Assembly (NCBI RefSeq): GCF_000179575.2 | Contig: NC_015636.1 | Location: 434,001 to 498,000 of the forward strand | DNA length: 64,000 nucleotides | DNA from: Methanothermococcus okinawensis IH1 | Lineage (GTDB): Archaea > AGJL01 > Methanococci > Methanococcales > Methanococcaceae | Direction: 5' to 3' | Shown here: positions 1 to 64,000 of the stretch, piece after piece | Numbering within the stretch: position 1 is the stretch's first letter | Layout of the letters: every line of letters starts with the position of its first letter | Notes under the pieces: model-generated | Databases searched by the model: none | What the model was told of the DNA's origin: nothing | The model's input: only the letters and a program-made list of their open reading frames with translations | Position numbers and translations under genes: made by a program

Positions 1-110
1 TCACCTTTATTTTAGTTTTTAGTTTTAATTTATTTATATAGTCTATTTTATATTTTATTATTACTTTTATTATTATTTTAAATTTTTATTATTTTATTTT
101 ATTAATTTTT

Positions 111-1055
111 TTATTTATTCTTTGATTTCAAAGGATACTTCATAAAATCCTCAGCAATAGTAATATTAAGATTATTATTTTCCGCATTAAGACTATTAAC
201 CTCATTTATATAATCATCCATTTTGTCATCATACCTTGCTGATATATGTGTAAGTATGAGCTCCGTAACTCCCGCGATTTTTGCAATATTCACAGCATCC
301 CCTATTGTTGAATGCATGGTTTCTAAGGCATTATCTTTTTTAGAACTATCAAAAGTAGCCTCATGAATTAATATATTACAACCCAATGATTTTAAAAATT
401 CTCCAAAGTCTTCAAGTGGTGTTGTGTCTCCACTGTATCCTATGCAAATACCTTTTTTTGGTGGAAGAAGAACATCTTCGGGATATATTATTTTTCCATT
501 CTTTATTTTTATGGGATATCCATCCTTTAATCTTTTCAAATTTGGACCCACTTCTACGCCCAACTCGATGGCTTTTTTTAAATTTAACTGTGGTTTTTTC
601 TTTTCTCTAAAAATATATCCTACGGTTGGAACTGAATGATTCATCGGATAGCTATATATCTCGTATTTTTCAGTGTCTTTTATTTTCATCGGATTTTTAG
701 TGGATAACTCATAAACTTTTATATTAAAATTTATTGAATGATATCCTATTTTTAAAATATTCTCAATAGTTTCCTTTGTTTCAGGAGGTCCATATATATT
801 AATCGGTTCAGTTCTTCCGTTAAATCCTATTGATTGGAGAAGTCCAGGAAGTCCTAAAATATGGTCTCCATGAAGATGAGTAATGAATATATTATTTATT
901 TTCATAGGAGATATATCGGTATATATCATCTGCCTCTGAGCTCCTTCACCACAGTCGAATAATAATATTTCTCCATCAAATTTAAGGCCTATTGATGAAT
1001 GGTTCCTATTCTTTGTAGGAACAGCTGCCCCAGTTCCTAAAAAAACAATTTTCAT
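111..1055 (-). CDS. rnz: Ribonuclease Z (tRNA 3' processing endonuclease)
   Basis: This 314-residue metallo-beta-lactamase-fold nuclease removes the 3' trailer of precursor tRNAs in the cytoplasm. The N-terminus [14 protein letters not shown] is typical of the RNase Z family. The zinc-binding HxHxDH motif is seen as [13 protein letters not shown] near residue 60, with later ligands in the [17 protein letters not shown] and HEATFD segments. Length matches archaeal and bacterial RNase Z (about 300-320 residues). It is transcribed leftward with no clear operon partner in the window. Identification is secure. Confidence 0.95.
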
Positions 1056-1140
1056 AGTATCTCACTTTATCAATAATATATAATTAAGCGATATATAATA
1101 AAAGTAATATTTTTTATTTTTATTTATTTTTATTTTTTAT

Positions 1141-1533
1141 TTAAAGCATTTCCTTAACAATATTCTCCAAATCTTCTTCATTAACTTCATCAATCCATTT
1201 CTTAACTTCATTACACCATTTTTCCATGGTGCATTTTATAATTTCTTTTACTTCTGAAAAAGGAATTGCTTCGTATTTATAAAAATACCCTCCTTCTTTA
1301 AGATTTATCTGTTTTCTTTTTACAAGACCTGCATTTACCAAGTTTTGAACTGCTCTTTGAACAGTGCTTCTATCTCTGTTAAGTAATTCTGCTATATCAT
1401 TAACATTCGATGCACCTTTTTTTAACAGTGAGAAATATACTGCCACATCAAATGTCTTAATACCAAACATACAACACATTATACTCTCCAATGTAAATGT
1501 AGAACAGGGTGTTTTAATCATCAATTTAGCCAC
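1141..1533 (-). CDS. Winged-helix transcriptional regulator (TrmB/MarR-like)
   Basis: This 130-residue protein has a winged-helix DNA-binding domain over roughly residues 25-95. The recognition region ISELLNRDRST-like segment reads NDIAELLNRDRSTVQRAVQN, followed by a wing LVKRKQINLKEGGYFYKYEA. The N-terminus carries three cysteines (CSTFTLESIMCCMFG) and a fourth and fifth sit in the C-terminal helix (CTMEKWC), so metal or redox sensing is possible. The C-terminal acidic helix probably dimerises. The family resembles archaeal TrmB-type predicted regulators; its target is not evident. It is divergent from the CBS-domain gene to the right. Confidence 0.8.
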   Translation of the reverse strand: MAKLMIKTPCSTFTLESIMCCMFGIKTFDVAVYFSLLKKGASNVNDIAELLNRDRSTVQRAVQNLVNAGLVKRKQINLKEGGYFYKYEAIPFSEVKEIIKCTMEKWCNEVKKWIDEVNEEDLENIVKEML

Positions 1534-1769
1534 ATTATCACCATGATATATTATACCTATTATCTTTAATTTAGATAAAAATTTACATATATTATTTTTT
1601 ATATATTATCTTCATATATGATGTAAAAAATATATTAATATTGTAATGTAAAAATGATAAAATATGATATATAATATAAATAGTATATAATAATATAAAT
1701 AATATAATACAGCATAACTAATAGTGCAATATAGTAATATATGCTATAAATTGTAATTTGGGGAAAACC

Positions 1770-2171
1770 ATGAAAGTAAAAGAAGCTATGAACCCTATGG
1801 TATATAAAATAAGTAAAAACGAATCATTATATAAGGCATTTAAATTAATGAAGGATAAAGGAATTAAAAGAATTTTTGTGGAAGATAATGGTAAAAGCGG
1901 TAAAATTATAGGTGTTATAAGTTATAGGGATTTGGTAAATATAATAATGAATAAAAGCATATCTGAATTACTAAATATAAATGGCAAAATTGGAAATATT
2001 GCTACAAAAGAAATTTTAAAGATAAATGAAAACGATGACATAAAAGATGCAGCTAAAATAATGGTTCATGCCGATATAACCGCTCTCCTTGTTGTGGATA
2101 ACAATGGCGCCTGCGTTGGTGTAATCTCTCAAACTGATATTTTAAGGGTAATTGTTAAGAATAACCTATAA
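1770..2171 (+). CDS. CBS-domain pair protein
   Basis: A stand-alone pair of CBS domains of 133 residues. The first (MKVKEAMNPMVYKISKNESL to about residue 60) and second (IATKEILKINENDDI to the end) show the usual pattern, ending in VVDNNGACVGVISQTDILR. Such modules bind adenosine nucleotides or S-adenosylmethionine and regulate partner proteins, but nothing here identifies a partner. The frame is open from a TTG 12 bases upstream; I chose the ATG because a purine-rich GGGGAAAA precedes it. It has a long AT-rich promoter region and no operon partner. Confidence 0.85.
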   Translation: MKVKEAMNPMVYKISKNESLYKAFKLMKDKGIKRIFVEDNGKSGKIIGVISYRDLVNIIMNKSISELLNINGKIGNIATKEILKINENDDIKDAAKIMVHADITALLVVDNNGACVGVISQTDILRVIVKNNL

Positions 2172-2254
2172 GGAATAAATATAAGGGCATACTAAAACAA
2201 AAATTAAATAAAATATTAATAAAAATAAAATAACAATTATAATATAAAATAAAT

Positions 2255-2371
2255 AGGGTGGGTCATTTGCATTTTCTTTAAATATCAACACTAATATTAA
2301 AACAAATTTAATCGTTATTATATAAATGAAAATTAAAAAGTTAATGGAAACGAATTATTATGACCCACGCT
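2255..2371. mobile_element. MITE-like element, copy 1 (117 bp)
   Basis: A non-coding 117-bp element with terminal inverted repeats: it begins AGGGTGGGTCAT and ends ATGACCCACGCT. It is flanked by a perfect 14-bp direct repeat AATATAAAATAAAT (2241-2254 and 2372-2385), the expected target-site duplication. A second copy of the same length lies in inverted orientation at 6701-6817. It encodes no transposase, so it must be mobilised in trans, if it is still mobile. The responsible transposase family is not identified. Confidence 0.85.
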
Positions 2372-2445
2372 AATATAAAATAAATATAAAAAAATATAAA
2401 CATATAAGTTATAAGATACCATTAAATAAGAAAAAAGATGAAATT

Positions 2446-2919
2446 ATGGATTTATATTTAATTGCACAGCATCTAATAAATAGTTATGGGTATTGGGGTA
2501 TATTTTTAGTTGCATTTACTGAGGCATTTATCCAACCTGTACCACCTGATTTATTTATAATAGGAGCTTCTGCATTTGGCTTAGACCCTATAACTTGTGC
2601 CATTGTATCAACTATTGGTTCAGTATCTGGGGGAGGAGTTGGGCATTTTTTAGGATATAGACTTGGAACACCAGTATTTAACAAACTTTTTGGAGAAAAA
2701 TATTTAATAAAAGGGGAGAAATTCTTTGATAAATATGGTATTTGGGGTGTTTTAATAGCAGGATTCTCACCATTACCTTATAAGGTTGCAGCATGGTTAG
2801 CTGGAATTTTTGAAATGAAGATTCTATATTTTAGCATAGGGACGCTTGTTGGCAGATTTCCAAGATTCCTATTAATAGCATATTTTGGACATAAAGTTGC
2901 AGTATTCTTTGGATTATAA
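2446..2919 (+). CDS. VTT/DedA-family membrane protein (YqaA-like)
   Basis: A 157-residue polytopic membrane protein of the VTT (SNARE-associated, DedA-like) superfamily. The conserved re-entrant region is visible as [19 protein letters not shown] near residue 30 and the second motif [15 protein letters not shown] near residue 105, followed by [14 protein letters not shown]. Family members transport or scramble lipids and other substrates; the archaeal role is unknown. It is smaller than typical DedA (about 200 residues), as is usual for YqaA-type members. Monocistronic by spacing. Confidence 0.85.
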
Positions 2920-3069
2920 TTATTAATTAATAAATTAATTAAATTAAACTAAGAGGAACAAGAATAAATAAAAGAATTAAAAGAAAAGTAAAAAAGGGGG
3001 AATATAAAAATAAAAAGAATAAAAATAAAAAAGATAAGAAATAATAGGTATATTATCCCACATATTCCA

Positions 3070-3138
3070 TTATCTCTTATACATTTCATTTTTTAGTATT
3101 TTATTTTTTGGGTTTTTTGGTTTTCTTGGAGCTACCAT
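3070..3138 (-). CDS. Micropeptide, 22 residues (paralogue of 3380-3418)
   Basis: A very short ORF that starts MVAPRKPKNPKN, then adds ten further residues rich in lysine. A strong ribosome binding site, GGGGGTGA, lies just upstream of its ATG, and a TATA-like AATATATATA stretch lies further up. The same first 12 codons, ribosome binding site and promoter region recur about 280 bases to the right. Conservation of the peptide plus its translation signal argues that it is translated. It is basic and proline-rich; the function is unknown. Confidence 0.5.
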   Translation of the reverse strand: MVAPRKPKNPKNKILKNEMYKR

Positions 3139-3276
3139 GGGAATCACCCCCTAATAAGTTTTAATTATACTACACAGTTAAAGTATATATATTAATATTC
3201 AGCAAAAATCGGGCATTTTTTTGAATATGTATTTTTATAATATTTTATCTCCCTATGCAATAAAATAGGTGAGATT

Positions 3277-3333
3277 ATGCCGAAAAAATATAACAATAAT
3301 GCAATATTTTTTACAAAACATAATATAACTTAA
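3277..3333 (+). pseudogene. Truncated relic of the HTH gene at 3557
   Basis: After the good site AGGTGAGATT an ATG opens MPKKYNNNA, matching the start of the adjacent protein MPKKSHNK, but the frame stops after 18 codons. The surrounding 200 bases, including the divergent micropeptide, duplicate the region 3380-3570. I read it as the left-over end of a tandem duplication rather than a gene. Confidence 0.5.
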
Positions 3334-3379
3334 TTTAATTAAAAAGATAAAAAAGATAAAAAGAAATTATATTATTATA

Positions 3380-3418
3380 TTAGTTTTTTGGGTTTTTTGG
3401 TTTTCTTGGAGCTACCAT
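3380..3418 (-). CDS. Micropeptide MVAPRKPKNPKN (12 residues)
   Basis: A 12-codon ORF with stop TAA and a strong ribosome binding site GGGGGTGA about five bases before the ATG. It is divergent from the winged-helix gene at 3557 and shares its intergenic promoter region. The paralogue at 3070-3138 is identical over these 12 residues and then reads on. It could be a leader or regulatory peptide, or a toxin-sized basic peptide; the sequence does not decide. Confidence 0.5.
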   Translation of the reverse strand: MVAPRKPKNPKN

Positions 3419-3556
3419 GTTGTCACCCCCTTTGTTAGTTTTAATATTATTGCATCAGCTAATAGTATATATAACAATATTCAGCAAAAACAACGAATTT
3501 TTTTGTATATATATTTTTATAACATTCTGTTTCAGTAGGTAAAAGTGAGTGAGAAT

Positions 3557-3982
3557 ATGCCAAAAAAATCACACAACAAATTAGAATTAATGGAAAATAT
3601 AATAAATCTTGGAAGTTCAAATGAAGAAATCACTATTTACAATCTTACTAAAAAAATTAACCAAAAAATGAAACAGTGCAGTGCTGAAAAACATTATGTT
3701 GGAGAACAGACCATAAGCGATATAATCAAAGAACTTGAAAAAATTGGATGTTTAACTTTAAAATATAAAGAAATAACAAAAACAGGAAAGGAGAAAAAAA
3801 TATATAAATTAAATAATGATTCGTTAAAAATCTTCAAAATTTACAAAAATAATTATCAAACAATACATAAAATTATTAGGATGTTAAACGAGTTAAATTT
3901 TAACAGTGATGAAGAAGACAGTGCAACAGTGGTTATCCAAATACTATTAAATTATATAAATTATAAATCTAAACCAAGATAA
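3557..3982 (+). CDS. Predicted winged-helix protein, unknown target
   Basis: A 141-residue, lysine-rich protein. Residues about 20-95 fit a winged helix: EEITIYNLTKKINQKM, then VGEQTISDIIKELEKIG as the recognition helix, then a two-strand wing LTLKYKEITKTGKEKKIYKL. The C-terminus is helical and may dimerise. I prefer the ATG at 3557 over the upstream GTG (3545) because the duplicated relic at 3277 keeps exactly this start. The divergent micropeptide and shared promoter suggest autoregulation. Function is inferred only from fold-like pattern. Confidence 0.6.
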   Translation: MPKKSHNKLELMENIINLGSSNEEITIYNLTKKINQKMKQCSAEKHYVGEQTISDIIKELEKIGCLTLKYKEITKTGKEKKIYKLNNDSLKIFKIYKNNYQTIHKIIRMLNELNFNSDEEDSATVVIQILLNYINYKSKPR

Positions 3983-4303
3983 TTATTTAACTATTTTTAT
4001 ATAAAAATAAGCGTATTATATATTTAACGGTAAAATTGGTTATATAATTTCTTTTTTTCATTCTTTTTATGTTTCATTGTATTTTAATATATATTTTTTT
4101 ATTTCATAATATTAAAGATTTTATAATTAGTATGAGCTCCGGTCATACAGATAATGATTAGGTTTTTAATATTTAAGGAACGATATATTTATTGCATTTA
4201 ATTTCTTATAATATATATGGTAATAAATACTCCATTATAAAAAATTTAATATTTTTATGATTTTTTAATTTATTAATATATTATTCACATACAAGGGGAT
4301 ATT
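3983..4303. other. Intergenic, 321 bp, no gene seen
   Basis: AT-rich spacer with no credible ORF or RNA. It holds one GAGCTC site (4134-4139) and the promoter region of the peptidase gene to its right, with several TATA-like stretches. Confidence 0.6.
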
Positions 4304-5569
4304 ATGAAGAATACCAATTTAATGGATGAAACTATAAAAATAGCATCAGATTTAATCAGAGTAAATTCAGTCAATCCAGCATTTGGTGGAGTTGGGGAAA
4401 AAGAAAAGGCAGATTATGTATTAAATAAATTAAATGAATATATAAAGGAATATAATGTAAAAAATTATTCAGTAAAACATTATACTATAAAAGATGACAA
4501 AGGTATAATCCGACCAAATATTGTGGCAAAATTTGATTTTGGAAAGGATAGAACACTCCACATAATTTCTCATCTTGATACTGTTCCAGAGGGAGATATT
4601 AATTTATGGGATACAAATCCATACGAACCTGTGATTAAAAACGGCAATATATATGGAAGAGGTAGTGAGGATAACCATAAGGGCATAGTTTCATCTTTAC
4701 TATTGTTAAAGATGATTTTTGATAATAAGGATAAATTTTGTCCTAAATATAATTTAAGCTTAATATTTGTATCTGATGAGGAAAGTGGAAGTAATTATGG
4801 TATTCAGCACATATTAAAATATGAAAAAGAGATTTTTAACAAAAATGACTTAATAATAGTGCCAGATTTTGGAACTCCTGATGGAAACTATATAGAAATA
4901 GCAGAAAAAAATATACTATGGATTAAATTTAAAATTAAAGGAAAACAATGTCATGGAAGTGCTCCAAACCACGGTATTAATGCGGATATTTTGGCATTTA
5001 ATTTTGCAAATAACCTTTATAATATACTGTATAACAAATACACTAAGAGAGATAATTTATTTTCTCCGCCTTACTCAACCTTTGAACCTACTATGATTTT
5101 TAACAATGTTGAAAATGTAAATACTATTCCAGGCTATGTAGAATTATGCTTTGATTGCAGAATATTGCCTGATTACAATGTTGAGGAAATTTTAAAAGAT
5201 ATAAATGAATTTATTATTCTCTTTAAAGATAATATTAATAAATATTTGAAATACTACGACAGAGGGGAAGAAAAACATATAACAATCGAATATGAAATTC
5301 TTCAAAAGGAGCTCTCACAAAAAACACCTGAAAATTCTGAAATAATTGTCGAGCTCGGAAATGCTATAAAAAAGGTATTGAACAAAGAACCGATATTATG
5401 CGGTATGGGTGGAGGCACAGTTGGAGCATTTTTAAGGGCAAAAAATTATGATACGGTTGTTTGGGGAATTGGTGAAGAAACGGCACATCAACCGAACGAA
5501 CATATAAAACTAAATGATTTAATAAATATGGCTAAGATATACTACGAAATTTTAAAAGAGAATAAATAA
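4304..5569 (+). CDS. M20-family metallopeptidase/deacylase (ArgE/DapE-like)
   Basis: A 421-residue M20 amidohydrolase expected to cleave an amide bond of an N-acyl amino acid or peptide using two zinc ions. Metal-site segments are visible: ISHLDTVPEGD (first His and Asp), GRGSEDNHKG (bridging Asp), VSDEESGSNYG (catalytic Glu-Glu), VPDFG, and the final histidine in ETAHQPNEHI. The dimerisation/lid insert contains QCHGSAPNHGINAD. The exact substrate cannot be told; related archaeal genes are often labelled succinyl-diaminopimelate desuccinylase. The downstream ITPase follows after 76 bases. Confidence 0.88.
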   Translation: MKNTNLMDETIKIASDLIRVNSVNPAFGGVGEKEKADYVLNKLNEYIKEYNVKNYSVKHYTIKDDKGIIRPNIVAKFDFGKDRTLHIISHLDTVPEGDINLWDTNPYEPVIKNGNIYGRGSEDNHKGIVSSLLLLKMIFDNKDKFCPKYNLSLIFVSDEESGSNYGIQHILKYEKEIFNKNDLIIVPDFGTPDGNYIEIAEKNILWIKFKIKGKQCHGSAPNHGINADILAFNFANNLYNILYNKYTKRDNLFSPPYSTFEPTMIFNNVENVNTIPGYVELCFDCRILPDYNVEEILKDINEFIILFKDNINKYLKYYDRGEEKHITIEYEILQKELSQKTPENSEIIVELGNAIKKVLNKEPILCGMGGGTVGAFLRAKNYDTVVWGIGEETAHQPNEHIKLNDLINMAKIYYEILKENK

Positions 5570-5645
5570 AGAAAAAAATAATAATTAAAAATAAAATTAA
5601 AAAATAACTAAAATAATAAAAATAAAGGCGGTATTTGGTGATTTA

Positions 5646-6266
5646 ATGAAAATTTACTTTGCAACGGGGAATCCGAATAAAATTAAAGAGGCCAATATTA
5701 TTTTAAAGGATTTAAAAAATATATCTGTTGAACATTTAAAATGCCCTTATCCTGAAATACAGGGAACATTGGAGGAAGTTTCAGAATTTGGGGCGAAATA
5801 TGTTTATGAAAAAATAAAAAAACCCATAATTGTTGAAGATAGTGGATTTTTTATAGGAGCTCTCAATGGATTTCCAGGAACATACTCAAAGTATGTTCAG
5901 GAGACTTTGGGAAACGAAGGTATTTTAAAACTTTTAGAGGATATAGAAGGCGAAAATAGAAAGGCATATTTTAAAACAGTAATAGGATACTGTGATGAAA
6001 ATGGCGTAAAATTATTTAAAGGAGTTATAGAAGGAAAAGTAGCCCATGAAATAAGAAGTAAAGGATATGGCTTTGCATACGACAGTATTTTTATTCCAGA
6101 TGGTGAAGATAGAACTTTTGCAGAGATGAAAACAGAAGAAAAAAGTGAAATTTCCCACAGAAAAAGAGCTTTTGAAGAATTTAAGAAGTTTTTATATAAT
6201 AAAATAATTAAGACTAATGATAGAGGATATTATGGAATTCAAAATACATCCAATAGGATACATTAA
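5646..6266 (+). CDS. XTP/dITP pyrophosphatase (ITPase, RdgB/HAM1)
   Basis: This 206-residue enzyme hydrolyses non-canonical purine triphosphates (dITP, XTP) to monophosphates, cleaning the nucleotide pool. Signature segments include [12 protein letters not shown] at the N-terminus, [20 protein letters not shown] near residue 65, and the C-terminal DSIFIPDG and [12 protein letters not shown]. It is about 15-20 residues longer than typical archaeal homologues, and the tail overlaps the next gene by 35 bases, suggesting translational coupling. Confidence 0.93.
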
Positions 6267-6597
6267 ACAGTTAGATGATAAAACAGTTCTAAATATTTTT
6301 GAAGAGTATAAAGAAGGATTGGATGGATTAAAAGAAGGATTAAAAATAGTATTAATTTTATGGTTTGATAAAAGCGACACTCCACAAAAAAGGAAAACAT
6401 TAAAAGTCCATCCCTTAGGTAATCCACATAATCCTATTAGGGGTGTATTCTCCACTCGCTCTCCAATTAGACCAAATCCAATAGCTTTATATGAAGCCAA
6501 AATTTCAAAAATAGATGAGAACAATATATTTATTGAAAAAATAGATGCCTATGAGGGAACTCCAATAATCGATATTAAAATAGCATATAATCAATAA
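6232..6597 (+). CDS. trmO: tRNA m6t6A37 methyltransferase TrmO (TsaA/UPF0066)
   Basis: A 121-residue TrmO-fold protein that uses S-adenosylmethionine to N6-methylate t6A37 in tRNA. Family hallmarks are IHPIGYIKQ at the start, then [20 protein letters not shown] and [12 protein letters not shown], and [13 protein letters not shown] near the end. I chose the ATG at 6232 because a GAGG site precedes it; the frame is open to 6217. It overlaps the ITPase gene. Confidence 0.9.
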
Positions 6598-6639
6598 AAC
6601 TAATTAAAACATTATAAAATAGACTATTATTAAATATTA

Positions 6640-6930
6640 CTATTGATATATATTTTATTACATATTATTTTGCAACCATGATATAATAATTGGATGTATT
6701 AGCGTGGGTCATAATAATTCGTTTCCATTAACTTTTTAATTTTCATATATATAGAAACGATTAAATTTTTTAATATTTGGTGTTGATATTTAAAGAAAAT
6801 GCAAAATGACCCACCCTAATTGGATGTATTTTAATATCGGTTATTCCATTTTATGTTTATATATACTACCAAAGTTTCTGGTTTATCTTTTAATTTAAAA
6901 TATTTATTTTTTGAATATCTTAAAAATTTT
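6640..6930 (+). pseudogene. Relic of a DUF4013-like gene interrupted by a MITE
   Basis: On both sides of the element at 6701-6817 the DNA resembles 9960-10140, inside the DUF4013-like gene to the right. The left flank ATTTTGCAACCATG matches ATTTTGCAATCATG there, and the right flank continues GGATGTATTTTAATATC as in the intact copy. Stops interrupt every frame. The 13-bp target AATTGGATGTATT is present twice around the element and once in the paralogue, so the insertion event can be read directly. Confidence 0.7.
6701..6817. mobile_element. MITE-like element, copy 2 (117 bp)
   Basis: Same 117-bp element as at 2255-2371 but inverted: it begins AGCGTGGGTCAT and ends ATGACCCACCCT. The flanking direct repeat AATTGGATGTATT (6688-6700 and 6818-6830) is perfect over 13 bp, or 14 with an ambiguous T. 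It sits inside a decayed gene fragment. Confidence 0.85.
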
Positions 6931-6939
6931 AGGTTAATA

Positions 6940-7205
6940 GTTAAATATTTAAATTTAATTTAAATAATTTTCTATTTAATTTAAATCGATATATATATAA
7001 TAGTTTATGTATAATACATAACCATAAAAAAATGAAAAATTAATAAGGACATTGAGAAAATTTAAAGCACACTTAAAAACATTAATTAAAATAAGGTCGG
7101 CGATAATGAACATTTTAAGGGGATGTTCGGAGCCGACCTTGGCGATTATGAACCTAAATGGTTCTAGCCTATACTCCCTTAAAAACCAAAGGAGGCGAAT
7201 AAATT
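6940..7205 (+). promoter_or_regulatory. Promoter and tandem-hairpin leader, + strand copy A
   Basis: A 250-bp region nearly identical to 11550-11809. It has an AT-rich box with ATTTTCTATTTAAT, a TATA-like run, and two hairpins directly in tandem, 7095-7138 (stem GGTCGGC/GCCGACC) and 7141-7169 (GGC/GCC). A GGAGGCGA ribosome site precedes the ATG. The layout matches the cassette leaders at 25-32 kb, but the tandem G.A pairs of the kink-turn have changed here (GATAATG in hairpin 1; U-A and A-U pairs in hairpin 2). Confidence 0.75.
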
Positions 7206-8084
7206 ATGAACCTAAATATATTTAAAGGTTTCGCTGCTGTGGCTATGCTATGCTTAATTGGTAGTGTGTTAGCTACACCAGTGACTATATCAGGAGATAA
7301 TATTGGAAGTCATAAGGATATTAGCGTTCAGAAGGCAGCTAATAATGTAAAAATATTAGATAACAAAATTGAGATTATCAATAATTTTGAAAATAATGGA
7401 AAAATAGAATATATAATTTCAAAAGATTACTCTACAATGACCATAAAGGAATTAAATGTAAATGGAAATAATATATATACTCTAAAAACTGTAAAACTGA
7501 AAGACGGCTACCATGTTAGCATATATAAAAATGGGGTATTAATACATACAAAAATAACAAAAAATAACCCAATAGAATATATAACCTACCAGAAATTATT
7601 GGGTGGAAATAAATATATGCCCAATATAAGGACAGGCATTACTCCGAGATGTAATATTATTTTAGAGTTACCAGAACCTGTGGTTAATATTGGGGCAGAA
7701 GATTACTTGAAAGTAGATACAAACGCGAGATACAATTCAAATGATCCGCTCGTGTTTATTAAATACTATGTTATACTTCCACCAGGTGTAAAATATATTG
7801 AAGATGGTAATCCTACTGCGGTATATAAACTATCAAGCGGACAATCCATTAATCTTCCTATGGGTACTGGTGTGCATGAACATATTTTGGGACCTTGCAC
7901 GATACTCTATTGGTCAGATTTAGATATATTAGGTGATGGATTATCCGATACAAAGCATTTAATTATAAAATATATTAGCACTGGAAATAAAGAGATTAAA
8001 GGTAAAATAGGACTACAACCAGTTGGAATTCCATGGAACTATATGTGGAATTCAGATGTGATACATGTTAAAGTTATTAATTAA
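7206..8084 (+). CDS. Secreted protein with cassette-type signal peptide
   Basis: A 292-residue protein whose first 24 residues (MNLNIFKGFAAVAMLC, then GSVLA) are the same signal sequence as the bacteriocin-like peptides at 25-32 kb. The mature part starts with the similar SGDNIG motif but is far larger, about 268 residues, and looks like an extracellular beta-rich protein (for example the segments PEPVVNIGAEDYLKV and YYVILPPGVKYIEDG). I do not recognise a catalytic motif. The shared leader and signal suggest a shared regulation and secretion route; the function is unknown. Confidence 0.7.
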   Translation: MNLNIFKGFAAVAMLCLIGSVLATPVTISGDNIGSHKDISVQKAANNVKILDNKIEIINNFENNGKIEYIISKDYSTMTIKELNVNGNNIYTLKTVKLKDGYHVSIYKNGVLIHTKITKNNPIEYITYQKLLGGNKYMPNIRTGITPRCNIILELPEPVVNIGAEDYLKVDTNARYNSNDPLVFIKYYVILPPGVKYIEDGNPTAVYKLSSGQSINLPMGTGVHEHILGPCTILYWSDLDILGDGLSDTKHLIIKYISTGNKEIKGKIGLQPVGIPWNYMWNSDVIHVKVIN

Positions 8085-8177
8085 TAAGAAATAGATGTTT
8101 AGGTATTAAAATCGAATTTTATATCTCTTATTTTTTAAATAATTTTTCTAAGAATGATGTTTTTATTGGGTGATTAT

Positions 8178-8582
8178 GTGGTAAGAAATATAAATATAGA
8201 ACATACATTGGCTGCTTTACCTTATTTATTTTACATACCAATTCCAGTTTTGGTTCCATTAATATTTGCAATCATTTTCAGAAAAAATAAATTTATCTTA
8301 TTTCATTCTGTTCAAGCATTATTTATACATATAATTATAGGGGCATTTATATCATTGACACTTTCATTTTTTATGAATTATTGTAATAACCTTGCTATAT
8401 TATCAGTAAAATATGAATATGGGGATTTTTATGGCATACTTACTATAATTATAGGGTTGTTATATCTCTTAGTGATTATAACCCCTATTTTATTGGGAGT
8501 GTATTATTCGTCTGGTGGAAAATGCTTTAAATTTCCAATTATTGGTAATATCTCTGAAAAAGTATGCAATTATATAACTTAA
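8178..8582 (+). CDS. Small membrane protein (DUF4870-like)
   Basis: About 134 residues with three or four hydrophobic helices. The segment IPIPVLVPLIFAIIFRKNK followed by FHSVQAL resembles the DUF4870/Tic20-like pattern in which a conserved FH..QA motif follows the first hairpin. I take the GTG at 8178 as start because GGGTGAT lies just upstream; the frame is open to an ATG at 8154. It follows the secreted protein on the same strand and may be co-transcribed. Role unknown. Confidence 0.55.
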   Translation: MVRNINIEHTLAALPYLFYIPIPVLVPLIFAIIFRKNKFILFHSVQALFIHIIIGAFISLTLSFFMNYCNNLAILSVKYEYGDFYGILTIIIGLLYLLVIITPILLGVYYSSGGKCFKFPIIGNISEKVCNYIT

Positions 8583-8600
8583 ATTCAATATTCTTGATAA

Positions 8601-9197
8601 ATGTGATACTTACAGTTTATACAACAAAGTGAGATAATATTAGGTTAATAAATTTCTATTAATTAAATTTGTTATGTCGAGAACTATAATTATTTAGGAT
8701 TTATAATGCTTAAATCATTATCTACATATATTGATATCAATCTACCAAAATATATTATTAAAGGTAAATACATATCGTACGAATGATATTTATTCAGTAT
8801 AATTTCAAAAATCATTAAGAGTATCCCTATAAATAGCCAAAAAATATCAATTTTTAAGAACTTTTGTATTACTAAATTATCTTTATTTGTTAAATACAAT
8901 CCAATTATACAGCAAGTTGATATCGAAATAGTAGTTAATGAATAGCATACATAGTTATATGCCTTATTTGGAAAAATTGCAAAACCCATATATAAAAACA
9001 CTACAATAATAATCCAAAGAAATATTCCAAATAACAAACCATTACGATTCATATTTTCACCTATAAAAAAATAAAAGAAAGAATTTTAATTCTCTTAATA
9101 CTGTTATTATAGTTCTCGACATAACAAATTTAATTAATAGAAATTTATTAACCTAATATTGTCTCATTTTATTGTATAGAAACTATAAGTATCACAT
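8601..9197. repeat. 90-bp inverted repeat flanking a reversed gene
   Basis: The left arm (8601-8690) and right arm (9106-9197) are inverted copies with only about five mismatches and one 2-base indel; the inner 50 or so bases next to the enclosed gene are identical, including AGTTCTCGACATAACAAATT. The 415-bp centre carries one gene on the - strand while every neighbour is on the + strand. This is the structure of an invertible segment, or the result of an inverted duplication. No recombinase gene is adjacent. Confidence 0.8.
8690..9052 (-). CDS. Small membrane protein, paralogue of 10245
   Basis: A 120-residue protein with four predicted transmembrane helices. It aligns along its length with the protein at 10245-10649: both have the Y-x-L-x-x-I-S-x-S loop, then IGLYLTNKDN versus IGIYLFNKEN, LKIDIFWLFIGI versus LKIDIGFLLVGI, and end LPLIIYFGRLISIY versus LPLIIYVVRLITIY. 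It lies reversed inside the inverted repeat. Function unknown; an immunity or accessory role is only a guess from the membrane nature. Confidence 0.65.
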   Translation of the reverse strand: MNRNGLLFGIFLWIIIVVFLYMGFAIFPNKAYNYVCYSLTTISISTCCIIGLYLTNKDNLVIQKFLKIDIFWLFIGILLMIFEIILNKYHSYDMYLPLIIYFGRLISIYVDNDLSIINPK

Positions 9198-9327
9198 AGG
9201 TTTTATTGTATGTGAATTAATAATTAACAAAGTTCTGTCTTTGACTATAATTTTCAATATTACTTAGTTTATCGGAGCTCCGATAATTCTTAAATAAATT
9301 CTTAAATAAATTCAATAAGGGTAGATT

Positions 9328-10219
9328 ATGAACTTTAAATCTTTCACAATAAATTACATAAAAGAACCATTTTTATTTCCACTTAAAGACATTAAAAAAT
9401 TATTTATCGGAGCCCTTATACTAACAATATGTTATCTATTTCAAATATTTATGATGCTAACTGCATATTGTATATTTCAAATATACTGTGCAACTCCACA
9501 GGAAATAATCGATTTTTTATCGATATTACCATTTTCTATTTTAATATATGGGTATATAGGTTTAATTATAACAGATGATAATGGAGACTCCTTACCAAAA
9601 TGGAGTGATTTAAAATCAATTATTTATAGCAGGGGTTAAAATAAACTTAGTTATACTAATTTTTATGGCAATATTTGGTGTTATAAATTATGGTTTATAT
9701 ATGATTTTAGAGAAAATTATAAAATATACGACATTTAATGTGATATCTAACCTTTTACCATTTTATGTTATATCCTACTACCCGTTTATAATAATTCATG
9801 AAATTACATGGGCTTTTTCAAGTGTAATAGATGGTTTATTTTATCCAATACTTTGTATATTTTATCCAATATCCTATAATACGCCATATTATATAGTACT
9901 GTCTATATTTTACTGGATATTCTTAATTATATCCCCTATAATAATTTTTAAAGTTATAAACGATAATAATAGTTTTAGTATTAATATAAAAAATCATATT
10001 TCAGTCGAGTATTTTGCAATCATGGTATTAGTAGGTGGATGTATTTTAATATCACTTATTCCATCATACATTTATGGATATATTAGTATAATGCCCTCTA
10101 ACCTATTTGATTTAAAATATTTATTTTTCGAATATATTAAAGATTTCTATGTTTTTTATTTTTTAATTGTTATTGGAAGAATTTTTAGGAATTATTTTAA
10201 AAATATAACTTATAATTAG
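9328..10219 (+). CDS. DUF4013-like membrane protein, frameshifted
   Basis: Two adjacent frames (9328-9639 and 9665-10219) together give one polytopic membrane protein of about 295 residues. The first ends in the DUF4013-like motif DDNGDSLPKWSDLKSIIYS and the second continues hydrophobic helices without its own start signal. Removing one G from the GGGG at 9632-9635 joins them as IIYSRVKINLVILIF. It could be a sequencing error or real decay; a decayed paralogue lies at 6640-6930. Function is unknown. A GAGCTC site lies in the promoter (9275). Confidence 0.6.
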
Positions 10220-10244
10220 TTTTAAATGGAATGTTGGTGAAACT

Positions 10245-10649
10245 ATGAATCCAAATGAGAATGAACAGGAAAATAAAATAAGATTAAAAAACAAATCAGT
10301 AGGAGCCATAGTTGGATTCTTTATTTGGTTAATTTTATATATTATTATAGGTTTTTCTGTATCTTCAATCTCCAACCATGCATTTAATTATTTACTTTAT
10401 GTTATCTCAGTAATATCCTGCTCTACATTTGTTTTAATTGGAATTTATCTGTTTAATAAAGAAAATCCTATCGTAAAAGAATTGTTAAAAATTGATATTG
10501 GCTTTTTATTGGTTGGAATTATATGTGCAGTTATTGAGATTACCTTACATCAATCTTATAACTATGATAGAAATCTGCCATTAATTATTTATGTCGTTAG
10601 ATTAATAACTATCTATATGACAATAGATAAAATAATAGAGATGAAATAA
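10245..10649 (+). CDS. Small four-helix membrane protein
   Basis: A 134-residue protein with a charged N-terminus (MNPNENEQENKIRLKNK) and four hydrophobic helices, paralogous to the inverted gene at 8690-9052. It follows the DUF4013-like gene by 25 bases, with GTTGGTGAAACT before the ATG. Its stop overlaps the next ATG (TAATG), so it was probably co-transcribed with the following gene. Function unknown. Confidence 0.65.
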   Translation: MNPNENEQENKIRLKNKSVGAIVGFFIWLILYIIIGFSVSSISNHAFNYLLYVISVISCSTFVLIGIYLFNKENPIVKELLKIDIGFLLVGIICAVIEITLHQSYNYDRNLPLIIYVVRLITIYMTIDKIIEMK

Positions 10650-10864
10650 TGATAAAAAAATGTCTTTTAATTTTATTATTATTGAGTTCTTTTATATTAA
10701 TCTCCTCTACAAATGCATTAAATATTAAAACTCAACAAACTTCGGCATTATATTTAATTTATAACAACAATATCTATCTATACAATTATTGCCTCTATGT
10801 TAATACTGGAATAAAAGACTGTTTAAGGAGGACACAATATATGATTCTTGATTATAAGCCTTAA
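10649..10864 (+). pseudogene. Truncated paralogue of the secreted protein at 12702
   Basis: The 71-codon frame begins MIKKCLLILLLLSSF with a signal peptide and then TSALYLIYNNNIYLYN, almost the same as the start of the 501-residue protein at 12702. After about 50 residues the match jumps and ends near a YKP motif, so an internal and a C-terminal part are missing. I consider it a deletion relic. Confidence 0.6.
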
Positions 10865-10911
10865 ATAGGGGTGGTTTAATTGGATTCTTTAATAATATTT
10901 TTCTTTTATAT

Positions 10912-11358
10912 TTGGGCTTATTAATTGTATCAATAATATTTTGGAATATTAAAAGAGATAAGTCATTTTTAATTTTATCCATATTATGTTTTATAGCATT
11001 AATCCTACAATTTGTAAATCAATCTGTAAATTTAGAGTTATTATTTTATATATTTAACTTGTTTTTACTTTTAGGAATAATTTTAACTACAATATATATT
11101 TTGAGAAAAAATAAATTTTTGTTATTTTTGGCAATATTTGGATTAGTAGTTCCATTCTTACAATTCGAGATTCCAAACTGGTTATTTAATATCTTATCAC
11201 TACCTTTATTTATTTATGTTAAATTATTTGTTTCTAAAAATATGAGTGGAAGTGATTATTATAGCCCTTTTATAATTATTCCGCTATCCATGTATGGGTG
11301 GGTATTAATTGGTTTAATAATACGGGCTATTTATAAGAATTATTTAAAAAAAATCTAG
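10912..11358 (+). CDS. Hydrophobic membrane protein, uncertain start
   Basis: About 148 residues with five hydrophobic helices (for example SFLILSILCFIALILQF and LFYIFNLFLLLGIILTTIYI). The frame is open upstream to 10858 with no ATG; a TTG at 10912 is the first usual start, but GGGGTGG at 10868-10874 could serve an unusual start further up. No family recognised. It precedes the second duplicated leader. Confidence 0.45.
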   Translation: MGLLIVSIIFWNIKRDKSFLILSILCFIALILQFVNQSVNLELLFYIFNLFLLLGIILTTIYILRKNKFLLFLAIFGLVVPFLQFEIPNWLFNILSLPLFIYVKLFVSKNMSGSDYYSPFIIIPLSMYGWVLIGLIIRAIYKNYLKKI

Positions 11359-11549
11359 GGAAATTAATGAGTTCAAAATTTTATATTGGAATTTTTTTCA
11401 TAGTTAAATGATTATTGAGAGGTATTTCTGTAATTTATTATTTGGTATTTATAGACCTCTATTGAATAGCCCTTATATATTCTACTCATATTTTTAAATT
11501 AATTTTACATATTTAAATATAATCAAAAATACTATTAAATAAATAATAA

Positions 11550-11809
11550 AAATTAAATTTATTTTAAATAATTTTCTATTTAATTTAAATAGATATATAT
11601 ATAATAGTTTATGTATAATACATAACTATAAAAAAATGAAAAATTAATAAGGACATTAAGAAAATTTAAAGCACACTTAAAAACATTAATTAAAATAAGG
11701 TCGGCGATAATGAACATTTTAAGGGGATGTTCGGAGCCGACCTTGGCGATTATGAACCTAAATGGTTCTAGCCTATACTCTCTTAAAAACCAAAGGAGGC
11801 GAATAATTT
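11550..11809 (+). promoter_or_regulatory. Promoter and tandem-hairpin leader, + strand copy B
   Basis: Near-identical duplicate of 6940-7205, differing at only a few positions. Hairpins lie at 11699-11742 and 11745-11773, with the ribosome site GGAGGCGA at 11795-11802. Here the leader ends directly at the ATG of an unrelated protein without the cassette signal peptide, so the duplication boundary is at the start codon. Confidence 0.75.
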
Positions 11810-12645
11810 ATGGGAAGTTATGCATTGTGGTACTTTGAATATAATATGAACCAATATGAAAAAAGATTCAATGGAGAGGTAAGTGATTTATTAAATAGAA
11901 ATTTTAACTATGCAATTGCTTTGGAAGTTAGTGAAGGGAAATCTCTTCCACAAAGTGGTTATTCATATGATAATGGGTATAATGATGGTAAAGAACTGGG
12001 AATATGGTTAGACCCACATTTAAGAGGAATAGATTACTTTGTTGCAATTCCCTATTATGAAGAAGGTGGTAACAACGCTGGAGAAAAAAGAGGATTGGAG
12101 TATTGGAAAGGGTATGTAGATGGTATATATAACAATACTAGTGGCTACCAAATTGGATTTTATTGGAATTAGAATCATGTGGGCAAGTAAATTGGGGATA
12201 TATAACTGATTCTGAATTAAATGAGTTGTCGAATTATATACGAAATGAACGATATCAACAAGTTATATGGATTCCTTCATTAGGGGGGAGAACTACTCAA
12301 CAACTCGAAGATTCTGGAGTAAAAAATACTATGAGATATTTTAATTATGTATTTTGTCAGCCAAATTACTATCAAAAAGATACCATGATGGATGGTTCGG
12401 AATACACATATGAAAAATTTGTTGAGATTTTAAATTGGGTACATAACGCATCACAAAATTCATATATTGAATTGGAAGCTGATAGCAAAGTTCTTAGCGA
12501 TTCTAATAAAGTATTAAGAGATTGTAAATATGTTGATGCACAGAAAGATTCTAAAGTTGGTGATATTTGGCCACAGAGAGCATATTATTTTGATATAGAA
12601 AAGGAAGTTATTGATAGAGTTAGATATACTTGTCCAGAATGGTAA
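11810..12645 (+). CDS. DUF4855-like protein, frameshifted
   Basis: Frames 11810-12172 and 12163-12645 join to one protein of about 278 residues. The first frame ends GYQIGFYWN, and the second continues LESCGQVNWGYITDSEL; adding one T to the TT at 12169-12170 restores the frame. The pattern GFYWN ... YIRNERYQQVIWIPSLG ... FNYVFCQPNYYQ is like DUF4855, a family with a glycosidase-like barrel. No signal peptide is present although the family is usually extracellular, so the 5' end may have been replaced by the leader duplication. Confidence 0.55.
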
Positions 12646-12701
12646 CACATTCTAACTTATCTATATTTTAATTTTATATATTAATTTTTTAAGGTGATAA
12701 A

Positions 12702-14207
12702 ATGATAAAAAAATATTTTATAATATTTTTAAGTTTTTTTATATTAATATCCTCTGCAAATGCATCAAATATTAAAACCCAATCAACCTCGGCATTATAT
12801 TTAATTTATAACAATGATATCTATCTATACAATGGAACTCTGTATAATATAACTCCAAAATATATAGTTATTACCTGGATGAATAAAACCTATACAAATG
12901 ATGAGATTAATAAACATTTTGGACATTATTATAAGCCTTATAGGGATATTTTTATCTTAGGAAATAAAAGTTATGTTGTATATAATGCTTGGGATGGCTA
13001 TCATATTGGTAAATTAGATATTAAGAATAGAACTTTATATTTAGATGGGAGAGTCCTTGGAGATTATCATAAATTAAAAAGTAACAATAAGGAAGTTTTG
13101 GCATGTTTTGATAATAAGGAAGGAATGGGGGCAGAACCAATATTAATTGAATTAAAGTATAATACATCATCTAATAATATTATATGGGTTAGATATTGTT
13201 ATCATGGATTTTATTATGAATTAAGTTCAAAGTTAGAAAAATACTTATTTAACCATGTTAATCACTCTAAAAATTACTACTCTTATAGATATCATTATTC
13301 AGAAAATTACTGCTTTGATTACAATTCAAAAGATAAATATTGGCTTATTTACACCAAAGGAATTTTTTCAGTAGCGTATATGCAAAATGATGACCGTTTA
13401 AAGTATGTGTATAATAATATCTCATGTTTTGTAAAATACAACAGCAGCAGTTTTTATGATTTTAAGATGTTTAATGGTTCATTATCCCAAATAGTTTATA
13501 ACAAATATGGAAATAATTTCATTGGCGTAGGTAATGATAAATTATACATTTTGGATGATAACCTAAATACAATAAAGACCATTAACACAAATAAATGCAT
13601 ATATAAAGCATTTCCTAAGGTTTTTCCAATAGATAAAGACAATGTTTATTTGGTATATCCAAAAAATATAGTCGTAGATACTTATAAAATAGAAAAAGTT
13701 AAGGTTAAAACGAATTTTAGTAAGGAAGAAATAAAAGAATATAAACAGAATAATAGAACACCTCCACGCTATTTTACAGAATATAAAGAAATAAAAGTTG
13801 GAACAAAAACAGTAGATATTGAAGGTTTAGAAAGATTAAATAATTTGGCAAACATAGACTATAATTACTCATATAAAATTAAAAATTACAGTTTAGGTAT
13901 TGAAAAAATAAACTTAAAAAATAACAACATTGTTGAAATAAATACTGATAATTTAAATCCAGTAGATGTAAAACATAATAATGGAAAAACATTTCTTTTA
14001 ATTGGAAATGACTCATCCTTGTATATATTTAACAATGGAAAATATAAAAAAATTGGTAATTTAAATAAATTTAATAATAACATCCAAAATTCTAATGATA
14101 ATACAATCAAAAAAACTGAAAATAATAAAATAAATTATTATTTATATGGTGTTGTAATTATATTCATATTTATAATTCTTGGGTATGTTATATGGAAGAA
14201 AAAATAA
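12702..14207 (+). CDS. Secreted membrane-anchored protein, unknown
   Basis: A 501-residue protein with an N-terminal signal peptide (MIKKYFIIFLSFFILI to about residue 22) and a single C-terminal helix (YYLYGVVIIFIFIILGYVIW) followed by lysines, so it is exported and anchored with the bulk outside. The exterior is rich in Asn, Tyr and Lys with repeated short strands such as ALYLIYNNDIYLYNG and YIFNNGKYKKIGN, suggestive of a beta-propeller, but I recognise no family. GGTGAT precedes the ATG. A truncated paralogue lies at 10649-10864. Confidence 0.65.
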   Translation: MIKKYFIIFLSFFILISSANASNIKTQSTSALYLIYNNDIYLYNGTLYNITPKYIVITWMNKTYTNDEINKHFGHYYKPYRDIFILGNKSYVVYNAWDGYHIGKLDIKNRTLYLDGRVLGDYHKLKSNNKEVLACFDNKEGMGAEPILIELKYNTSSNNIIWVRYCYHGFYYELSSKLEKYLFNHVNHSKNYYSYRYHYSENYCFDYNSKDKYWLIYTKGIFSVAYMQNDDRLKYVYNNISCFVKYNSSSFYDFKMFNGSLSQIVYNKYGNNFIGVGNDKLYILDDNLNTIKTINTNKCIYKAFPKVFPIDKDNVYLVYPKNIVVDTYKIEKVKVKTNFSKEEIKEYKQNNRTPPRYFTEYKEIKVGTKTVDIEGLERLNNLANIDYNYSYKIKNYSLGIEKINLKNNNIVEINTDNLNPVDVKHNNGKTFLLIGNDSSLYIFNNGKYKKIGNLNKFNNNIQNSNDNTIKKTENNKINYYLYGVVIIFIFIILGYVIWKKK

Positions 14208-14254
14208 ATTATCAAAAGAAAACAAATTTTTTAAATTATAATAATTATATAATA

Positions 14255-14746
14255 TTATTTTTTAACTTCATTTAACTCATCCAATATCATTTTAACTGCA
14301 TCATCGAGGGAATTTTTAACTTCATCAGTTAATCCTATTTCAATGTTAGGTTCAGAAACATATTTAGCTTGACATCCAATTATTACAACATCTATACCTT
14401 TTTTACTGGCATCTATCAAATAAGGTGCAAGTGGAAGGTCATGGGCATCAAAATTATATTTTTCAATGTTTGGGAGCTCCTCCACACCAAATTTTTTCAA
14501 TGTTCCAGGTGGTAATCCAAAGTCAATAATATCAACAATTATTATTTTTTTAACTTTGCATTCTTCATCCATTATTGACATTAAATAGAATGAACCACCA
14601 GTTCCAGCATCAATTATTCCAACATTTTCTGGGAGCTCCGATTTTTCCAATCGTGTAATTACCTCATATCCAAATCCATCATCTGCAAATAATAGATTAC
14701 CACATCCCATAATTAATATTTCCTTTTTCAATGAATCAGGTATCAA
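14255..14746 (-). CDS. frhD: F420-hydrogenase maturation protease (FrhD/HycI type)
   Basis: A 163-residue endopeptidase that trims the C-terminus of the large subunit of [NiFe] hydrogenases after nickel insertion. The family motifs are ILIMGCGNLLFADDGFGYEV (nickel-sensing Asp/Glu region), IIDAGTGGSFY and IIIVDIIDFG, and a later HDLPLAPYL. I accept the TTG start because GGTGAT lies just upstream. It is convergent with the + strand island and divergent from selB. No hydrogenase subunit is in the window, so assignment to the F420-reducing enzyme rests on similarity of pattern. Confidence 0.85.
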   Translation of the reverse strand: MIPDSLKKEILIMGCGNLLFADDGFGYEVITRLEKSELPENVGIIDAGTGGSFYLMSIMDEECKVKKIIIVDIIDFGLPPGTLKKFGVEELPNIEKYNFDAHDLPLAPYLIDASKKGIDVVIIGCQAKYVSEPNIEIGLTDEVKNSLDDAVKMILDELNEVKK

Positions 14747-14984
14747 TTTATCACCAAGTATAATTATAACATTATTATAAAATATAAAAAGATTATATTA
14801 TTTTTAAAGTATTATATGATATATTATCCTTAAATCATTATAGCATTATATCTATATAGCATTTTAATTATAAAATATAATCATTATCATTTATCATTAT
14901 TTCACCATTAATATAAATAATAAAATATATAATAAATATAAATGTATAGATATAAATATGTATGTATCTAAATAGGGGATAATT

Positions 14985-16391
14985 ATGGTTAAAAATATAA
15001 ATTTGGGCATATTTGGACATATAGACCATGGAAAAACATCATTGGCGAGAATTTTAACAGAAATAGCTTCCACATCCTCACTTGACAAACTTCCAGAATC
15101 TAAAAAAAGAGGTATTACAATAGATATTGGCTTTTCATCATTTAATATAGAGAATTATTTAATTACCCTTGTAGATGCACCAGGGCATGCAGATTTAATA
15201 AAAGCCGTAGTTAGTGCAGCGGATATTATAGATTTGGCTCTTTTAGTTGTGGATGCAAGGGAGGGACCAAAAACACAGACAGGAGAGCATCTTCTTATAC
15301 TTGATTATTTTAATATACCAACAATTGTGGTTATAACAAAAATAGATATGGCATCTGATGAGGATATAAAAAGAACAGAAACATTTGTAAATGCTATCCT
15401 AAATTCAACAGAAAACCTAAAAGGTAGCAAAATATTAAGAATTTCTGCAAAAGAAAATATAGGAATAGATAATTTAAAAAACACTATAAAAGAAACCCTA
15501 GATAATATGAAAATTATTAGGAATATAGATGATTATTTTAAAATGCCCATAGACCACGCCTTTCCAATAAAAGGAATAGGAACAGTGATTACAGGAACAA
15601 TATTAAAGGGAAAGGTAAAAGTCGGAGATGAATTAAAGATTTTACCATTGAATATGGAGGCTATAAAAGTTAAAAGTATTCAAAGATTTAAAAAGGATGT
15701 AAATGAAGCAGTTGCAGGAGATAGGATTGGAATGGCACTTAGCGGTGTTGATGCAAAACAGATATTCAGAGGATGTGTTTTAACCTCAAATGACAGCAAT
15801 TTAAAAATTGTCAATAATATTGTGGCAAAAATAAAAATATCGGATATATTTAAATACAGTATAAAACCAAAAATGAAGGTTCATTTGAATGTTGGAATGT
15901 TAATTGTTCCTGCAATTGCAATTCCATTTAAAAAAATAGAGATTAATGGAAAAACTGAAAATATTATTTTAAAAGAGGTTGCAAAAGGGGATGAATGCTA
16001 CTGTGCATTTGAACTGGATGAAAATGTAGTTGCAGAAGTAGGGGACAGCATACTTATAACACGGTTGGATTTACCACCTACAACACTTAGAATATGTGGT
16101 AAAGGTGAAATAGTCGAGTTTATAAGTGCAAAAGACTTAAATATTAAAAAAGAAGTTGTAAAAACTGGAACCATAAAACTAAATAAAAATAGGGTATTTA
16201 TTGAAGGATTGGCAAATTCAAAATTATCCGCTGAAAAACTTATTGGAGAAGAAGTATTTATTCCAGAAAAAAACATAAAAGGTAAAATAAAAGGCACTTT
16301 TGGAACTAAGGGATATTTAACTGCTGAATTTGATGGGAATGTAAATAACAAAGATACCGTTGTATTGAAGAGGCTTAGAAGGTGGGGATAA
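14985..16391 (+). CDS. selB: Selenocysteine-specific elongation factor SelB
   Basis: A 468-residue translational GTPase that delivers Sec-tRNA to the ribosome. GTPase motifs are G1 GHIDHGKTS near residue 11, the RGITIDIGFSSF switch region, DAPGHADLI, and TKIDMAS. The IDHAFPIKGIGTVITGTILKG segment starts domain II. The sequence lacks the HTH arm of bacterial SelB, as in archaea. Its presence implies selenoproteins in the organism, but no Sec-TGA gene is evident here. Its stop overlaps the next start (TAATG), so it is coupled to mevalonate kinase. Confidence 0.92.
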   Translation: MVKNINLGIFGHIDHGKTSLARILTEIASTSSLDKLPESKKRGITIDIGFSSFNIENYLITLVDAPGHADLIKAVVSAADIIDLALLVVDAREGPKTQTGEHLLILDYFNIPTIVVITKIDMASDEDIKRTETFVNAILNSTENLKGSKILRISAKENIGIDNLKNTIKETLDNMKIIRNIDDYFKMPIDHAFPIKGIGTVITGTILKGKVKVGDELKILPLNMEAIKVKSIQRFKKDVNEAVAGDRIGMALSGVDAKQIFRGCVLTSNDSNLKIVNNIVAKIKISDIFKYSIKPKMKVHLNVGMLIVPAIAIPFKKIEINGKTENIILKEVAKGDECYCAFELDENVVAEVGDSILITRLDLPPTTLRICGKGEIVEFISAKDLNIKKEVVKTGTIKLNKNRVFIEGLANSKLSAEKLIGEEVFIPEKNIKGKIKGTFGTKGYLTAEFDGNVNNKDTVVLKRLRRWG

Positions 16392-17542
16392 TGGGTGTCA
16401 ATAACATTAAGATTGAAAAAAATAATAAATCCAGTAATAAATCTAATTATAAAAATGAAAATAAATATGATAATGAATATGATAATAAAAATAGTAATAT
16501 TGATAGATACAGTAATAATATTAATAACATTATCGGAGCTCCTTCAAAAGTTATATTATTTGGAGAACATGCAGTAGTTGATGGGTATGGAGCAATTTCA
16601 ATGGCAGTTGATTTAAAAACTATGGGAGAGATTGTGAGCTCTGAAAATGAAAACAATAATAAAAATAAAATAATAATTGATTTGAAAGATTTGAATAAAA
16701 ATATTAAATTAAATATTAAAGACCTTCCAAATATAAATATAAAGGATTACGAAAATGATTTGAAGTATGTAATATGTTCTTTAAAAAATGTTGCAAACTA
16801 TTTAATTAAAAAAAATTTACTTAATATTCACGATTTTGATGACTATGATATGAATATTAATAACAACAAAAAAATAAAACCTTTTAAATTGATTATTTCT
16901 TCAAATATTCCTGTAAGCTGTGGCTTAGGTTCATCGGCTTCTGTAATAATTACCACAATTAAGTCATTTTTACATGCAAACAATATAAAATTATCCGACG
17001 ATGAAATAGCTAAAATAGCATATTCCGTTGAAAAGGAGGTTCAGGGTAAAGCCAGCATAACCGATACTGCAACCATCACATATAACACTATATTAAAAAT
17101 TAAAAACAACACATTTGAGTTAATGAAAAATTCCAATCTACATAATTTACTTAAAAAATGTAATTTCTTAATAGTTCATGTTGAAGAACGAAAGAAAAAA
17201 ACAGCCGAGCTCGTAAATGAGGTAGCAAATCATCCATATAAAAATGAAATATTTAAATCCATAGGTGAAATTGTGGATAAGGCAGAGTCTATAAACAGCA
17301 TGCAGGAGCTCGGAAAATTAATGGTAAAAAATCATGAATTGTTAAAACAGTTAGGTGTATCTACTGAAAAGATGGATAAGGTTGTAAATATCGGGAAAAA
17401 ATATGGATATGGTGCAAAACTCTCAGGTGCTGGAGGCGGTGGAGTTGTGGTAATCTTAGTGAATAATAATAAAAAAGAGGAATTACTTGAACATTTAAAA
17501 GAAATAGGTGTTATTGACATATTTGAATGCAAAATGAGTTAA
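16391..17542 (+). CDS. mvk: Mevalonate kinase with Asn-rich N-terminal extension
   Basis: This GHMP kinase phosphorylates mevalonate in the archaeal isoprenoid lipid pathway. Motifs: APSKVILFGEHAVVDGYGAI, the ATP-binding PVSCGLGSSASVI, and the C-terminal KLSGAGGGGVVVIL. It is about 383 residues, longer than usual (about 310-320), because of about 50 extra N-terminal residues rich in Asn, Lys, Ser and Tyr and an Asn/Lys-rich linker near residue 160. I use the ATG that overlaps the selB stop. An internal start near the APSKV motif cannot be excluded. Confidence 0.9.
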   Translation: MGVNNIKIEKNNKSSNKSNYKNENKYDNEYDNKNSNIDRYSNNINNIIGAPSKVILFGEHAVVDGYGAISMAVDLKTMGEIVSSENENNNKNKIIIDLKDLNKNIKLNIKDLPNINIKDYENDLKYVICSLKNVANYLIKKNLLNIHDFDDYDMNINNNKKIKPFKLIISSNIPVSCGLGSSASVIITTIKSFLHANNIKLSDDEIAKIAYSVEKEVQGKASITDTATITYNTILKIKNNTFELMKNSNLHNLLKKCNFLIVHVEERKKKTAELVNEVANHPYKNEIFKSIGEIVDKAESINSMQELGKLMVKNHELLKQLGVSTEKMDKVVNIGKKYGYGAKLSGAGGGGVVVILVNNNKKEELLEHLKEIGVIDIFECKMS

Positions 17543-17619
17543 TTTAATATTATTATTTTCTTTTGATATTTTTATATTTCATCTTTTAATTTTATCTATT
17601 TTATTTTTATTTATTATAA

Positions 17620-18831
17620 TTATCTTTTTATTTCTTTATTTTCATTATTTTTTATCTTTTTAATTCTATCTCTTATCCACGGAGATATTCTATCCCTGTC
17701 CATACAATAAACTTCCATTTTTGGAATTATAACTCTAACTACATCTACATCAGTTTTTTTTAAATTCACAACAATCAACCTATCAAATCCTGCATCAATA
17801 AGTTTTTCTTTAATTGTATTTAAGTCTTTTTTTAGGTTAAATTTGGCATTATTTTCCATATCCTCTATATCTACTTCATCCCTATATTCAAACCATTTTT
17901 TATGTATTCTTTTCATCCTACCATAATCTATTTTCCTTACAATATCCCCTCTTATTGTATCTTTCCTTTTATTCTGTATTTGCGTTGCCCTACTCTGAAC
18001 AACCTCTGTTAATGCCCTAATTACTGCAATTTCTGGATGGATATGGCAGCCTACTCCAATACATAAAAGAGCAGGGTCTTTTAAAACATCCTCATCGGAT
18101 ATGGCAGCCACTGTTGGAATACCAACTTCACTTGTTAAATCCTTCAATACTACATTTATATTTGCATTTTCAAATTTTTCTATGAGCTCATGTATTATGG
18201 GATTTTTTGCCCCCTCCACATTTATTTTTCTATATGTGTTTTTAGAAATTTCAGAAACACTCCACGAATCCCTTTCTATAACTTCAAAAGAGGCGTGAAA
18301 AATAGCTTCCTCCGTTGAGTTTCCAGAGGCTATGCCGTTGGTATTGCTTCTAAATAAAGTTCCAGAATATGGGTGGAATATAGCATCTGCTGGAACTTCA
18401 ACAATTTCATTATTTATTATATCAGTCCCTTTAATCCAATCAATACTATTTAAATTATTATTTATTTTATTCAAATTTTTAAATGCTTCAATAGATAGGA
18501 TGAGCTCCTTTAAATCCACAGGATTATCGGGTTTTTTTATAATTTTTTCCTTATCCTCTTTGCTTAGTTCTGCGGAATATCTTTCAATAGATTCCATTGC
18601 AGAAGATACTTTTGCCTGAATATCCGTTGCTCCTTTTCCAGGATGGATTTTTATATCTCCATTTTTGGTTAATCTTGTTGCAGAATAAACGGGAATACCA
18701 ATTCTGTCCAAATTATCAATTCTCTCCATATTAACAATATTTATCTTATCCAATATAGGTTCTATTTTTTTCCATGTTTTCTTTGGTGAGCATATTCTAT
18801 ATGTTTCTAAGGCGTAATCAATAGAGTCCAT
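17620..18831 (-). CDS. ycaO: YcaO-domain protein (thioamidation type)
   Basis: A 403-residue YcaO enzyme, an ATP-dependent cyclodehydratase/thioamide synthase. Visible motifs are the ATP-site segments GKGATDIQAKVSSAMESIERYSAE and ASGNSTEEAIFHASFEVIERD, then LTEVVQSRATQIQ. In methanogens such a protein, often with TfuA, forms the thioglycine of methyl-coenzyme M reductase; that role is inferred. No tfuA is adjacent. The gene stands alone, convergent with mevalonate kinase. Confidence 0.88.
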   Translation of the reverse strand: MDSIDYALETYRICSPKKTWKKIEPILDKINIVNMERIDNLDRIGIPVYSATRLTKNGDIKIHPGKGATDIQAKVSSAMESIERYSAELSKEDKEKIIKKPDNPVDLKELILSIEAFKNLNKINNNLNSIDWIKGTDIINNEIVEVPADAIFHPYSGTLFRSNTNGIASGNSTEEAIFHASFEVIERDSWSVSEISKNTYRKINVEGAKNPIIHELIEKFENANINVVLKDLTSEVGIPTVAAISDEDVLKDPALLCIGVGCHIHPEIAVIRALTEVVQSRATQIQNKRKDTIRGDIVRKIDYGRMKRIHKKWFEYRDEVDIEDMENNAKFNLKKDLNTIKEKLIDAGFDRLIVVNLKKTDVDVVRVIIPKMEVYCMDRDRISPWIRDRIKKIKNNENKEIKR

Positions 18832-19024
18832 AATATCACATAAATATATTATATTGTATTATATTGTATTATATTAATATGTCATTATATTATTATATTA
18901 TATTGAATATTTTAAACATTATTTCATTATTTTATTTTCAATTTTTATACTGCCATCATAATTTTCATATATAGCTTTATAAATCATTAAATTAAACCAT
19001 TTCTTATTTTATTAATTATCTTAA

Positions 19025-19330
19025 TTATTTTAACTGTTTAGTGATTATATTTATTATTTCTTCCCTATTACCTCCAATTACAAGAACTGTTTTTTGCGAA
19101 GAGGTTAATCCAGAAACTATTTCCACATCTTTTTTAAATATCTTCTTTAAAAATTTTATAATTTCTTTGTTTGCCTTTCCCTCTATCGGCTGTGCTTTTA
19201 TTTTTATAATAATCCTTTTTCTCCATTCATTAATACCACCAATTTCATTTTTTTTAGCGTTTGGTGATATATCTATATCAATTAAAACGCCTTTTTTATC
19301 ATTGGATTCCCTAATAATTTCCTCTATCAT
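19025..19330 (-). CDS. YggU/DUF167 family protein
   Basis: A 101-residue small protein of the YggU (DUF167) family, recognised by ISPNAKKNEIGGINEWRKRIIIKIKAQP and GKANKEIIKFLKKIF, and ending LVIGGNREEII. The fold is known but the function is not. The site GGTGAT precedes the ATG. No operon partner; the ycaO gene is 194 bases downstream. Confidence 0.85.
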   Translation of the reverse strand: MIEEIIRESNDKKGVLIDIDISPNAKKNEIGGINEWRKRIIIKIKAQPIEGKANKEIIKFLKKIFKKDVEIVSGLTSSQKTVLVIGGNREEIINIITKQLK

Positions 19331-19534
19331 ATTATCACCACCGTTATAAATATTTAGTATGTTATGATTTAAAAATATATGTTAGTAATAAATTAACTTA
19401 AATAGAAATAAAAAATATAAAATAATAAGTAAAAAAATACTAAGAATACTTAAAAGAAAATAATAAAATAATAACTTAAAAAAAATCTAAAAAACTAATG
19501 TAAAATATTTTAAAAAAAGGTAAAATGGGAAAAA

Positions 19535-20158
19535 ATGAAAAAAACTTATAAAAATAATGATAAAACTCCATTTGATAGATATGCAAAGGAATATGATAAA
19601 TGGTATGATGAAAATGAACAAATATATAAAGCTGAGCTCGATGCCATTAAAAAATTTATTCCAAAATCAGATGAAAAAAAGAAGGGTTTAGAAATTGGAG
19701 TGGGAACTGGAAGGTTTGCAAAACCACTTGGTATCGAGTATGGTTTAGAGCCATCAAAATCCATGGCAGAGATTGCAAAAAAGCGAGGAATAAATGTATA
19801 TGAAGGGATTGCTGAGGATATTCCCTTCGATGACGAATCCTATGATTATGTGCTGATGACTACAACATTATGCTTTTTAAATGACCCTATTAAAGGACTT
19901 AAAGAGATAAAAAGGATTTTAAAACCAAATGGGGTATTAATTATAGGTATGATTGATAAAAACAGTCCATTGGGAAAATTTTATGAATCTAAAAAAGAAA
20001 AAAGTAAATTCTATAAATATGCAAAGTTTTATTCTTTGGATGAAGTTTTAAACTGGTTAAAAGAGTTAAATTATAAAAATATAATATATAATTCTGTTAA
20101 AATAAGTGAAATGGATAATAAAGGAAGTTTTGTCGTTATATATGCAGAAAAACTATAA
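19535..20158 (+). CDS. Class I SAM-dependent methyltransferase
   Basis: A 207-residue methyltransferase of the UbiE/Methyltransf_11 type. It has DRYAKEYDKWYDENEQIY at the N-terminus, the SAM-binding motif I GLEIGVGTGRFAKPLG near residue 52, motif II-like GIAEDIPFDDESYDYVL, and the post-motif LKPNGVLIIGMIDKNSPLG. The substrate is not evident. A weak GGGAAAAA purine stretch precedes the ATG. Confidence 0.88.
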   Translation: MKKTYKNNDKTPFDRYAKEYDKWYDENEQIYKAELDAIKKFIPKSDEKKKGLEIGVGTGRFAKPLGIEYGLEPSKSMAEIAKKRGINVYEGIAEDIPFDDESYDYVLMTTTLCFLNDPIKGLKEIKRILKPNGVLIIGMIDKNSPLGKFYESKKEKSKFYKYAKFYSLDEVLNWLKELNYKNIIYNSVKISEMDNKGSFVVIYAEKL

Positions 20159-20222
20159 ATGGATAAAACTGCAAAAAATAATAAAATAAAAAATAAAATA
20201 ATAATTAAAAAATTAATAATAA

Positions 20223-21326
20223 TTATTCATTTTTAAGTGCTTTTATAGGGTCTAATTTGGATGCTTTATATGCAGGATAAAGCGATGCGATTAATGATGT
20301 CCCAACGCCAAACAATATCCCAATTAATAAATAAATCATACAATACCATGTTAATGAAGATTTTAATAAAAACACCACGACCAAATATCCAATAGCCACA
20401 CTTATCAGAGCTCCGATTAAACTTCCAATGATTCCAAGTATAAGTGCCTCATAAAGGAACATAATCATTATATCGCTCTTAGAAGCTCCAATACTTTTCA
20501 TAACTCCAATCTCTTTTGTCCTTTCAATTGTGCTCATCAACATTACATTACCAATGCCTATCCCAGCAACCAATAAGGATATGCCCCCTATTCCCATTAA
20601 AAATAAGGATAATTTATCCATGGCATCATTTATAGATTTAAGAAGTGTGTCCATTGATAATACTATTACTTTCTTTTCTTTTTTATTCATAATACTTTCA
20701 GTTTTATTTTTAATATCGTTTATATCATCTTTATTTTTAACATACAATACAACCATTGAATAATTATTCCCATAAAATCTTTTGTAGGTTTTTTGAGATA
20801 AAATTATGGAATTTTGAGAGATTATAAAATATGAACTATTGTATATGCCTCTTATTCTAAATGAAACATTATTTATTGTTATCATACTGTCTTTATTAAC
20901 ATTATTAAGATTTGAAAAGACACTATCTACATAAACCGTTGTATCAGAGAGTTCATTATTAATTCCTAAATTTAAATATTTTATATCACCTTTGCCTATG
21001 CCATAAATTGAAGTATAAGTTTTTTTATTTTTTCCTTTGATATATACAATATCGCTTCTTGTGCATATTGGAATTACTTTGCAGTTTAGCCTTTTTAATT
21101 TATCAACATCCCTTTTTGTAAAATGCAAATAACCTTCCCCAGCATTAGGAAATACCACAACAAAATTTGCCACGCCTTCAAAATTCTTGGATATGCCTTG
21201 TTTTAATCCGCCACCCAATATGCCCAATGAGGATATAGCCATAACTCCAATAATTATACCTAAAAGTGCTAAAATACTCCTCAATGTATGTCTTTTTAAA
21301 TTCCTCTTAGCCATTTCAAAATACAT
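20223..21326 (-). CDS. ABC transporter permease (MacB/FtsX type)
   Basis: A 367-residue permease with one N-terminal helix (TLRSILALLGIIIGVMAISS), a periplasmic-type external domain of about 200 residues, and three C-terminal helices (LSLFLMGIGGISLLVAGIGI, then SIGASKSDIMIMFLYEALIL). This is the MacB/FtsX topology, a mechanotransmitter rather than a classical importer. The start is one base after the ATPase stop (TAATATG), preceded by GAGGAAT. As the last gene of the Yip1-exported protein-ATPase-permease operon downstream of five peptide cassettes, it resembles the accessory exporter of circular bacteriocin clusters; that link is inference. Confidence 0.9.
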   Translation of the reverse strand: MYFEMAKRNLKRHTLRSILALLGIIIGVMAISSLGILGGGLKQGISKNFEGVANFVVVFPNAGEGYLHFTKRDVDKLKRLNCKVIPICTRSDIVYIKGKNKKTYTSIYGIGKGDIKYLNLGINNELSDTTVYVDSVFSNLNNVNKDSMITINNVSFRIRGIYNSSYFIISQNSIILSQKTYKRFYGNNYSMVVLYVKNKDDINDIKNKTESIMNKKEKKVIVLSMDTLLKSINDAMDKLSLFLMGIGGISLLVAGIGIGNVMLMSTIERTKEIGVMKSIGASKSDIMIMFLYEALILGIIGSLIGALISVAIGYLVVVFLLKSSLTWYCMIYLLIGILFGVGTSLIASLYPAYKASKLDPIKALKNE

Positions 21327-21327
21327 A

Positions 21328-22005
21328 TTATTCCTCAACTAATTCTCCATCCCTAATATTTATTATCCTATCGGCAACCTTTCCAACATTTATATCGTGG
21401 GTAACCATAACAACCGTTTTTCCAGATTTGTTTAATTTTTTTAGGAGCTCCATAATTTTAGCACCAGTCTTTGAATCCAATGACCCTGTTGGTTCATCGC
21501 ATAATAAAATAGGTGGGTCATTTGCAAGAGCTCGTGCTATTGCCACCCTCTGTTGCTGACCCCCACTTAATTGATTGGGTTTGTGATTTGCAAATTTTTC
21601 ATCCAATTCAGCCATTTTTAAACATTCCAATGCTCTTTTTCGTTTTTCTTCCGAGCTCATATTACTTCGATATTTAAATATTAGGGGGAGCTCTACATTT
21701 TCTAATGCACTCAACAATGGAATAAGATTAAACTGTTGAAATACAAATCCAATTTTCATTCTCCTAATTTCCGTTAATTGGTTATCGTTTAAATCACTTG
21801 CTTTTACACTATCTATATATACCTCTCCATTATCTGGTCTATCCAAACAACCAATAATATTTAAAAGTGTAGATTTCCCACTTCCACTTGGTCCCATAAT
21901 TGAGACAAATTCTCCCTCTTCTATTCTTAGATTTACATTATTTAGTGCGTATATTACTTCTTCCCCCATTTTGTAGGATTTTACAACATTTTTTAATATA
22001 ATCAT
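21328..22005 (-). CDS. ABC transporter ATPase (LolD/MacB type)
   Basis: A 225-residue nucleotide-binding subunit. Walker A is GPSGSGKSTLLN near residue 38, the Q-loop FVFQQFNLIPLLSALENVELP, the signature LSGGQQQRVAIARAL, Walker B ILLCDEPTGSLD and the H-loop VMVTHD. The GCLDRPDNG motif and length are typical of the LolD/MacB group. It pairs with the permease directly downstream. Confidence 0.95.
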   Translation of the reverse strand: MIILKNVVKSYKMGEEVIYALNNVNLRIEEGEFVSIMGPSGSGKSTLLNIIGCLDRPDNGEVYIDSVKASDLNDNQLTEIRRMKIGFVFQQFNLIPLLSALENVELPLIFKYRSNMSSEEKRKRALECLKMAELDEKFANHKPNQLSGGQQQRVAIARALANDPPILLCDEPTGSLDSKTGAKIMELLKKLNKSGKTVVMVTHDINVGKVADRIINIRDGELVEE

Positions 22006-22026
22006 AATTCCCCTTTATTATTATTT

Positions 22027-23540
22027 TTATTCCTTTTTTCTTATAAATCCCCTATAAATTAAATAAATCACTCCAATACAAAATAAAAGACCTATTCCAA
22101 TAACTGCATAATTAATTCCCTCTTTTTTTCCATTATAATCATTATACGATACTACCTGACCATTATCTATTTTTATCTCCTTGTTTATTGTTATTAAATT
22201 GTTGTTTTCATCCCTGTATGTAATTACAATTGGAATTTCACTTACATTTCCATTTATCACACAGTGCAATTCAAAACTTCCATAATCATCTGCATTTAAT
22301 GTTCCTACAAAATAATTTTCGTATGGTCTTTTTGGGATAATATTCTTTGTTCTTTTAATGCTAACCAATACACTTTTTGCCTTGGTAGTTCCTATATTGG
22401 ATAAATCCCCAGTAATTGTTTTTTCGGTTATTCCCTCTATATTTATTCCAGTTAAAACTAAATCAGCCCTTCCTATAACATTTACAGAGATATTTTTATC
22501 CACTTCATTTCCATCAAAAATTATTTTTATGGGGATTTCTTTAACTCCTATCTCATTTACCTTTATTTTAAATGAAACATTTTTGGTTTTTCCATAAGGT
22601 ATAAAGATAGTTTTTTGATTATTTCCTAAATAATATTTTTCAATAGATATAATAAAATTAGCATCCTTGTAATTGTTTTTAGGGATAATGTGAAATTATT
22701 CACCTCTCCAACGGGATAAGTGTAGTTAATTACATTTAAATCAACGGCATTATCTGGAATTACTTTAAATACTAAATTTCCTTTCTCTTCAACAATTTTT
22801 TGATTTTTGTAGTTGTATGTGATTGTATTGGAATGCCCCTGTTCTGTTTCTGTTTTATCCATTAGTTGTAAATTATCATATGGATTATTATATGTTAGTT
22901 CATAGGGTAGTTTTAAAATACCATCTCCACTTGCATAAATTTTAATCTCCATCAATTTTGTTTGGTGTGGTTTTAAGCCGTCTATATAACCCTCCGATAA
23001 TGAAAAAATATTACTATTATCGTTGTTAAATTGCATCTTTATGTTTTTTGCTACCCCTGTTCCCTCATTTGTTATTTTTAAATAGATGGTATTTTCGCCT
23101 TCTTTTATTGTTGGTGGATTTTCAATTGTAAGTATTGGTTTTCCCCTAATTGGAATAGTAAATATTCTATTTTCTGAATGTTGTTTATTATCCTCTGTAT
23201 AGTTGCAATATGCCACAATTTTATAGTCCTTTGACGGAGTATTATCTTTAATTTTTATTATAAAATGACCTACTCCTTTTTCAGATGGAAATAATTGCCC
23301 CTCATAATCCTTTCCTTTAATTATTTGTATGTAATTCTTACTTTCCCCATAAGGATATATGCCTATTACGGTGTTGTTTATCTCCTTTTCTGGTGTGATT
23401 ACCACCCATAAATCATAGGTCTTTGATGGTTCCAAATATTGATTTTTATAGTCAATGCTTGTAAATTCCACTGCATCTATTGTGTTTAAAATTAAAAATA
23501 AAGATAAGATAGATAAAAAAATAAAAAAGGATTTTTTCAT
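22027..23540 (-). CDS. Exported COG1361-like transporter subunit, frameshifted
   Basis: Two frames (22626-23540 and 22027-22503, plus the open stretch between) make one protein of about 504 residues. A signal peptide (MKKSFFIFLSILSLFLIL) is followed by beta-sandwich domains like COG1361/NEW3 (VKITNEG-type strands, for example IYLKITNEGTGVAKNIKM) and a C-terminal helix YAVIGIGLLFCIGVIYLIYRG. The frame breaks in a five-base run at 22676-22680; one extra base restores NNYKDANFIIS and continuity. Such proteins often accompany MacB-type transporters in archaea and probably form the external adaptor. Confidence 0.75.
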
Positions 23541-23549
23541 TATTTCACC

Positions 23550-24203
23550 TTATAAGAACTTGACTACACTGTATAATTGATAAGCCCCAAATAATACTGT
23601 TGGAATTAGTGCAACTATAAATGCCTTTTTTAATTCCAAATTCCTTGCATATTTTATCCCATAAGTCCATAAACCTAAATTCCATAATGTAACGGCAATA
23701 CCTATTAAAAGGTTTGTATATACCATGGTTTTTGGAATTATCGAAGACATGACATGTTTTACTATTATTGGATTTTGAAGTTGCCCCATTGTTAATGGTT
23801 GAATATGAACATTTGAAAGAAAATAGTATCCAATTGGTATTGTTATACATAAAGCCAATAAATTTGGTAATAGTCCATAGCCTGTGAATTCAAAAGTTCT
23901 TTTAAAAGAACCCTCTCCTTTAAATGCTATTGAAATTATATGCATTATTCCAGCTATTAATAGCCATGCTATAAATCCACCTACAAAAGCAGATACTGCG
24001 GCAATTATAGTAGATATAGCCATCATATTTTGCATATCTGCTGGAAATATCTTAAACATTATCGATGTTGTGTAATATGTATATATGGCTGTTAATGCCG
24101 AAAATATAAGGACTATAAGGAATGGTGTTTTAAGAGATATTTCTTTATTGGATAGATTTTTGAAGAAGTTATTTGGATTTAGGATGAGCTCCGATAGGTT
24201 CAT
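23550..24203 (-). CDS. Yip1-domain membrane protein
   Basis: A 217-residue protein with a short cytoplasmic N-terminus (LILNPNNFFKNLSNKEISLK) followed by five hydrophobic helices, the Yip1 pattern. The GSFKRTFEFTGYGLLPNLLAL segment is typical. It is the first gene of the transporter operon, 10 bases before the exported subunit, and 71 bases after the last DUF95 gene. It likely assists the MacB-type complex; the substrate is not shown. Confidence 0.85.
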   Translation of the reverse strand: MNLSELILNPNNFFKNLSNKEISLKTPFLIVLIFSALTAIYTYYTTSIMFKIFPADMQNMMAISTIIAAVSAFVGGFIAWLLIAGIMHIISIAFKGEGSFKRTFEFTGYGLLPNLLALCITIPIGYYFLSNVHIQPLTMGQLQNPIIVKHVMSSIIPKTMVYTNLLIGIAVTLWNLGLWTYGIKYARNLELKKAFIVALIPTVLFGAYQLYSVVKFL

Positions 24204-24274
24204 GTTCTCCCCTCTTTATTTTTTTTAATATAGTTATTTAAGAAAATATTATTGTATGTTTTTATATTTAAATC

Positions 24275-24829
24275 TTATGTCAATAGATAATTTGCTATCT
24301 CTGGAGTTATATAAACCTCTACGAAAGCGGCTATAATTATTAATATTATTGAAATTAGAGCTAATTTTAAGAATTTTCTTATATCTTCTTCTGTTATTGG
24401 CTTTTCTTTCTTATCTCTTAAATATTGAACTATCTCGTATGGGATTTTAAAACCTGCAGCTCCAACAATAATAAATCCTGAAAATTCAAAAATTGCATGA
24501 GGTATAACATAAGCAACAATATCAATTATTTTTACATTTGAAAGTAATATTGGAATTGACAATCCATTAAAGAATAATGTATAAAATGTTAATAATCCAA
24601 AGGTTAGAGAACCTAACAAAAGTTTTAAACACACTTCTAAGTTATTTGTTAATATCAAAATAAATTCATCCAAATTTGATATTTTTTGATGTTTTAAAAG
24701 ATGATTATTATTTCCCAAATTTGAGTTGGTTGGTTGTTGATTGAGACATATTCCACATAATATACCAAATATTAAACATGATAGTGACATAAGTGTACAA
24801 AATTTGTTTTTAGTGATTATCAATACCAT
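24275..24829 (-). CDS. SpoIIM/DUF95 membrane protein, cassette 5
   Basis: A 184-residue SpoIIM/DUF95 protein with five helices. DUF95 proteins are a recurring part of circular bacteriocin clusters, where they are needed for production, secretion or immunity. The C-terminal half (AAGFKIPYEIVQYLRDKKEK, then ITEEDIRKFLKLAL and VEVYITPEIANYLLT) is nearly identical in six copies of this island. This copy is the most divergent in the middle (VIPHAIFEFSGFIIVGAA instead of the usual HGIFEIPAM). GAGGT precedes the chosen ATG. Confidence 0.85.
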   Translation of the reverse strand: MVLIITKNKFCTLMSLSCLIFGILCGICLNQQPTNSNLGNNNHLLKHQKISNLDEFILILTNNLEVCLKLLLGSLTFGLLTFYTLFFNGLSIPILLSNVKIIDIVAYVIPHAIFEFSGFIIVGAAGFKIPYEIVQYLRDKKEKPITEEDIRKFLKLALISIILIIIAAFVEVYITPEIANYLLT

Positions 24830-24866
24830 ATTATACCTCAACAAAAATTACTATTTGATACTATCC

Positions 24867-25289
24867 CTACATATAAAATACATATAAAATAATTGCTACA
24901 ACCGTTAATAAACTAGTAATAAAAATTATCCCTAAATTTTTTTTAAATTGAATCCTACTCGGAATTTCTCCATTTGAACTATTTTCTCCAACCTTAGATA
25001 AGGTATTACATAACATCATAACCATTGAATTCATCATTAAAATCAGTGCGGATATACTTATTATCCCATTTGCTCCAATTGGGTCATTTTCAGAAATCAT
25101 CCAACTAAGAATCCCCAATGCTATACACATCATTATAGTTATGCTCGAAAACATAAATATGCGACTTATAATAAAATGAAATGGCATGTTAATCCATTTT
25201 TTTTGCATATAATAAAATACGCATAACACGATACCAACAGCAATAAATGTTATTATTACTGTTGTATTAGGGTAATTCATTAAATCCAT
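24867..25289 (-). CDS. Small membrane protein, cassette 5
   Basis: A 140-residue protein with four hydrophobic helices (TVIITFIAVGIVLCVFYYM, IFMFSSITIMMCIALGIL, ISALILMMNSMVMMLC and LGIIFITSLLTVVAIILYVF). I start at the ATG directly after GGTGATAT. The corresponding gene differs in every cassette, like a peptide-specific immunity or processing factor; that role is inferred from position only. Confidence 0.6.
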   Translation of the reverse strand: MDLMNYPNTTVIITFIAVGIVLCVFYYMQKKWINMPFHFIISRIFMFSSITIMMCIALGILSWMISENDPIGANGIISISALILMMNSMVMMLCNTLSKVGENSSNGEIPSRIQFKKNLGIIFITSLLTVVAIILYVFYM

Positions 25290-25340
25290 TATATCACCAT
25301 TATACAAAATAAAAAAATAAAAAACTATTAAAATGGGTGA

Positions 25341-25661
25341 TTAGCTCATTAAAACCACTGCACTTACCGAACTTGATACGCCAGCAGCAAATACTATTGC
25401 ACCAATGCCTGATACAATAGAAGGGGCAGTAAATATCGATATTGTTGTCCCTGCAAGAGCCATATATTGTAATTTTCCCATAAGTCTGTCATACTCGTTT
25501 TTGGTTATTTTTCCCTCATCATACAATTTTTGAGTATATGCTCCAATTTTTTCGCCTGATATTGTACTAGTTCCAGATACTGCAGTAGATGTAGCAAACA
25601 CAGCTCCTACCATACACAGCATAGCAATAGCAGCGAAACCTTTAAGTAGGTTTAATTTCAT
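25341..25661 (-). CDS. Bacteriocin-like secreted peptide, cassette 5
   Basis: A 106-residue precursor with the shared signal sequence (MKLNLLKGFAA, then MLCMVGAVFA) and predicted cleavage after residue 23. The mature part of about 83 residues begins with a Ser/Thr-rich stretch, then SGEKIGAYTQKLYDEGK, and ends in a very hydrophobic Ala/Val/Ser segment (GAIVFAAGVSSSVSAVVLMS). It is the largest and most charged peptide of the set. Strong ribosome site GGAGGTGA. Confidence 0.75.
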   Translation of the reverse strand: MKLNLLKGFAAIAMLCMVGAVFATSTAVSGTSTISGEKIGAYTQKLYDEGKITKNEYDRLMGKLQYMALAGTTISIFTAPSIVSGIGAIVFAAGVSSSVSAVVLMS

Positions 25662-25945
25662 AATGTATTCACCTCCTTTATGGTGGTTAAGTTTATTAGT
25701 CTTTAGCTCCGAACCTACAAAGGTTCATCATCGCCAGGGTCGGCTCCGAATAGTTCCCACCTATTCATCATCGCCGACTTTTCATTTTTCTTTAATATTT
25801 TTAAACAATTATTTAATAATGTTTTTAATATCACAATTAATTTTTACTTTTTTCGTAATTATTGTATATGCAAAACTACTATATATATATATTATGATTT
25901 GAATTAAATAGAAAATTATTTAAATTAAACTTAACTGTTATTAAC
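25662..25945 (-). promoter_or_regulatory. Cassette 5 promoter and tandem kink-turn leader
   Basis: Read on the - strand: an AT box with ATTTTCTATTTAATTC, a TATATATATATAT element, then hairpin 1 (25738-25778; stem GGTCGGC/GCCGACT-like) and hairpin 2 (25705-25735). Each has the kink-turn core GGC-GAT-GA on one side and C-GGA-GC on the other. Hairpin 1 has an upper stem GAATAG/CTATTC, different from cassettes 2-4, so the stem is conserved while the sequence changes. Hairpin 2 closes with G.U. A CCACC stretch could pair with the GGAGG ribosome site. Confidence 0.8.
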
Positions 25946-26485
25946 CTATGTTAATAGATAATTAGCAATTTTTGGAGTTATATAAAGCTCTATAAAAGCA
26001 GCTATAACTATTAATATTATTGAAATTAGAGCTAATTTTAAGAATTCTTTTATATCATCTTCTGTTATTGGCTTTTCTTTCTTATCTAAGAGATAAAGAG
26101 TTATTCCATAAGGTATTTTAAAACCTGCTACTGCCGATATAAGCATTGCTGGAATTTCGAAGATGCCATGTGGAAGGATTAAAGCAGTTATTAATTTTAA
26201 CGGTTCATTAGTTTGGAAAGTGGAACCAATTAATATGCCAACATTAAAACCATTAAATATTAAATTTATAAAAGTAGAAAAACCAAAGGTTATTGCTCCT
26301 GCTAACATTAGAAAAATAACTTTTAAGTTGTTTAATAGGATTGTAGGAAAGTTGAATTTTATATTTAACTTTTGATTTATTTCCTCCCCATTGTAGTTTT
26401 TTGAGAAGTCGTTTATAAAAATAAAGCCCGATATGAAACCTATTGAGAAGATTAAGATTGTTAATATTGGAGCTGGTAGTTTCAT
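25946..26485 (-). CDS. SpoIIM/DUF95 membrane protein, cassette 4
   Basis: A 179-residue copy. Its N-terminal half (INDFSKNYNGEEINQKLNIK) is shared with the copies of cassette 1 and of the orphan upstream unit, but not with cassettes 2, 3 and 5. In the conserved C-terminal half it alone reads PYGITLYLLDKKEKPITEDD in place of PYEVIQYLRDKKEK. This mosaic pattern suggests recombination among copies. Confidence 0.85.
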   Translation of the reverse strand: MKLPAPILTILIFSIGFISGFIFINDFSKNYNGEEINQKLNIKFNFPTILLNNLKVIFLMLAGAITFGFSTFINLIFNGFNVGILIGSTFQTNEPLKLITALILPHGIFEIPAMLISAVAGFKIPYGITLYLLDKKEKPITEDDIKEFLKLALISIILIVIAAFIELYITPKIANYLLT

Positions 26486-26542
26486 GGTTTCACAGTTATT
26501 ATGTTCATTTTGGAGTTATAGTTTTATAAAATCAAAATTAAG

Positions 26543-26890
26543 TTAGTTATAATAATGTTTAATAATAAACATCATACTAATAGTATAAATTGAAACCGCA
26601 GAGATTAAAAACATGGGTGTTATTAAGAGTTTGATATTTATTGGATATTTTATCAAAATAATACCAAGAGCAATACTAAATATTAAAATCACAAAATTCA
26701 TCCATAATATACAATCAAAATATGTTTTTTTGCCTACATGAGGAATAATATAGAGGCTAAATATCCGTTTTTTTATAATTTTTATATTTTTTTCTTTTGG
26801 TTGTTCATATGCATTTATAAAGTTTCTAAAAGCCCCTAAAATTATAAAAAATATTGCGAATAACAAAATATAATCCATTAAACTTAGCAT
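26543..26890 (-). CDS. Small membrane protein, cassette 4
   Basis: A 115-residue protein with an N-terminal helix (MDYILLFAIFFIILGAF), a basic loop (EQPKEKNIKIIKKR) and two or three further helices. A relic with only its first 16 and last few codons lies at 34531-34699. Site AGGGTGT precedes the ATG. Function unknown; position suggests a cassette-specific partner of the peptide. Confidence 0.6.
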   Translation of the reverse strand: MLSLMDYILLFAIFFIILGAFRNFINAYEQPKEKNIKIIKKRIFSLYIIPHVGKKTYFDCILWMNFVILIFSIALGIILIKYPINIKLLITPMFLISAVSIYTISMMFIIKHYYN

Positions 26891-26942
26891 AATAACACCC
26901 TATATCATAAAATTAAAAAATATAAAAATTAGGTTAACGTGT

Positions 26943-27242
26943 TTAAGCTAAGACAGCAAGTGTTGCTCCAGCAAGTGCAGGCCCAGAAACTCCAACTGCT
27001 GCAATAGTTCCAATGGCATATAGATAAGTAGCATCCCCTAAAGCTGCAGCACCTGCTCCATAAACTCCCCCAATTAGTCCCATGTATTCGCCAAACTTAT
27101 TAACAGAAGTATTTCCTGTAGCATCGCCATAAATGTATGCTGCAGCTCCAATATCTCCTGTGCTTATTGGTTCAGCAAACACAGCTCCTACCATACAGAG
27201 CATAGCTACAGCAGCGAAACCTTTAAGTAAGTTTAGCTTCAT
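26943..27242 (-). CDS. Bacteriocin-like secreted peptide, cassette 4
   Basis: A 99-residue precursor; signal cleavage predicted after residue 23 (AVFA-EP). The mature peptide of about 76 residues is Gly/Ala-rich and starts EPISTGDIGAAAYIYGDATG, ending with a hydrophobic Ala/Val stretch (VGVSGPALAGATLAVLA). Size, hydrophobicity and Ala/Gly content resemble circular bacteriocins. The start EPISTGDI is identical to that of cassette 2, though the rest differs. Confidence 0.75.
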   Translation of the reverse strand: MKLNLLKGFAAVAMLCMVGAVFAEPISTGDIGAAAYIYGDATGNTSVNKFGEYMGLIGGVYGAGAAALGDATYLYAIGTIAAVGVSGPALAGATLAVLA

Positions 27243-27517
27243 AATATATTCACCTCCTTTATGGTGGTTAAGTTCATTAGTCTTCGGCTCCTAACCTACA
27301 AAGGTTCATCACAGCCAAAAGGTTGGCTCCGAACATTCCCCCAAATGTTCATCATCGCCGACCTTTTTATTTTCCATTAAATTATTTAATGAGTATTTTA
27401 ATATTGTAATTAATTTCCATTTTTTTCATAATTATTGTATATGCAAAACCCTATATATACATATTATGATTTGAATTAAATAGAAAATTATTTAAATTAA
27501 ACTTAACTGTTATTAAC
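27243..27517 (-). promoter_or_regulatory. Cassette 4 promoter and tandem kink-turn leader
   Basis: Hairpin 1 lies at 27321-27363, upper stem GAACATT-type with a loop rich in G, and hairpin 2 at 27286-27316. In hairpin 2 the three-base bulge is TGT instead of GAT, yet the GA and GGA strands of the kink-turn are kept. Promoter and AT box as in the other cassettes. The leader ends in GGAGGTGA before the ATG. Confidence 0.8.
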
Positions 27518-28042
27518 CTATGTTAATAGATAATTAGCAATTTTTGGAGTTATATAAACCTCTACGAAAGCGGCTATAATTATTAATATTATTGAAATTA
27601 GAGCTAATTTTAAGAATCCTTTTATATCTTCCTCTGTTATTGGCTTTTCTTTCTTATCTCTTAGATACTGAATTACTTCATACGGTATTTTAAAACCTGC
27701 TACTGCTGATATAAGCATTGCTGGAATTTCGAAGATGCCATGTGGAAGTACTGTTATAACCACAAAAAACCAATTTTTTATTAAAGCTAATGCCTTGTAT
27801 TGAATTGCTAGTGCAAATCCATTATATAATAAATTACACATTATAGGAACTAAAAAAATACCACCTATTAAATTATAAAATACTATTTTAATGTTATTAA
27901 ACAAAATTCCAGAAAATGAATATGTTGGTAAAACATCGCATGAGTTTATGGAGGTACTTTTGAATGTGTCAAGCGGTATGAATGAGCCATAAATAAACCC
28001 TATTATAAATAATACAATAGGTAATGTTTTATATATTTTCAT
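27518..28042 (-). CDS. SpoIIM/DUF95 membrane protein, cassette 3
   Basis: A 174-residue copy. Residues from about 95 to the end match the other copies (LPHGIFEIPAMLISAVAGF onwards), while the first 90 (MKIYKTLPIVLFIIGFIYG, then SFSGILFNNIKIVFYNLIGG) are unlike any of the others. It starts 12 bases after the stop of the membrane gene upstream. Confidence 0.85.
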   Translation of the reverse strand: MKIYKTLPIVLFIIGFIYGSFIPLDTFKSTSINSCDVLPTYSFSGILFNNIKIVFYNLIGGIFLVPIMCNLLYNGFALAIQYKALALIKNWFFVVITVLPHGIFEIPAMLISAVAGFKIPYEVIQYLRDKKEKPITEEDIKGFLKLALISIILIIIAAFVEVYITPKIANYLLT

Positions 28043-28054
28043 AGTATTCCACTC

Positions 28055-28510
28055 TTAAATATTTTTAATAAATATTTTTAACACATTGTAGCCCATAGAA
28101 AAACAAACTCCTCCTCCATAACTTAATATAGATATCAAAATCATGCTTTCTGTCTGTTTATATGTCATTGGAAATATGATTAAATATTTAATAACTAATG
28201 CTGAGAATATAACAATTAATGGAAATAAAAATAAAATTATTTTAAAAAACTTCTCTAAGTTATTTTTTTCAAATATAACATAATTAACATCTTTATTTAT
28301 TAAATACTTTGAAGAATAAAGTCCAATTACTATACCAATTGCAACGAACATTGTTGAAATACTAAATATATTTTTTAATAAGGCCCAACCATAATTTAAC
28401 CAGAAATTAAAAACAAGTATGGGAACTATCCATAATAATATGCCTTCAATCATTAAACCTATTCCAACAATACATGGATTGTTTATATATGTGTGTGTAA
28501 TATCTTTCAT
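28055..28510 (-). CDS. Small membrane protein, cassette 3
   Basis: A 151-residue protein with four helices (IVGIGLMIEGILLWIVPILV, IFSISTMFVAIGIVIGLY, FFKIILFLFPLIVIFSALVI and MILISILSYGGGVCFSMGY). Start at the ATG following GGTGATATTT. Not similar to its counterparts in the other cassettes by eye. Function unknown. Confidence 0.6.
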   Translation of the reverse strand: MKDITHTYINNPCIVGIGLMIEGILLWIVPILVFNFWLNYGWALLKNIFSISTMFVAIGIVIGLYSSKYLINKDVNYVIFEKNNLEKFFKIILFLFPLIVIFSALVIKYLIIFPMTYKQTESMILISILSYGGGVCFSMGYNVLKIFIKNI

Positions 28511-28549
28511 AAATATCACCAAAAAATAAAATTAAAATAAATATGCGTA

Positions 28550-28858
28550 TTATAAAGCAATTCCACCTATTACCATAGGTATTCCAACAACAGCACCCAC
28601 CCCTGTAGAGCATGCAGCAACGCCACCTGTTATTAAAGCACCTGCGACTATTATATGTTCTGGAGCTAAAAACGCATTTACCCCAAATAATGCCTTTCCA
28701 GCGGTGGAACCATGATACGCTTCATCAGCACTGTGTGCGAGTTCATATCCTGTATATGCTGAATTAAGGATGGAAGGTGTAGCAAACACAGCTCCTACCA
28801 TACACAGCATAGCAATAGCAGCGAAACCTTTAAGTATGTTTCCTTTCAATATATTCAT
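28550..28858 (-). CDS. Bacteriocin-like secreted peptide, cassette 3
   Basis: A 102-residue precursor whose signal is slightly longer because NILKG is repeated (MNILKGNILKGFAAIAM). Predicted cleavage after residue 26 leaves about 76 residues: TPSILNSAYTGYELAHSAD, a His/Asp-containing middle, then a Gly/Val/Ala-rich tail with one cysteine (GGVAACSTGVGAVVGIPMVI). This peptide lacks the GDIG start motif of cassettes 1, 2 and 4. Confidence 0.72.
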   Translation of the reverse strand: MNILKGNILKGFAAIAMLCMVGAVFATPSILNSAYTGYELAHSADEAYHGSTAGKALFGVNAFLAPEHIIVAGALITGGVAACSTGVGAVVGIPMVIGGIAL

Positions 28859-29097
28859 TCTGTCACCTCTTATGGTGATTTAATTGGTAGATTTTGTAGG
28901 TCGGCTCCGAACATTCCTTCAAATGTTCATCATCGCCGACCTTTTTTATTTTCCATTAAATTATTTAATGAGTATTTTAATATTGTAATTAATTTCCATT
29001 TTTTTCGTAATTATTGTATATGCAAAACTACTATATATATATATTATGATTTGAATTAAATAGAAAATTATTTAAATTAAACTTAACTGTTATTAAC
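28859..29097 (-). promoter_or_regulatory. Cassette 3 promoter and single kink-turn leader
   Basis: Only hairpin 1 is present (28899-28941), with the full kink-turn core; hairpin 2 has been lost and replaced by a short spacer. Downstream TCACC can pair perfectly with GGTGA of the ribosome site (TCACCATAAGAGGTGA), a different pairing from the CCACC/GGAGG of other cassettes, which supports a conserved ribosome-site hairpin. Promoter and AT box as in the other cassettes. Confidence 0.75.
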
Positions 29098-29652
29098 CTA
29101 TGTTAATAGATAATTAGCAATTTTTGGAGTTATATAAACCTCTACGAAAGCGGCTATAATTATTAATATTATTGAAATTAGAGCTAATTTTAAGAATTCT
29201 TTTATATCATCTTCTGTTATTGGCTTTTCTTTCTTATCTCTTAGATACTGAATTACTTCATACGGTATTTTAAAACCTGCTACTGCTGATATAAGCATTG
29301 CTGGAATTTCGAAGATGCCATGTGGAAGGATTAAAGCCAATATTAATTTTATAGGCACTCCAGAATTATATGCATTAGAAATTAACATTCCTAAACTAAA
29401 ACCATTAAATATTAAGTTTATAAAGGTAGAAAAACCAAAGGTTATTGCTCCTGCCAACATTAGAAAGATAACTTTTAGATTATTTGATAATATAATACAA
29501 AATGAACTTTTTAAAATTAATATATTTTGATATATGTTTACTGATTCAAATTTAGATTGTGGCAATGATAAAAAACCAAATAATATCCCAATTAGATAAA
29601 TACCCAGAGACATTATACAACAATATGACTTATAGTTTTTTAAAATATTCAT
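29098..29652 (-). CDS. SpoIIM/DUF95 membrane protein, cassette 2
   Basis: A 184-residue copy. The first 55 residues (MNILKNYKSYCCIMSLGIYL and on) are unique; the middle (NLKVIFLMLAGAITFGFSTF) matches cassette 4 and the C-terminal half is the common one. It starts 10 bases after the gene upstream, so the two are co-transcribed. Confidence 0.85.
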   Translation of the reverse strand: MNILKNYKSYCCIMSLGIYLIGILFGFLSLPQSKFESVNIYQNILILKSSFCIILSNNLKVIFLMLAGAITFGFSTFINLIFNGFSLGMLISNAYNSGVPIKLILALILPHGIFEIPAMLISAVAGFKIPYEVIQYLRDKKEKPITEDDIKEFLKLALISIILIIIAAFVEVYITPKIANYLLT

Positions 29653-29662
29653 ACTATCATCT

Positions 29663-30250
29663 TTATACCAATATTACGGCAATGTTTCCATATTTATCTT
29701 CCAGCTTCTTGGCGTATTCTATAATATCTTTTTTTTCATAAGAATAACTTTTTTCAGCCAATTTTTTAAGAGGAGCGTATCTAAAAAATTTATCAGCTGA
29801 ATTTTCTTTTTTAAGAATTACTCGCAATACAAAATCTATCGGTAACATTAATAAAGTAATAAGCATTCCGATAATAAGCACAAACGAGCCTAAATATTCT
29901 CCATATCTTTTTAAGATATCATGCACTGGGGCAGATGTATTTAATGGTTTATTATATATCTCCACATTAAACTCTTGGTTTTCTAAATTTTGTTTATACT
30001 TATTTATGTTATTTACCACGGTTGTGTATATTTTCTCATAATGAGGATATAATTTTTTATCCAACATATTACTTGGTTTTGAGGTTGTTATTTTTTTATA
30101 TGTGTCATATTTACTATTTGCAATTAAAATTGCATTAATACCCTCAGTTTTAATTGTGGTTATTATTTTTTCCATACTTGCTTCTAAATACTTTTGTTCT
30201 TCTGAAATATCATAAATTTTAGTTGTTTTTGGATAATATATTTTAATCAT
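29663..30250 (-). CDS. Cassette 2 partner: soluble N-domain plus two helices
   Basis: A 195-residue protein unlike the other cassette partners. Residues 1-115 are soluble and charged (MIKIYYPKTTKIYDISEEQK onward), followed by two hydrophobic helices (LGSFVLIIGMLITLLML and an adjoining segment) and a cytoplasmic tail ending EYAKKLEDKYGNIAVILV. I start at the ATG preceded by GGAGGCGG. No family recognised. Position suggests a peptide-specific immunity or processing role. Confidence 0.6.
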   Translation of the reverse strand: MIKIYYPKTTKIYDISEEQKYLEASMEKIITTIKTEGINAILIANSKYDTYKKITTSKPSNMLDKKLYPHYEKIYTTVVNNINKYKQNLENQEFNVEIYNKPLNTSAPVHDILKRYGEYLGSFVLIIGMLITLLMLPIDFVLRVILKKENSADKFFRYAPLKKLAEKSYSYEKKDIIEYAKKLEDKYGNIAVILV

Positions 30251-30344
30251 AACATATACCGCCTCCAAAAAAATTAAAAAAGATAAATTATTATATTTAT
30301 TGTAAGCTATAATATTCGCCCTATTGAAATTTTAATTATATGGG

Positions 30345-30413
30345 AAGGATTAAATTCATAATATCAAGTGTTGATATTTTTAAAGAATGTGCAAAGTGAC
30401 CCCTACCAATTTA
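30345..30413. mobile_element. Degenerate half copy of the MITE
   Basis: The stretch GATTAAATT ... AGTGTTGATATTTTTAAAG ... GTGCAAAGTGACCCCTA matches the right half of the 117-bp element at 6701-6817 with several differences; the left half and its terminal repeat are missing. It lies between the cassette 2 peptide and its partner gene. Confidence 0.6.
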
Positions 30414-30415
30414 CT

Positions 30416-30646
30416 TTATAATAATAGGGCTAATTTAGCATATGCTAAAGGACCTGCTGGTGGAACATCTATCCCATAATTCAATGCAATCGTTGCGAGC
30501 TCAGCATATGATGGATTTTCGTCAAGGTAGGAAGCAGCCATTAGTCCTAAACTAATATCTCCTGTGCTTATTGGTTCAGCAAACACAGCTCCTACCATAC
30601 AGAGCATAGCCACAGCAGCGAAACCTTTAAGTAAGTTTAGCTTCAT
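30416..30646 (-). CDS. Bacteriocin-like secreted peptide, cassette 2
   Basis: The shortest precursor, 76 residues, with cleavage predicted after residue 23; the mature part is about 53 residues: EPISTGDISLGLMAASYLDE, then a mainly helical Ala/Leu-rich remainder ending PAGPLAYAKLALLL. The end may have been altered by the half MITE that begins (in this reading direction) just after the stop. Confidence 0.7.
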   Translation of the reverse strand: MKLNLLKGFAAVAMLCMVGAVFAEPISTGDISLGLMAASYLDENPSYAELATIALNYGIDVPPAGPLAYAKLALLL

Positions 30647-30929
30647 AATATATTCACCTCCTTTATGGTGGTTAAGTTCATTAGTCTTCGGCTCCTAACC
30701 TACAAAGGTTCATCACAGCCAAAAGGTTGGCTCCGAACATTCCTTCAAATGTTCATCATCGCCGACCTTTTTTATTTTCCATTAAATTATTTAATGAGTA
30801 TTTTAATATTGTAATTAATTTCCATTTTTTTCGTAATTATTGTATATGCAAAACTACTATATATATATATATATATTATGATTTGAATTAAATAGAAAAT
30901 TATTTAAATTAAACTTAACTGTTATTAAC
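30647..30929 (-). promoter_or_regulatory. Cassette 2 promoter and tandem kink-turn leader
   Basis: Hairpin 1 at 30725-30767 and hairpin 2 at 30690-30720, with the TGT bulge variant in hairpin 2 as in cassette 4. Hairpin 1 has a C.A mismatch in the lower stem (GCCAACC). The TATA run is longer than elsewhere (about nine TA repeats), which shows slippage among copies. Confidence 0.8.
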
Positions 30930-31484
30930 CTATGTTAATAGATAATTAGCAATTTTTGGAGTTATATAAACCTCTACGAAAGCGGCTATAATTATTAATA
31001 TTATTGAAATTAGAGCTAATTTTAAGAATCCTTTTATATCTTCCTCTGTTATTGGCTTTTCTTTCTTATCTCTTAGATACTGAATTACTTCATACGGTAT
31101 TTTAAAACCTGCTACTGCTGATATAAGCATTGCTGGAATTTCGAAGATGCCATGTGGAAGGATTAAAGCAGTTATTAATTTTAACGGTTCATTAGTTTGA
31201 AAAGTAGAGCCGATTAAAACCCCAACATTAAAACCATTAAATATTAAGTTTATAAAAGTAGAAAAACCGAAAGTAATAGAACCAGCCAACATTAAAAAGA
31301 TAACTTTTAAGTTGTTTAGTAGAATTGTAGGAAAGTTGAATTTTATATTTAACTTTTGATTTATTTCTTCCCCATTGTAGTTTTTTGAGAAGTCGTTTAT
31401 GAATGTAATGCCTGATATGAAACCTGTTAAAAAGATTGAGATTGTTAATATTAATAACAGTGATAATTTACTTTCAGTTCTCAT
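30930..31484 (-). CDS. SpoIIM/DUF95 membrane protein, cassette 1
   Basis: A 184-residue copy. After a unique start (MRTESKLSLLLILTISIFL) it matches the cassette 4 and orphan copies through INDFSKNYNGEEINQKLN and the middle, then the common C-terminus. GGTGGT directly precedes the ATG. Confidence 0.85.
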   Translation of the reverse strand: MRTESKLSLLLILTISIFLTGFISGITFINDFSKNYNGEEINQKLNIKFNFPTILLNNLKVIFLMLAGSITFGFSTFINLIFNGFNVGVLIGSTFQTNEPLKLITALILPHGIFEIPAMLISAVAGFKIPYEVIQYLRDKKEKPITEEDIKGFLKLALISIILIIIAAFVEVYITPKIANYLLT

Positions 31485-31526
31485 ACCACCACATTTTTAT
31501 TCTCATTAATAGTTAAATTTAGGTTA

Positions 31527-31814
31527 TTAATTATTACTACCTCTCTTCTTTTTGGATTTTTTGTATTTAGCAATAATACTAAATGTAATTATTAACATCA
31601 CAAATATCATTAAAAACACACTAGATGTAAAAAAATCTACTCGATATACTATACTAACTATAAATCCCAATATCAAATAGATTTTAACAAATATCCATAA
31701 AAATGACATGGAAAATAGCGCTTCCCTAATTCTCCCTGTTTGTTTTTCCCCCATTAAATATAAATAATACTCAGGAAATAAGATATGATATATATATTGA
31801 TTATTAATTTTCAT
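31527..31814 (-). CDS. Small membrane protein, cassette 1
   Basis: A 95-residue basic protein with three hydrophobic segments (MSFLWIFVKIYLILGFIV, SSVFLMIFVMLIITFSII and a weak first one) and a lysine-rich tail (AKYKKSKKKRGSNN). Such small basic membrane proteins with a charged tail are typical of bacteriocin immunity proteins in size and character, but no homology is visible. Confidence 0.58.
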   Translation of the reverse strand: MKINNQYIYHILFPEYYLYLMGEKQTGRIREALFSMSFLWIFVKIYLILGFIVSIVYRVDFFTSSVFLMIFVMLIITFSIIAKYKKSKKKRGSNN

Positions 31815-31900
31815 ATCAATCACACCATTAGTATTTTTAATTAAAGTATTTTTTAAATTAAATCAAAAAATAAAAATTAATAAAATTAATGTAAAAAGAT

Positions 31901-32173
31901 TTACATAGCAATTCCTAAACATACCCAAAAAGTACCTCCTGTTGCTATTCCAGCACCAACTATTCCTGCATAAAGAGCGGCTGTTCCCACTCCTACCTCA
32001 AATCCTGCTTTTGCTCCATGAACTATTGGATGATTATTTGCATTATCTGCAGCTGCACAATATCCATATAATGCACCGCCAATATCTCCCAAAGCCACTG
32101 GTGTAGCAAACACAGCTCCTACCATACACAGCATAGCAATAGCAGCGAAACCTTTAAGTAGGTTCAATTTCAT
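31901..32173 (-). CDS. Bacteriocin-like secreted peptide, cassette 1
   Basis: A 90-residue precursor; cleavage after residue 23 gives about 67 residues: TPVALGDIGGALYGYCAAAD, then an His-containing middle, then GFEVGVGTAALYAGIVGAGI and a tail with one cysteine. Two cysteines in the mature part would allow a disulfide bond. Size and Gly/Ala-rich helices match circular bacteriocins of 58-70 residues best among the five. Confidence 0.75.
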   Translation of the reverse strand: MKLNLLKGFAAIAMLCMVGAVFATPVALGDIGGALYGYCAAADNANNHPIVHGAKAGFEVGVGTAALYAGIVGAGIATGGTFWVCLGIAM

Positions 32174-32452
32174 AGTTTATTCACCTCCTTTATGGTGGTT
32201 AAGTTCATTAGTCTTCGGCTCCGAACCTACAAAGGTTCATCATCGCCAAGGTCGGCTCCGAATAGTTCCCACCTATTCATCATCGCCGACCTTTTTTCAT
32301 TTTTCTTTAATATTTTTAAATAGTGATTTAATATTTTATTTAATATCACAATTAATTTCCATTTTTTTCGTAATTATTATATGCAAAACCCCTATATATA
32401 TCAATTTGAATTAAATAGAAAATTATTTAAATTAAACTTAACTGTTATTAAC
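32174..32452 (-). promoter_or_regulatory. Cassette 1 promoter and tandem kink-turn leader
   Basis: The best-preserved leader. Hairpin 1 (32250-32291) has GGTCGGC, GAT bulge, GA, upper stem TGAATAG/CTATTC, then GGA and GCCGACC. Hairpin 2 (32217-32247) has GGC, GAT, GA, TGAACC/GGTTC, GGA, GCC. Both show the Kt-7-like arrangement of a three-base bulge followed by tandem G.A pairs. Only two bases separate them. Ribosome site GGAGGTGA at 32181-32188. Confidence 0.82.
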
Positions 32453-32992
32453 CTATGTTAATAGATAATTAGCTATTTCTGGAGTTATATAAACCTCTAT
32501 AAAAGCAGCTATAACTATTAATATTATTGAAATTAATGCTAATTTTAAGAATTCTTTTATATCATCTTCTGTTATTGGCTTTTCTTTCTTATCTCTTAGA
32601 TATTGAATTACTTCATAAGGTATTTTAAAACCTGCTACTGCTGATATTAACATTGCTGGAATTTCAAATATGCCGTGTGGAAGTATTAAAGCGGTTATTA
32701 ATTTTAATGATTCATTAGTTTGAAAAGTAGAGCCGATTAAAACCCCAACATTAAAACCATTAAATATTAGATTTATAAAAGTAGAAAAACCAAAGGTGAT
32801 AGAACCAACCAACATTAGAAAGATAACTTTTAAGTTGTTTAATAAGATTGTAGGAAAGTTGAATTTTATATTTAACTTTTGATTTATTTCTTCTCCTTTG
32901 TAGTTTTTTGAAAAGTCGTTTATGAATGTAATGCCTGAGATAAAACCTATTGAAAAGATTAAGATTGTTAATATTGATGGTAGTTTTTTCAT
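32453..32992 (-). CDS. SpoIIM/DUF95 membrane protein, orphan unit
   Basis: A 179-residue copy closely similar to cassettes 1 and 4, at the upstream end of the array. I use the ATG after TGTGAAACC, the same start context as in cassette 4, so the gene begins 4 bases after the upstream stop. No secreted peptide with the common signal precedes this unit, so it is an orphan or decayed cassette. Confidence 0.85.
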   Translation of the reverse strand: MKKLPSILTILIFSIGFISGITFINDFSKNYKGEEINQKLNIKFNFPTILLNNLKVIFLMLVGSITFGFSTFINLIFNGFNVGVLIGSTFQTNESLKLITALILPHGIFEIPAMLISAVAGFKIPYEVIQYLRDKKEKPITEDDIKEFLKLALISIILIVIAAFIEVYITPEIANYLLT

Positions 32993-32996
32993 GGTT

Positions 32997-33416
32997 TCAC
33001 ACAAAATATATGTCCCTCTTAATACCATAAATTAAATAAAATGATGCCAATATCCCCCCTGCAAAACCTACAAAAAATGATAATGGTAAATAATTAATTA
33101 CCTTAAAATAATCAAATACATTTTGAATTAACCAATCAGCTACATTAACAAAAATAACTACAACTATTAAATATATTTTTAATAAATTTATATTTTCCAA
33201 TAATTTTTCATCTAATTTTAATAATTTAATAACGATAATGTTGATTATTACCCCAGAAATTATTAATACAGTGTTTAAGATAATATTGGTTATATTCGTT
33301 AGTTCATAATACACCTGCAATGTTATTACAAAATAAGATAACAGTATGAATAAAACACCAATTAAGGAAATAAATCCAATATATTTTTTATTTATTTCTT
33401 TATTTTCAACATACAT
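32997..33416 (-). CDS. Membrane protein of orphan unit
   Basis: A 139-residue protein with four helices (IGFISLIGVLFILLSYFVIT, IILNTVLIISGVIINIIVI, LIVVVIFVNVADWLI and FFVGFAGGILASFYLIYG). It occupies the position of the cassette partner genes, directly before a DUF95 gene. Function unknown. Confidence 0.6.
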   Translation of the reverse strand: MYVENKEINKKYIGFISLIGVLFILLSYFVITLQVYYELTNITNIILNTVLIISGVIINIIVIKLLKLDEKLLENINLLKIYLIVVVIFVNVADWLIQNVFDYFKVINYLPLSFFVGFAGGILASFYLIYGIKRDIYFV

Positions 33417-33535
33417 GGAGTATCACTAATAAAAATATATTTTATAATAACTCTTAGTTTTTTAAGAATAGGAGCTCACTCTATCATTTTATAATATTTA
33501 TCGATATATCTTTTAACTTTTATAAATCCTCCAAA

Positions 33536-33712
33536 TCAAAATCCCATCCATCCTACACCTAAAAATAAAAATCCCATTAAGATAAAATATTTTATTCCAT
33601 TTTCCAACATCATATATAATGGAATTCCAAATATTAAACCACCAATAAACCCAACTAACATAGATATAAATACAAAATTTGCCGATTCTTTTGTATCTTT
33701 GATTATCAACAT
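33536..33712 (-). CDS. Small membrane protein, 58 residues
   Basis: Short ORF beginning MLIIKDTKESANFVFIS, then two helices (MLVGFIGGLIFGIPLYMML and YFILMGFLFLGVGW). The frame is open upstream for some codons to a stop near 33751, so it could be the remainder of a longer gene. No clear ribosome site. Confidence 0.35.
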   Translation of the reverse strand: MLIIKDTKESANFVFISMLVGFIGGLIFGIPLYMMLENGIKYFILMGFLFLGVGWMGF

Positions 33713-33743
33713 GTGTGGTTTTTTTGATTCATCAATTATCCAA

Positions 33744-33980
33744 CTAAATGTCTAATATCTTATCGATAAATATATATCCCAATATAGCTCCAAATCCAAA
33801 ATTACCTAAATTACTTTGCACCAATAAATAAATAGGAAACTTATGAAATAATGGTATTATAAGATATAACATGCCTGCTATAATTGACATGGCAATTGGT
33901 AATAAAATTATGCATCCCGTAATTTCAAAATTTAGATTTTTCATGCATTTATCTCCATATTCATTGTTGTTTATTTTCAT
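33744..33980 (-). CDS. Small membrane protein, 78 residues
   Basis: Two or three hydrophobic helices (GCIILLPIAMSIIAGMLYLI and FGFGAILGYIFIDKI). Two starts are plausible: the first ATG after GGCGATATT, or the internal ATG (MKNLNFE) after GGAGAT. Part of the run of small membrane genes upstream of the cassettes. No family recognised. Confidence 0.45.
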   Translation of the reverse strand: MKINNNEYGDKCMKNLNFEITGCIILLPIAMSIIAGMLYLIIPLFHKFPIYLLVQSNLGNFGFGAILGYIFIDKILDI

Positions 33981-34036
33981 AATATCGCCATAAATATTAT
34001 TTCAACGATAGCCTCATAAAATTCATTAATTATTAA

Positions 34037-34369
34037 TTAAAGCTTATTTAGGTTTTTTTCAAATAATTGAATCTTTACCATATAATTAACCAAAAACCCG
34101 ATTAGAATGCCGAAAAATAAGTAAAATATTTTATATAACTGGTTTATATTTGTTAATAGCATGTATCCATACATTAAGATAATTACTAAAATAAACATAA
34201 CAAATTCAACAGATATTTTTTCTTTGGTATTAAAATTTTCTTCTAAATAATGAAGAGATTTTAAAAAACTAACTTTTTTATTTCTATTTAAAATTACCCA
34301 ATTAACAAACCATGGCACTATTAATGCGTATATTGTTATAAAAATGGTAATAATAATCCAACTATCCAT
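34037..34369 (-). CDS. Membrane protein, 110 residues, decayed cassette promoter
   Basis: Begins MDSWIIITIFITIYALIVPW and has three further helices (FVMFILVIILMYGYML, KIFYLFFGILIGFLVNYMV). The 190 bases upstream (34379-34570) resemble the cassette promoter region (AAATAAC/ATTTT box, TATATACC, then TTTTGCATAT-like and GAAAAAAATG segments) but contain no kink-turn hairpin and no signal peptide. I read it as the first gene of a decayed cassette. Confidence 0.5.
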   Translation of the reverse strand: MDSWIIITIFITIYALIVPWFVNWVILNRNKKVSFLKSLHYLEENFNTKEKISVEFVMFILVIILMYGYMLLTNINQLYKIFYLFFGILIGFLVNYMVKIQLFEKNLNKL

Positions 34370-34530
34370 CTTTATCAACCTATACTGATTAAAAAAATAT
34401 TAAATAAGAATATTTTAAGTTTTAATATTCCACCAATTTTTCATTTTTTTCATAATTAATATATGTAAAACTGGTATATATTTTTTATGTTTTAATTAAA
34501 AAAATGTTATTTAAGTATAATTAACAGGAT

Positions 34531-34699
34531 TTATCTATTATTAAACTTAGTTAATAGGAATTAGCACTTTGAAAATATGAACTATGAAGTTAAAAAAATT
34601 AAACCATTAATTAATTTTTATAATTTATTTCTAATAATAAACATCATACACTATAAAAAATATTGCGAATAATAAGATATAATCCATTAAATTTAGCAT
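34531..34699 (-). pseudogene. Relic of a cassette-4-type unit
   Basis: The frame MLNLMDYILLFAIFFI matches the start of the cassette 4 partner protein (MLSLMDYILLFAIFFI), then jumps to its last codons and stops. About 80 bases further, AGTTAATAGG and TTAGCAC resemble the 3' end of the DUF95 genes. An internal deletion has removed nearly the whole unit. Confidence 0.55.
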
Positions 34700-34732
34700 A
34701 AATACACCTCAAAAATAAATAAGTTAAGATTG

Positions 34733-34912
34733 TTATTTATTTTTTAAAAAAAATTTAATAAAAAGTAGTGTTATATCAATAAAAATCATAATAAATAACA
34801 ATCCGTTAATAAATAATTTATACGGAGCTCCTATATTATACATTAAAATAAGAAGTATTCCAAATAATATACACCAAATAAGCCTATAATTGCTATATTT
34901 TTTATCTTTCAT
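34733..34912 (-). CDS. Small membrane protein, 59 residues
   Basis: An ORF starting MKDKKYSNYRLIWCILFG with two helices (LIWCILFGILLILMYNIG and FINGLLFIMIFIDITLLFI) and a basic end. GTGATAT precedes the ATG. It is the outermost gene of the membrane-protein island and contains one of the few GAGCTC sites there. Function unknown. Confidence 0.45.
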   Translation of the reverse strand: MKDKKYSNYRLIWCILFGILLILMYNIGAPYKLFINGLLFIMIFIDITLLFIKFFLKNK

Positions 34913-34977
34913 AATATATCACATTAATTTTTTATTTTATATTTTTAAAATATAATTTGCTATTTTATTTTTTATCC

Positions 34978-35055
34978 TGTGATTAAATTATTTACACTAT
35001 CGTAATATATATATACAATTAAGTTGCATAATAATGTGTGATTAAATTATTCACA
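34978..35055 (+). promoter_or_regulatory. Paired operator-like palindromes at the fsr promoter
   Basis: Two 19-bp sequences, TGTGATTAAATTATTTACA (34978-34996) and TGTGATTAAATTATTCACA (35037-35055), differ at one position. Each is an inverted repeat TGTGA-N9-TCACA. They flank a TATA-like TAATATATATATAC (about 35003-35016), so a bound dimer could block or recruit transcription of fsr. No regulator gene is adjacent. Confidence 0.7.
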
Positions 35056-35185
35056 TATTCTATAACATAACATACTTATAATATAATATAAATTACAGTA
35101 AAATAAATAAAATTAAATTAAAATAAATTATGTAAAAATAAATATATAATTACTAAAATTTTCCATACCTAAAATGGTGATAAAA

Positions 35186-37054
35186 ATGTATGAATGGAAG
35201 CTAAATGAAATCGTTGATAATGGACTATGTGCCAAATGTGGTATGTGTGTTGTAGTATGTATAAAGGACTTATTGACATTTGAAGGAGTTCCGAAGTTAA
35301 AAGACGAATGTTTAAGAAAAGGAAACGGTATGTGTTATGATGTATGTCCAAGAGTCTCATCAGGAAAATATCAAATAAAGATAAGGGAAAACTTCAAAGA
35401 AGAATATTATTATGCAAAAAGTGATATTGAAGGGCAAGATGGGGGAGTTGTAACTGCATTTTTAAAATACTTATTGGAAAATAAAAAGATAGATGGAGCT
35501 ATAGTTGTAGGGGATGAGTGCTGGAAACCTGTTTCATTAGTAGTGCAAAATGCTGAAGATTTATTAAAAACTACAAAATCAAAATATACCGTTTCAATAT
35601 TAGATGCACTAAAAAAAGCTGGTGAGATGGGATTAGAAAAGGTTGCAGTTGTAGGATTACCTTGCCAAATAAATGGTTTAAGAAAACTACAATATTTCCC
35701 ATATTTAGCAAAATACGACAAAAAAGAATGTAAAAATAAAAAATTACCAAAAATAGAATACCTTATTGGATTATTTTGCACTGAGAAGTTTGAATATGAC
35801 AATATGAAAGAGGTTTTAGCCAAACATGAAATAGATATTGCAAAAGTTGAAAAATTTGATGTTAAAGGAGGAAAATTATTGGCATACATAAATGGAGAGA
35901 AAAAAGAGTTTGATTTAAAAGACATTGAAATAAATAAAGGTTGTAAGATATGTAGAGATTTCGACGCAGAAATAGCCGATGTCTCAGTCGGATGCGTTGG
36001 AAGTCCAGATGGATATTCAACAGTAATAATAAGAACTGAAAAAGGGGAAGAAATTAAAAATGCTGTTGAATTGAAAGAAGGCGTAGATTTAAATGAAATA
36101 AATAAATTAAAAGAATTAAAACTTAATAGATTTAAAAAGGAGCTCGGAAGAAGAAAAGAAAATAACGAAAAAGTATCTTTCTATTGGCTTGCTGATTATG
36201 GAGGAGTTGGTAAAAGGGCCGATGGAAATATATTTATAAGAATTAGGGCAAAACCTGCTGGATGGTATTCAATTGATGAAGTTAAAGAAATTATGAAACT
36301 AACTGAAAAATACAACGGTAAGGTAAAACTTACCAACAGGGGGGCTTTTGAAATCCATAACATAAGTCCATTTGATGCCGAAGATATGGTTTTAGAGCTC
36401 GCTAAAAAAGACTTTATTACAGGTTCAGAAGGACCACTTGTAAGGGCTACACTTGCATGCCCTGGCAAAGGAAACTGTGGAAGTGGATTGATAGATACTA
36501 CGGAGTTGTGTAGAAGCATTGAAGATAGATTTAAAGAGAGACCCAACACTTATAAATTTAAAATTGCAATAAGTGGATGTCCTAATAAGTGTGTAAGGCC
36601 ACAAATCCATGATATTGGTATAGTTGGGGTAAAATACCCTATTGTAAATGAAGAAAACTGTAATGGGTGTGGAAGGTGTGCAGATGTCTGTAAGGTCGAA
36701 GCAATACATATGAAAGGGAAAACATCATATACAAACTACAATGCATGCATAGGATGCGGTAAATGTATAGCGGCATGCCCAAATGAAGGAAGGGATGTGA
36801 AAGAAGAAGGATATATGGTATATGTTGGTGGAAAGTCTGGTCGTGAGGTTGTCGAAGGAATAAGCATGAAGTTAATGAGCGTAGATGAGATATTGAATCT
36901 TATAGATAAAGTTATGGTAGTTTATAATAAACACGGTAAAAAACCTCAGAGAGAAAGATTATCCGCTGTTATGGCAAGAATTGGAAAAGGTAAATTCTTA
37001 GAAGAAGTTAAAGAACTTATGGAAAAAGAAAAAGGAAAAGAAAAAAACAATTAA
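35186..37054 (+). CDS. fsr: F420H2-dependent sulfite reductase
   Basis: A 622-residue fusion of an F420H2-oxidising FrhB-like half and a sulfite-reductase half; it reduces sulfite to sulfide, giving detoxification and sulfur assimilation. The N-terminal ferredoxin-like CAKCGMCVVVC is followed by FrhB segments (EGQDGGVVTAFLKYL, VVGLPCQINGLRKLQ). The C-half has the siroheme-[4Fe4S] cysteines ACPGKGNC and GCPNKC with two inserted ferredoxin clusters (CNGCGRCADVC and CIGCGKCIAACP). I start at the ATG just after GGTGAT. Known family in Methanococcales. Confidence 0.95.
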   Translation: MYEWKLNEIVDNGLCAKCGMCVVVCIKDLLTFEGVPKLKDECLRKGNGMCYDVCPRVSSGKYQIKIRENFKEEYYYAKSDIEGQDGGVVTAFLKYLLENKKIDGAIVVGDECWKPVSLVVQNAEDLLKTTKSKYTVSILDALKKAGEMGLEKVAVVGLPCQINGLRKLQYFPYLAKYDKKECKNKKLPKIEYLIGLFCTEKFEYDNMKEVLAKHEIDIAKVEKFDVKGGKLLAYINGEKKEFDLKDIEINKGCKICRDFDAEIADVSVGCVGSPDGYSTVIIRTEKGEEIKNAVELKEGVDLNEINKLKELKLNRFKKELGRRKENNEKVSFYWLADYGGVGKRADGNIFIRIRAKPAGWYSIDEVKEIMKLTEKYNGKVKLTNRGAFEIHNISPFDAEDMVLELAKKDFITGSEGPLVRATLACPGKGNCGSGLIDTTELCRSIEDRFKERPNTYKFKIAISGCPNKCVRPQIHDIGIVGVKYPIVNEENCNGCGRCADVCKVEAIHMKGKTSYTNYNACIGCGKCIAACPNEGRDVKEEGYMVYVGGKSGREVVEGISMKLMSVDEILNLIDKVMVVYNKHGKKPQRERLSAVMARIGKGKFLEEVKELMEKEKGKEKNN

Positions 37055-37130
37055 TAAAATAAAATAATTATAAAAATAGTATCTCCAAATAAAATTAAGA
37101 ATAAATTAAATGTATACTAAAGTGGTATAA

Positions 37131-37454
37131 ATGATAAAATCGTTAAGTTCAAAAGAAATTTATGACATGATTTCAAAAAATGATGATGAGCTCTATATAT
37201 TGGATGTTAGAACTCCTGCGGAATATAAAGAAAGACATATAAAAAATGCAAAATTGATAAATGTAAATGATGCAGAATTTGAAAATGAGATAAACAAATT
37301 AGATAAATCAAAAAAATATATTGTATATTGTAGGTCAGGCGTTAGAAGCATGAAAGCATGCGAAATTATGGAAAAATCAGGCTTTAAAGAATTATATAAT
37401 TTAATTGGGGGAATTACGAACTGGAAAAATAATGGATTTCCAGTGGAAAAATAA
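37131..37454 (+). CDS. Rhodanese-domain sulfurtransferase
   Basis: A single rhodanese domain of 107 residues with active-site loop CRSGVRS near residue 67, N-terminal LDVRTPAEYKERHIKNA and the C-terminal GGITNWKNNGFPV. It transfers sulfane sulfur or handles thiosulfate or persulfide. Its place 76 bases after fsr on the same strand suggests a link to sulfur metabolism; AAAGTGGT precedes the ATG. Confidence 0.88.
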   Translation: MIKSLSSKEIYDMISKNDDELYILDVRTPAEYKERHIKNAKLINVNDAEFENEINKLDKSKKYIVYCRSGVRSMKACEIMEKSGFKELYNLIGGITNWKNNGFPVEK

Positions 37455-37555
37455 TAAATAATCAACATATCCCTTTTAATTTTTTATATAAAAAATTATA
37501 AATTATGTATTATAAATTATTATAATATTTTAATATTAGAAATTAAAAAAATACA

Positions 37556-37612
37556 CCATATTCACTATGGAATATGGTTAAACAATTGCTCCTTATCCAC
37601 TGCGGAATAAGG
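37556..37612. terminator. Two similar hairpins between convergent genes
   Basis: Hairpin 1 is CCATATTC-ACTATG-GAATATGG (37556-37577); hairpin 2 is CCTTATCC-ACTGC-GGAATAAGG (37591-37612). The stems differ by compensating changes while the loop CACT is kept, and both are followed by a TTAAACAATTG-like tail. They lie between the convergent rhodanese and rps10 genes and may end transcription, though a T-run is absent. Confidence 0.4.
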
Positions 37613-37745
37613 ATTTAACATTGGCTATTTTAATGTAAGAATTAAATAATAAAAAAGAAAATAAAGTATTGCAATATACTGCATATGACACATATATAAT
37701 ATTGCAATATTTAATGGCTTATGCAAGAGTAAATAATGCATAAAA

Positions 37746-38054
37746 TTAGCTTCTTAATTCAATTTCAATTTGAACAGCTTCTGGAATTCTTATTTTCATA
37801 ATATGTTTCATGGTTCTTTCATCTGCTTCTATATCAATTACTCTTTTATGAACTCTCATTGTCCATCTATCAAAGGTTGATGAACCTTCACCATCGGTTG
37901 ATTTTCTTGTTGTAATTTTCAATGTTTTTGTTGGCAGTGGAATTGGTCCTGCCATATCTACACCAGTTTTTTCTGCGATTGTTCTTATCTGGTCGCAAAC
38001 TCCATCTAATTCTTTATGGTCTGTGCTACTTAACTTTATTCTTGCTTTTTGCAT
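37746..38054 (-). CDS. rps10: Ribosomal protein S10 (uS10)
   Basis: A 102-residue small-subunit protein. Recognised by [38 protein letters not shown] and the tail [14 protein letters not shown]. Last gene of the str operon, 100 bases after tuf, the conserved archaeal order. Confidence 0.97.
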
Positions 38055-38154
38055 AATATCTCCTTCATAGTTAAATATTTTAAAATGATATAAATCTATT
38101 TTAATAAAAAATAAAAAAGGAAGAAATAATTAATTCCTACCTAATTTATCTATT

Positions 38155-39441
38155 TTATTTGTTTTTTGCTTTAACATCTATACACATACCAGCTGCAACT
38201 GTCATACCCATATCTCTTATAGCGAACCTACCGAGCTGTGGAATTTCTCTTACATTTTCAATAACCATTGGTTTTGTTGGTACGATTTTAACTATTGCAG
38301 CATCTCCTGCTTTTAAGAAGTCTGGGTTTTCTTCCTTAACTTCACCAGTTGCTGGGTTCAATTTTTTGAGGAGCTCTGTAAATGTACATGCTACCTGAGC
38401 TGTGTGAGCGTGGAATACTGGTGTGTATCCTGCTGTAATTACTGATGGGTGCTGTAAAACAACTATTTGAGCTGTGAATTCTTCTGCTACTGTTGGAGCA
38501 TTGTCAGGGTGTCCTACAACATCTCCTCTTTTAATATCTTTCTTACCTACGCCTCTTACGTTGAAACCAACGTTGTCACCAGGTTCTGCTTTTGGAAGCT
38601 GTTCGTGGTGCATCTCAATGGATTTAACTTCTCCTGTAACACCAGCAGGTTCAAATACAACTTTGTCTCCTGGTTTCATAACTCCTGTCTCTACTCTTCC
38701 TACTGGAACTGTACCTACACCAGTGATTGTATATACATCCTGAATTGGGAGTCTCAATGGTAAATCTACTGGTTTTTCTGGTGGTTGGAATGTATCAATT
38801 ACTTCTACCAGTGTAGGCCCCTTATACCATGGCATTTTGTCTGATTTATTAACTACATTGTCTCCAAGGTATGATGCCACTGGAACGAAGTGTATGTTAT
38901 CAGGGTTGTATCCCAATATTTTTAATAACTGGTTTGAGAGCATATCTTTCATTGCTTTATATTCTTCTTCACTGTAATTTACCGTATCCATTTTGTTAAT
39001 TGCAACAGCCAATTGATTTACACCGAGTGTTCTAATTAAGAAGATGTGTTCTCTTGTTTGTGGTTGTAATCCTGTTTTAGCATCATTTACATCAACTACT
39101 AAAATAGCAGCATCTGCCTGTGAAGCTCCTGTAATCATGTTTTTAATGAAATCTCTGTGTCCTGGACAATCTACAATTGTTACACTATATTTTTTACTTT
39201 CGAATTTTTTGTGAGCTACATCGATTGTAACTCCTCTTTCTCTTTCTTCTTTTAAACCATCCATAACATAAGCAAATTCGAATCCTGCTTTACCTTTTTC
39301 AGCAGCTTCTCTTTTTAATCTTTCTAATACCTGTGGGTCAATAGCTCCACTATCCAATAATAATCTACCAACTGTTGTGGATTTACCAGCATCTACGTGT
39401 CCAATAAATGCAACATTTAGTACAGGTTTTTCTTTTGCCAT
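38155..39441 (-). CDS. tuf: Elongation factor 1-alpha
   Basis: A 428-residue GTPase delivering aminoacyl-tRNA to the ribosome. G1 is [12 protein letters not shown], switch [18 protein letters not shown] and the later [10 protein letters not shown]. Domain II starts near [20 protein letters not shown]. Length typical. Follows fusA with about 260 bases between, where I see promoter-like AT-rich sequence and no gene. Confidence 0.98.
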
Positions 39442-39704
39442 AATATTACCTCCAAATTTATTTTAACTTAGTTTTACTTAGTTTAATATCTTTTATTTAG
39501 GTTATGTTATATATTTTTATTTTTATATGTTTTTATTTTAAAGTTTTAAAATATAAATACTCTATATACATAACTACTAAATATTATATATAATTACTCT
39601 ATGGATTTAAGAGTTTTAAAAGAAATAATTAAAATTTATAAGGATTATAAAATTGTAATATTCATTATACCAAAGTGGTATATATATTTTGTGGTGATTA
39701 ATCA

Positions 39705-41888
39705 TTATTCTGTTTTCAATCCTTTTCTTTCTCTTATCTCTTTTACAATTTTTGGTTGCAATTCATTAGGAACTCTTTCAAATCCGCCAAATTCAACGCT
39801 CCACAAACATCTACCTTGGGTAGCTCCTCTAATAGCTCCTGCAAATCCAAACATTTCTGAAACAGGTGCTTTTGCTTTGATTAGAGTCATATCCCCTTCC
39901 TGCTCCATATCCAATATCTGCCCTCTTCTATTACTGAGCTCTCTCATTGCATCTCCCATATAGTCCTGAGGTGTATTTATATATACCTTTTGAATAGGCT
40001 CCAATAATACAGGTTTTGCCTGCATAATTGCATCCCTAATACCAAATCTTACAGCAGGGATTAACTGAGCAGGACCTCTATGAATTGCATCTTCGTGGAA
40101 TACTGCATCTACCAATTTAACTTTTATGCCCTGACATTTTTCAGCTGCCAATGGACCGTTTCTTACAGCCTCTTTGAAACCTTCAATTATCAATTCCCTT
40201 GCTTCGTCCAATTGAACAATACCTCTTGTCATGTTGAGAAGAATGTTTCCTTCATAGATAGACATTACCCTTTTAGCCTCTTCTTTATCAAGTCCTGCCT
40301 CTACTAAAACTTTTTCTACTTCTTGAGGTGTCTTTTTCTTAAAGTCTTCGTCTTTAATTTTTCCTTCCTTGTATGCATTATATACGCTTTCTTCCAGTGG
40401 TTCTACTACGAAATACAATTTGTTGTGTTTGTTTGGAGATTTACCCTCTACCTCAGGTGAGGTTCCAGTTACTGTTTCCCTATAAACAACAATAGGCTCT
40501 CCAACATCTACCTCAATACCTGCATCCCTACCTATCTTTGTGTTTGTAATAACTTCAATGTGGAGCTCACCCATACCACTGATTAAGTGTTCCCCTGTTT
40601 CTTCGTTAATTTCTACCCTAACGGTGTTGTCTTCTCTTGCTATTTGTCTTAAAACCTCAATTAGTTTTGGAAGGTCTTTTGTGTTTTTAGCTTCAATTGC
40701 TACTGTAATTACAGGCTCACTTACATGCGTAATTGATTCAAATGGTGGTTCAATTATGCTGTCTGGACTACATATAGTTTCCCCTGCACTAGCTTCTTTT
40801 AACCCTGTTAAAGCACAAATATTCCCTGCTGAAACGCTTGGAACTTGAATTCTTTCAGCACCCATAAACACAGCTACCTGCTGAGCTCTTGCCTTCTGTT
40901 TCATGCTTACTAAATATAGTTCATCTCCTTGTTTTACCCTACCACTAAATAATCTGCATGCGGAAATAGCACCAGCGTGTTTATCCATGATAATTTTTGT
41001 AATTACACCTGCCAATGGACCATTAGGATCGCAATTAATCATAGCCTTACCAATTTCTGATTCTAAATCTCCTTTCCAAATGTTTGGAATTCTATATTTC
41101 TGAGCTTCAAGTGGGTTTGGAAGGTGTTTGATTACCATATCCAAAAGAACTTCATGAAGTGGAGCCTTTTGAGCGAGCTCCTTCTGGTTTTCATTTTCGC
41201 AGTAGTCTATAATATCTTTGAATGTAATACCTGTTTTTTTCATATATGGTACGGAAATTGCCCAGTTATGGTATGCTGAACCAAATGCAACACTTCCATC
41301 CATAACATTTACAATCCATTCTTTTTTAAATTCTTCCGATGCCATTTTTTGGATTAATTTATTTACATCATTGATAATTTTTGTAAATCTGTTCATTAAT
41401 TCTTCTGGTGTTAATTTTAGCTCATTTAACAATCTATCTACTTTGTTAATGAATAAAACAGGTTTTACCTTTTCCTTCAAAGCCTGTCTTAAAACGGTTT
41501 CGGTCTGTGGCATGACACCCTCAACAGCACATACCACAACAATGGCACCATCAATAGCTCTCATTGCTCTTGTAACGTCCCCACCAAAATCAACGTGTCC
41601 TGGTGTGTCGATTAAGTTAATTAAAAATTCTTTTCCTTCATATTCATGCACCATAGACACGTTTGCAGCATAGATTGTGATACCTCTTGCTGCTTCCTCT
41701 TCATCAAAATCAAGTGCCAACTGGTCTCCTGCAAGGTCTTTGGAAATCATTCCAGCCCCTGCTAACAGGTTATCTGATAATGTTGTTTTACCGTGGTCAA
41801 TATGTGCACAAATACCAATATTTCTTATTCTGTCGTGGGTTTCCATTAAGCTTTTAACTTTTTCAACCATTTTTGCTCTTCTTCCCAT
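39705..41888 (-). CDS. fusA: Elongation factor 2
   Basis: A 727-residue translocation GTPase of the archaeal/eukaryal EF-2 type. G1 [31 protein letters not shown] and NKVDRL are visible. The C-terminal domain has [11 protein letters not shown]-like and the diphthamide loop [19 protein letters not shown] near residue 595, where the histidine in IHRG is the expected diphthamide. Length normal. Confidence 0.98.
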
Positions 41889-42084
41889 AATCTCATCCTC
41901 ATGATGAATTTATATAGTTCATAATTTATGAATATATTTTCATTAAATATAGCTAATTATATTAAAATTGATTTAAATACCTTTCTGATATTTATATAAA
42001 AAATAATAAATAGATATCTAAATGTGGATAAATAACAATAACTAAATTAAAGATAAATGATAAAATATAATAATAAATAATCAT

Positions 42085-42651
42085 TTATCTTGCAGATTGA
42101 GCAACTCTTTCTTTTTCTTCTTTCTTTCTTACTGCATAACTTCTTTGCATATCTGCTTTTGAAGCGAAGATTATTTCATCAGCTAAACACTGTGCAAAGG
42201 TTTTTTTACTTTTATGTGCTGATTGCATTGCACCAAGGGCTATATTTCTTAAAGCAGTATCCAATCTTCTTGATGGAGATACATCAACTGATTGAAGGAA
42301 TGCTATACCTCCATAAGAAATTCTTGTAGTTTCTTCCCTAGGTCCTGCATTTTCCAATGCCTCAATTAAAACTTGAACAGGGTTTTGTTTTGTTCTTTTT
42401 TCAATTATATCAAATGCTTCTTCAATTGTGCTTAATACTAAATGTTTTTTACCAGTGTTATGTTCTTTTCTCATTAAATTGTTTGCCAATCTTTCTACAA
42501 TGTTCATTTTGGCTTTATCAAACATCTTTTTTGAGTTTCTTCCTGCGCTGTGTGGCACAAATACTGGTGCTATATTTATATAGCCTCTTAAACTTGGGTC
42601 TCTAACTACAACTTCTGTGGTATCCCATTTGTTGAATAATTTAATTTCCAA
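42085..42651 (-). CDS. rps7: Ribosomal protein S7 (uS7)
   Basis: A 188-residue protein that nucleates 16S rRNA 3' domain assembly. Segments [37 protein letters not shown] and [19 protein letters not shown] are diagnostic. The start is TTG with the good site AAGGTGAGAT. Next gene in the operon is fusA, after about 200 bases. Confidence 0.97.
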
Positions 42652-42699
42652 TATCTCACCTTCTTTAATTTTTTAGATAATTATTCATTTTATTATAAT

Positions 42700-43143
42700 T
42701 TATCTCTTAACTTTTTCTTGTCTTCCTCTAACAAGTTCTTTTAATGAGTTTTTACCTACCATAACTACTTTATATCTAACTCCTGGAATATCCCCTTTTG
42801 CCTGTCCTTTTGGACCTCCAATTCCTTCAATTATGACCTCATCGTGTTCATCTATGAAGTTTATAGCGTGGTTTCCAGGTGCAAATGCTGTAACAACCCT
42901 ACCGTTTTTAATTAGCTGCACTTTAACACATTTTCTAATAGCTGAGTTTGGCTGTTTTGCCTCTAATCCCACTTTCTCAACAACAATTCCTCTTGCCATC
43001 GGAGCTCCTTCTAATGGGTCTGATTTTTCTTTTAATTTTAAAACCCTATTTACATATTTATAATGGTGCCATCTACTTCCTTTTCTTTTTAATACTAATT
43101 TTCTTCCAGCAAATTCTCCTCTTGGGGATTTACTTCCTGACAT
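42700..43143 (-). CDS. rps12: Ribosomal protein S12 (uS12)
   Basis: A 147-residue decoding-centre protein of the archaeal long type. The conserved loop [19 protein letters not shown] and the segment [17 protein letters not shown] are present. It is preceded closely by nusA and followed by rps7. Confidence 0.97.
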
Positions 43144-43205
43144 GCTATTACCACCTTATATTTTAATTTTATATATATATTTAAGCATTTAATAATTATC
43201 CAATA

Positions 43206-43772
43206 TTATTCATTACTTTCTGAAACTACTTCTTCTTTCAGTTTTTCTGCCTCTATATTCTTATTTTCTGCTACTTTATTTTCAGTTTTAGGTTTTTCAG
43301 TCTTTTCAAATTTTTTATGATATTTTCCTTTTGGGTTTTTCCTAGGTTCTGAAACTACCTTAATATTTTTTATATCTGAAAGTCTGCCCACAATATTAAC
43401 AGCCCTATCGATATTTTTTCCCCTATTTCCAATAATTGTCCTTCTTAATTTGGGATGAACTCTAATATATACAACCACATCATCTCCAAATTTTTTTATC
43501 CAGACATCTTCTAACTTCAATGGAGCAAATACATTTCTAACGAATTTTTTCAAATCTGAGGAGTATTCAATAACATCTATCTTTTTACCAAATTTTTCCA
43601 TGGCATTTTTTACATTCTCTCCACCTTTCCCAATTGCTGCACCAATGTCTCCTTCCTTAACCACAAATACAATTCTTTCATCGTCAGAAATGCAGTCCAT
43701 TACATCCGCACCAGTTATTTTTTCAAAAAGACCGATTTTCATCATGTCGTCTCTCGTTATCTTGACCTTCAT
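43206..43772 (-). CDS. nusA: NusA-like KH-domain transcription factor with acidic/basic tail
   Basis: A 188-residue archaeal NusA. Two KH domains are visible (GAAIGKGGENVKNAMEKFG and RRTIIGNRGKNIDRAVNIVG). It has an extra tail of about 40 residues, rich in Lys and Glu (KKFEKTEKPKTENKVAENK), beyond the usual archaeal length of about 145 residues. Gene order rpl30e-nusA-rps12 is standard. Confidence 0.95.
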   Translation of the reverse strand: MKVKITRDDMMKIGLFEKITGADVMDCISDDERIVFVVKEGDIGAAIGKGGENVKNAMEKFGKKIDVIEYSSDLKKFVRNVFAPLKLEDVWIKKFGDDVVVYIRVHPKLRRTIIGNRGKNIDRAVNIVGRLSDIKNIKVVSEPRKNPKGKYHKKFEKTEKPKTENKVAENKNIEAEKLKEEVVSESNE

Positions 43773-43814
43773 TAAACCATCACCTGATTATTCTTCATTT
43801 TTTATTCTTCATTT

Positions 43815-44111
43815 TTATTTTACTACATTTAAAATAGTTGAGTTTCCAGGTTCAATAACCACCAGTGCAGAAACAGGGAAAGGTTTTCCACAGATAGCAC
43901 CCAACTCTAATGATGTTGAATCATGATTGTAAATTGGAATGTTTGATAATTTTGCATAATATGTTATATCGTCCATAACTTCCTTTGCACAGTTTCCTGC
44001 CAATATTATTAAATTCCCTTCGCCGTGTTTTGCAAGTTTTATCGTTTGTTTTGTTCCTAAAACTACATTTCCAGTATCTACTGCTACTCTTATAGCTCTG
44101 TTTATATCCAT
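43815..44111 (-). CDS. rpl30e: Ribosomal protein L30e (L7Ae family)
   Basis: A 98-residue large-subunit protein of the L7Ae/L30e kink-turn-binding family. Diagnostic segments are [20 protein letters not shown] and [19 protein letters not shown]. First gene of the downstream half of the str operon, with its own promoter. The presence of kink-turn leaders elsewhere in the window makes L7Ae-family proteins relevant as possible binders, though L30e itself is not known to be one for them. Confidence 0.96.
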
Positions 44112-44213
44112 AATATTACCTCCTTCTCATTTTTACTCCAGAGGTCCTTCCTGATTAAGTTTAATTTTTTTTATTCAGTGAAGTCCTCAATAATACATAT
44201 GCATTACAGTATA

Positions 44214-44230
44214 TATCACAGTGTGTGATA
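44214..44230 (-). promoter_or_regulatory. 17-bp palindrome at the rpl30e promoter
   Basis: TATCACACACTGTGATA read on the - strand is a perfect 7+3+7 inverted repeat. It follows directly after a TATA-like TTATAAATTTA element, about 105 bases before the rpl30e start, so it overlaps the expected transcription start. It could be an operator of the rpl30e-nusA-str operon. Confidence 0.5.
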
Positions 44231-44406
44231 AATTTATAACCATAGTAAATAGATAAAAGTTATTTTTATACTTTTTGTATATAGTGTTATATTTAAATGT
44301 TAAAAAAGATATTAAATTTTAATATAAAAAATATTTAAAGTAAAATAAATTATTTTAATATCTTATCATTCATTATTTATTAATCTTTTTATTTTTAGTT
44401 ATTTTA

Positions 44407-47057
44407 CTATTCATCATTTTTATTTTTATTTTTATTTTCATCAATACATTCGTTGCATTCTATATCCTTTTCACTATTTAAAATTAACCCTTTTCCTTCT
44501 TCATATTCTCTATCGATATAAACATCAACGCATCCTGTTCCCATGGATATAGGCTTTCCAACGATTATATTTTCTACAACACCATTTAGCTTATCAGCAT
44601 ATCCCCTTTCAGCAGCAGCATATAAATGTTTTACGGTTTCTTCAAAAGCCGCTCTTGCAAGGACAGAGGCTTTTTCACCACTAATACCGTGTCTTCCAAT
44701 TGGTTTCACAGAACCATCCACAGTCATAATGTCTGCAACAAGCATTAAATGCCTAATATCCACAGTAAGACCCTGCTGGCTAAGAGTTGCATTTATCTCA
44801 TCTATAATTGCGTTTCTTGCAGCTTCTATACCCAAAACATCCTGAATTTCCAAAATATTGTTTGTAGTTGTTCTTGTTGTATCTACTCCTTCGATTTCAA
44901 AGACTTCTTTTAAATTTGAACCTTCACTGTATAATATATACTCTTCTGTCCCTTCTTCCTTTCTTATAATTACCCTAGGTATATTTGGAACTCCTTTTAA
45001 GTGTATTGTTTTGACCTTTGGAATTCTTTTTCTAAGTGCTTTTAATGAAGGAGTTTTTATTATCAAATGAAGCACATTTCCTTCAATATCGATTTTTAAT
45101 TTCATCTTCTTTTTAATTGATTCCACTACATCATCTACTGTAATTCCTCTTTTAGCCATTTGTTCAGGATTTAATATCACATTTATACAGCTTTTAACCA
45201 AATCTATACTTATATCATCTGAAACACTTTCAACGGTTGTGCTCTCAATATTTCTGGCTATTTCTTCTGCCTTTTCTCTATTATATTTATATTCTTCTGT
45301 TAAATATATGGTCATAGTAGGAGTGGATGGCTCCTTTCTTGCATCTACAATTTCAATCATCCTTGGAAGACCTAGTGTAACGTTGAGCTCAGCAACCCCT
45401 GCATAGTGGAAGGTTCTCATTGTATTGTGCGTTAGTATTCCATCATATGTTGTAAATGTTTCAAGACCTTCTACCGAAATATCATAAACATATTTATTTT
45501 CATATATTATTTCCTCAATTGATACAATTTCATCCCAAACTACATCGGAATTTACTGCCTTTTTTAATAGATGGTACTCTTCTATCTTGGTTATGTCGAT
45601 GTTTTTTCTTTTGCAATTTCTTCCATTTTTGTTATATGTTTTTGAAGAGCTCCCCTTCCAATTTTTTGTTTATTTGTAAATTTCTTTGCATAAACCGATG
45701 GATATCCAACTTTATCAGATAATACCTGGAATGCATCCCCTATTGATGGAATCATATCAATTGAATCGTATGTGTTTTCATCGTTCAATGATTCAACCAA
45801 TTCCTTTAATTTTTCTGCCTTTTTAGGAACTGTGAATCCAATTTCATTATAATATGCTTTTGCATATCTGTGAGGTATAATTAAACCATACTGCCCTTTC
45901 ATTATAGTTTTCACTGAGAATATATTAAATCTTGACAGCAACAATGCCATATCATCTATTAGCCGTTTTGAAGATGAATATGTCCTTATAACTTTTCTTT
46001 CAGGATTTAAATTACCATCTCCATCAAAGTATCCTCTAACTACTCCCTTAACAAATTCCTTTTTAGCACAATATACAAAATCCGCAACTTTCTTTTCCTT
46101 TGAATGAGCTCCGAACTTATTCATAAACTCGGCTAAAACTGAGGAGTTTATTCTTATATCATGGCTTTTTGCAAATCCACTATTGTTATCATATTCATTA
46201 TAACTTAAATTAAGTTTTTCGGCAAATTTTCTAATCTTCTCCAATACTTTTTCATCTACATTAGAAATTGATACAAAATACTTTGTAGAATGCCCTTCTG
46301 CTAAATAAATACCAATGAAATAGCCAAAATCATAATCAAGGTCTATATTATTTATTATCGGCTTCCCGTTTATTTTTGGTGCAATTGTGTTGTTGTTTTC
46401 ATCTATTGCATATCTTCCACAATTTGCAACATATTCACCAATACTTATGGCATCTATACAGTTTGCAGGTATATGCTTCACAGTAGGAATTCTATCTCCA
46501 GTTTTTAAGTCAGAACCTTTTACAGGAACTACTTTATTGTTTTCCCTTATTACAAAGGAATGATATGGTGTTGCTGTAATGCTTCGCCCTGATTTTGTTT
46601 TTATTTTTATTAACTTTTTAGGATTTTCATGTCTTATACAGCTTATAATTCTTTTCCAATGTATTTTTTCATCCTGGTCTAAACTTGGGACATACAAATT
46701 AATAGGTAAATCACAAACTTCTGAGTCATTTATATTAATATATCCATATTTTTCTATACATTCATCAACAAGAGCTCCGATTTTTATAGGTTTTATGAGC
46801 TCTCCATCTTTTATTATTATTTCCTCTTCATATGGTAATGACATCTGTGTCCCCGGCTCACCGATGGACTGAGCTGCTACAACTCCAACTGCTTCATTTG
46901 GTTCAACCAAAGTTCTTTCATAGGCTTTAACTGTTTCAGCAATTATATCGTTGATTACATTTTCATCGGTGATATTTTCTTTAGTTATTTTATCAATAAG
47001 TCCTTTTTTTAATGAAAGAGGCAATGATGTATTTTCAAGTTTTTTTTCCAATTCCAT
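44407..47057 (-). CDS. rpoA2: RNA polymerase subunit A'' with intein (frameshifted)
   Basis: The extein has two parts: about 72 residues ending AAQSIGEPGTQM, and the 338-residue part starting TMRTFHYAGVAELNVTLGLP, together about 410 residues, normal for archaeal A''. The bridge-helix/trigger-loop segment GEPGTQM-T-MRTFHYAG is interrupted by an intein. The ORF breaks inside the intein at 45602-45607. I take the ATG at 47057 after GGTGA. Since the subunit is essential, the break is likely a sequencing error or is corrected in the cell. Confidence 0.9.
45424..46841 (-). mobile_element. Intein with LAGLIDADG endonuclease in rpoA2
   Basis: Starts with Ser (SLPYEEEIIIKDGELI) and ends GILTHN before Thr, the expected splice residues (Ser1, His-Asn, +1 Thr). 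Block B TPYHSFVI, endonuclease blocks FIGIYLAEGHS and VRGYFDGDGNLN, and block F YVYDISVEGLETFTTYDGIL are visible; about 473 residues. The frame shifts at an A6 run (GAAAAAAC in reading direction): the first frame stops ...KEKTST, and one added A restores EKNIDITKIEEYHLL up to block F. Confidence 0.88.
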
Positions 47058-47223
47058 TTCTTTCACCATTACTTTTAAAAATCTTTTATTATTTTTTTAA
47101 CCATATTATTAACTAACTTATTAACCTATTATTCTTCCCCATATTGTTATTACTATCCTTATTCATTACCTTACTCGTAATATTATAATTTTAATTTATT
47201 TCATTATAATTAATCTACTACCA

Positions 47224-49890
47224 TTATTCATATTTTGATTTAACCTTTGTAAGGATTTTATCCAAATCCACAGATTTTCCATGGTCTGCCTTGGATGGAT
47301 CCACATAATCATCCCCATAAGCAAACTGAACTATAAGTCCTTTTGAATCTCTTACAGTGCCATCGTATTCTGCTTTTAAGTCTTGGAGAGCATTAACAAG
47401 CCTTCTCTGCATATATCCTGACTGTGCAGTTCTAACTGCTTGGTCTACAAGCCCTTCTCTTCCCCCCATAGCATGGAAGAAGTATTCTGTTGGTGAAAGA
47501 CCTTTCTTATAACAGCTTCTAACGAAACCGTGTGATTTTGCAGATAAGCTACCTTTTTCAAAGTGTGGGAGTGTTCTTCCCCTATAACCTCTAAAAACCC
47601 TTCCTCCTCTAACAGCCTGCTGACCGACACATCCTGCCATCATTGTAATGTTTAATAATGAACCTCTTGCACCAGTCCTTGCCATTACTGCGGCATGGTT
47701 ATCTTCACTTAAATATCTCTCTGCAATTTTACCTGCTTCGTCCCTTGCTTTACCAAGTATCTGCATAATATACGCTTCCCTTGATTCTTCCAATCCTCTT
47801 CCAGGTAATGGTTCAAGAGTTCCCTCTTCATACTGTTTAATAATTTCTTCTACCTGTTCCTCTGCCCTATCTAACGATTTTTGAATCTCTTTAATTGCCT
47901 CTTCTGGAATATCTTCATCATCTATACCTGTGGTAAATCCTTTTATCATCAGAGCTCTGATGGACATCTTGGTTGAGGTATCCAAAAATTTCCTTGCCTC
48001 TTCTGAACCAAATTCTCTAACAATTGTGTTTAATATAATCCCTGCTTCTGAACCATATCCGTTTTTATCAATAACTCCCTTGATTAATTTACCGTTTTTA
48101 ATTAATACATAGGCATCATAAGGACAATTTTCTTCCTCACACTTATCACATTTTTTACAGATTTTTGCCCTATATCTTAAATTTAAATCATGGGGTAATG
48201 TCCTACTAAATAAATTTTTTCCACTATATAGCTCTACTCCATCCTTAACAATATCAGGCTCTCCTAAATCATCTTTAAGACCCGAACCTCTTAATATGAT
48301 AGAAGCCTCATCCTTTGTAAAATAGGAGCTCGTCAATATATAGGCACCTGAGATGAAATCGTGAATTGCACCAATAATAGGTCCCCCATATCTTGGGGAT
48401 ACTATGTGTTTTTCTACGAGCATTAAGTTTTCAGCTTCTGCCCTAGCCTCTTCCAACTGAGGAACATGAAGGTTCATCTCATCCCCATCGAAGTCAGCGT
48501 TATAGGGAGGACATACACACAGGTTATGCCTGAATGTTCTATATGGCAAAACCTTAACTTTGTGTGCCATAATTGACATCCTGTGAAGTGAAGGTTGTCT
48601 GTTGTAAAGAACAATATCTCCATTCATTAAGTGTCTTTCAACAATCATTCCTTCTTCAATTTTTTCAATCCAAACTTCTTTATTTTTATCGGTTATTTTT
48701 ATTTTTAATTCATCTTCTTTTCCATCCCTTGTTTTTACCTTTTTTATGATATAATTCACACCGGGATGTTTTTCTGAACCGTTTTTAAGGAGCTCCCTTA
48801 TTTTGTTGATGTTGTATCTTGTAACTTTCTCTGGAACTGTTAATTCCTTTGCAATTTTTTCTGGAACTCCAACCTCATTTATACTCAAACATGGGTCTGG
48901 TGAAATAACAGTCCTTGCAGAGAAATTAACCCTTTTACCAGCTAAGTTATGTCTAAATCTTCCTTCTTTACCCTTTAACCTCTGTGCAATTGTCCTAAGT
49001 GGTCTTCCGCTTCTGTGTCTTGCAGGTGGCGTTCCAGGTGCTTCATTGTCAAAATAGGTATTTATGTGGTATTGCAACAAATCCCAAAGGTCTTCTATGA
49101 TTAGGTTCGGAGCTCCTCCTTCAATATTTTCTTCCAATCTTTGATTGATTCTTATTATATCCACTAATTTGTGAGTTAAATCATCTTCACTTCTTTCCCC
49201 ACTTTCAAGGGTAATGGATGGTCTCACAGTAACAGGTGGCACGGGAAGAACTGTTAATACCATCCATTCTGGTCTTGCAACTTCTGGATTTATTCCAAGC
49301 AATGTGCAATCTTCATCAGGTATCTTTTCAAGAATTTCCCTAACCTCTGAGGAGGTAATCTGCCTTTGAGATTTTCCATCTATTTGATAATAGGTTGTTG
49401 GTTTGGAGTATTTAATATCATATTTAACTTCGCCACAGTAAGGGCATACATCTTTTCCTGCGGCTTCTTTCAAGATTTCATCAGCTAATGCCCATTTATC
49501 TCCGCCTTCTTCTTCCAATCTTTTCATCTTTTCTAAGTATTCTGCCCTTTTTGATTCACTTATGGCAACTCTTCCACAGTGGGGACATACTGCCTTTAAA
49601 ATTTTGTAAATATCCTTTGCAAAACCTATATGAACCACAGGTTTTGAGAGCTCTATATGTCCAAAATGACCTGGACAACTACCAACCCTACCACCGCATG
49701 TTTTACAGACCAATCCTGGGTCTATCACACCCAATCTTGTGTCCATCAATCCACCGTCAATTGGATAGCCATCGTCGTCATAGGTATCTGCTGTTACGAT
49801 TTTTGCAACAGATATCTTTCTAATATGCTCAGGAGATAATAACCCAAATACAATCTCTCCAATTTCCTTTGGAACATCAAATTTATCCAT
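47224..49890 (-). CDS. rpoA1: RNA polymerase subunit A'
   Basis: An 888-residue largest-subunit N-terminal part. The zinc-binding CKTCGGRVGSCPGHFGHIEL near residue 60, a second cluster CPHCG ... CPYCG, the active site NADFDGDEMN (three catalytic Asp) and the bridge-helix region ARTGARGSLLNITMMAGCVGQQ are present. The extra CxxCxxxxCP in the 570-590 region is normal for archaea. Confidence 0.98.
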   Translation of the reverse strand: MDKFDVPKEIGEIVFGLLSPEHIRKISVAKIVTADTYDDDGYPIDGGLMDTRLGVIDPGLVCKTCGGRVGSCPGHFGHIELSKPVVHIGFAKDIYKILKAVCPHCGRVAISESKRAEYLEKMKRLEEEGGDKWALADEILKEAAGKDVCPYCGEVKYDIKYSKPTTYYQIDGKSQRQITSSEVREILEKIPDEDCTLLGINPEVARPEWMVLTVLPVPPVTVRPSITLESGERSEDDLTHKLVDIIRINQRLEENIEGGAPNLIIEDLWDLLQYHINTYFDNEAPGTPPARHRSGRPLRTIAQRLKGKEGRFRHNLAGKRVNFSARTVISPDPCLSINEVGVPEKIAKELTVPEKVTRYNINKIRELLKNGSEKHPGVNYIIKKVKTRDGKEDELKIKITDKNKEVWIEKIEEGMIVERHLMNGDIVLYNRQPSLHRMSIMAHKVKVLPYRTFRHNLCVCPPYNADFDGDEMNLHVPQLEEARAEAENLMLVEKHIVSPRYGGPIIGAIHDFISGAYILTSSYFTKDEASIILRGSGLKDDLGEPDIVKDGVELYSGKNLFSRTLPHDLNLRYRAKICKKCDKCEEENCPYDAYVLIKNGKLIKGVIDKNGYGSEAGIILNTIVREFGSEEARKFLDTSTKMSIRALMIKGFTTGIDDEDIPEEAIKEIQKSLDRAEEQVEEIIKQYEEGTLEPLPGRGLEESREAYIMQILGKARDEAGKIAERYLSEDNHAAVMARTGARGSLLNITMMAGCVGQQAVRGGRVFRGYRGRTLPHFEKGSLSAKSHGFVRSCYKKGLSPTEYFFHAMGGREGLVDQAVRTAQSGYMQRRLVNALQDLKAEYDGTVRDSKGLIVQFAYGDDYVDPSKADHGKSVDLDKILTKVKSKYE

Positions 49891-50129
49891 GCAATTTCAC
49901 CTATTACTTAAATTATTGCCTTTATATGCGATTAAAAAGTAAAATAAAAAATATTATTAATTATTACAATATATTATATATTAATTAATTATTAGAAATT
50001 ATATTAGAAATTATTAATTAATTATTTTGAATTATTAGGTTTTTTTATTTTTTAGAATTTTATAAATTTAAATTAAAATAAATAATAAATAATAAAATGA
50101 ATATTAAATATATAAATACAATAATAATA

Positions 50130-51965
50130 TCATGCCCTGTCTTTTAGCTCCATTTTTGGATTAATACCCATACTTCTGAGCTCGTCAAGCAGTAGTTTAA
50201 ATGCATAAGGAAGATTTACTGGGGGTATCTTTCTATTACTCTGAATATCCTCTGTTTCCCCACAAACTGGACAGTATTTAATACCTCTTTTATGGTCATA
50301 TATTGCAATTTCCCCACATTTTGAACATATATAACATTCATAAGGGTCGGATTCATCAAATAACCTCTCTTTTAAAAGTAATGCTGCACCATGTCCTATA
50401 AGAACATCTCTTTCCATCTCCCCAAATCTTAAACCTCCTTCTCTTGCCCTACCTTCTGTTGGCTGTCTTGTGAGCACCTGTATAGGTCCTCTACTTCTTG
50501 CATGAATCTTTCCTGCAACTAAGTGATGTAATTTCTGATAGTATGCAATTCCAACAAATATTTCGCATTCTAATTTTTTCCCAGTTTTTCCATCATACAT
50601 GACTTCTTTACCATGATGTTTAAAACCATATTTCTCAAGTGTTTCTCTCAAATCCCATTCTTTTTCCCCGCTGAATATCGTTCCATCTACTCGCCTACAC
50701 TCCAGAGCTCCTACCTTACCACCAATCATTTCCAAAACCTGACCAATAGTCATCCTTGATGGAATCGCGTGGGGGTTAATAATTAAATCTGGAAATACCC
50801 CATTTTCTGTAAATGGCATATCTTCCTGAGGAACTATAAGACCTATAACTCCTTTCTGACCATGTCTTGAAGCAAATTTATCCCCTAATTCGGGTATTCT
50901 TACATCTCTTACTCTAATTTTTGCCAGCCTATTGCCTTCTTTTGTTTCTGATAGGATAACTGAATCTACAATACCGCCTTCCCCATGTCTTACAGTGACG
51001 GAAGTATCCCTTCTTTGAGATTTTGTTCTTAATGAAATATCCTGCTCCTCCAAAAATCTTGGTGGTGAGGTTTTACCTATGATTACATCCCCTGACTTCA
51101 CTTCGGATTCTACCTCTACAATTCCATCATCACCTAAATTTCTGTAAGCCTCTTCTGCTCTATATCCTCTAACGCCCTGTTCTGGAACTTCAAATCTATC
51201 GAGCTGCCCACCAGGGTATCTTTTTTCAAAGCCTTCATAACTTCTAAAAAAGCTACTTCTACCAAGACCTCTTTCAATAGAAGCCTTATTAAATATAAAA
51301 GCATCCTCCATATTGTATCCTTCATAACTCATTACAGCTACAACAAAATTTTGTCCTGCTGGTCTTTTGTCAAATCCGAGTATTTCTTGGTGTTTTGTTC
51401 TCACAATTGGAACCTGAGGATAATGGAGAAGATGACCCTTTGTATCCATCCTTAACTTCAAATTTGACATTGGGATACCAAGAGACTGTTTTCCCATCGC
51501 CGCAGCCATTGTAATCCTTGGAGCAGAGTTATGTTCCGGATATGGGGCAACCCCTGCACCGATACCCAATATAGACATAGGGTCAATTTCTAAATGTGTG
51601 TGCTTTTCGTCTAATTCCTTTTCATAAACTGCAATATAGGCATTTTCCTCTTCTTCTGCATCTAAATATTCAATAATTCCCTCATTAACCAAATCAGAGA
51701 ATGTAATTTCTCCATTTCTCAACTTCTCGATATGTTCTTTGGTTAATTTTGGTTTTCCATTTTCAACCACGATTAATGGCCTTATTGCCCTACCTGCATC
51801 GGTTGATATATGGATATCGTTGCTTTCTTCATTATAAGATATTGAGGTATATGGGGAGAGCTCACCTTCTCTCCTTTTTTCCCTTAAATATTTTACAAAT
51901 TCCTCAGGATTATCCACTGAACCTATTAATTTTCCATTAACATATAAATTTGTCTGTTTTTCCAA
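50130..51965 (-). CDS. rpoB1: RNA polymerase subunit B' (B1)
   Basis: A 611-residue C-terminal half of the second-largest subunit. [15 protein letters not shown] (active-centre), the segment [21 protein letters not shown], and the C-terminal zinc site [26 protein letters not shown] are visible. The start is TTG after AAAGGTGA. The B subunit is split into B'' and B' as in Methanococcales. Confidence 0.97.
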
Positions 51966-52110
51966 GGTTTTCACCTTTAAATAAAATTTTTAATTTAGCA
52001 TATATTTTATGATTGCTATATCCTATCCTAATTTATCTTTATCTCATTCTATATTTATCTCATTATCTTATTTTTTATTATTATTTTATTTTAATTTTTA
52101 TTTTTTTAAA

Positions 52111-53628
52111 TTAATACTTCTCTTTGACTGATTTTACTAAATTTGATTTCTTCAGTAAATTCAATACTTTTTCATCATCCTCATCGGTTGTAACCTTACA
52201 CATTACAGCAATGTTTTTAACAAGACCACAGTTTGGACCTTCTGGTGTTTCTGATGGACAGATTTTTCCCCATTGAGTTGCGTGTAAATCCCTTGCCTCA
52301 AAATGTGGTTGTGACCTTGATAGTGGAGATACAAGCCTTCTAAGTTGAGAAACCGTAGCAAGATAACTGGTTCTATCCAACAACTGGCTTACACCAGTTC
52401 TACCACCAACCCAGTTTCCAGTAGCCATTGCATGTCTTATTCTTTCAGTTAAAACATCGCTTCTAACTGCTGCCTGGATTGAAGGGGATTTATTTCTTAT
52501 AGCCTGCCTTTCCAATTGATATTTTATATCCTTCATCAATTGATTGAATGAATATCTAAATAAATCTTCCATTAGGTCTCCTGCCAATTTTAATCTTTTA
52601 TTTGCATAGTGGTCTTTATCATCCTCTACTCTAAGTCCCAAATATAATTCAATAGCATTTTTAGCCATCCTTCCTAAAAATATACATTTTTCAATTAAAT
52701 CTTCTTTTTCTACACCCATGTGTGGAAGCAAATAATTACATAATATTGTTTCAGCCCTTTTAAGCCTATATTCTTTTGGTTGTCCAGGAGCCACTCTTTT
52801 TCCAATGTATTCCAGTGCATCCTCTCTTGTAATAATGTTGTGTTCTTCCCTGATTTCCAATATATTGGCAATTAACTGCATGGTTATCGTTGGGTCCTCG
52901 GATATCATTTTAAATATATCGCTATCATTTTCCGCTCCAAGAGCCTTCATCAAAATTATCAGCGGGATATTTCCTGACATTCCTGGGAATGTAGCATTTA
53001 ACCTTCCATCTTCATGTCGTTCCACAGTGCATAATGCCCTAAATCCATGTCTTGTTGAAAATACCTTTGCAATATAAACTGTTTTACCGCTTTTAGTTAC
53101 CTTTTCACATAAAATCCTATTTGGAATTAAATCTTCCTGAGCTACCACAGCCTTTTCAGAACCATTAACTATAAAATAACCCAATGGGTCTTCTGGGTCT
53201 TCGCCCATGCTTATTAATTCCTCTCTGGTTTTTCCATAAAGATGGCAAGCCTTTGAACCGAGCATCACAGGGAGCTCACCTACATATACCTCAACGGTAT
53301 CACCAAGTATTTCTTCAGTATCATCTTCTCCACCAATAATTGGAGTCATCTCTAAATAAACAGGGGCTGAATAAGACAGATTTCTTATTCTAGCTTCCAT
53401 AGGAGTTATTTCTTTAACTGAACCATCTGCTTCCTTATTTATTGGTTTTCCTACTCTAACTTTTCCAAATTTTACTTTATATCCGCCTTTAACTTCGGTA
53501 TTTACAAGACCTGCTTCATCAATTATTCTCTGAATACCACTTTCTATAAATTTATTGTATGAGTCTATATGGTGCTTTACCAAACTATTTTCTTTAAAAA
53601 ATGAATCAACAATTATTCGGGATTCCAT
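52111..53628 (-). CDS. rpoB2: RNA polymerase subunit B'' (B2)
   Basis: A 505-residue N-terminal half of the second-largest subunit. Recognisable are LSYSAPVYLEM, GYFIVNGSEKAVVAQED, RVEDDKDHYANKRLKLAGDL and, near the end, HATQWGKICPSETPEGPNCGLVKN. The break before B' is the natural Methanococcales split, 145 bases. Confidence 0.97.
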   Translation of the reverse strand: MESRIIVDSFFKENSLVKHHIDSYNKFIESGIQRIIDEAGLVNTEVKGGYKVKFGKVRVGKPINKEADGSVKEITPMEARIRNLSYSAPVYLEMTPIIGGEDDTEEILGDTVEVYVGELPVMLGSKACHLYGKTREELISMGEDPEDPLGYFIVNGSEKAVVAQEDLIPNRILCEKVTKSGKTVYIAKVFSTRHGFRALCTVERHEDGRLNATFPGMSGNIPLIILMKALGAENDSDIFKMISEDPTITMQLIANILEIREEHNIITREDALEYIGKRVAPGQPKEYRLKRAETILCNYLLPHMGVEKEDLIEKCIFLGRMAKNAIELYLGLRVEDDKDHYANKRLKLAGDLMEDLFRYSFNQLMKDIKYQLERQAIRNKSPSIQAAVRSDVLTERIRHAMATGNWVGGRTGVSQLLDRTSYLATVSQLRRLVSPLSRSQPHFEARDLHATQWGKICPSETPEGPNCGLVKNIAVMCKVTTDEDDEKVLNLLKKSNLVKSVKEKY

Positions 53629-53790
53629 ATTTTCCCCCTTTGTGTTAATATAAAATAATTAAATTATAATTAAATAACTAAATTATAATTATAACATAAA
53701 TAGATATAGAGTTATTTTAGATTAATATATCTCAATATATATGAATTAAAATTAAAATTTTTAAAAATAAAATATATTCTTTAATATTCT

Positions 53791-54027
53791 TTAAATTCTT
53801 TTTTTAATGACTAATCTATAATATATGCTCTCTTCTGCGGTGGGGCTTTTTCTGATTATCTTAACAACATCACCAGCTTTTGCCCCAATTTCTTCAATAA
53901 CTGGGTCGGTATCAAATATTTTCGGCAGTTGTTGTAATTTTATACCGTATTTTTCAAGTAATTTTGGAATATCTTCTTTTGGTACAACTTCATGTTTAGG
54001 AACCATCTGGTGTGATGACACTTTCAC
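53791..54027 (-). CDS. rpoH: RNA polymerase subunit H
   Basis: A 78-residue Rpb5 C-terminal-domain homologue: [40 protein letters not shown] and the tail [12 protein letters not shown]. The GTG start is preceded by CGGAGGCC. First gene of the rpo-str cluster. Confidence 0.96.
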
Positions 54028-54237
54028 ATTATGGCCTCCGTAAATTTAAAATAGAACAAATTTATTATGTGCATCATACAAAATAATTCCTACTACTATT
54101 TATTTTTTTCGCTTAGTTTATACAAAAATATAAATAAAAAATAATCATTCTTGCAAAATTAGAAATAAAAAATAATAAAAAATAAAATAATAAATTATAA
54201 GTTTTTTATAAATATATATTAAAAAATAAAAAAGTAA

Positions 54238-57107
54238 TTAAGGTTTATTTATTTTAATTGCTTTGTTATCTTTCCATTCTACGAATATAGGTTCTGATGG
54301 AATATCATCCAATGTTTTAAAGTATTCTACTGCTGCCTTTGTTCCGTATCTGTCTGAACCTGCCAATAATATTACATTATGTCCGTTTATTATCTGTTTT
54401 TGTATGACTCCTTTATGAGCTCCTGGGTAGTTATTTGTTACTTTAACTGGGAATGTCCAGAGGAATTTTTTAACCAATGGGTTAGCTACTGGGCCTCCTA
54501 TTAATATACAGTCTTCTTTTATTTCCAATGGTTTATTTATTAATTCTGATGTGTTTTTAAGATGTTTTGCTGACATGTTATTGTCAATTTCTGAACCTAA
54601 TATTAATTTGTAGTTATGAACGATTTCTTTAATCTTTTCTGATTTAATATCTTGTGCTACATCGGGATATTTAGTAGTTACTGTTACATGGTGGCCTCCA
54701 CCACTTGGTGGATTGTATAATGAGCTCACTGTTTTTTCAGCTACTAAGGTAATAACTGGGTCATCTTTTAAGTAAAGCAATATTACTTTTTTACCATTAA
54801 TGGTAGTTATTTCATAGTGTGTTCCATTTTTTGGAGTGTCCTTTGGAATTGAATTTCCATTTTTAATTACATCGGTAATTCCATAATCACCCAATGGTAT
54901 AGCAACTACTACCAAACTGTTTGTTTTATTTTCAAATGAAATATTTACTGTTATATTTACTACCTTCTTATTATATGTTGTGTATCCTGATGTTTCTGAT
55001 TTAGATGTCACTTTTACTGAGGCATTTTCTATACTTGGTGTGATATTTTCACTTACTGCAACTATTACTGGTGTTGCATTTTCAGGCGATACCTTGGATA
55101 TATTATTTACCAATAAATCTATATTATTTCCATCAACTACGGTTGTATTGGTTAGATTCATAGATTTTATGGTATCCAACACTTTATTCAAGGTATTGTT
55201 TTCTTCCGTAGTGTTTATCTTCTCTTTATCTACAACAGGTTCTGTTCCTTTTACAAGGAATTCAACAGGTATTGTTATTTTATTATCTTTTATTTTTAAA
55301 ATTATATCAAATTTGTAGGTTTTTCCTTTTTTACTGATATTTGTTGGAGTTTCTATGGACAATGGTAATATTAATGTTTTTTTACCTATTGCTATATTTG
55401 ATATGGTGGTTAATGCTGTGGTTAATGAGGTACTGTTTAACTTAATAGTAAATACATCTTTTCCTTTTGATGAATTCAATACCCATGAAGCGTTTGTTGC
55501 TGAGGCATTTGTTGCACATGCCTTTAATACTGTGTTAATATTTCCTAAATATTCTATTGAAATATTTGTATTTATGACCTCATTTTCTTTTACGACTCTT
55601 ACTATTTTTTTGGTGTTGCTGAGAAATTTGTATTTTCTGGATTTACAGTGATTTGCTTAGATATTTTATTGTTATTTTCCGATAATTCATCAATATTGTT
55701 ACCTGAATCTGCTACAATCTCTATGGTGTGAGCTCCGGTTGTGTTTGGTGTCCATAAGAAGGATACCAACTTACTGCTACCTTTGGTTAATGAATTGATA
55801 GTTGTTTTGTTTATTGTATTGCCATCTATTTTTAAGGATACATTAAATGCTCCTGAATCGTTTGTTCCAGTATTTATTACTAATGCAGTTATATTGTATG
55901 TGTGATTTTCAACATACTCATTTAATCCTTCGGTGGATTTTAATGATATATTTTGAGGAATTAAATCAGGTTTTGGCTTAGCTGATACAGTTATTGTAGT
56001 TTCCTTTTCATTATTTGATGGGTTATTGTCATTTTTAATTACTGCCTTTACTTTAAGTGCAACAGTTCCAACAGTTGTTGGAATATATGTGAAAGTAATT
56101 GTTTTATTTTTTCCAGCATCCAGGTTAAGAAAGGATGAGCTCTGGTATTGATTGTTAGCATATAATGAAACATTTATGTTGGTTTCATTTTGATTTCCTT
56201 TGTTTGAAATCGTTGCTGTTACATTTATTGTGGTATTTACAACTGTATTGTTAGCATTTACTGATTCAACAGCTACATCATGAATAGGAATTGGTTTTAC
56301 ATAAACCATCTTTGAAAGCTGGTTGTTTAATTCATTTGTTTCATTTACTTGCTTGCTGCTATCTACAACTACTGTTAAATTATGAGCTCCTTCTGTTGAA
56401 GGTTTCCAATTAAATGAAATCGTTGTAGTGCTTTTTGCATTTAATGAATTTACTGTTTTTGTAGCTACATTGTTTCCATTATCTTTTAATACTACATTAA
56501 ATGATGATGCATTATCTGTCCCTATGTTCTTAATAGTTGCATTTATTGCGTAGGTATTATTTACTATTGGATTTGTTGGAACTTGAAGGTTTGTTACTGT
56601 TAAATCTGGCTGGATTATTGTTATAATGCCATTTTTCATACTAAAATTAATATTGTTAGATGCTGAATTTTTTAAGTAAGTATAAAAATCACGGTTATTA
56701 ATATGTACCGTTTTATTAAGATAAATTGGTGTGGATGTATTACCTACACCAATGGCTCTTATAGATACATTCATTAATGAAATATTTCCAGACACTCCAG
56801 TTGAACCTGCAAACGAACATATTACTGTCCCGTTTCGTTCGTAGTTTAAATTAGGAGTTGGATTCAATCCATTGATAAGAAAATTTAATTTTTCAATTTT
56901 TATAACACTTGCATTATATGAAAGAACAACTCTCCCGCCTGCTAAATCATTTACATTTTTCACCGTAACGGTTATATTTGTACATTCACCAGGGTGCAAT
57001 GCCACATTTGGTAACTCCACCGTTGCCATTCCTGAGGTAGATGCCATCCCTGTAAGCAAAACTATAATTGCTAATAGAATTGGTTTAATTATATTCATAG
57101 ATTTCAC
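54238..57107 (-). CDS. Cohesin-CARDB protein with S-layer C-terminal domain, frameshifted
   Basis: Two frames (55602-57107 and 54238-55600) join to about 956 residues. Order: signal peptide (to about 27), a cohesin-like domain at 29-175 (ECTNITVTVKNVNDLAGGRV, YNASVIKIEKL, VICSFAGSTGVSGNIS), three CARDB-type domains at about 178-495 (VDSSKQVNETNELNNQL repeats), then a region ending in an S-layer outer-domain motif (LLAGSDRYGTKAAVEYFKTL). One extra A in the A7 run at 55605-55611 joins SATPKK to IVRVVKENEV. Cell-surface scaffold anchored by the S-layer part is inferred. Confidence 0.75.
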
Positions 57108-57143
57108 CCATGCTATTATTTAAAAAATTTAAAAAATAATTAA

Positions 57144-60100
57144 TTAGAGATGACTTATGAGTCCTGCATCATATCTTAATATTTTTATAGCATCTCCTGC
57201 ATCAACAATGCCGTCTCCGGTAACATCCCCAGCCTGTTTGTTTATATTAGTGATAAGTCCTGCATCATATCTTAATATTTTTATAGCATCTCCTGCATCA
57301 ACAATGCCGTCTCCGGTAACATCCCCTTTTATATATGAGCTTTTGACAGTCACTGTTTTATTCATTACATTGTTAGTTTCGTTGTTCTCAAATACTGCAT
57401 TATTACCATCTACACCTGCAATCAATGTTATATTCCCTTCTGTTGTTGGTGTCCAATTAAAGGAGAATGTCTTACTTTCATTTACATTTAATGTTATGTT
57501 TTGTTTTAAATCTATTGTATTGTTATTACTGTCTGAAAGTCTTAAAGAGAACTTCGTTGCATTTGCATTTCCAATGTTTTTAATGGTAATATTTACGGTT
57601 ACTGTTTTATTTACTGTAATTTCTGATGGCGTTGAAATTGATTCTACAATTAAATCTGGTAAAACGACAGTTTGTGGTTTTACATATACAGTAATATTTT
57701 TATTGTTATTTGATACATCTGAATCATTTATTAATGTAACTTCTGAGCTCAGTGTATAGTTTCCACTTGATGAAGGTGTCCAAGTGAAGGATACATATTT
57801 ACTACTATTTGAACTAATATTTATAGATTTATTATTTAATAATGTACCATTTGCATAAAGGGCAACATATGCATTTGAAGCATTTGCATTTCCAATATTT
57901 TTTATCCCAATATTTACTGTATAATTGTTCCCTTCAATTATATTACTACCATTTATTGAAATATTTTCCACACATACATCCACAAATTTATTCTCTGGAC
58001 TTTCCACAGTAATAGCTCCTACAACTTTATTATTTTCGGTGTTTATCTCATCTGGTAGAACTCCTGCATATAGTTCAACTGTGTGATTTCCTTCGGTAAT
58101 ATTTTCTAAGCTAATATTTAACAAATTACTTCCTGGATTTATAGTTGTATTTTCTTCTTTTACTGTTGAGTTATCTAATTTCACAGTTATTGTTATATTT
58201 TCACTTCCTACACCATCATATGTAATATTCGTAGGTATTGAAATTGTGCTATTGTATGTTTTTGTTGGAATGGATGCATTGATGGATATATCTCTTGATA
58301 CTACTTCCAAGTTTGTAATATTGCTTATTGCTATCTCATCTGGTTTATACATCTGATAGATTTTTGCCGTGAAATTTACTATCGAGGGTTTATGAACTGT
58401 TGCATTGAAGTAGAATTTATATATCGATTTATTTGCTATGTCTCCAATTGCCACATAATAGTTTCCTGTGGTTTCATTCTTTTCAAATACCAGTGGATTT
58501 CCACTTTCATCGGTGGCATTTGTAAATGTTGTGTTTGATGGTAATTTTATCTCAAAGAACACATATCTTAATTCATTGCTGTTGTTGCTGTTATTTACTA
58601 TTGCGGTTATTTTGATAGGTTCATCAACATATGCCTTTGATGATGAAGTCGATACTTTAAGGCTATAATTTTCTGCTATTGGGTCTATATACTGTTTAAG
58701 GTCCTCTGGAACATCCCCATACAATACCCACTGTTTTATTAATCCTGAGGCTACTACTTTACCACTTCCAGTTGATTTCAGGGTGATTTTATGATTTCCA
58801 ATAGCTAAATTGGATGATGGTATATTTACTACTGCATGAGGTGTCTTCTTAGTTAATGATACATTGGTTATTAAATTACCATCCACATACACAGAAACAT
58901 TTGAATTAAGCTCCACATTTGGATTAATAATTACTATTGTTTGAACTGCTGTTGCAGTTTGTTTTGTAGAGCCCCATCCCCATCCGGGATTGAAATGAGT
59001 TAGCAAGTAGTCCATACCTGCGGAGACATTTGAATCATTATTTGGATATCCTGCGTAGTGTAATGCCAATATAGAATATCCCGTAGTTTCAGGTTCCCAG
59101 TATGCCCATCCACTCCATAAATCTGGATTCCAATGTCCATCCGAGGATTGCTTGTTTTTCAGTTTAGTTGCCAGCGAGCTCATATTGCCTGATATGTTTG
59201 CCCAATTAAATCCTGTCCTATTTAGTGCTATCATAGACATAGATATTTCTTCTGTTTTAGTTAGATTCTGTTTTAGCAAGAAATTAGCTCCTTTTTCAAG
59301 AGAATTGTTTATTTCTGATTTCAATGTGTTATTGTCTGTTGCATCTCTTGCTTCTGCCAAACTCGTCATTGTCCATGCAGTTAATGGAATTGTCTGTCTT
59401 ATATATTCATGAGCTCCTGGAATTGCTCTCCATGAACCATCTGAGCTCTGATTACTAATTAACCATTTTACTCCATTTTCTATTACTGCCTTTTCTTTTG
59501 ATGCATTTCCACTTATTCCTCTGAAATCATGGTCGTTATATGCCAAACTCATTGTATATATGGAATATGCTGAGAAATATACTGAGCTCTTACCATGACC
59601 CCACCACTGCCATGAACCATCATTTCTTTGTCGTGATATTATGGTATCTATCCCTATTTTTACATTCTTTTTAGTTTTATTTAGGAGAGCTCCTCCATCA
59701 TCTATATTGTTCATATCATAGTAATATTTTTTCTGATATATGTTTGCAAGCGTTGGACTTGCTATCTGTTCTATACAGCCCCATGCATTAGGTATCTTAT
59801 TTAAGAAATACAATCCCTTAAATATGGCTCCATCAGAACCCCCATCCAATTCTATGGTTCCTTTAACTTTTCTTATAGGTGTTGCATTATATACTGTTAA
59901 ATTAAACGATTTATTGTCATTGCCATTTAATTTGGTGATATTACTGGATTTCATTATCACGCCTTGTGGTTGAACTTCAATACAACAACTGAGGTTTTTA
60001 ATTAGAGTTCCATTTAATGTATTTAATATAAGAGTTCCATTTATGCACTCTTTGTTGTCGGTATTATGGAGGGCTTTCATTTTAATCCAAATACTCCTAC

Positions 60101-62419
60101 TCCACCAGCCAGTAGGATATGTATATCCTTTCAATGTATCGTTTTTAATACCCCACTGGCTACTGTTGAATATCGTATGATTATAATTTAAATAAAGCGT
60201 ATAATTTGTTTTATAGTTGGTTTTGTAATATATTCCTACATAGAAGTAATTGCCTTCTTTAACTACCGTAGGACAGTATTTTCCAGTAATTTTAAAGTAT
60301 GGATTTTCAACAATTACCTTTCTTACAAGTTTGTTGTTATTTTCATTTTGTTCGTCTATATGATTATATGGGTCTATTACTGCCACAATGTGATAGGTGT
60401 TGTTGGTTGTAGGTGTCCAGTTGTAGTGTAAATACTTCCAGTAATTCACATAGACTGTTTTATTGTATAATACTTCGCCTGTTTCATTTACCTTTATAAC
60501 TACCGTAGCATTTAATGGCGTATTTGAATATACTGAGAGATACGGTGTTACTGTTTTATTTACTATTATTCTGTATGGTAAGTTAGTCCAACCCATTCTT
60601 AAATCAGGTTTAGTTACAATTACCTTTCTTACAAGTTTGTTGTTATTTTCATTTTGTTCGTCTATATGATTATATGGGTCTATTACTGCCACAATGTGAT
60701 AGCTGTTGTTGGTTGTAGGTGTCCAGTTGTAGTGTAAATACTTCCAGTAATTCACATAGACTGTTTTATTGTATAATACTTCGCCTGTTTCATTTACCTT
60801 TATAACTACCGTAGCATTTAATGGCGTATTTGAATATACCGAGAGATACGGAGTTACTGTTTTATTTACTATTATTCTGTATGGTAAGTTAGTCCAACCC
60901 ATTCTTAAATCAGGCTTGCTTACTGTAATATTCACAGATTTTTTGTTGTTATTTTCATTTGATTCTTGTATTATATTATTTGGGTCGATATTGGCTATTA
61001 TTATATATGTTCCACTATGGGATGGCTTCCAGTTTGTATAAAAATACTTATAATTCCAAATGGATATATTTCCATCAAATATAATTTCAGAGCTCCCGTT
61101 AATATCAACAGCTTTAATCAATAATGGAACATTTTGAGAATACTTTGTCGATGTCAGCACAACAGCTATGCCTGTGCTTTTATTTACTGTGGTGCTGTAT
61201 GGTTTATGTATTGCATATACACCGTAATCAACAGATGATACCTTTACAAGTTTTGTTAATTCATTGTTTGCCTCATTGGTTTCATTTATTTTATTATTTG
61301 GGTCTATTTTTATTTTTAGATTGTATGTTCCGTCATGGCTTGGTTTCCATTTAAATGCCACATAGTTTGTTCCAGAAACTAAACTTTTATTTTTTAACTT
61401 ATGTAATGACCCATTTACATAAAAGGCAATTTCTACGGTTTTTGCATCATTTGAATATATTTTGCCATATATCGTATATTCATTACCTGCATAGATGCTA
61501 CTTGGCACTATAATATTATTCATTTCAAAATCCACAGGTTTTACAACAGTTATTTGTTTTTTAGTTATATTTTTTGCACCTAAATTGTCTATAACAGTTA
61601 AAGTTACCGTATAAGTTCCAGCATTTATATAACTATGACTAATACTCTCCCCAGTTCCTGTGGTTCCATCTCCAAAATTCCAAATATAAGATTTTATTAT
61701 ACCATCATCAGAAGCATTTGCCATGAAAGTTACATTTAAGTAATTAACGCTGTATGTAAAATCAGCTTTTGGAGGCGTATTTGTTATAGTTAAGGTTTTT
61801 TGAATGGTATTATTTGCACCATCATCATCCCATACGGTTAATGATACATTATAAACGCCTGCTGAATGATAGACATGACTTGGATTTTCATTATTTGATG
61901 CAGTGCCATCGCCAAAATTCCAAAGCCATTTAGTTATAGTTCCATCACTATCAGATGAATTATCGTTAAATTGAACATCTTTTCCATCATTTACATCTCC
62001 AATTATGGAATAACTAAAATCTGCAACTGGCGGGTTATTCGGAATAGAGACATTTCCATATAACAAGGTGAGCTCTACAACATCACCACTATGCCAATAT
62101 ACAGTTCTTGTAGAATTTAATTTAACTCCATTAAAGTAGAACTCAACTTCTTTTCCTTCATCATCATTGTATCTTCCATTAACTACAAGCTTAGAATCTG
62201 TGTAAGAAAGACCTCCAAACATGTTATTTATTACTTCAATCTGCCCCCTCTCTGTTCCATTTATTTTTGCCACAAGAATACCATTTAGAGTTTGGTTATT
62301 TTCAGCTAGTATTTTACCATAATAGGAGGCAGGAAGAGAAGGAACTGTGTCAGTGCTTCCAAAAGCTACACCTGTCCCTACTATTAGCAATAATATCATA
62401 AAAAATATTTTTCTTTCAT
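57144..62419 (-). CDS. Giant surface protein: PKD, CARDB, thioester-toroid, dockerin
   Basis: About 1758 residues. PKD domains at about 122-207 and 208-288 (KWLWNFGDGTASNNENPSHVY, SYIWNFGDGTT), CARDB repeats to about 700, an alpha-2-macroglobulin-like thioester region with NAWGCIEQIASPTLANIY near residue 875 and a toroid of QSSDGSW/QSSDGHW repeats to about 1150, further CARDB domains, and a C-terminal dockerin with two Ca-loop repeats GDVTGDGIVDAGDAIKIL. The ATG at 62419 with GAGGG gives MKEKYFF, but needs one extra T in the T6 run at 62400-62405; otherwise start 62399. Partner of the adjacent cohesin protein is inferred. Confidence 0.8.
60310..60910 (-). repeat. 306-bp tandem repeat inside the surface protein gene
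   Basis: Two nearly identical units of 306 bp (102 codons) encode adjacent CARDB-like domains with KPDLRMGWTNLPYRIIVNK and YNKTVYVNYWKYLHYNWTPT. They differ at only a few bases, so the duplication is recent or kept alike by gene conversion. A second exact repeat of about 70 bp, period 96, encodes the two dockerin loops (57161-57328). Confidence 0.9.
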
Positions 62420-62454
62420 AATATCCCTCTAAAAAATTAAAAAAATTTAGATAA

Positions 62455-64000
62455 TTAATGAGTGCTTCTTCCTGCGAGGATATTACTGCCGGTATATCTC
62501 ATAAAGAGCCAGTACCCTTTGTATGCATAGAGGTTTGGTGAGCACTCATCACAGTTATAACAGTTACCATTGGTATATGCACCGTTATCTGTAATTATTA
62601 TGCTCCAAGAGCCTCCCAATGGTGCTACAAAATCATTAACAGCTACTGCTCCTCTTACTCTCTGGAATAAATATCCATAATAACCTACAGTATTTGTACT
62701 GTAATCATCGTATTGATTATTTTGGATACATTTCCATCCATCGGTGTATTCATTTGGATTAACTCCAACCAAATACCATCCTTTTTTATCAAAAGTTCTT
62801 TGAGGAGGTGCTATGACTCCTGGTTGTGGAATTTTAAAGGTTATATTTACCTCTGTATTTTCCGTTGAATGTATAAAGTATCCATATAATGGAACTATTT
62901 TGTTGTTATTGGTAATTTGAGTCCAATTACTTGACTCATAGGTATATATTATATCTACTGAATTTGGAATTTCCACGGTTGCATAATATGGAACTGATAT
63001 TAAATTCCAGCCTGTTTTTATAGGTATTTTCTCTTTTGTAGTTACTTCGTAGTTCATTGTCAAGACATTGTTGCTTTCATTCTCTTCAACAATGGTGTTG
63101 TTATAATCGGCATTTGCAATAACTGAATAGTTTCCAAATTTTTTAGGTTCCAATACTATCGATGTAATATGACTATATTTTGGATATATTGTAAATACTA
63201 CAATATTATTTGTTATTTTTGATAATTTATTGTTAATCATGCTGTAAGTATCCTCTAAATTTGAAGATACTTTTAATGACAATTTCAATGGTTTAAATGG
63301 TGAAGCCTTCCATGCACATTCATAGTGATAACTATTATTTGTATCAAATATAGCTTTTATTAGAGTTGTTGGTGAAGGTATTACCATACCTGCTGTTGCT
63401 GGCTGATTTATGACTTTTACGAATTTAACACCATATCCATCGAAATAATTACCATACATTCCTGTTATGGTGTAGCCGTTGAAATCTGCACCAATAACAA
63501 GGTTCATTTTAGGTTTAGCTACTGTATAGTATGCATTATATCCAGATATGTAATTTACAACAAATAATTTATCGCCTAATGAAATTACATCCCCTGAATG
63601 TAATGTGCCGGAGCTCACATATGCTCCATTTTTGTATAAGTTATAAGATACGTAATCGTTATATGAGCCTCCAGTATAGTATAACCTGTACTCTCCAATA
63701 TAGGCATTGTAATTACTGCTTCCCAATACTCCTGTATTTAGTACATTGCCCAACAATATACTGTTGGAAGAACTGTTTATTACAGTGTAGTTTTTACCAA
63801 ATAACCATACATTATTTCCACTGTAAAAATTACCATATACTGTATATTCTGCCCTATTTACCAGCATACTGCCATTGGAGTTATTTACATATATCCCAAA
63901 TTCTCCACTGTTATTTCTCATTGGACAGTTGATATATGAGGTATCGTTGAATTCTTTTTCACTTTTCCAGAAATAATTTATATCTTTTGTATTGTATGTG
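62455..64000 (-). CDS. Surface protein, 5' end outside the window
   Basis: The frame is open to the right edge, so the gene continues beyond base 64000; at least 514 residues are visible. It contains a CARDB-like part (FGNYSVIANADYNNTIVEEN), a GWNLISVP-type domain (IPIKTGWNLISVPYYATVEI), and a C-terminal cysteine-containing tail (NGNCYNCDECSPN). It ends 36 bases before the giant surface protein gene, so the two are likely one operon. Confidence 0.75.
   Translation of the reverse strand, partial: TYNTKDINYFWKSEKEFNDTSYINCPMRNNSGEFGIYVNNSNGSMLVNRAEYTVYGNFYSGNNVWLFGKNYTVINSSSNSILLGNVLNTGVLGSSNYNAYIGEYRLYYTGGSYNDYVSYNLYKNGAYVSSGTLHSGDVISLGDKLFVVNYISGYNAYYTVAKPKMNLVIGADFNGYTITGMYGNYFDGYGVKFVKVINQPATAGMVIPSPTTLIKAIFDTNNSYHYECAWKASPFKPLKLSLKVSSNLEDTYSMINNKLSKITNNIVVFTIYPKYSHITSIVLEPKKFGNYSVIANADYNNTIVEENESNNVLTMNYEVTTKEKIPIKTGWNLISVPYYATVEIPNSVDIIYTYESSNWTQITNNNKIVPLYGYFIHSTENTEVNITFKIPQPGVIAPPQRTFDKKGWYLVGVNPNEYTDGWKCIQNNQYDDYSTNTVGYYGYLFQRVRGAVAVNDFVAPLGGSWSIIITDNGAYTNGNCYNCDECSPNLYAYKGYWLFMRYTGSNILAGRSTH

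What the first reader, a model, noticed from the sequence alone, without database searches (positions are those of the whole stretch)
24275..33416. Five-cassette archaeal array resembling circular bacteriocin clusters
Each of five tandem units encodes a small secreted hydrophobic peptide (mature about 53-83 residues), a different small membrane protein and a SpoIIM/DUF95 membrane protein. A Yip1/exported protein/LolD/MacB operon follows on the same strand (20223-24203). DUF95 proteins and MacB-type accessory transporters are established parts of circular bacteriocin clusters. Multiple cassettes, each with its own peptide and its own DUF95 gene in an archaeon, would be a new arrangement. The peptide sequence itself has no recognised homologue here, so function is inferred from context.
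Basis: partly seen in the sequence, partly recalled or inferred. Interest (0 to 1): 0.92.

Follow-up and report, generated by a model that had tools for sequence, protein, structure and literature searches.

The report
Archaeal toxin–immunity cassette array
A heat-loving methanogen carries a row of interchangeable gene cassettes, each apparently making a small secreted peptide toxin with its own matching protector protein and switched by an RNA kink in its message, which suggests a bacteriocin-like weapons system that these archaea swap among species.

Summary
On the minus strand at 24275-33416 there are five peptide / small membrane protein / SpoIIM (PF01944) cassettes, followed by a Yip1-exported-LolD-MacB operon. 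There is also a sixth SpoIIM with an orphan membrane protein, and two more orphans lie beyond 33416. Homologous arrays occur in many hyperthermophilic Methanococcales, with related cassettes in Archaeoglobi and Thermococci. Published work saw these as DUF95 "dark matter" cassettes and read them as membrane remodelling or defence.

New evidence favours bacteriocin-like toxin-immunity cassettes. (1) Leader and SpoIIM C-terminus are constant; the peptide core is hypervariable. (2) Core and small membrane protein covary across genomes (13 of 13 similar pairs; permutation mean 1.5, maximum 7). (3) Orphan copies of the membrane protein occur without peptide. (4) In one cassette, core plus membrane protein moved between species more recently than their flanks. 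(5) Peptide genes carry one or two covarying kink-turns in the 5' leader; a model built from them finds almost only these genes.

Circularity is untested. SpoIIM, Yip1 and the ABC transporter fit circular-bacteriocin clusters, but no bacteriocin profile matches, AS-48B/D-like genes were not seen, and the fold is unresolved. I call it circular-bacteriocin-like, not a proven member. One key earlier survey (Makarova 2019) could not be read.

The parts
31901..32173 (-). Peptide P5 precursor, 90 aa (leader 23 + 67)
31527..31823 (-). Predicted immunity protein for P5, 98 aa, 2 hydrophobic helices
   Evidence: orphan homologue in L072 15952-16155 at 44%
30930..31484 (-). SpoIIM/DUF95 of cassette 5
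30416..30646 (-). Peptide P4 precursor, 76 aa (leader 23 + 53)
29663..30268 (-). Predicted immunity protein for P4, 201 aa, one hydrophobic helix; related to L072 15442-15945
29098..29652 (-). SpoIIM/DUF95 of cassette 4
   Evidence: 5e-32
28550..28858 (-). Peptide P3 precursor, 102 aa (leader 26 + 76)
28055..28522 (-). Predicted immunity protein for P3, 155 aa, 3 helices; paired homologue in G023, orphan in G007, broken copy in G014
27518..28042 (-). SpoIIM/DUF95 of cassette 3
   Evidence: 1e-27
26943..27242 (-). Peptide P2 precursor, 99 aa (leader 23 + 76); core 76% identical to a core in a genome of another family that has a different leader
26543..26890 (-). Predicted immunity protein for P2, 115 aa, 3 helices
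25946..26485 (-). SpoIIM/DUF95 of cassette 2
   Evidence: 1e-33
25341..25661 (-). Peptide P1 precursor, 106 aa (leader 23 + 83)
24867..25307 (-). Predicted immunity protein for P1, 146 aa, 4 helices
24275..24844 (-). SpoIIM/DUF95 of cassette 1
   Evidence: 2e-26
32997..33416 (-). Orphan immunity-like protein, no peptide gene before it; 61% identical to the cassette membrane protein L070 10527-10886
32453..33028 (-). Sixth SpoIIM, follows the orphan
   Evidence: 8e-35
34037..34378 (-). Orphan immunity-like protein, 71% identical to the L083 8633-8989 cassette protein
34733..34912 (-). Orphan immunity-like protein, 48-59% identical to cassette proteins of L073 and L068
23550..24203 (-). Yip1-domain membrane protein (YknW-like), first gene of the shared operon
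22027..23540 (-). Exported CARDB-like protein gene, about 504 aa in relatives; frameshifted here near 22680
21328..22005 (-). LolD/MacB-type ABC ATPase
20223..21338 (-). MacB/FtsX-type permease; 30% identical to AS-48H
32212..32292 (-). Two kink-turns in the 5' leader of P5
30685..30768 (-). Two kink-turns in the 5' leader of P4
28898..28942 (-). One kink-turn in the 5' leader of P3
27281..27364 (-). Two kink-turns in the 5' leader of P2
25706..25780 (-). Two kink-turns in the 5' leader of P1
30655..30671 (-). Example of the short hairpin that would pair the Shine-Dalgarno sequence (CACC/GGUG) before P4

Best explanation
The array is a bank of bacteriocin-like toxin-immunity cassettes. Each cassette makes a precursor with a constant signal-like leader and a variable, hydrophobic, mostly Gly/Ala-rich core that is cut off, secreted and probably acts on the membranes of related archaea. 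The small membrane protein beside it is the cognate immunity protein. The SpoIIM/DUF95 protein matures or exports the core, possibly closing it head to tail as presumed for bacterial circular bacteriocins. The Yip1-exported-LolD-MacB operon is shared by all cassettes and pumps peptide out or protects the membrane. Core + immunity is the unit of exchange: leader and SpoIIM, which are alike in every cassette, give homologous arms so that new modules can be swapped in, and immunity genes can remain as orphans after their peptide is lost. Each peptide message carries one or two box C/D-type kink-turns (likely L7Ae-bound) and often a hairpin over the ribosome site, so translation is probably held down until needed. 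Shown by sequence: architecture, leader/core split, core-immunity covariation, orphans, segment exchange in one cassette, kink-turn conservation. Inferred: toxicity, immunity, SpoIIM's role, transport, L7Ae control. Not shown: circularisation.
For: Architecture repeated in 18 fetched loci from Methanococcales genomes. All 13 cassette pairs with similar small membrane proteins also have similar cores; 2000 permutations gave mean 1.5, maximum 7. Within the window, paralogues share 83-100% of leader and 70-96% of SpoIIM C-terminus but only 21-48% of core and 15-31% of membrane protein. Orphan immunity-like genes here and in other genomes. P1 cassette against another species: dS 0.04 for immunity and 0.10 for core, but 0.47 for both leader and SpoIIM; core dN/dS 1.2-1.4. 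P2 core and immunity closely match a genome of another family whose leader is only 39% identical. An Archaeoglobi-type cassette has a core 65% identical to a Methanotorris-like one behind an unrelated leader. AS-48C and these SpoIIMs are the same Pfam family; MacB is 30% identical to AS-48H; Yip1 resembles YknW; the cerecyclin cluster also has Yip1 + ABC genes. Kink-turn model: 53 strong hits in 36 genomes, nearly all just upstream of leader genes; covariation 0.358 against 0.132 shuffled.
Against: No expression, killing or mass data. The same kink-turn/leader precedes larger exported proteins (7206-8084; L122-L125), so the leader is not peptide-toxin-specific. No match to any bacteriocin profile. 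Four of five cores are mildly acidic (net -2 to -5) whereas AS-48 is +6. Linked genes can covary by co-inheritance alone, although the flanks do not follow. The P3 cassette shows no recent-exchange signal (core dS 0.31, immunity 0.22, SpoIIM 0.40, leader 0.26), so the exchange evidence rests mainly on P1 and on the cross-family cases.
Confidence: 0.7

Rival explanations
1. True circular bacteriocins (archaeal branch): same biology as above with SpoIIM-dependent head-to-tail closure of the core. (A sub-case of the best explanation.)
For: SpoIIM/DUF95 is present in all known circular bacteriocin clusters (PMC6131525); Yip1 + ABC accessory genes as in the cerecyclin cluster; core sizes 53-83 residues and hydrophobic; leader of 23-26 residues lies within the published 2-48 range.
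Against: No circular-bacteriocin profile match; no AS-48B-like gene and no second ATPase seen in the loci; folds uncertain and the Foldseek list shows no circular bacteriocin.
Confidence: 0.4
2. Linear pore-forming peptides (archaeocins) exported by the general secretion pathway, with SpoIIM only aiding export or immunity. (The other sub-case of the best explanation.)
For: Leader looks like an ordinary signal peptide and is also used by larger exported proteins; best though non-significant structural resemblance of one core is to alpha-pore-forming toxins (E 0.4).
Against: SpoIIM is kept in nearly every cassette, with a family-wide conserved NG...PH..E pattern also present in AS-48C, suggesting more than an accessory role.
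Confidence: 0.3
3. Membrane remodelling or vesicle-forming system, as proposed in 2015 for arCOG01996 cassettes; the small proteins are diverged structural partners.
For: Yip1 and SpoIIM have membrane-remodelling relatives; published proposal (PMC5898192).
Against: Does not explain peptide hypervariability behind a constant leader, core-partner covariation, orphan partners, recent exchange of core + partner, or absence from many related genomes.
Confidence: 0.12
4. Peptide signals (pheromone-like) with matched membrane receptors rather than toxins with immunity.
For: A secreted variable peptide plus a covarying membrane protein would also fit a ligand-receptor pair; control by an RNA switch is plausible.
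Against: No sensor kinase or regulator is part of the conserved unit; receptors without ligand (orphans) are less expected than orphan immunity; precursors are large and hydrophobic; SpoIIM and YknWXYZ-like neighbours point to bacteriocins.
Confidence: 0.1

Closest known systems
Circular bacteriocin clusters (AS-48, cerecyclin; DUF95/SpoIIM-dependent)
   Same: Peptide precursor, SpoIIM protein of PF01944, small immunity protein, Yip1 protein (cerecyclin) and MacB-type ABC transporter
   Different: Archaeal host; up to five full cassettes each with its own SpoIIM and partner; no AS-48B-like gene or second ATPase seen; constant signal-like leader; peptide sequences unrelated; circular bond untested
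arCOG01996 / DUF95 dark-matter cassettes (Makarova and colleagues 2014, 2015)
   Same: The same kind of loci: SpoIIM with small diverged membrane proteins and a SalXY-type ABC transporter in Methanococci, Archaeoglobi and Thermococci
   Different: Earlier reading was membrane remodelling or a defence system; precursor leader/core structure, cognate pairing, orphans, module exchange and the kink-turn leader are not in the passages I read
Bacillus YknWXYZ operon
   Same: Yip1 protein then exported protein, ATPase and MacB permease in the same order (Bacillus order from memory); Yip1 hits YknW family at 2e-8
   Different: Score below the family cut-off (34 against 110 bits); the exported protein is CARDB-like, with no adaptor-family match
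L7Ae-controlled kink-turn leaders of archaeal mRNAs
   Same: Kink-turn in the 5' untranslated region; the model also finds the known box C/D RNA sR39
   Different: Located upstream of the ribosome site rather than over it, often in tandem, followed by a separate hairpin; target is a putative toxin gene, not l7ae
Polymorphic toxin systems with immunity banks
   Same: Constant export part, variable toxic part, cognate immunity and orphan immunity genes
   Different: Small peptide toxins and SpoIIM instead of large multidomain toxins with nuclease tips

Membership tests
Circular bacteriocin | SpoIIM/DUF95 gene beside the precursor | tested here: met
   PF01944 up to 8e-35; hhalign to AS-48C E 1.8e-6
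Circular bacteriocin | ATP-binding protein in the cluster | tested here: met
   21328-22005, ABC_tran 2e-37; it corresponds to the accessory transporter, not AS-48D
Circular bacteriocin | Precursor with leader and small hydrophobic core | tested here: met
   leader 23-26 aa, core 53-83 aa, mean hydropathy 0.40-0.83
Circular bacteriocin | Core matches a circular bacteriocin profile (PF09221, PF12173, TIGR03651) | tested here: not met
   no match at E up to 1 or among 16 cores at E up to 10 / 5; AS-48 itself does match PF09221
Circular bacteriocin | AS-48B-like large membrane protein and dedicated second ATPase | tested here: not met
   none seen by reading gene lists of the loci against the AS-48 cluster; no homology search was run with AS-48B
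Circular bacteriocin | Saposin-like helical bundle | tested here: inconclusive
   all-helical models, pLDDT 44 and 73; no significant PDB match
Circular bacteriocin | Head-to-tail peptide bond | not testable with these tools
   needs mass spectrometry
Toxin-immunity cassette | Toxin candidate and partner covary across genomes | tested here: met
   13 of 13 pairs, permutation mean 1.5, maximum 7
Toxin-immunity cassette | Orphan immunity genes without toxin | tested here: met
   three in the window, six in L072
Toxin-immunity cassette | Partner protects against the peptide | not testable with these tools
   needs assay
YknWXYZ-type operon | Yip1, exported protein, ATPase, permease in order, with YknW-family Yip1 protein | tested here: inconclusive
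   order and domains met but YknW score 34 is below cut-off 110; the exported protein does not match AS-48F
Box C/D-type kink-turn leader | 3-nt bulge, tandem G.A, GGC/GCC outer stem, covarying stems | tested here: met
   model R1 also finds RF01122 sR39
Box C/D-type kink-turn leader | L7Ae binding controls translation | not testable with these tools
   needs binding and reporter assays

The most novel reading that the evidence does not exclude
An archaeal family of head-to-tail cyclised peptide toxins arranged as swappable core-immunity cassettes with constant recombination arms, kept silent by L7Ae-bound tandem kink-turns in each message, and shared between methanogens, Archaeoglobi and Thermococci of hot environments.
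Probability: 0.3. Interest if true: 0.93.

Novelty: new variant of a known kind. Interest (0 to 1): 0.82.

Why it matters
Peptide weapons of archaea are known from very few families, and neither of the two circular-bacteriocin genome surveys I searched mentions archaea. If the reading holds, hyperthermophilic methanogens have large, fast-changing peptide arsenals with cognate immunity and a visible exchange mechanism. It also gives DUF95/SpoIIM, whose biochemical role is unresolved, a heat-stable test system, and gives kink-turn control of translation a new class of targets.

Tried and rejected
Search for relatives in viral contigs found none. AlphaFold of the P3 core was useless (pLDDT 44). 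Foldseek of the better model gave only non-significant matches led by alpha-pore-forming toxins; not used as evidence of function. A PDB sequence search with the core profile hit designed Pizza repeat proteins over about 27 residues; rejected because no single stretch passed the threshold. Yip1 and exported proteins were tested against AS-48E and F and did not match, so one-to-one EFGH homology was dropped for those two genes. Rfam has no family for the leader RNA. The weaker kink-turn hits in G004 and G007 were checked and are box C/D RNA sR39, not new members. The kink-turn was not found in the Archaeoglobi/Thermococci loci scanned. The shared leader as a toxin-specific signal was rejected because larger exported proteins carry it too. 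Makarova et al. 2019 (mBio, archaeal antimicrobial peptides) could not be read; it may already list these loci as candidates.
Full report
What is there. The minus strand at 24275-33416 holds five repeats of three genes: a secreted peptide precursor, a small membrane protein and a SpoIIM/DUF95 protein. A sixth SpoIIM (32453-33028) follows a membrane protein without a peptide (32997-33416). The next genes on the same strand are Yip1, an exported protein, a LolD-type ATPase and a MacB-type permease (20223-24203). The exported-protein gene is split by a one-base difference near 22680 from a copy at about 745 kb of the same chromosome that is otherwise identical over 1522 bases. That second locus has a sixth peptide, a SpoIIM and a Yip1-like protein.

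Constant and variable parts. Among the window's cassettes the leader is 83-100% identical and the SpoIIM C-terminus 70-96%, whereas peptide cores are 21-48% and the small membrane proteins 15-31% identical in global alignments of short sequences. Between P2 and P4, DNA identity runs at 93-100% through the upstream region and leader, then drops to 43-60%. This is the layout of a constant export part and a variable payload.

Distribution. In 36 Methanococcales genomes the SpoIIM and leader profiles find arrays of one to six units in several genera of two families; no leader match was found in genus g2, which I take from memory to be Methanococcus. I fetched 18 loci; a leader profile finds 39 leader proteins in these loci and the array part of the window, one of them a 270-aa exported protein. 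The order (peptide, membrane protein, SpoIIM)n, Yip1, exported protein, ATPase, permease recurs. A scan of named genomes adds Archaeoglobi and Thermococci. There the three-gene unit is kept but leaders differ. One Archaeoglobi-type contig (filed in an Arcobacter MAG) has a core 65% identical to that of L082 behind an unrelated leader (19%), with a related partner (27%).

Evidence for cognate pairing. Comparing 34 cassettes, 65 pairs had similar cores and 13 had similar partners; all 13 were among the 65. Random reassignment gave a mean of 1.5 and never more than 7 in 2000 trials. The test counts linked genes, so co-inheritance alone could produce it; the next two points speak against that being the whole story.

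Orphans. Three partner-like genes in the window have no peptide: 32997-33416 (61% to a cassette protein elsewhere), 34037-34378 (71%) and 34733-34912 (48-59%). L072 carries six, one of them 65% identical to the window's own P3 partner. Genome-wide searches confirm paired copies in some genomes and unpaired in others. This is the pattern of immunity genes kept against neighbours' toxins.

Exchange. For the P1 cassette against another species (L079), synonymous divergence is 0.47 in the leader and 0.47 in SpoIIM, but 0.10 in the core and 0.04 in the partner; core dN/dS is 1.2-1.4. Core and partner therefore moved together more recently than the flanks. For P2 against another family, core and partner dS are 0.45 and 0.36, while the leader is near saturation (1.65). 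The P3 cassette does not show this contrast, so the mechanism is supported by some cassettes rather than all. These are Nei-Gojobori estimates on short segments and carry wide error.

A structured message leader. Most peptide genes with an intact upstream region, including all five in the window, are preceded by one or two elements of the form GGC-GAU-GA-stem-NGA-GCC. The form fits a box C/D-type kink-turn: a three-base bulge, tandem G.A pairs and covarying stems (covariation 0.358, shuffles 0.132 +/- 0.017; 91.7% of cells paired against 20-42% when slid). The covariance model finds 53 strong sites in 36 genomes (E < 1e-5). By coordinate comparison nearly all lie just upstream of leader genes; the exceptions noted are 11698-11743, where the gene lacks the leader, one at a contig end and one before a broken leader. 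Weaker hits in two genomes are the box C/D RNA sR39, which confirms the motif type. Rfam has no match in the array region. In 25 of 35 leaders the ribosome-site motif is mostly paired in a predicted local structure; this is a weak prediction at the high growth temperatures expected. L7Ae is known to bind kink-turns in archaeal mRNA leaders and regulate translation (PMC5539422, PMC6298567); that it does so here is inference.

Comparison with circular bacteriocins. All known clusters have a SpoIIM gene (PMC6131525). The archaeal SpoIIMs and AS-48C are in one Pfam family and align by profile. Cerecyclin's cluster also has Yip1 and ABC genes (PMC8534725). But the cores match no bacteriocin profile, the loci show no AS-48B-like gene or second ATPase by inspection, Yip1 and the exported protein do not match AS-48E/F, and the fold is unresolved. 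The system probably works like a circular bacteriocin cluster; membership is not established because tested features fail.

Prior work. Makarova and colleagues described these DUF95 cassettes in 2014 and 2015, first as a likely defence system near an antimicrobial-peptide transporter and then as membrane remodelling. Their 2019 survey of archaeal antimicrobial peptides was not available, so the bacteriocin reading may have been anticipated there. What I did not find described in the papers read is the cognate pairing, orphans, module exchange and kink-turn leader.

Noticed in passing
window 7094-7139 and 7206-8084: The same kink-turn leader and signal-like leader precede a 292-aa exported protein followed by a small membrane protein (8154-8582); similar 241-387 aa leader proteins occur in L122-L125, so a second, larger class of payload may use the same front end.
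   Followed up: partly
window 11698-11743: A near-identical duplicate of the 7094 kink-turn leader lies before a gene (11810-12172, continuing 12163-12645) that lacks the peptide leader; a relative sits in L128.
   Followed up: partly
window 22027-23540 and L067 3095-4609: Two copies of the exported-protein gene are identical over 1522 bases except one base missing in the window copy, which splits the frame; a sequencing error or a recent inactivation.
   Followed up: partly
L070 9824-10271, L074 10068-10515, L082 7907-8354; L097, L100 after SpoIIM: HicAB-like and VapBC-like toxin-antitoxin pairs (judged by eye, not by profile) are inserted between or after cassettes.
   Followed up: no
L071 6961-8043, L073 924-2042, L077 13530-14627 and 17211-18320: Archaeal ATPase-like genes (MKFFNREKEINEIL...) are inserted in the arrays, sometimes next to SpoIIM fragments, and may be mobile.
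   Followed up: no
window 34652-34708: Fragment 91% identical to the start of the P2 immunity gene (26843-26899), a likely remnant of a lost cassette.
   Followed up: no
window 33536-33712 and 33744-33980: Two further small membrane proteins in the orphan region with no homologue among the cassette proteins compared.
   Followed up: partly
L092 (Arcobacter MAG) and L100 (Desulfurellaceae MAG): Contigs filed under bacteria carry Archaeoglobi-type cassettes; probably binning errors.
   Followed up: no
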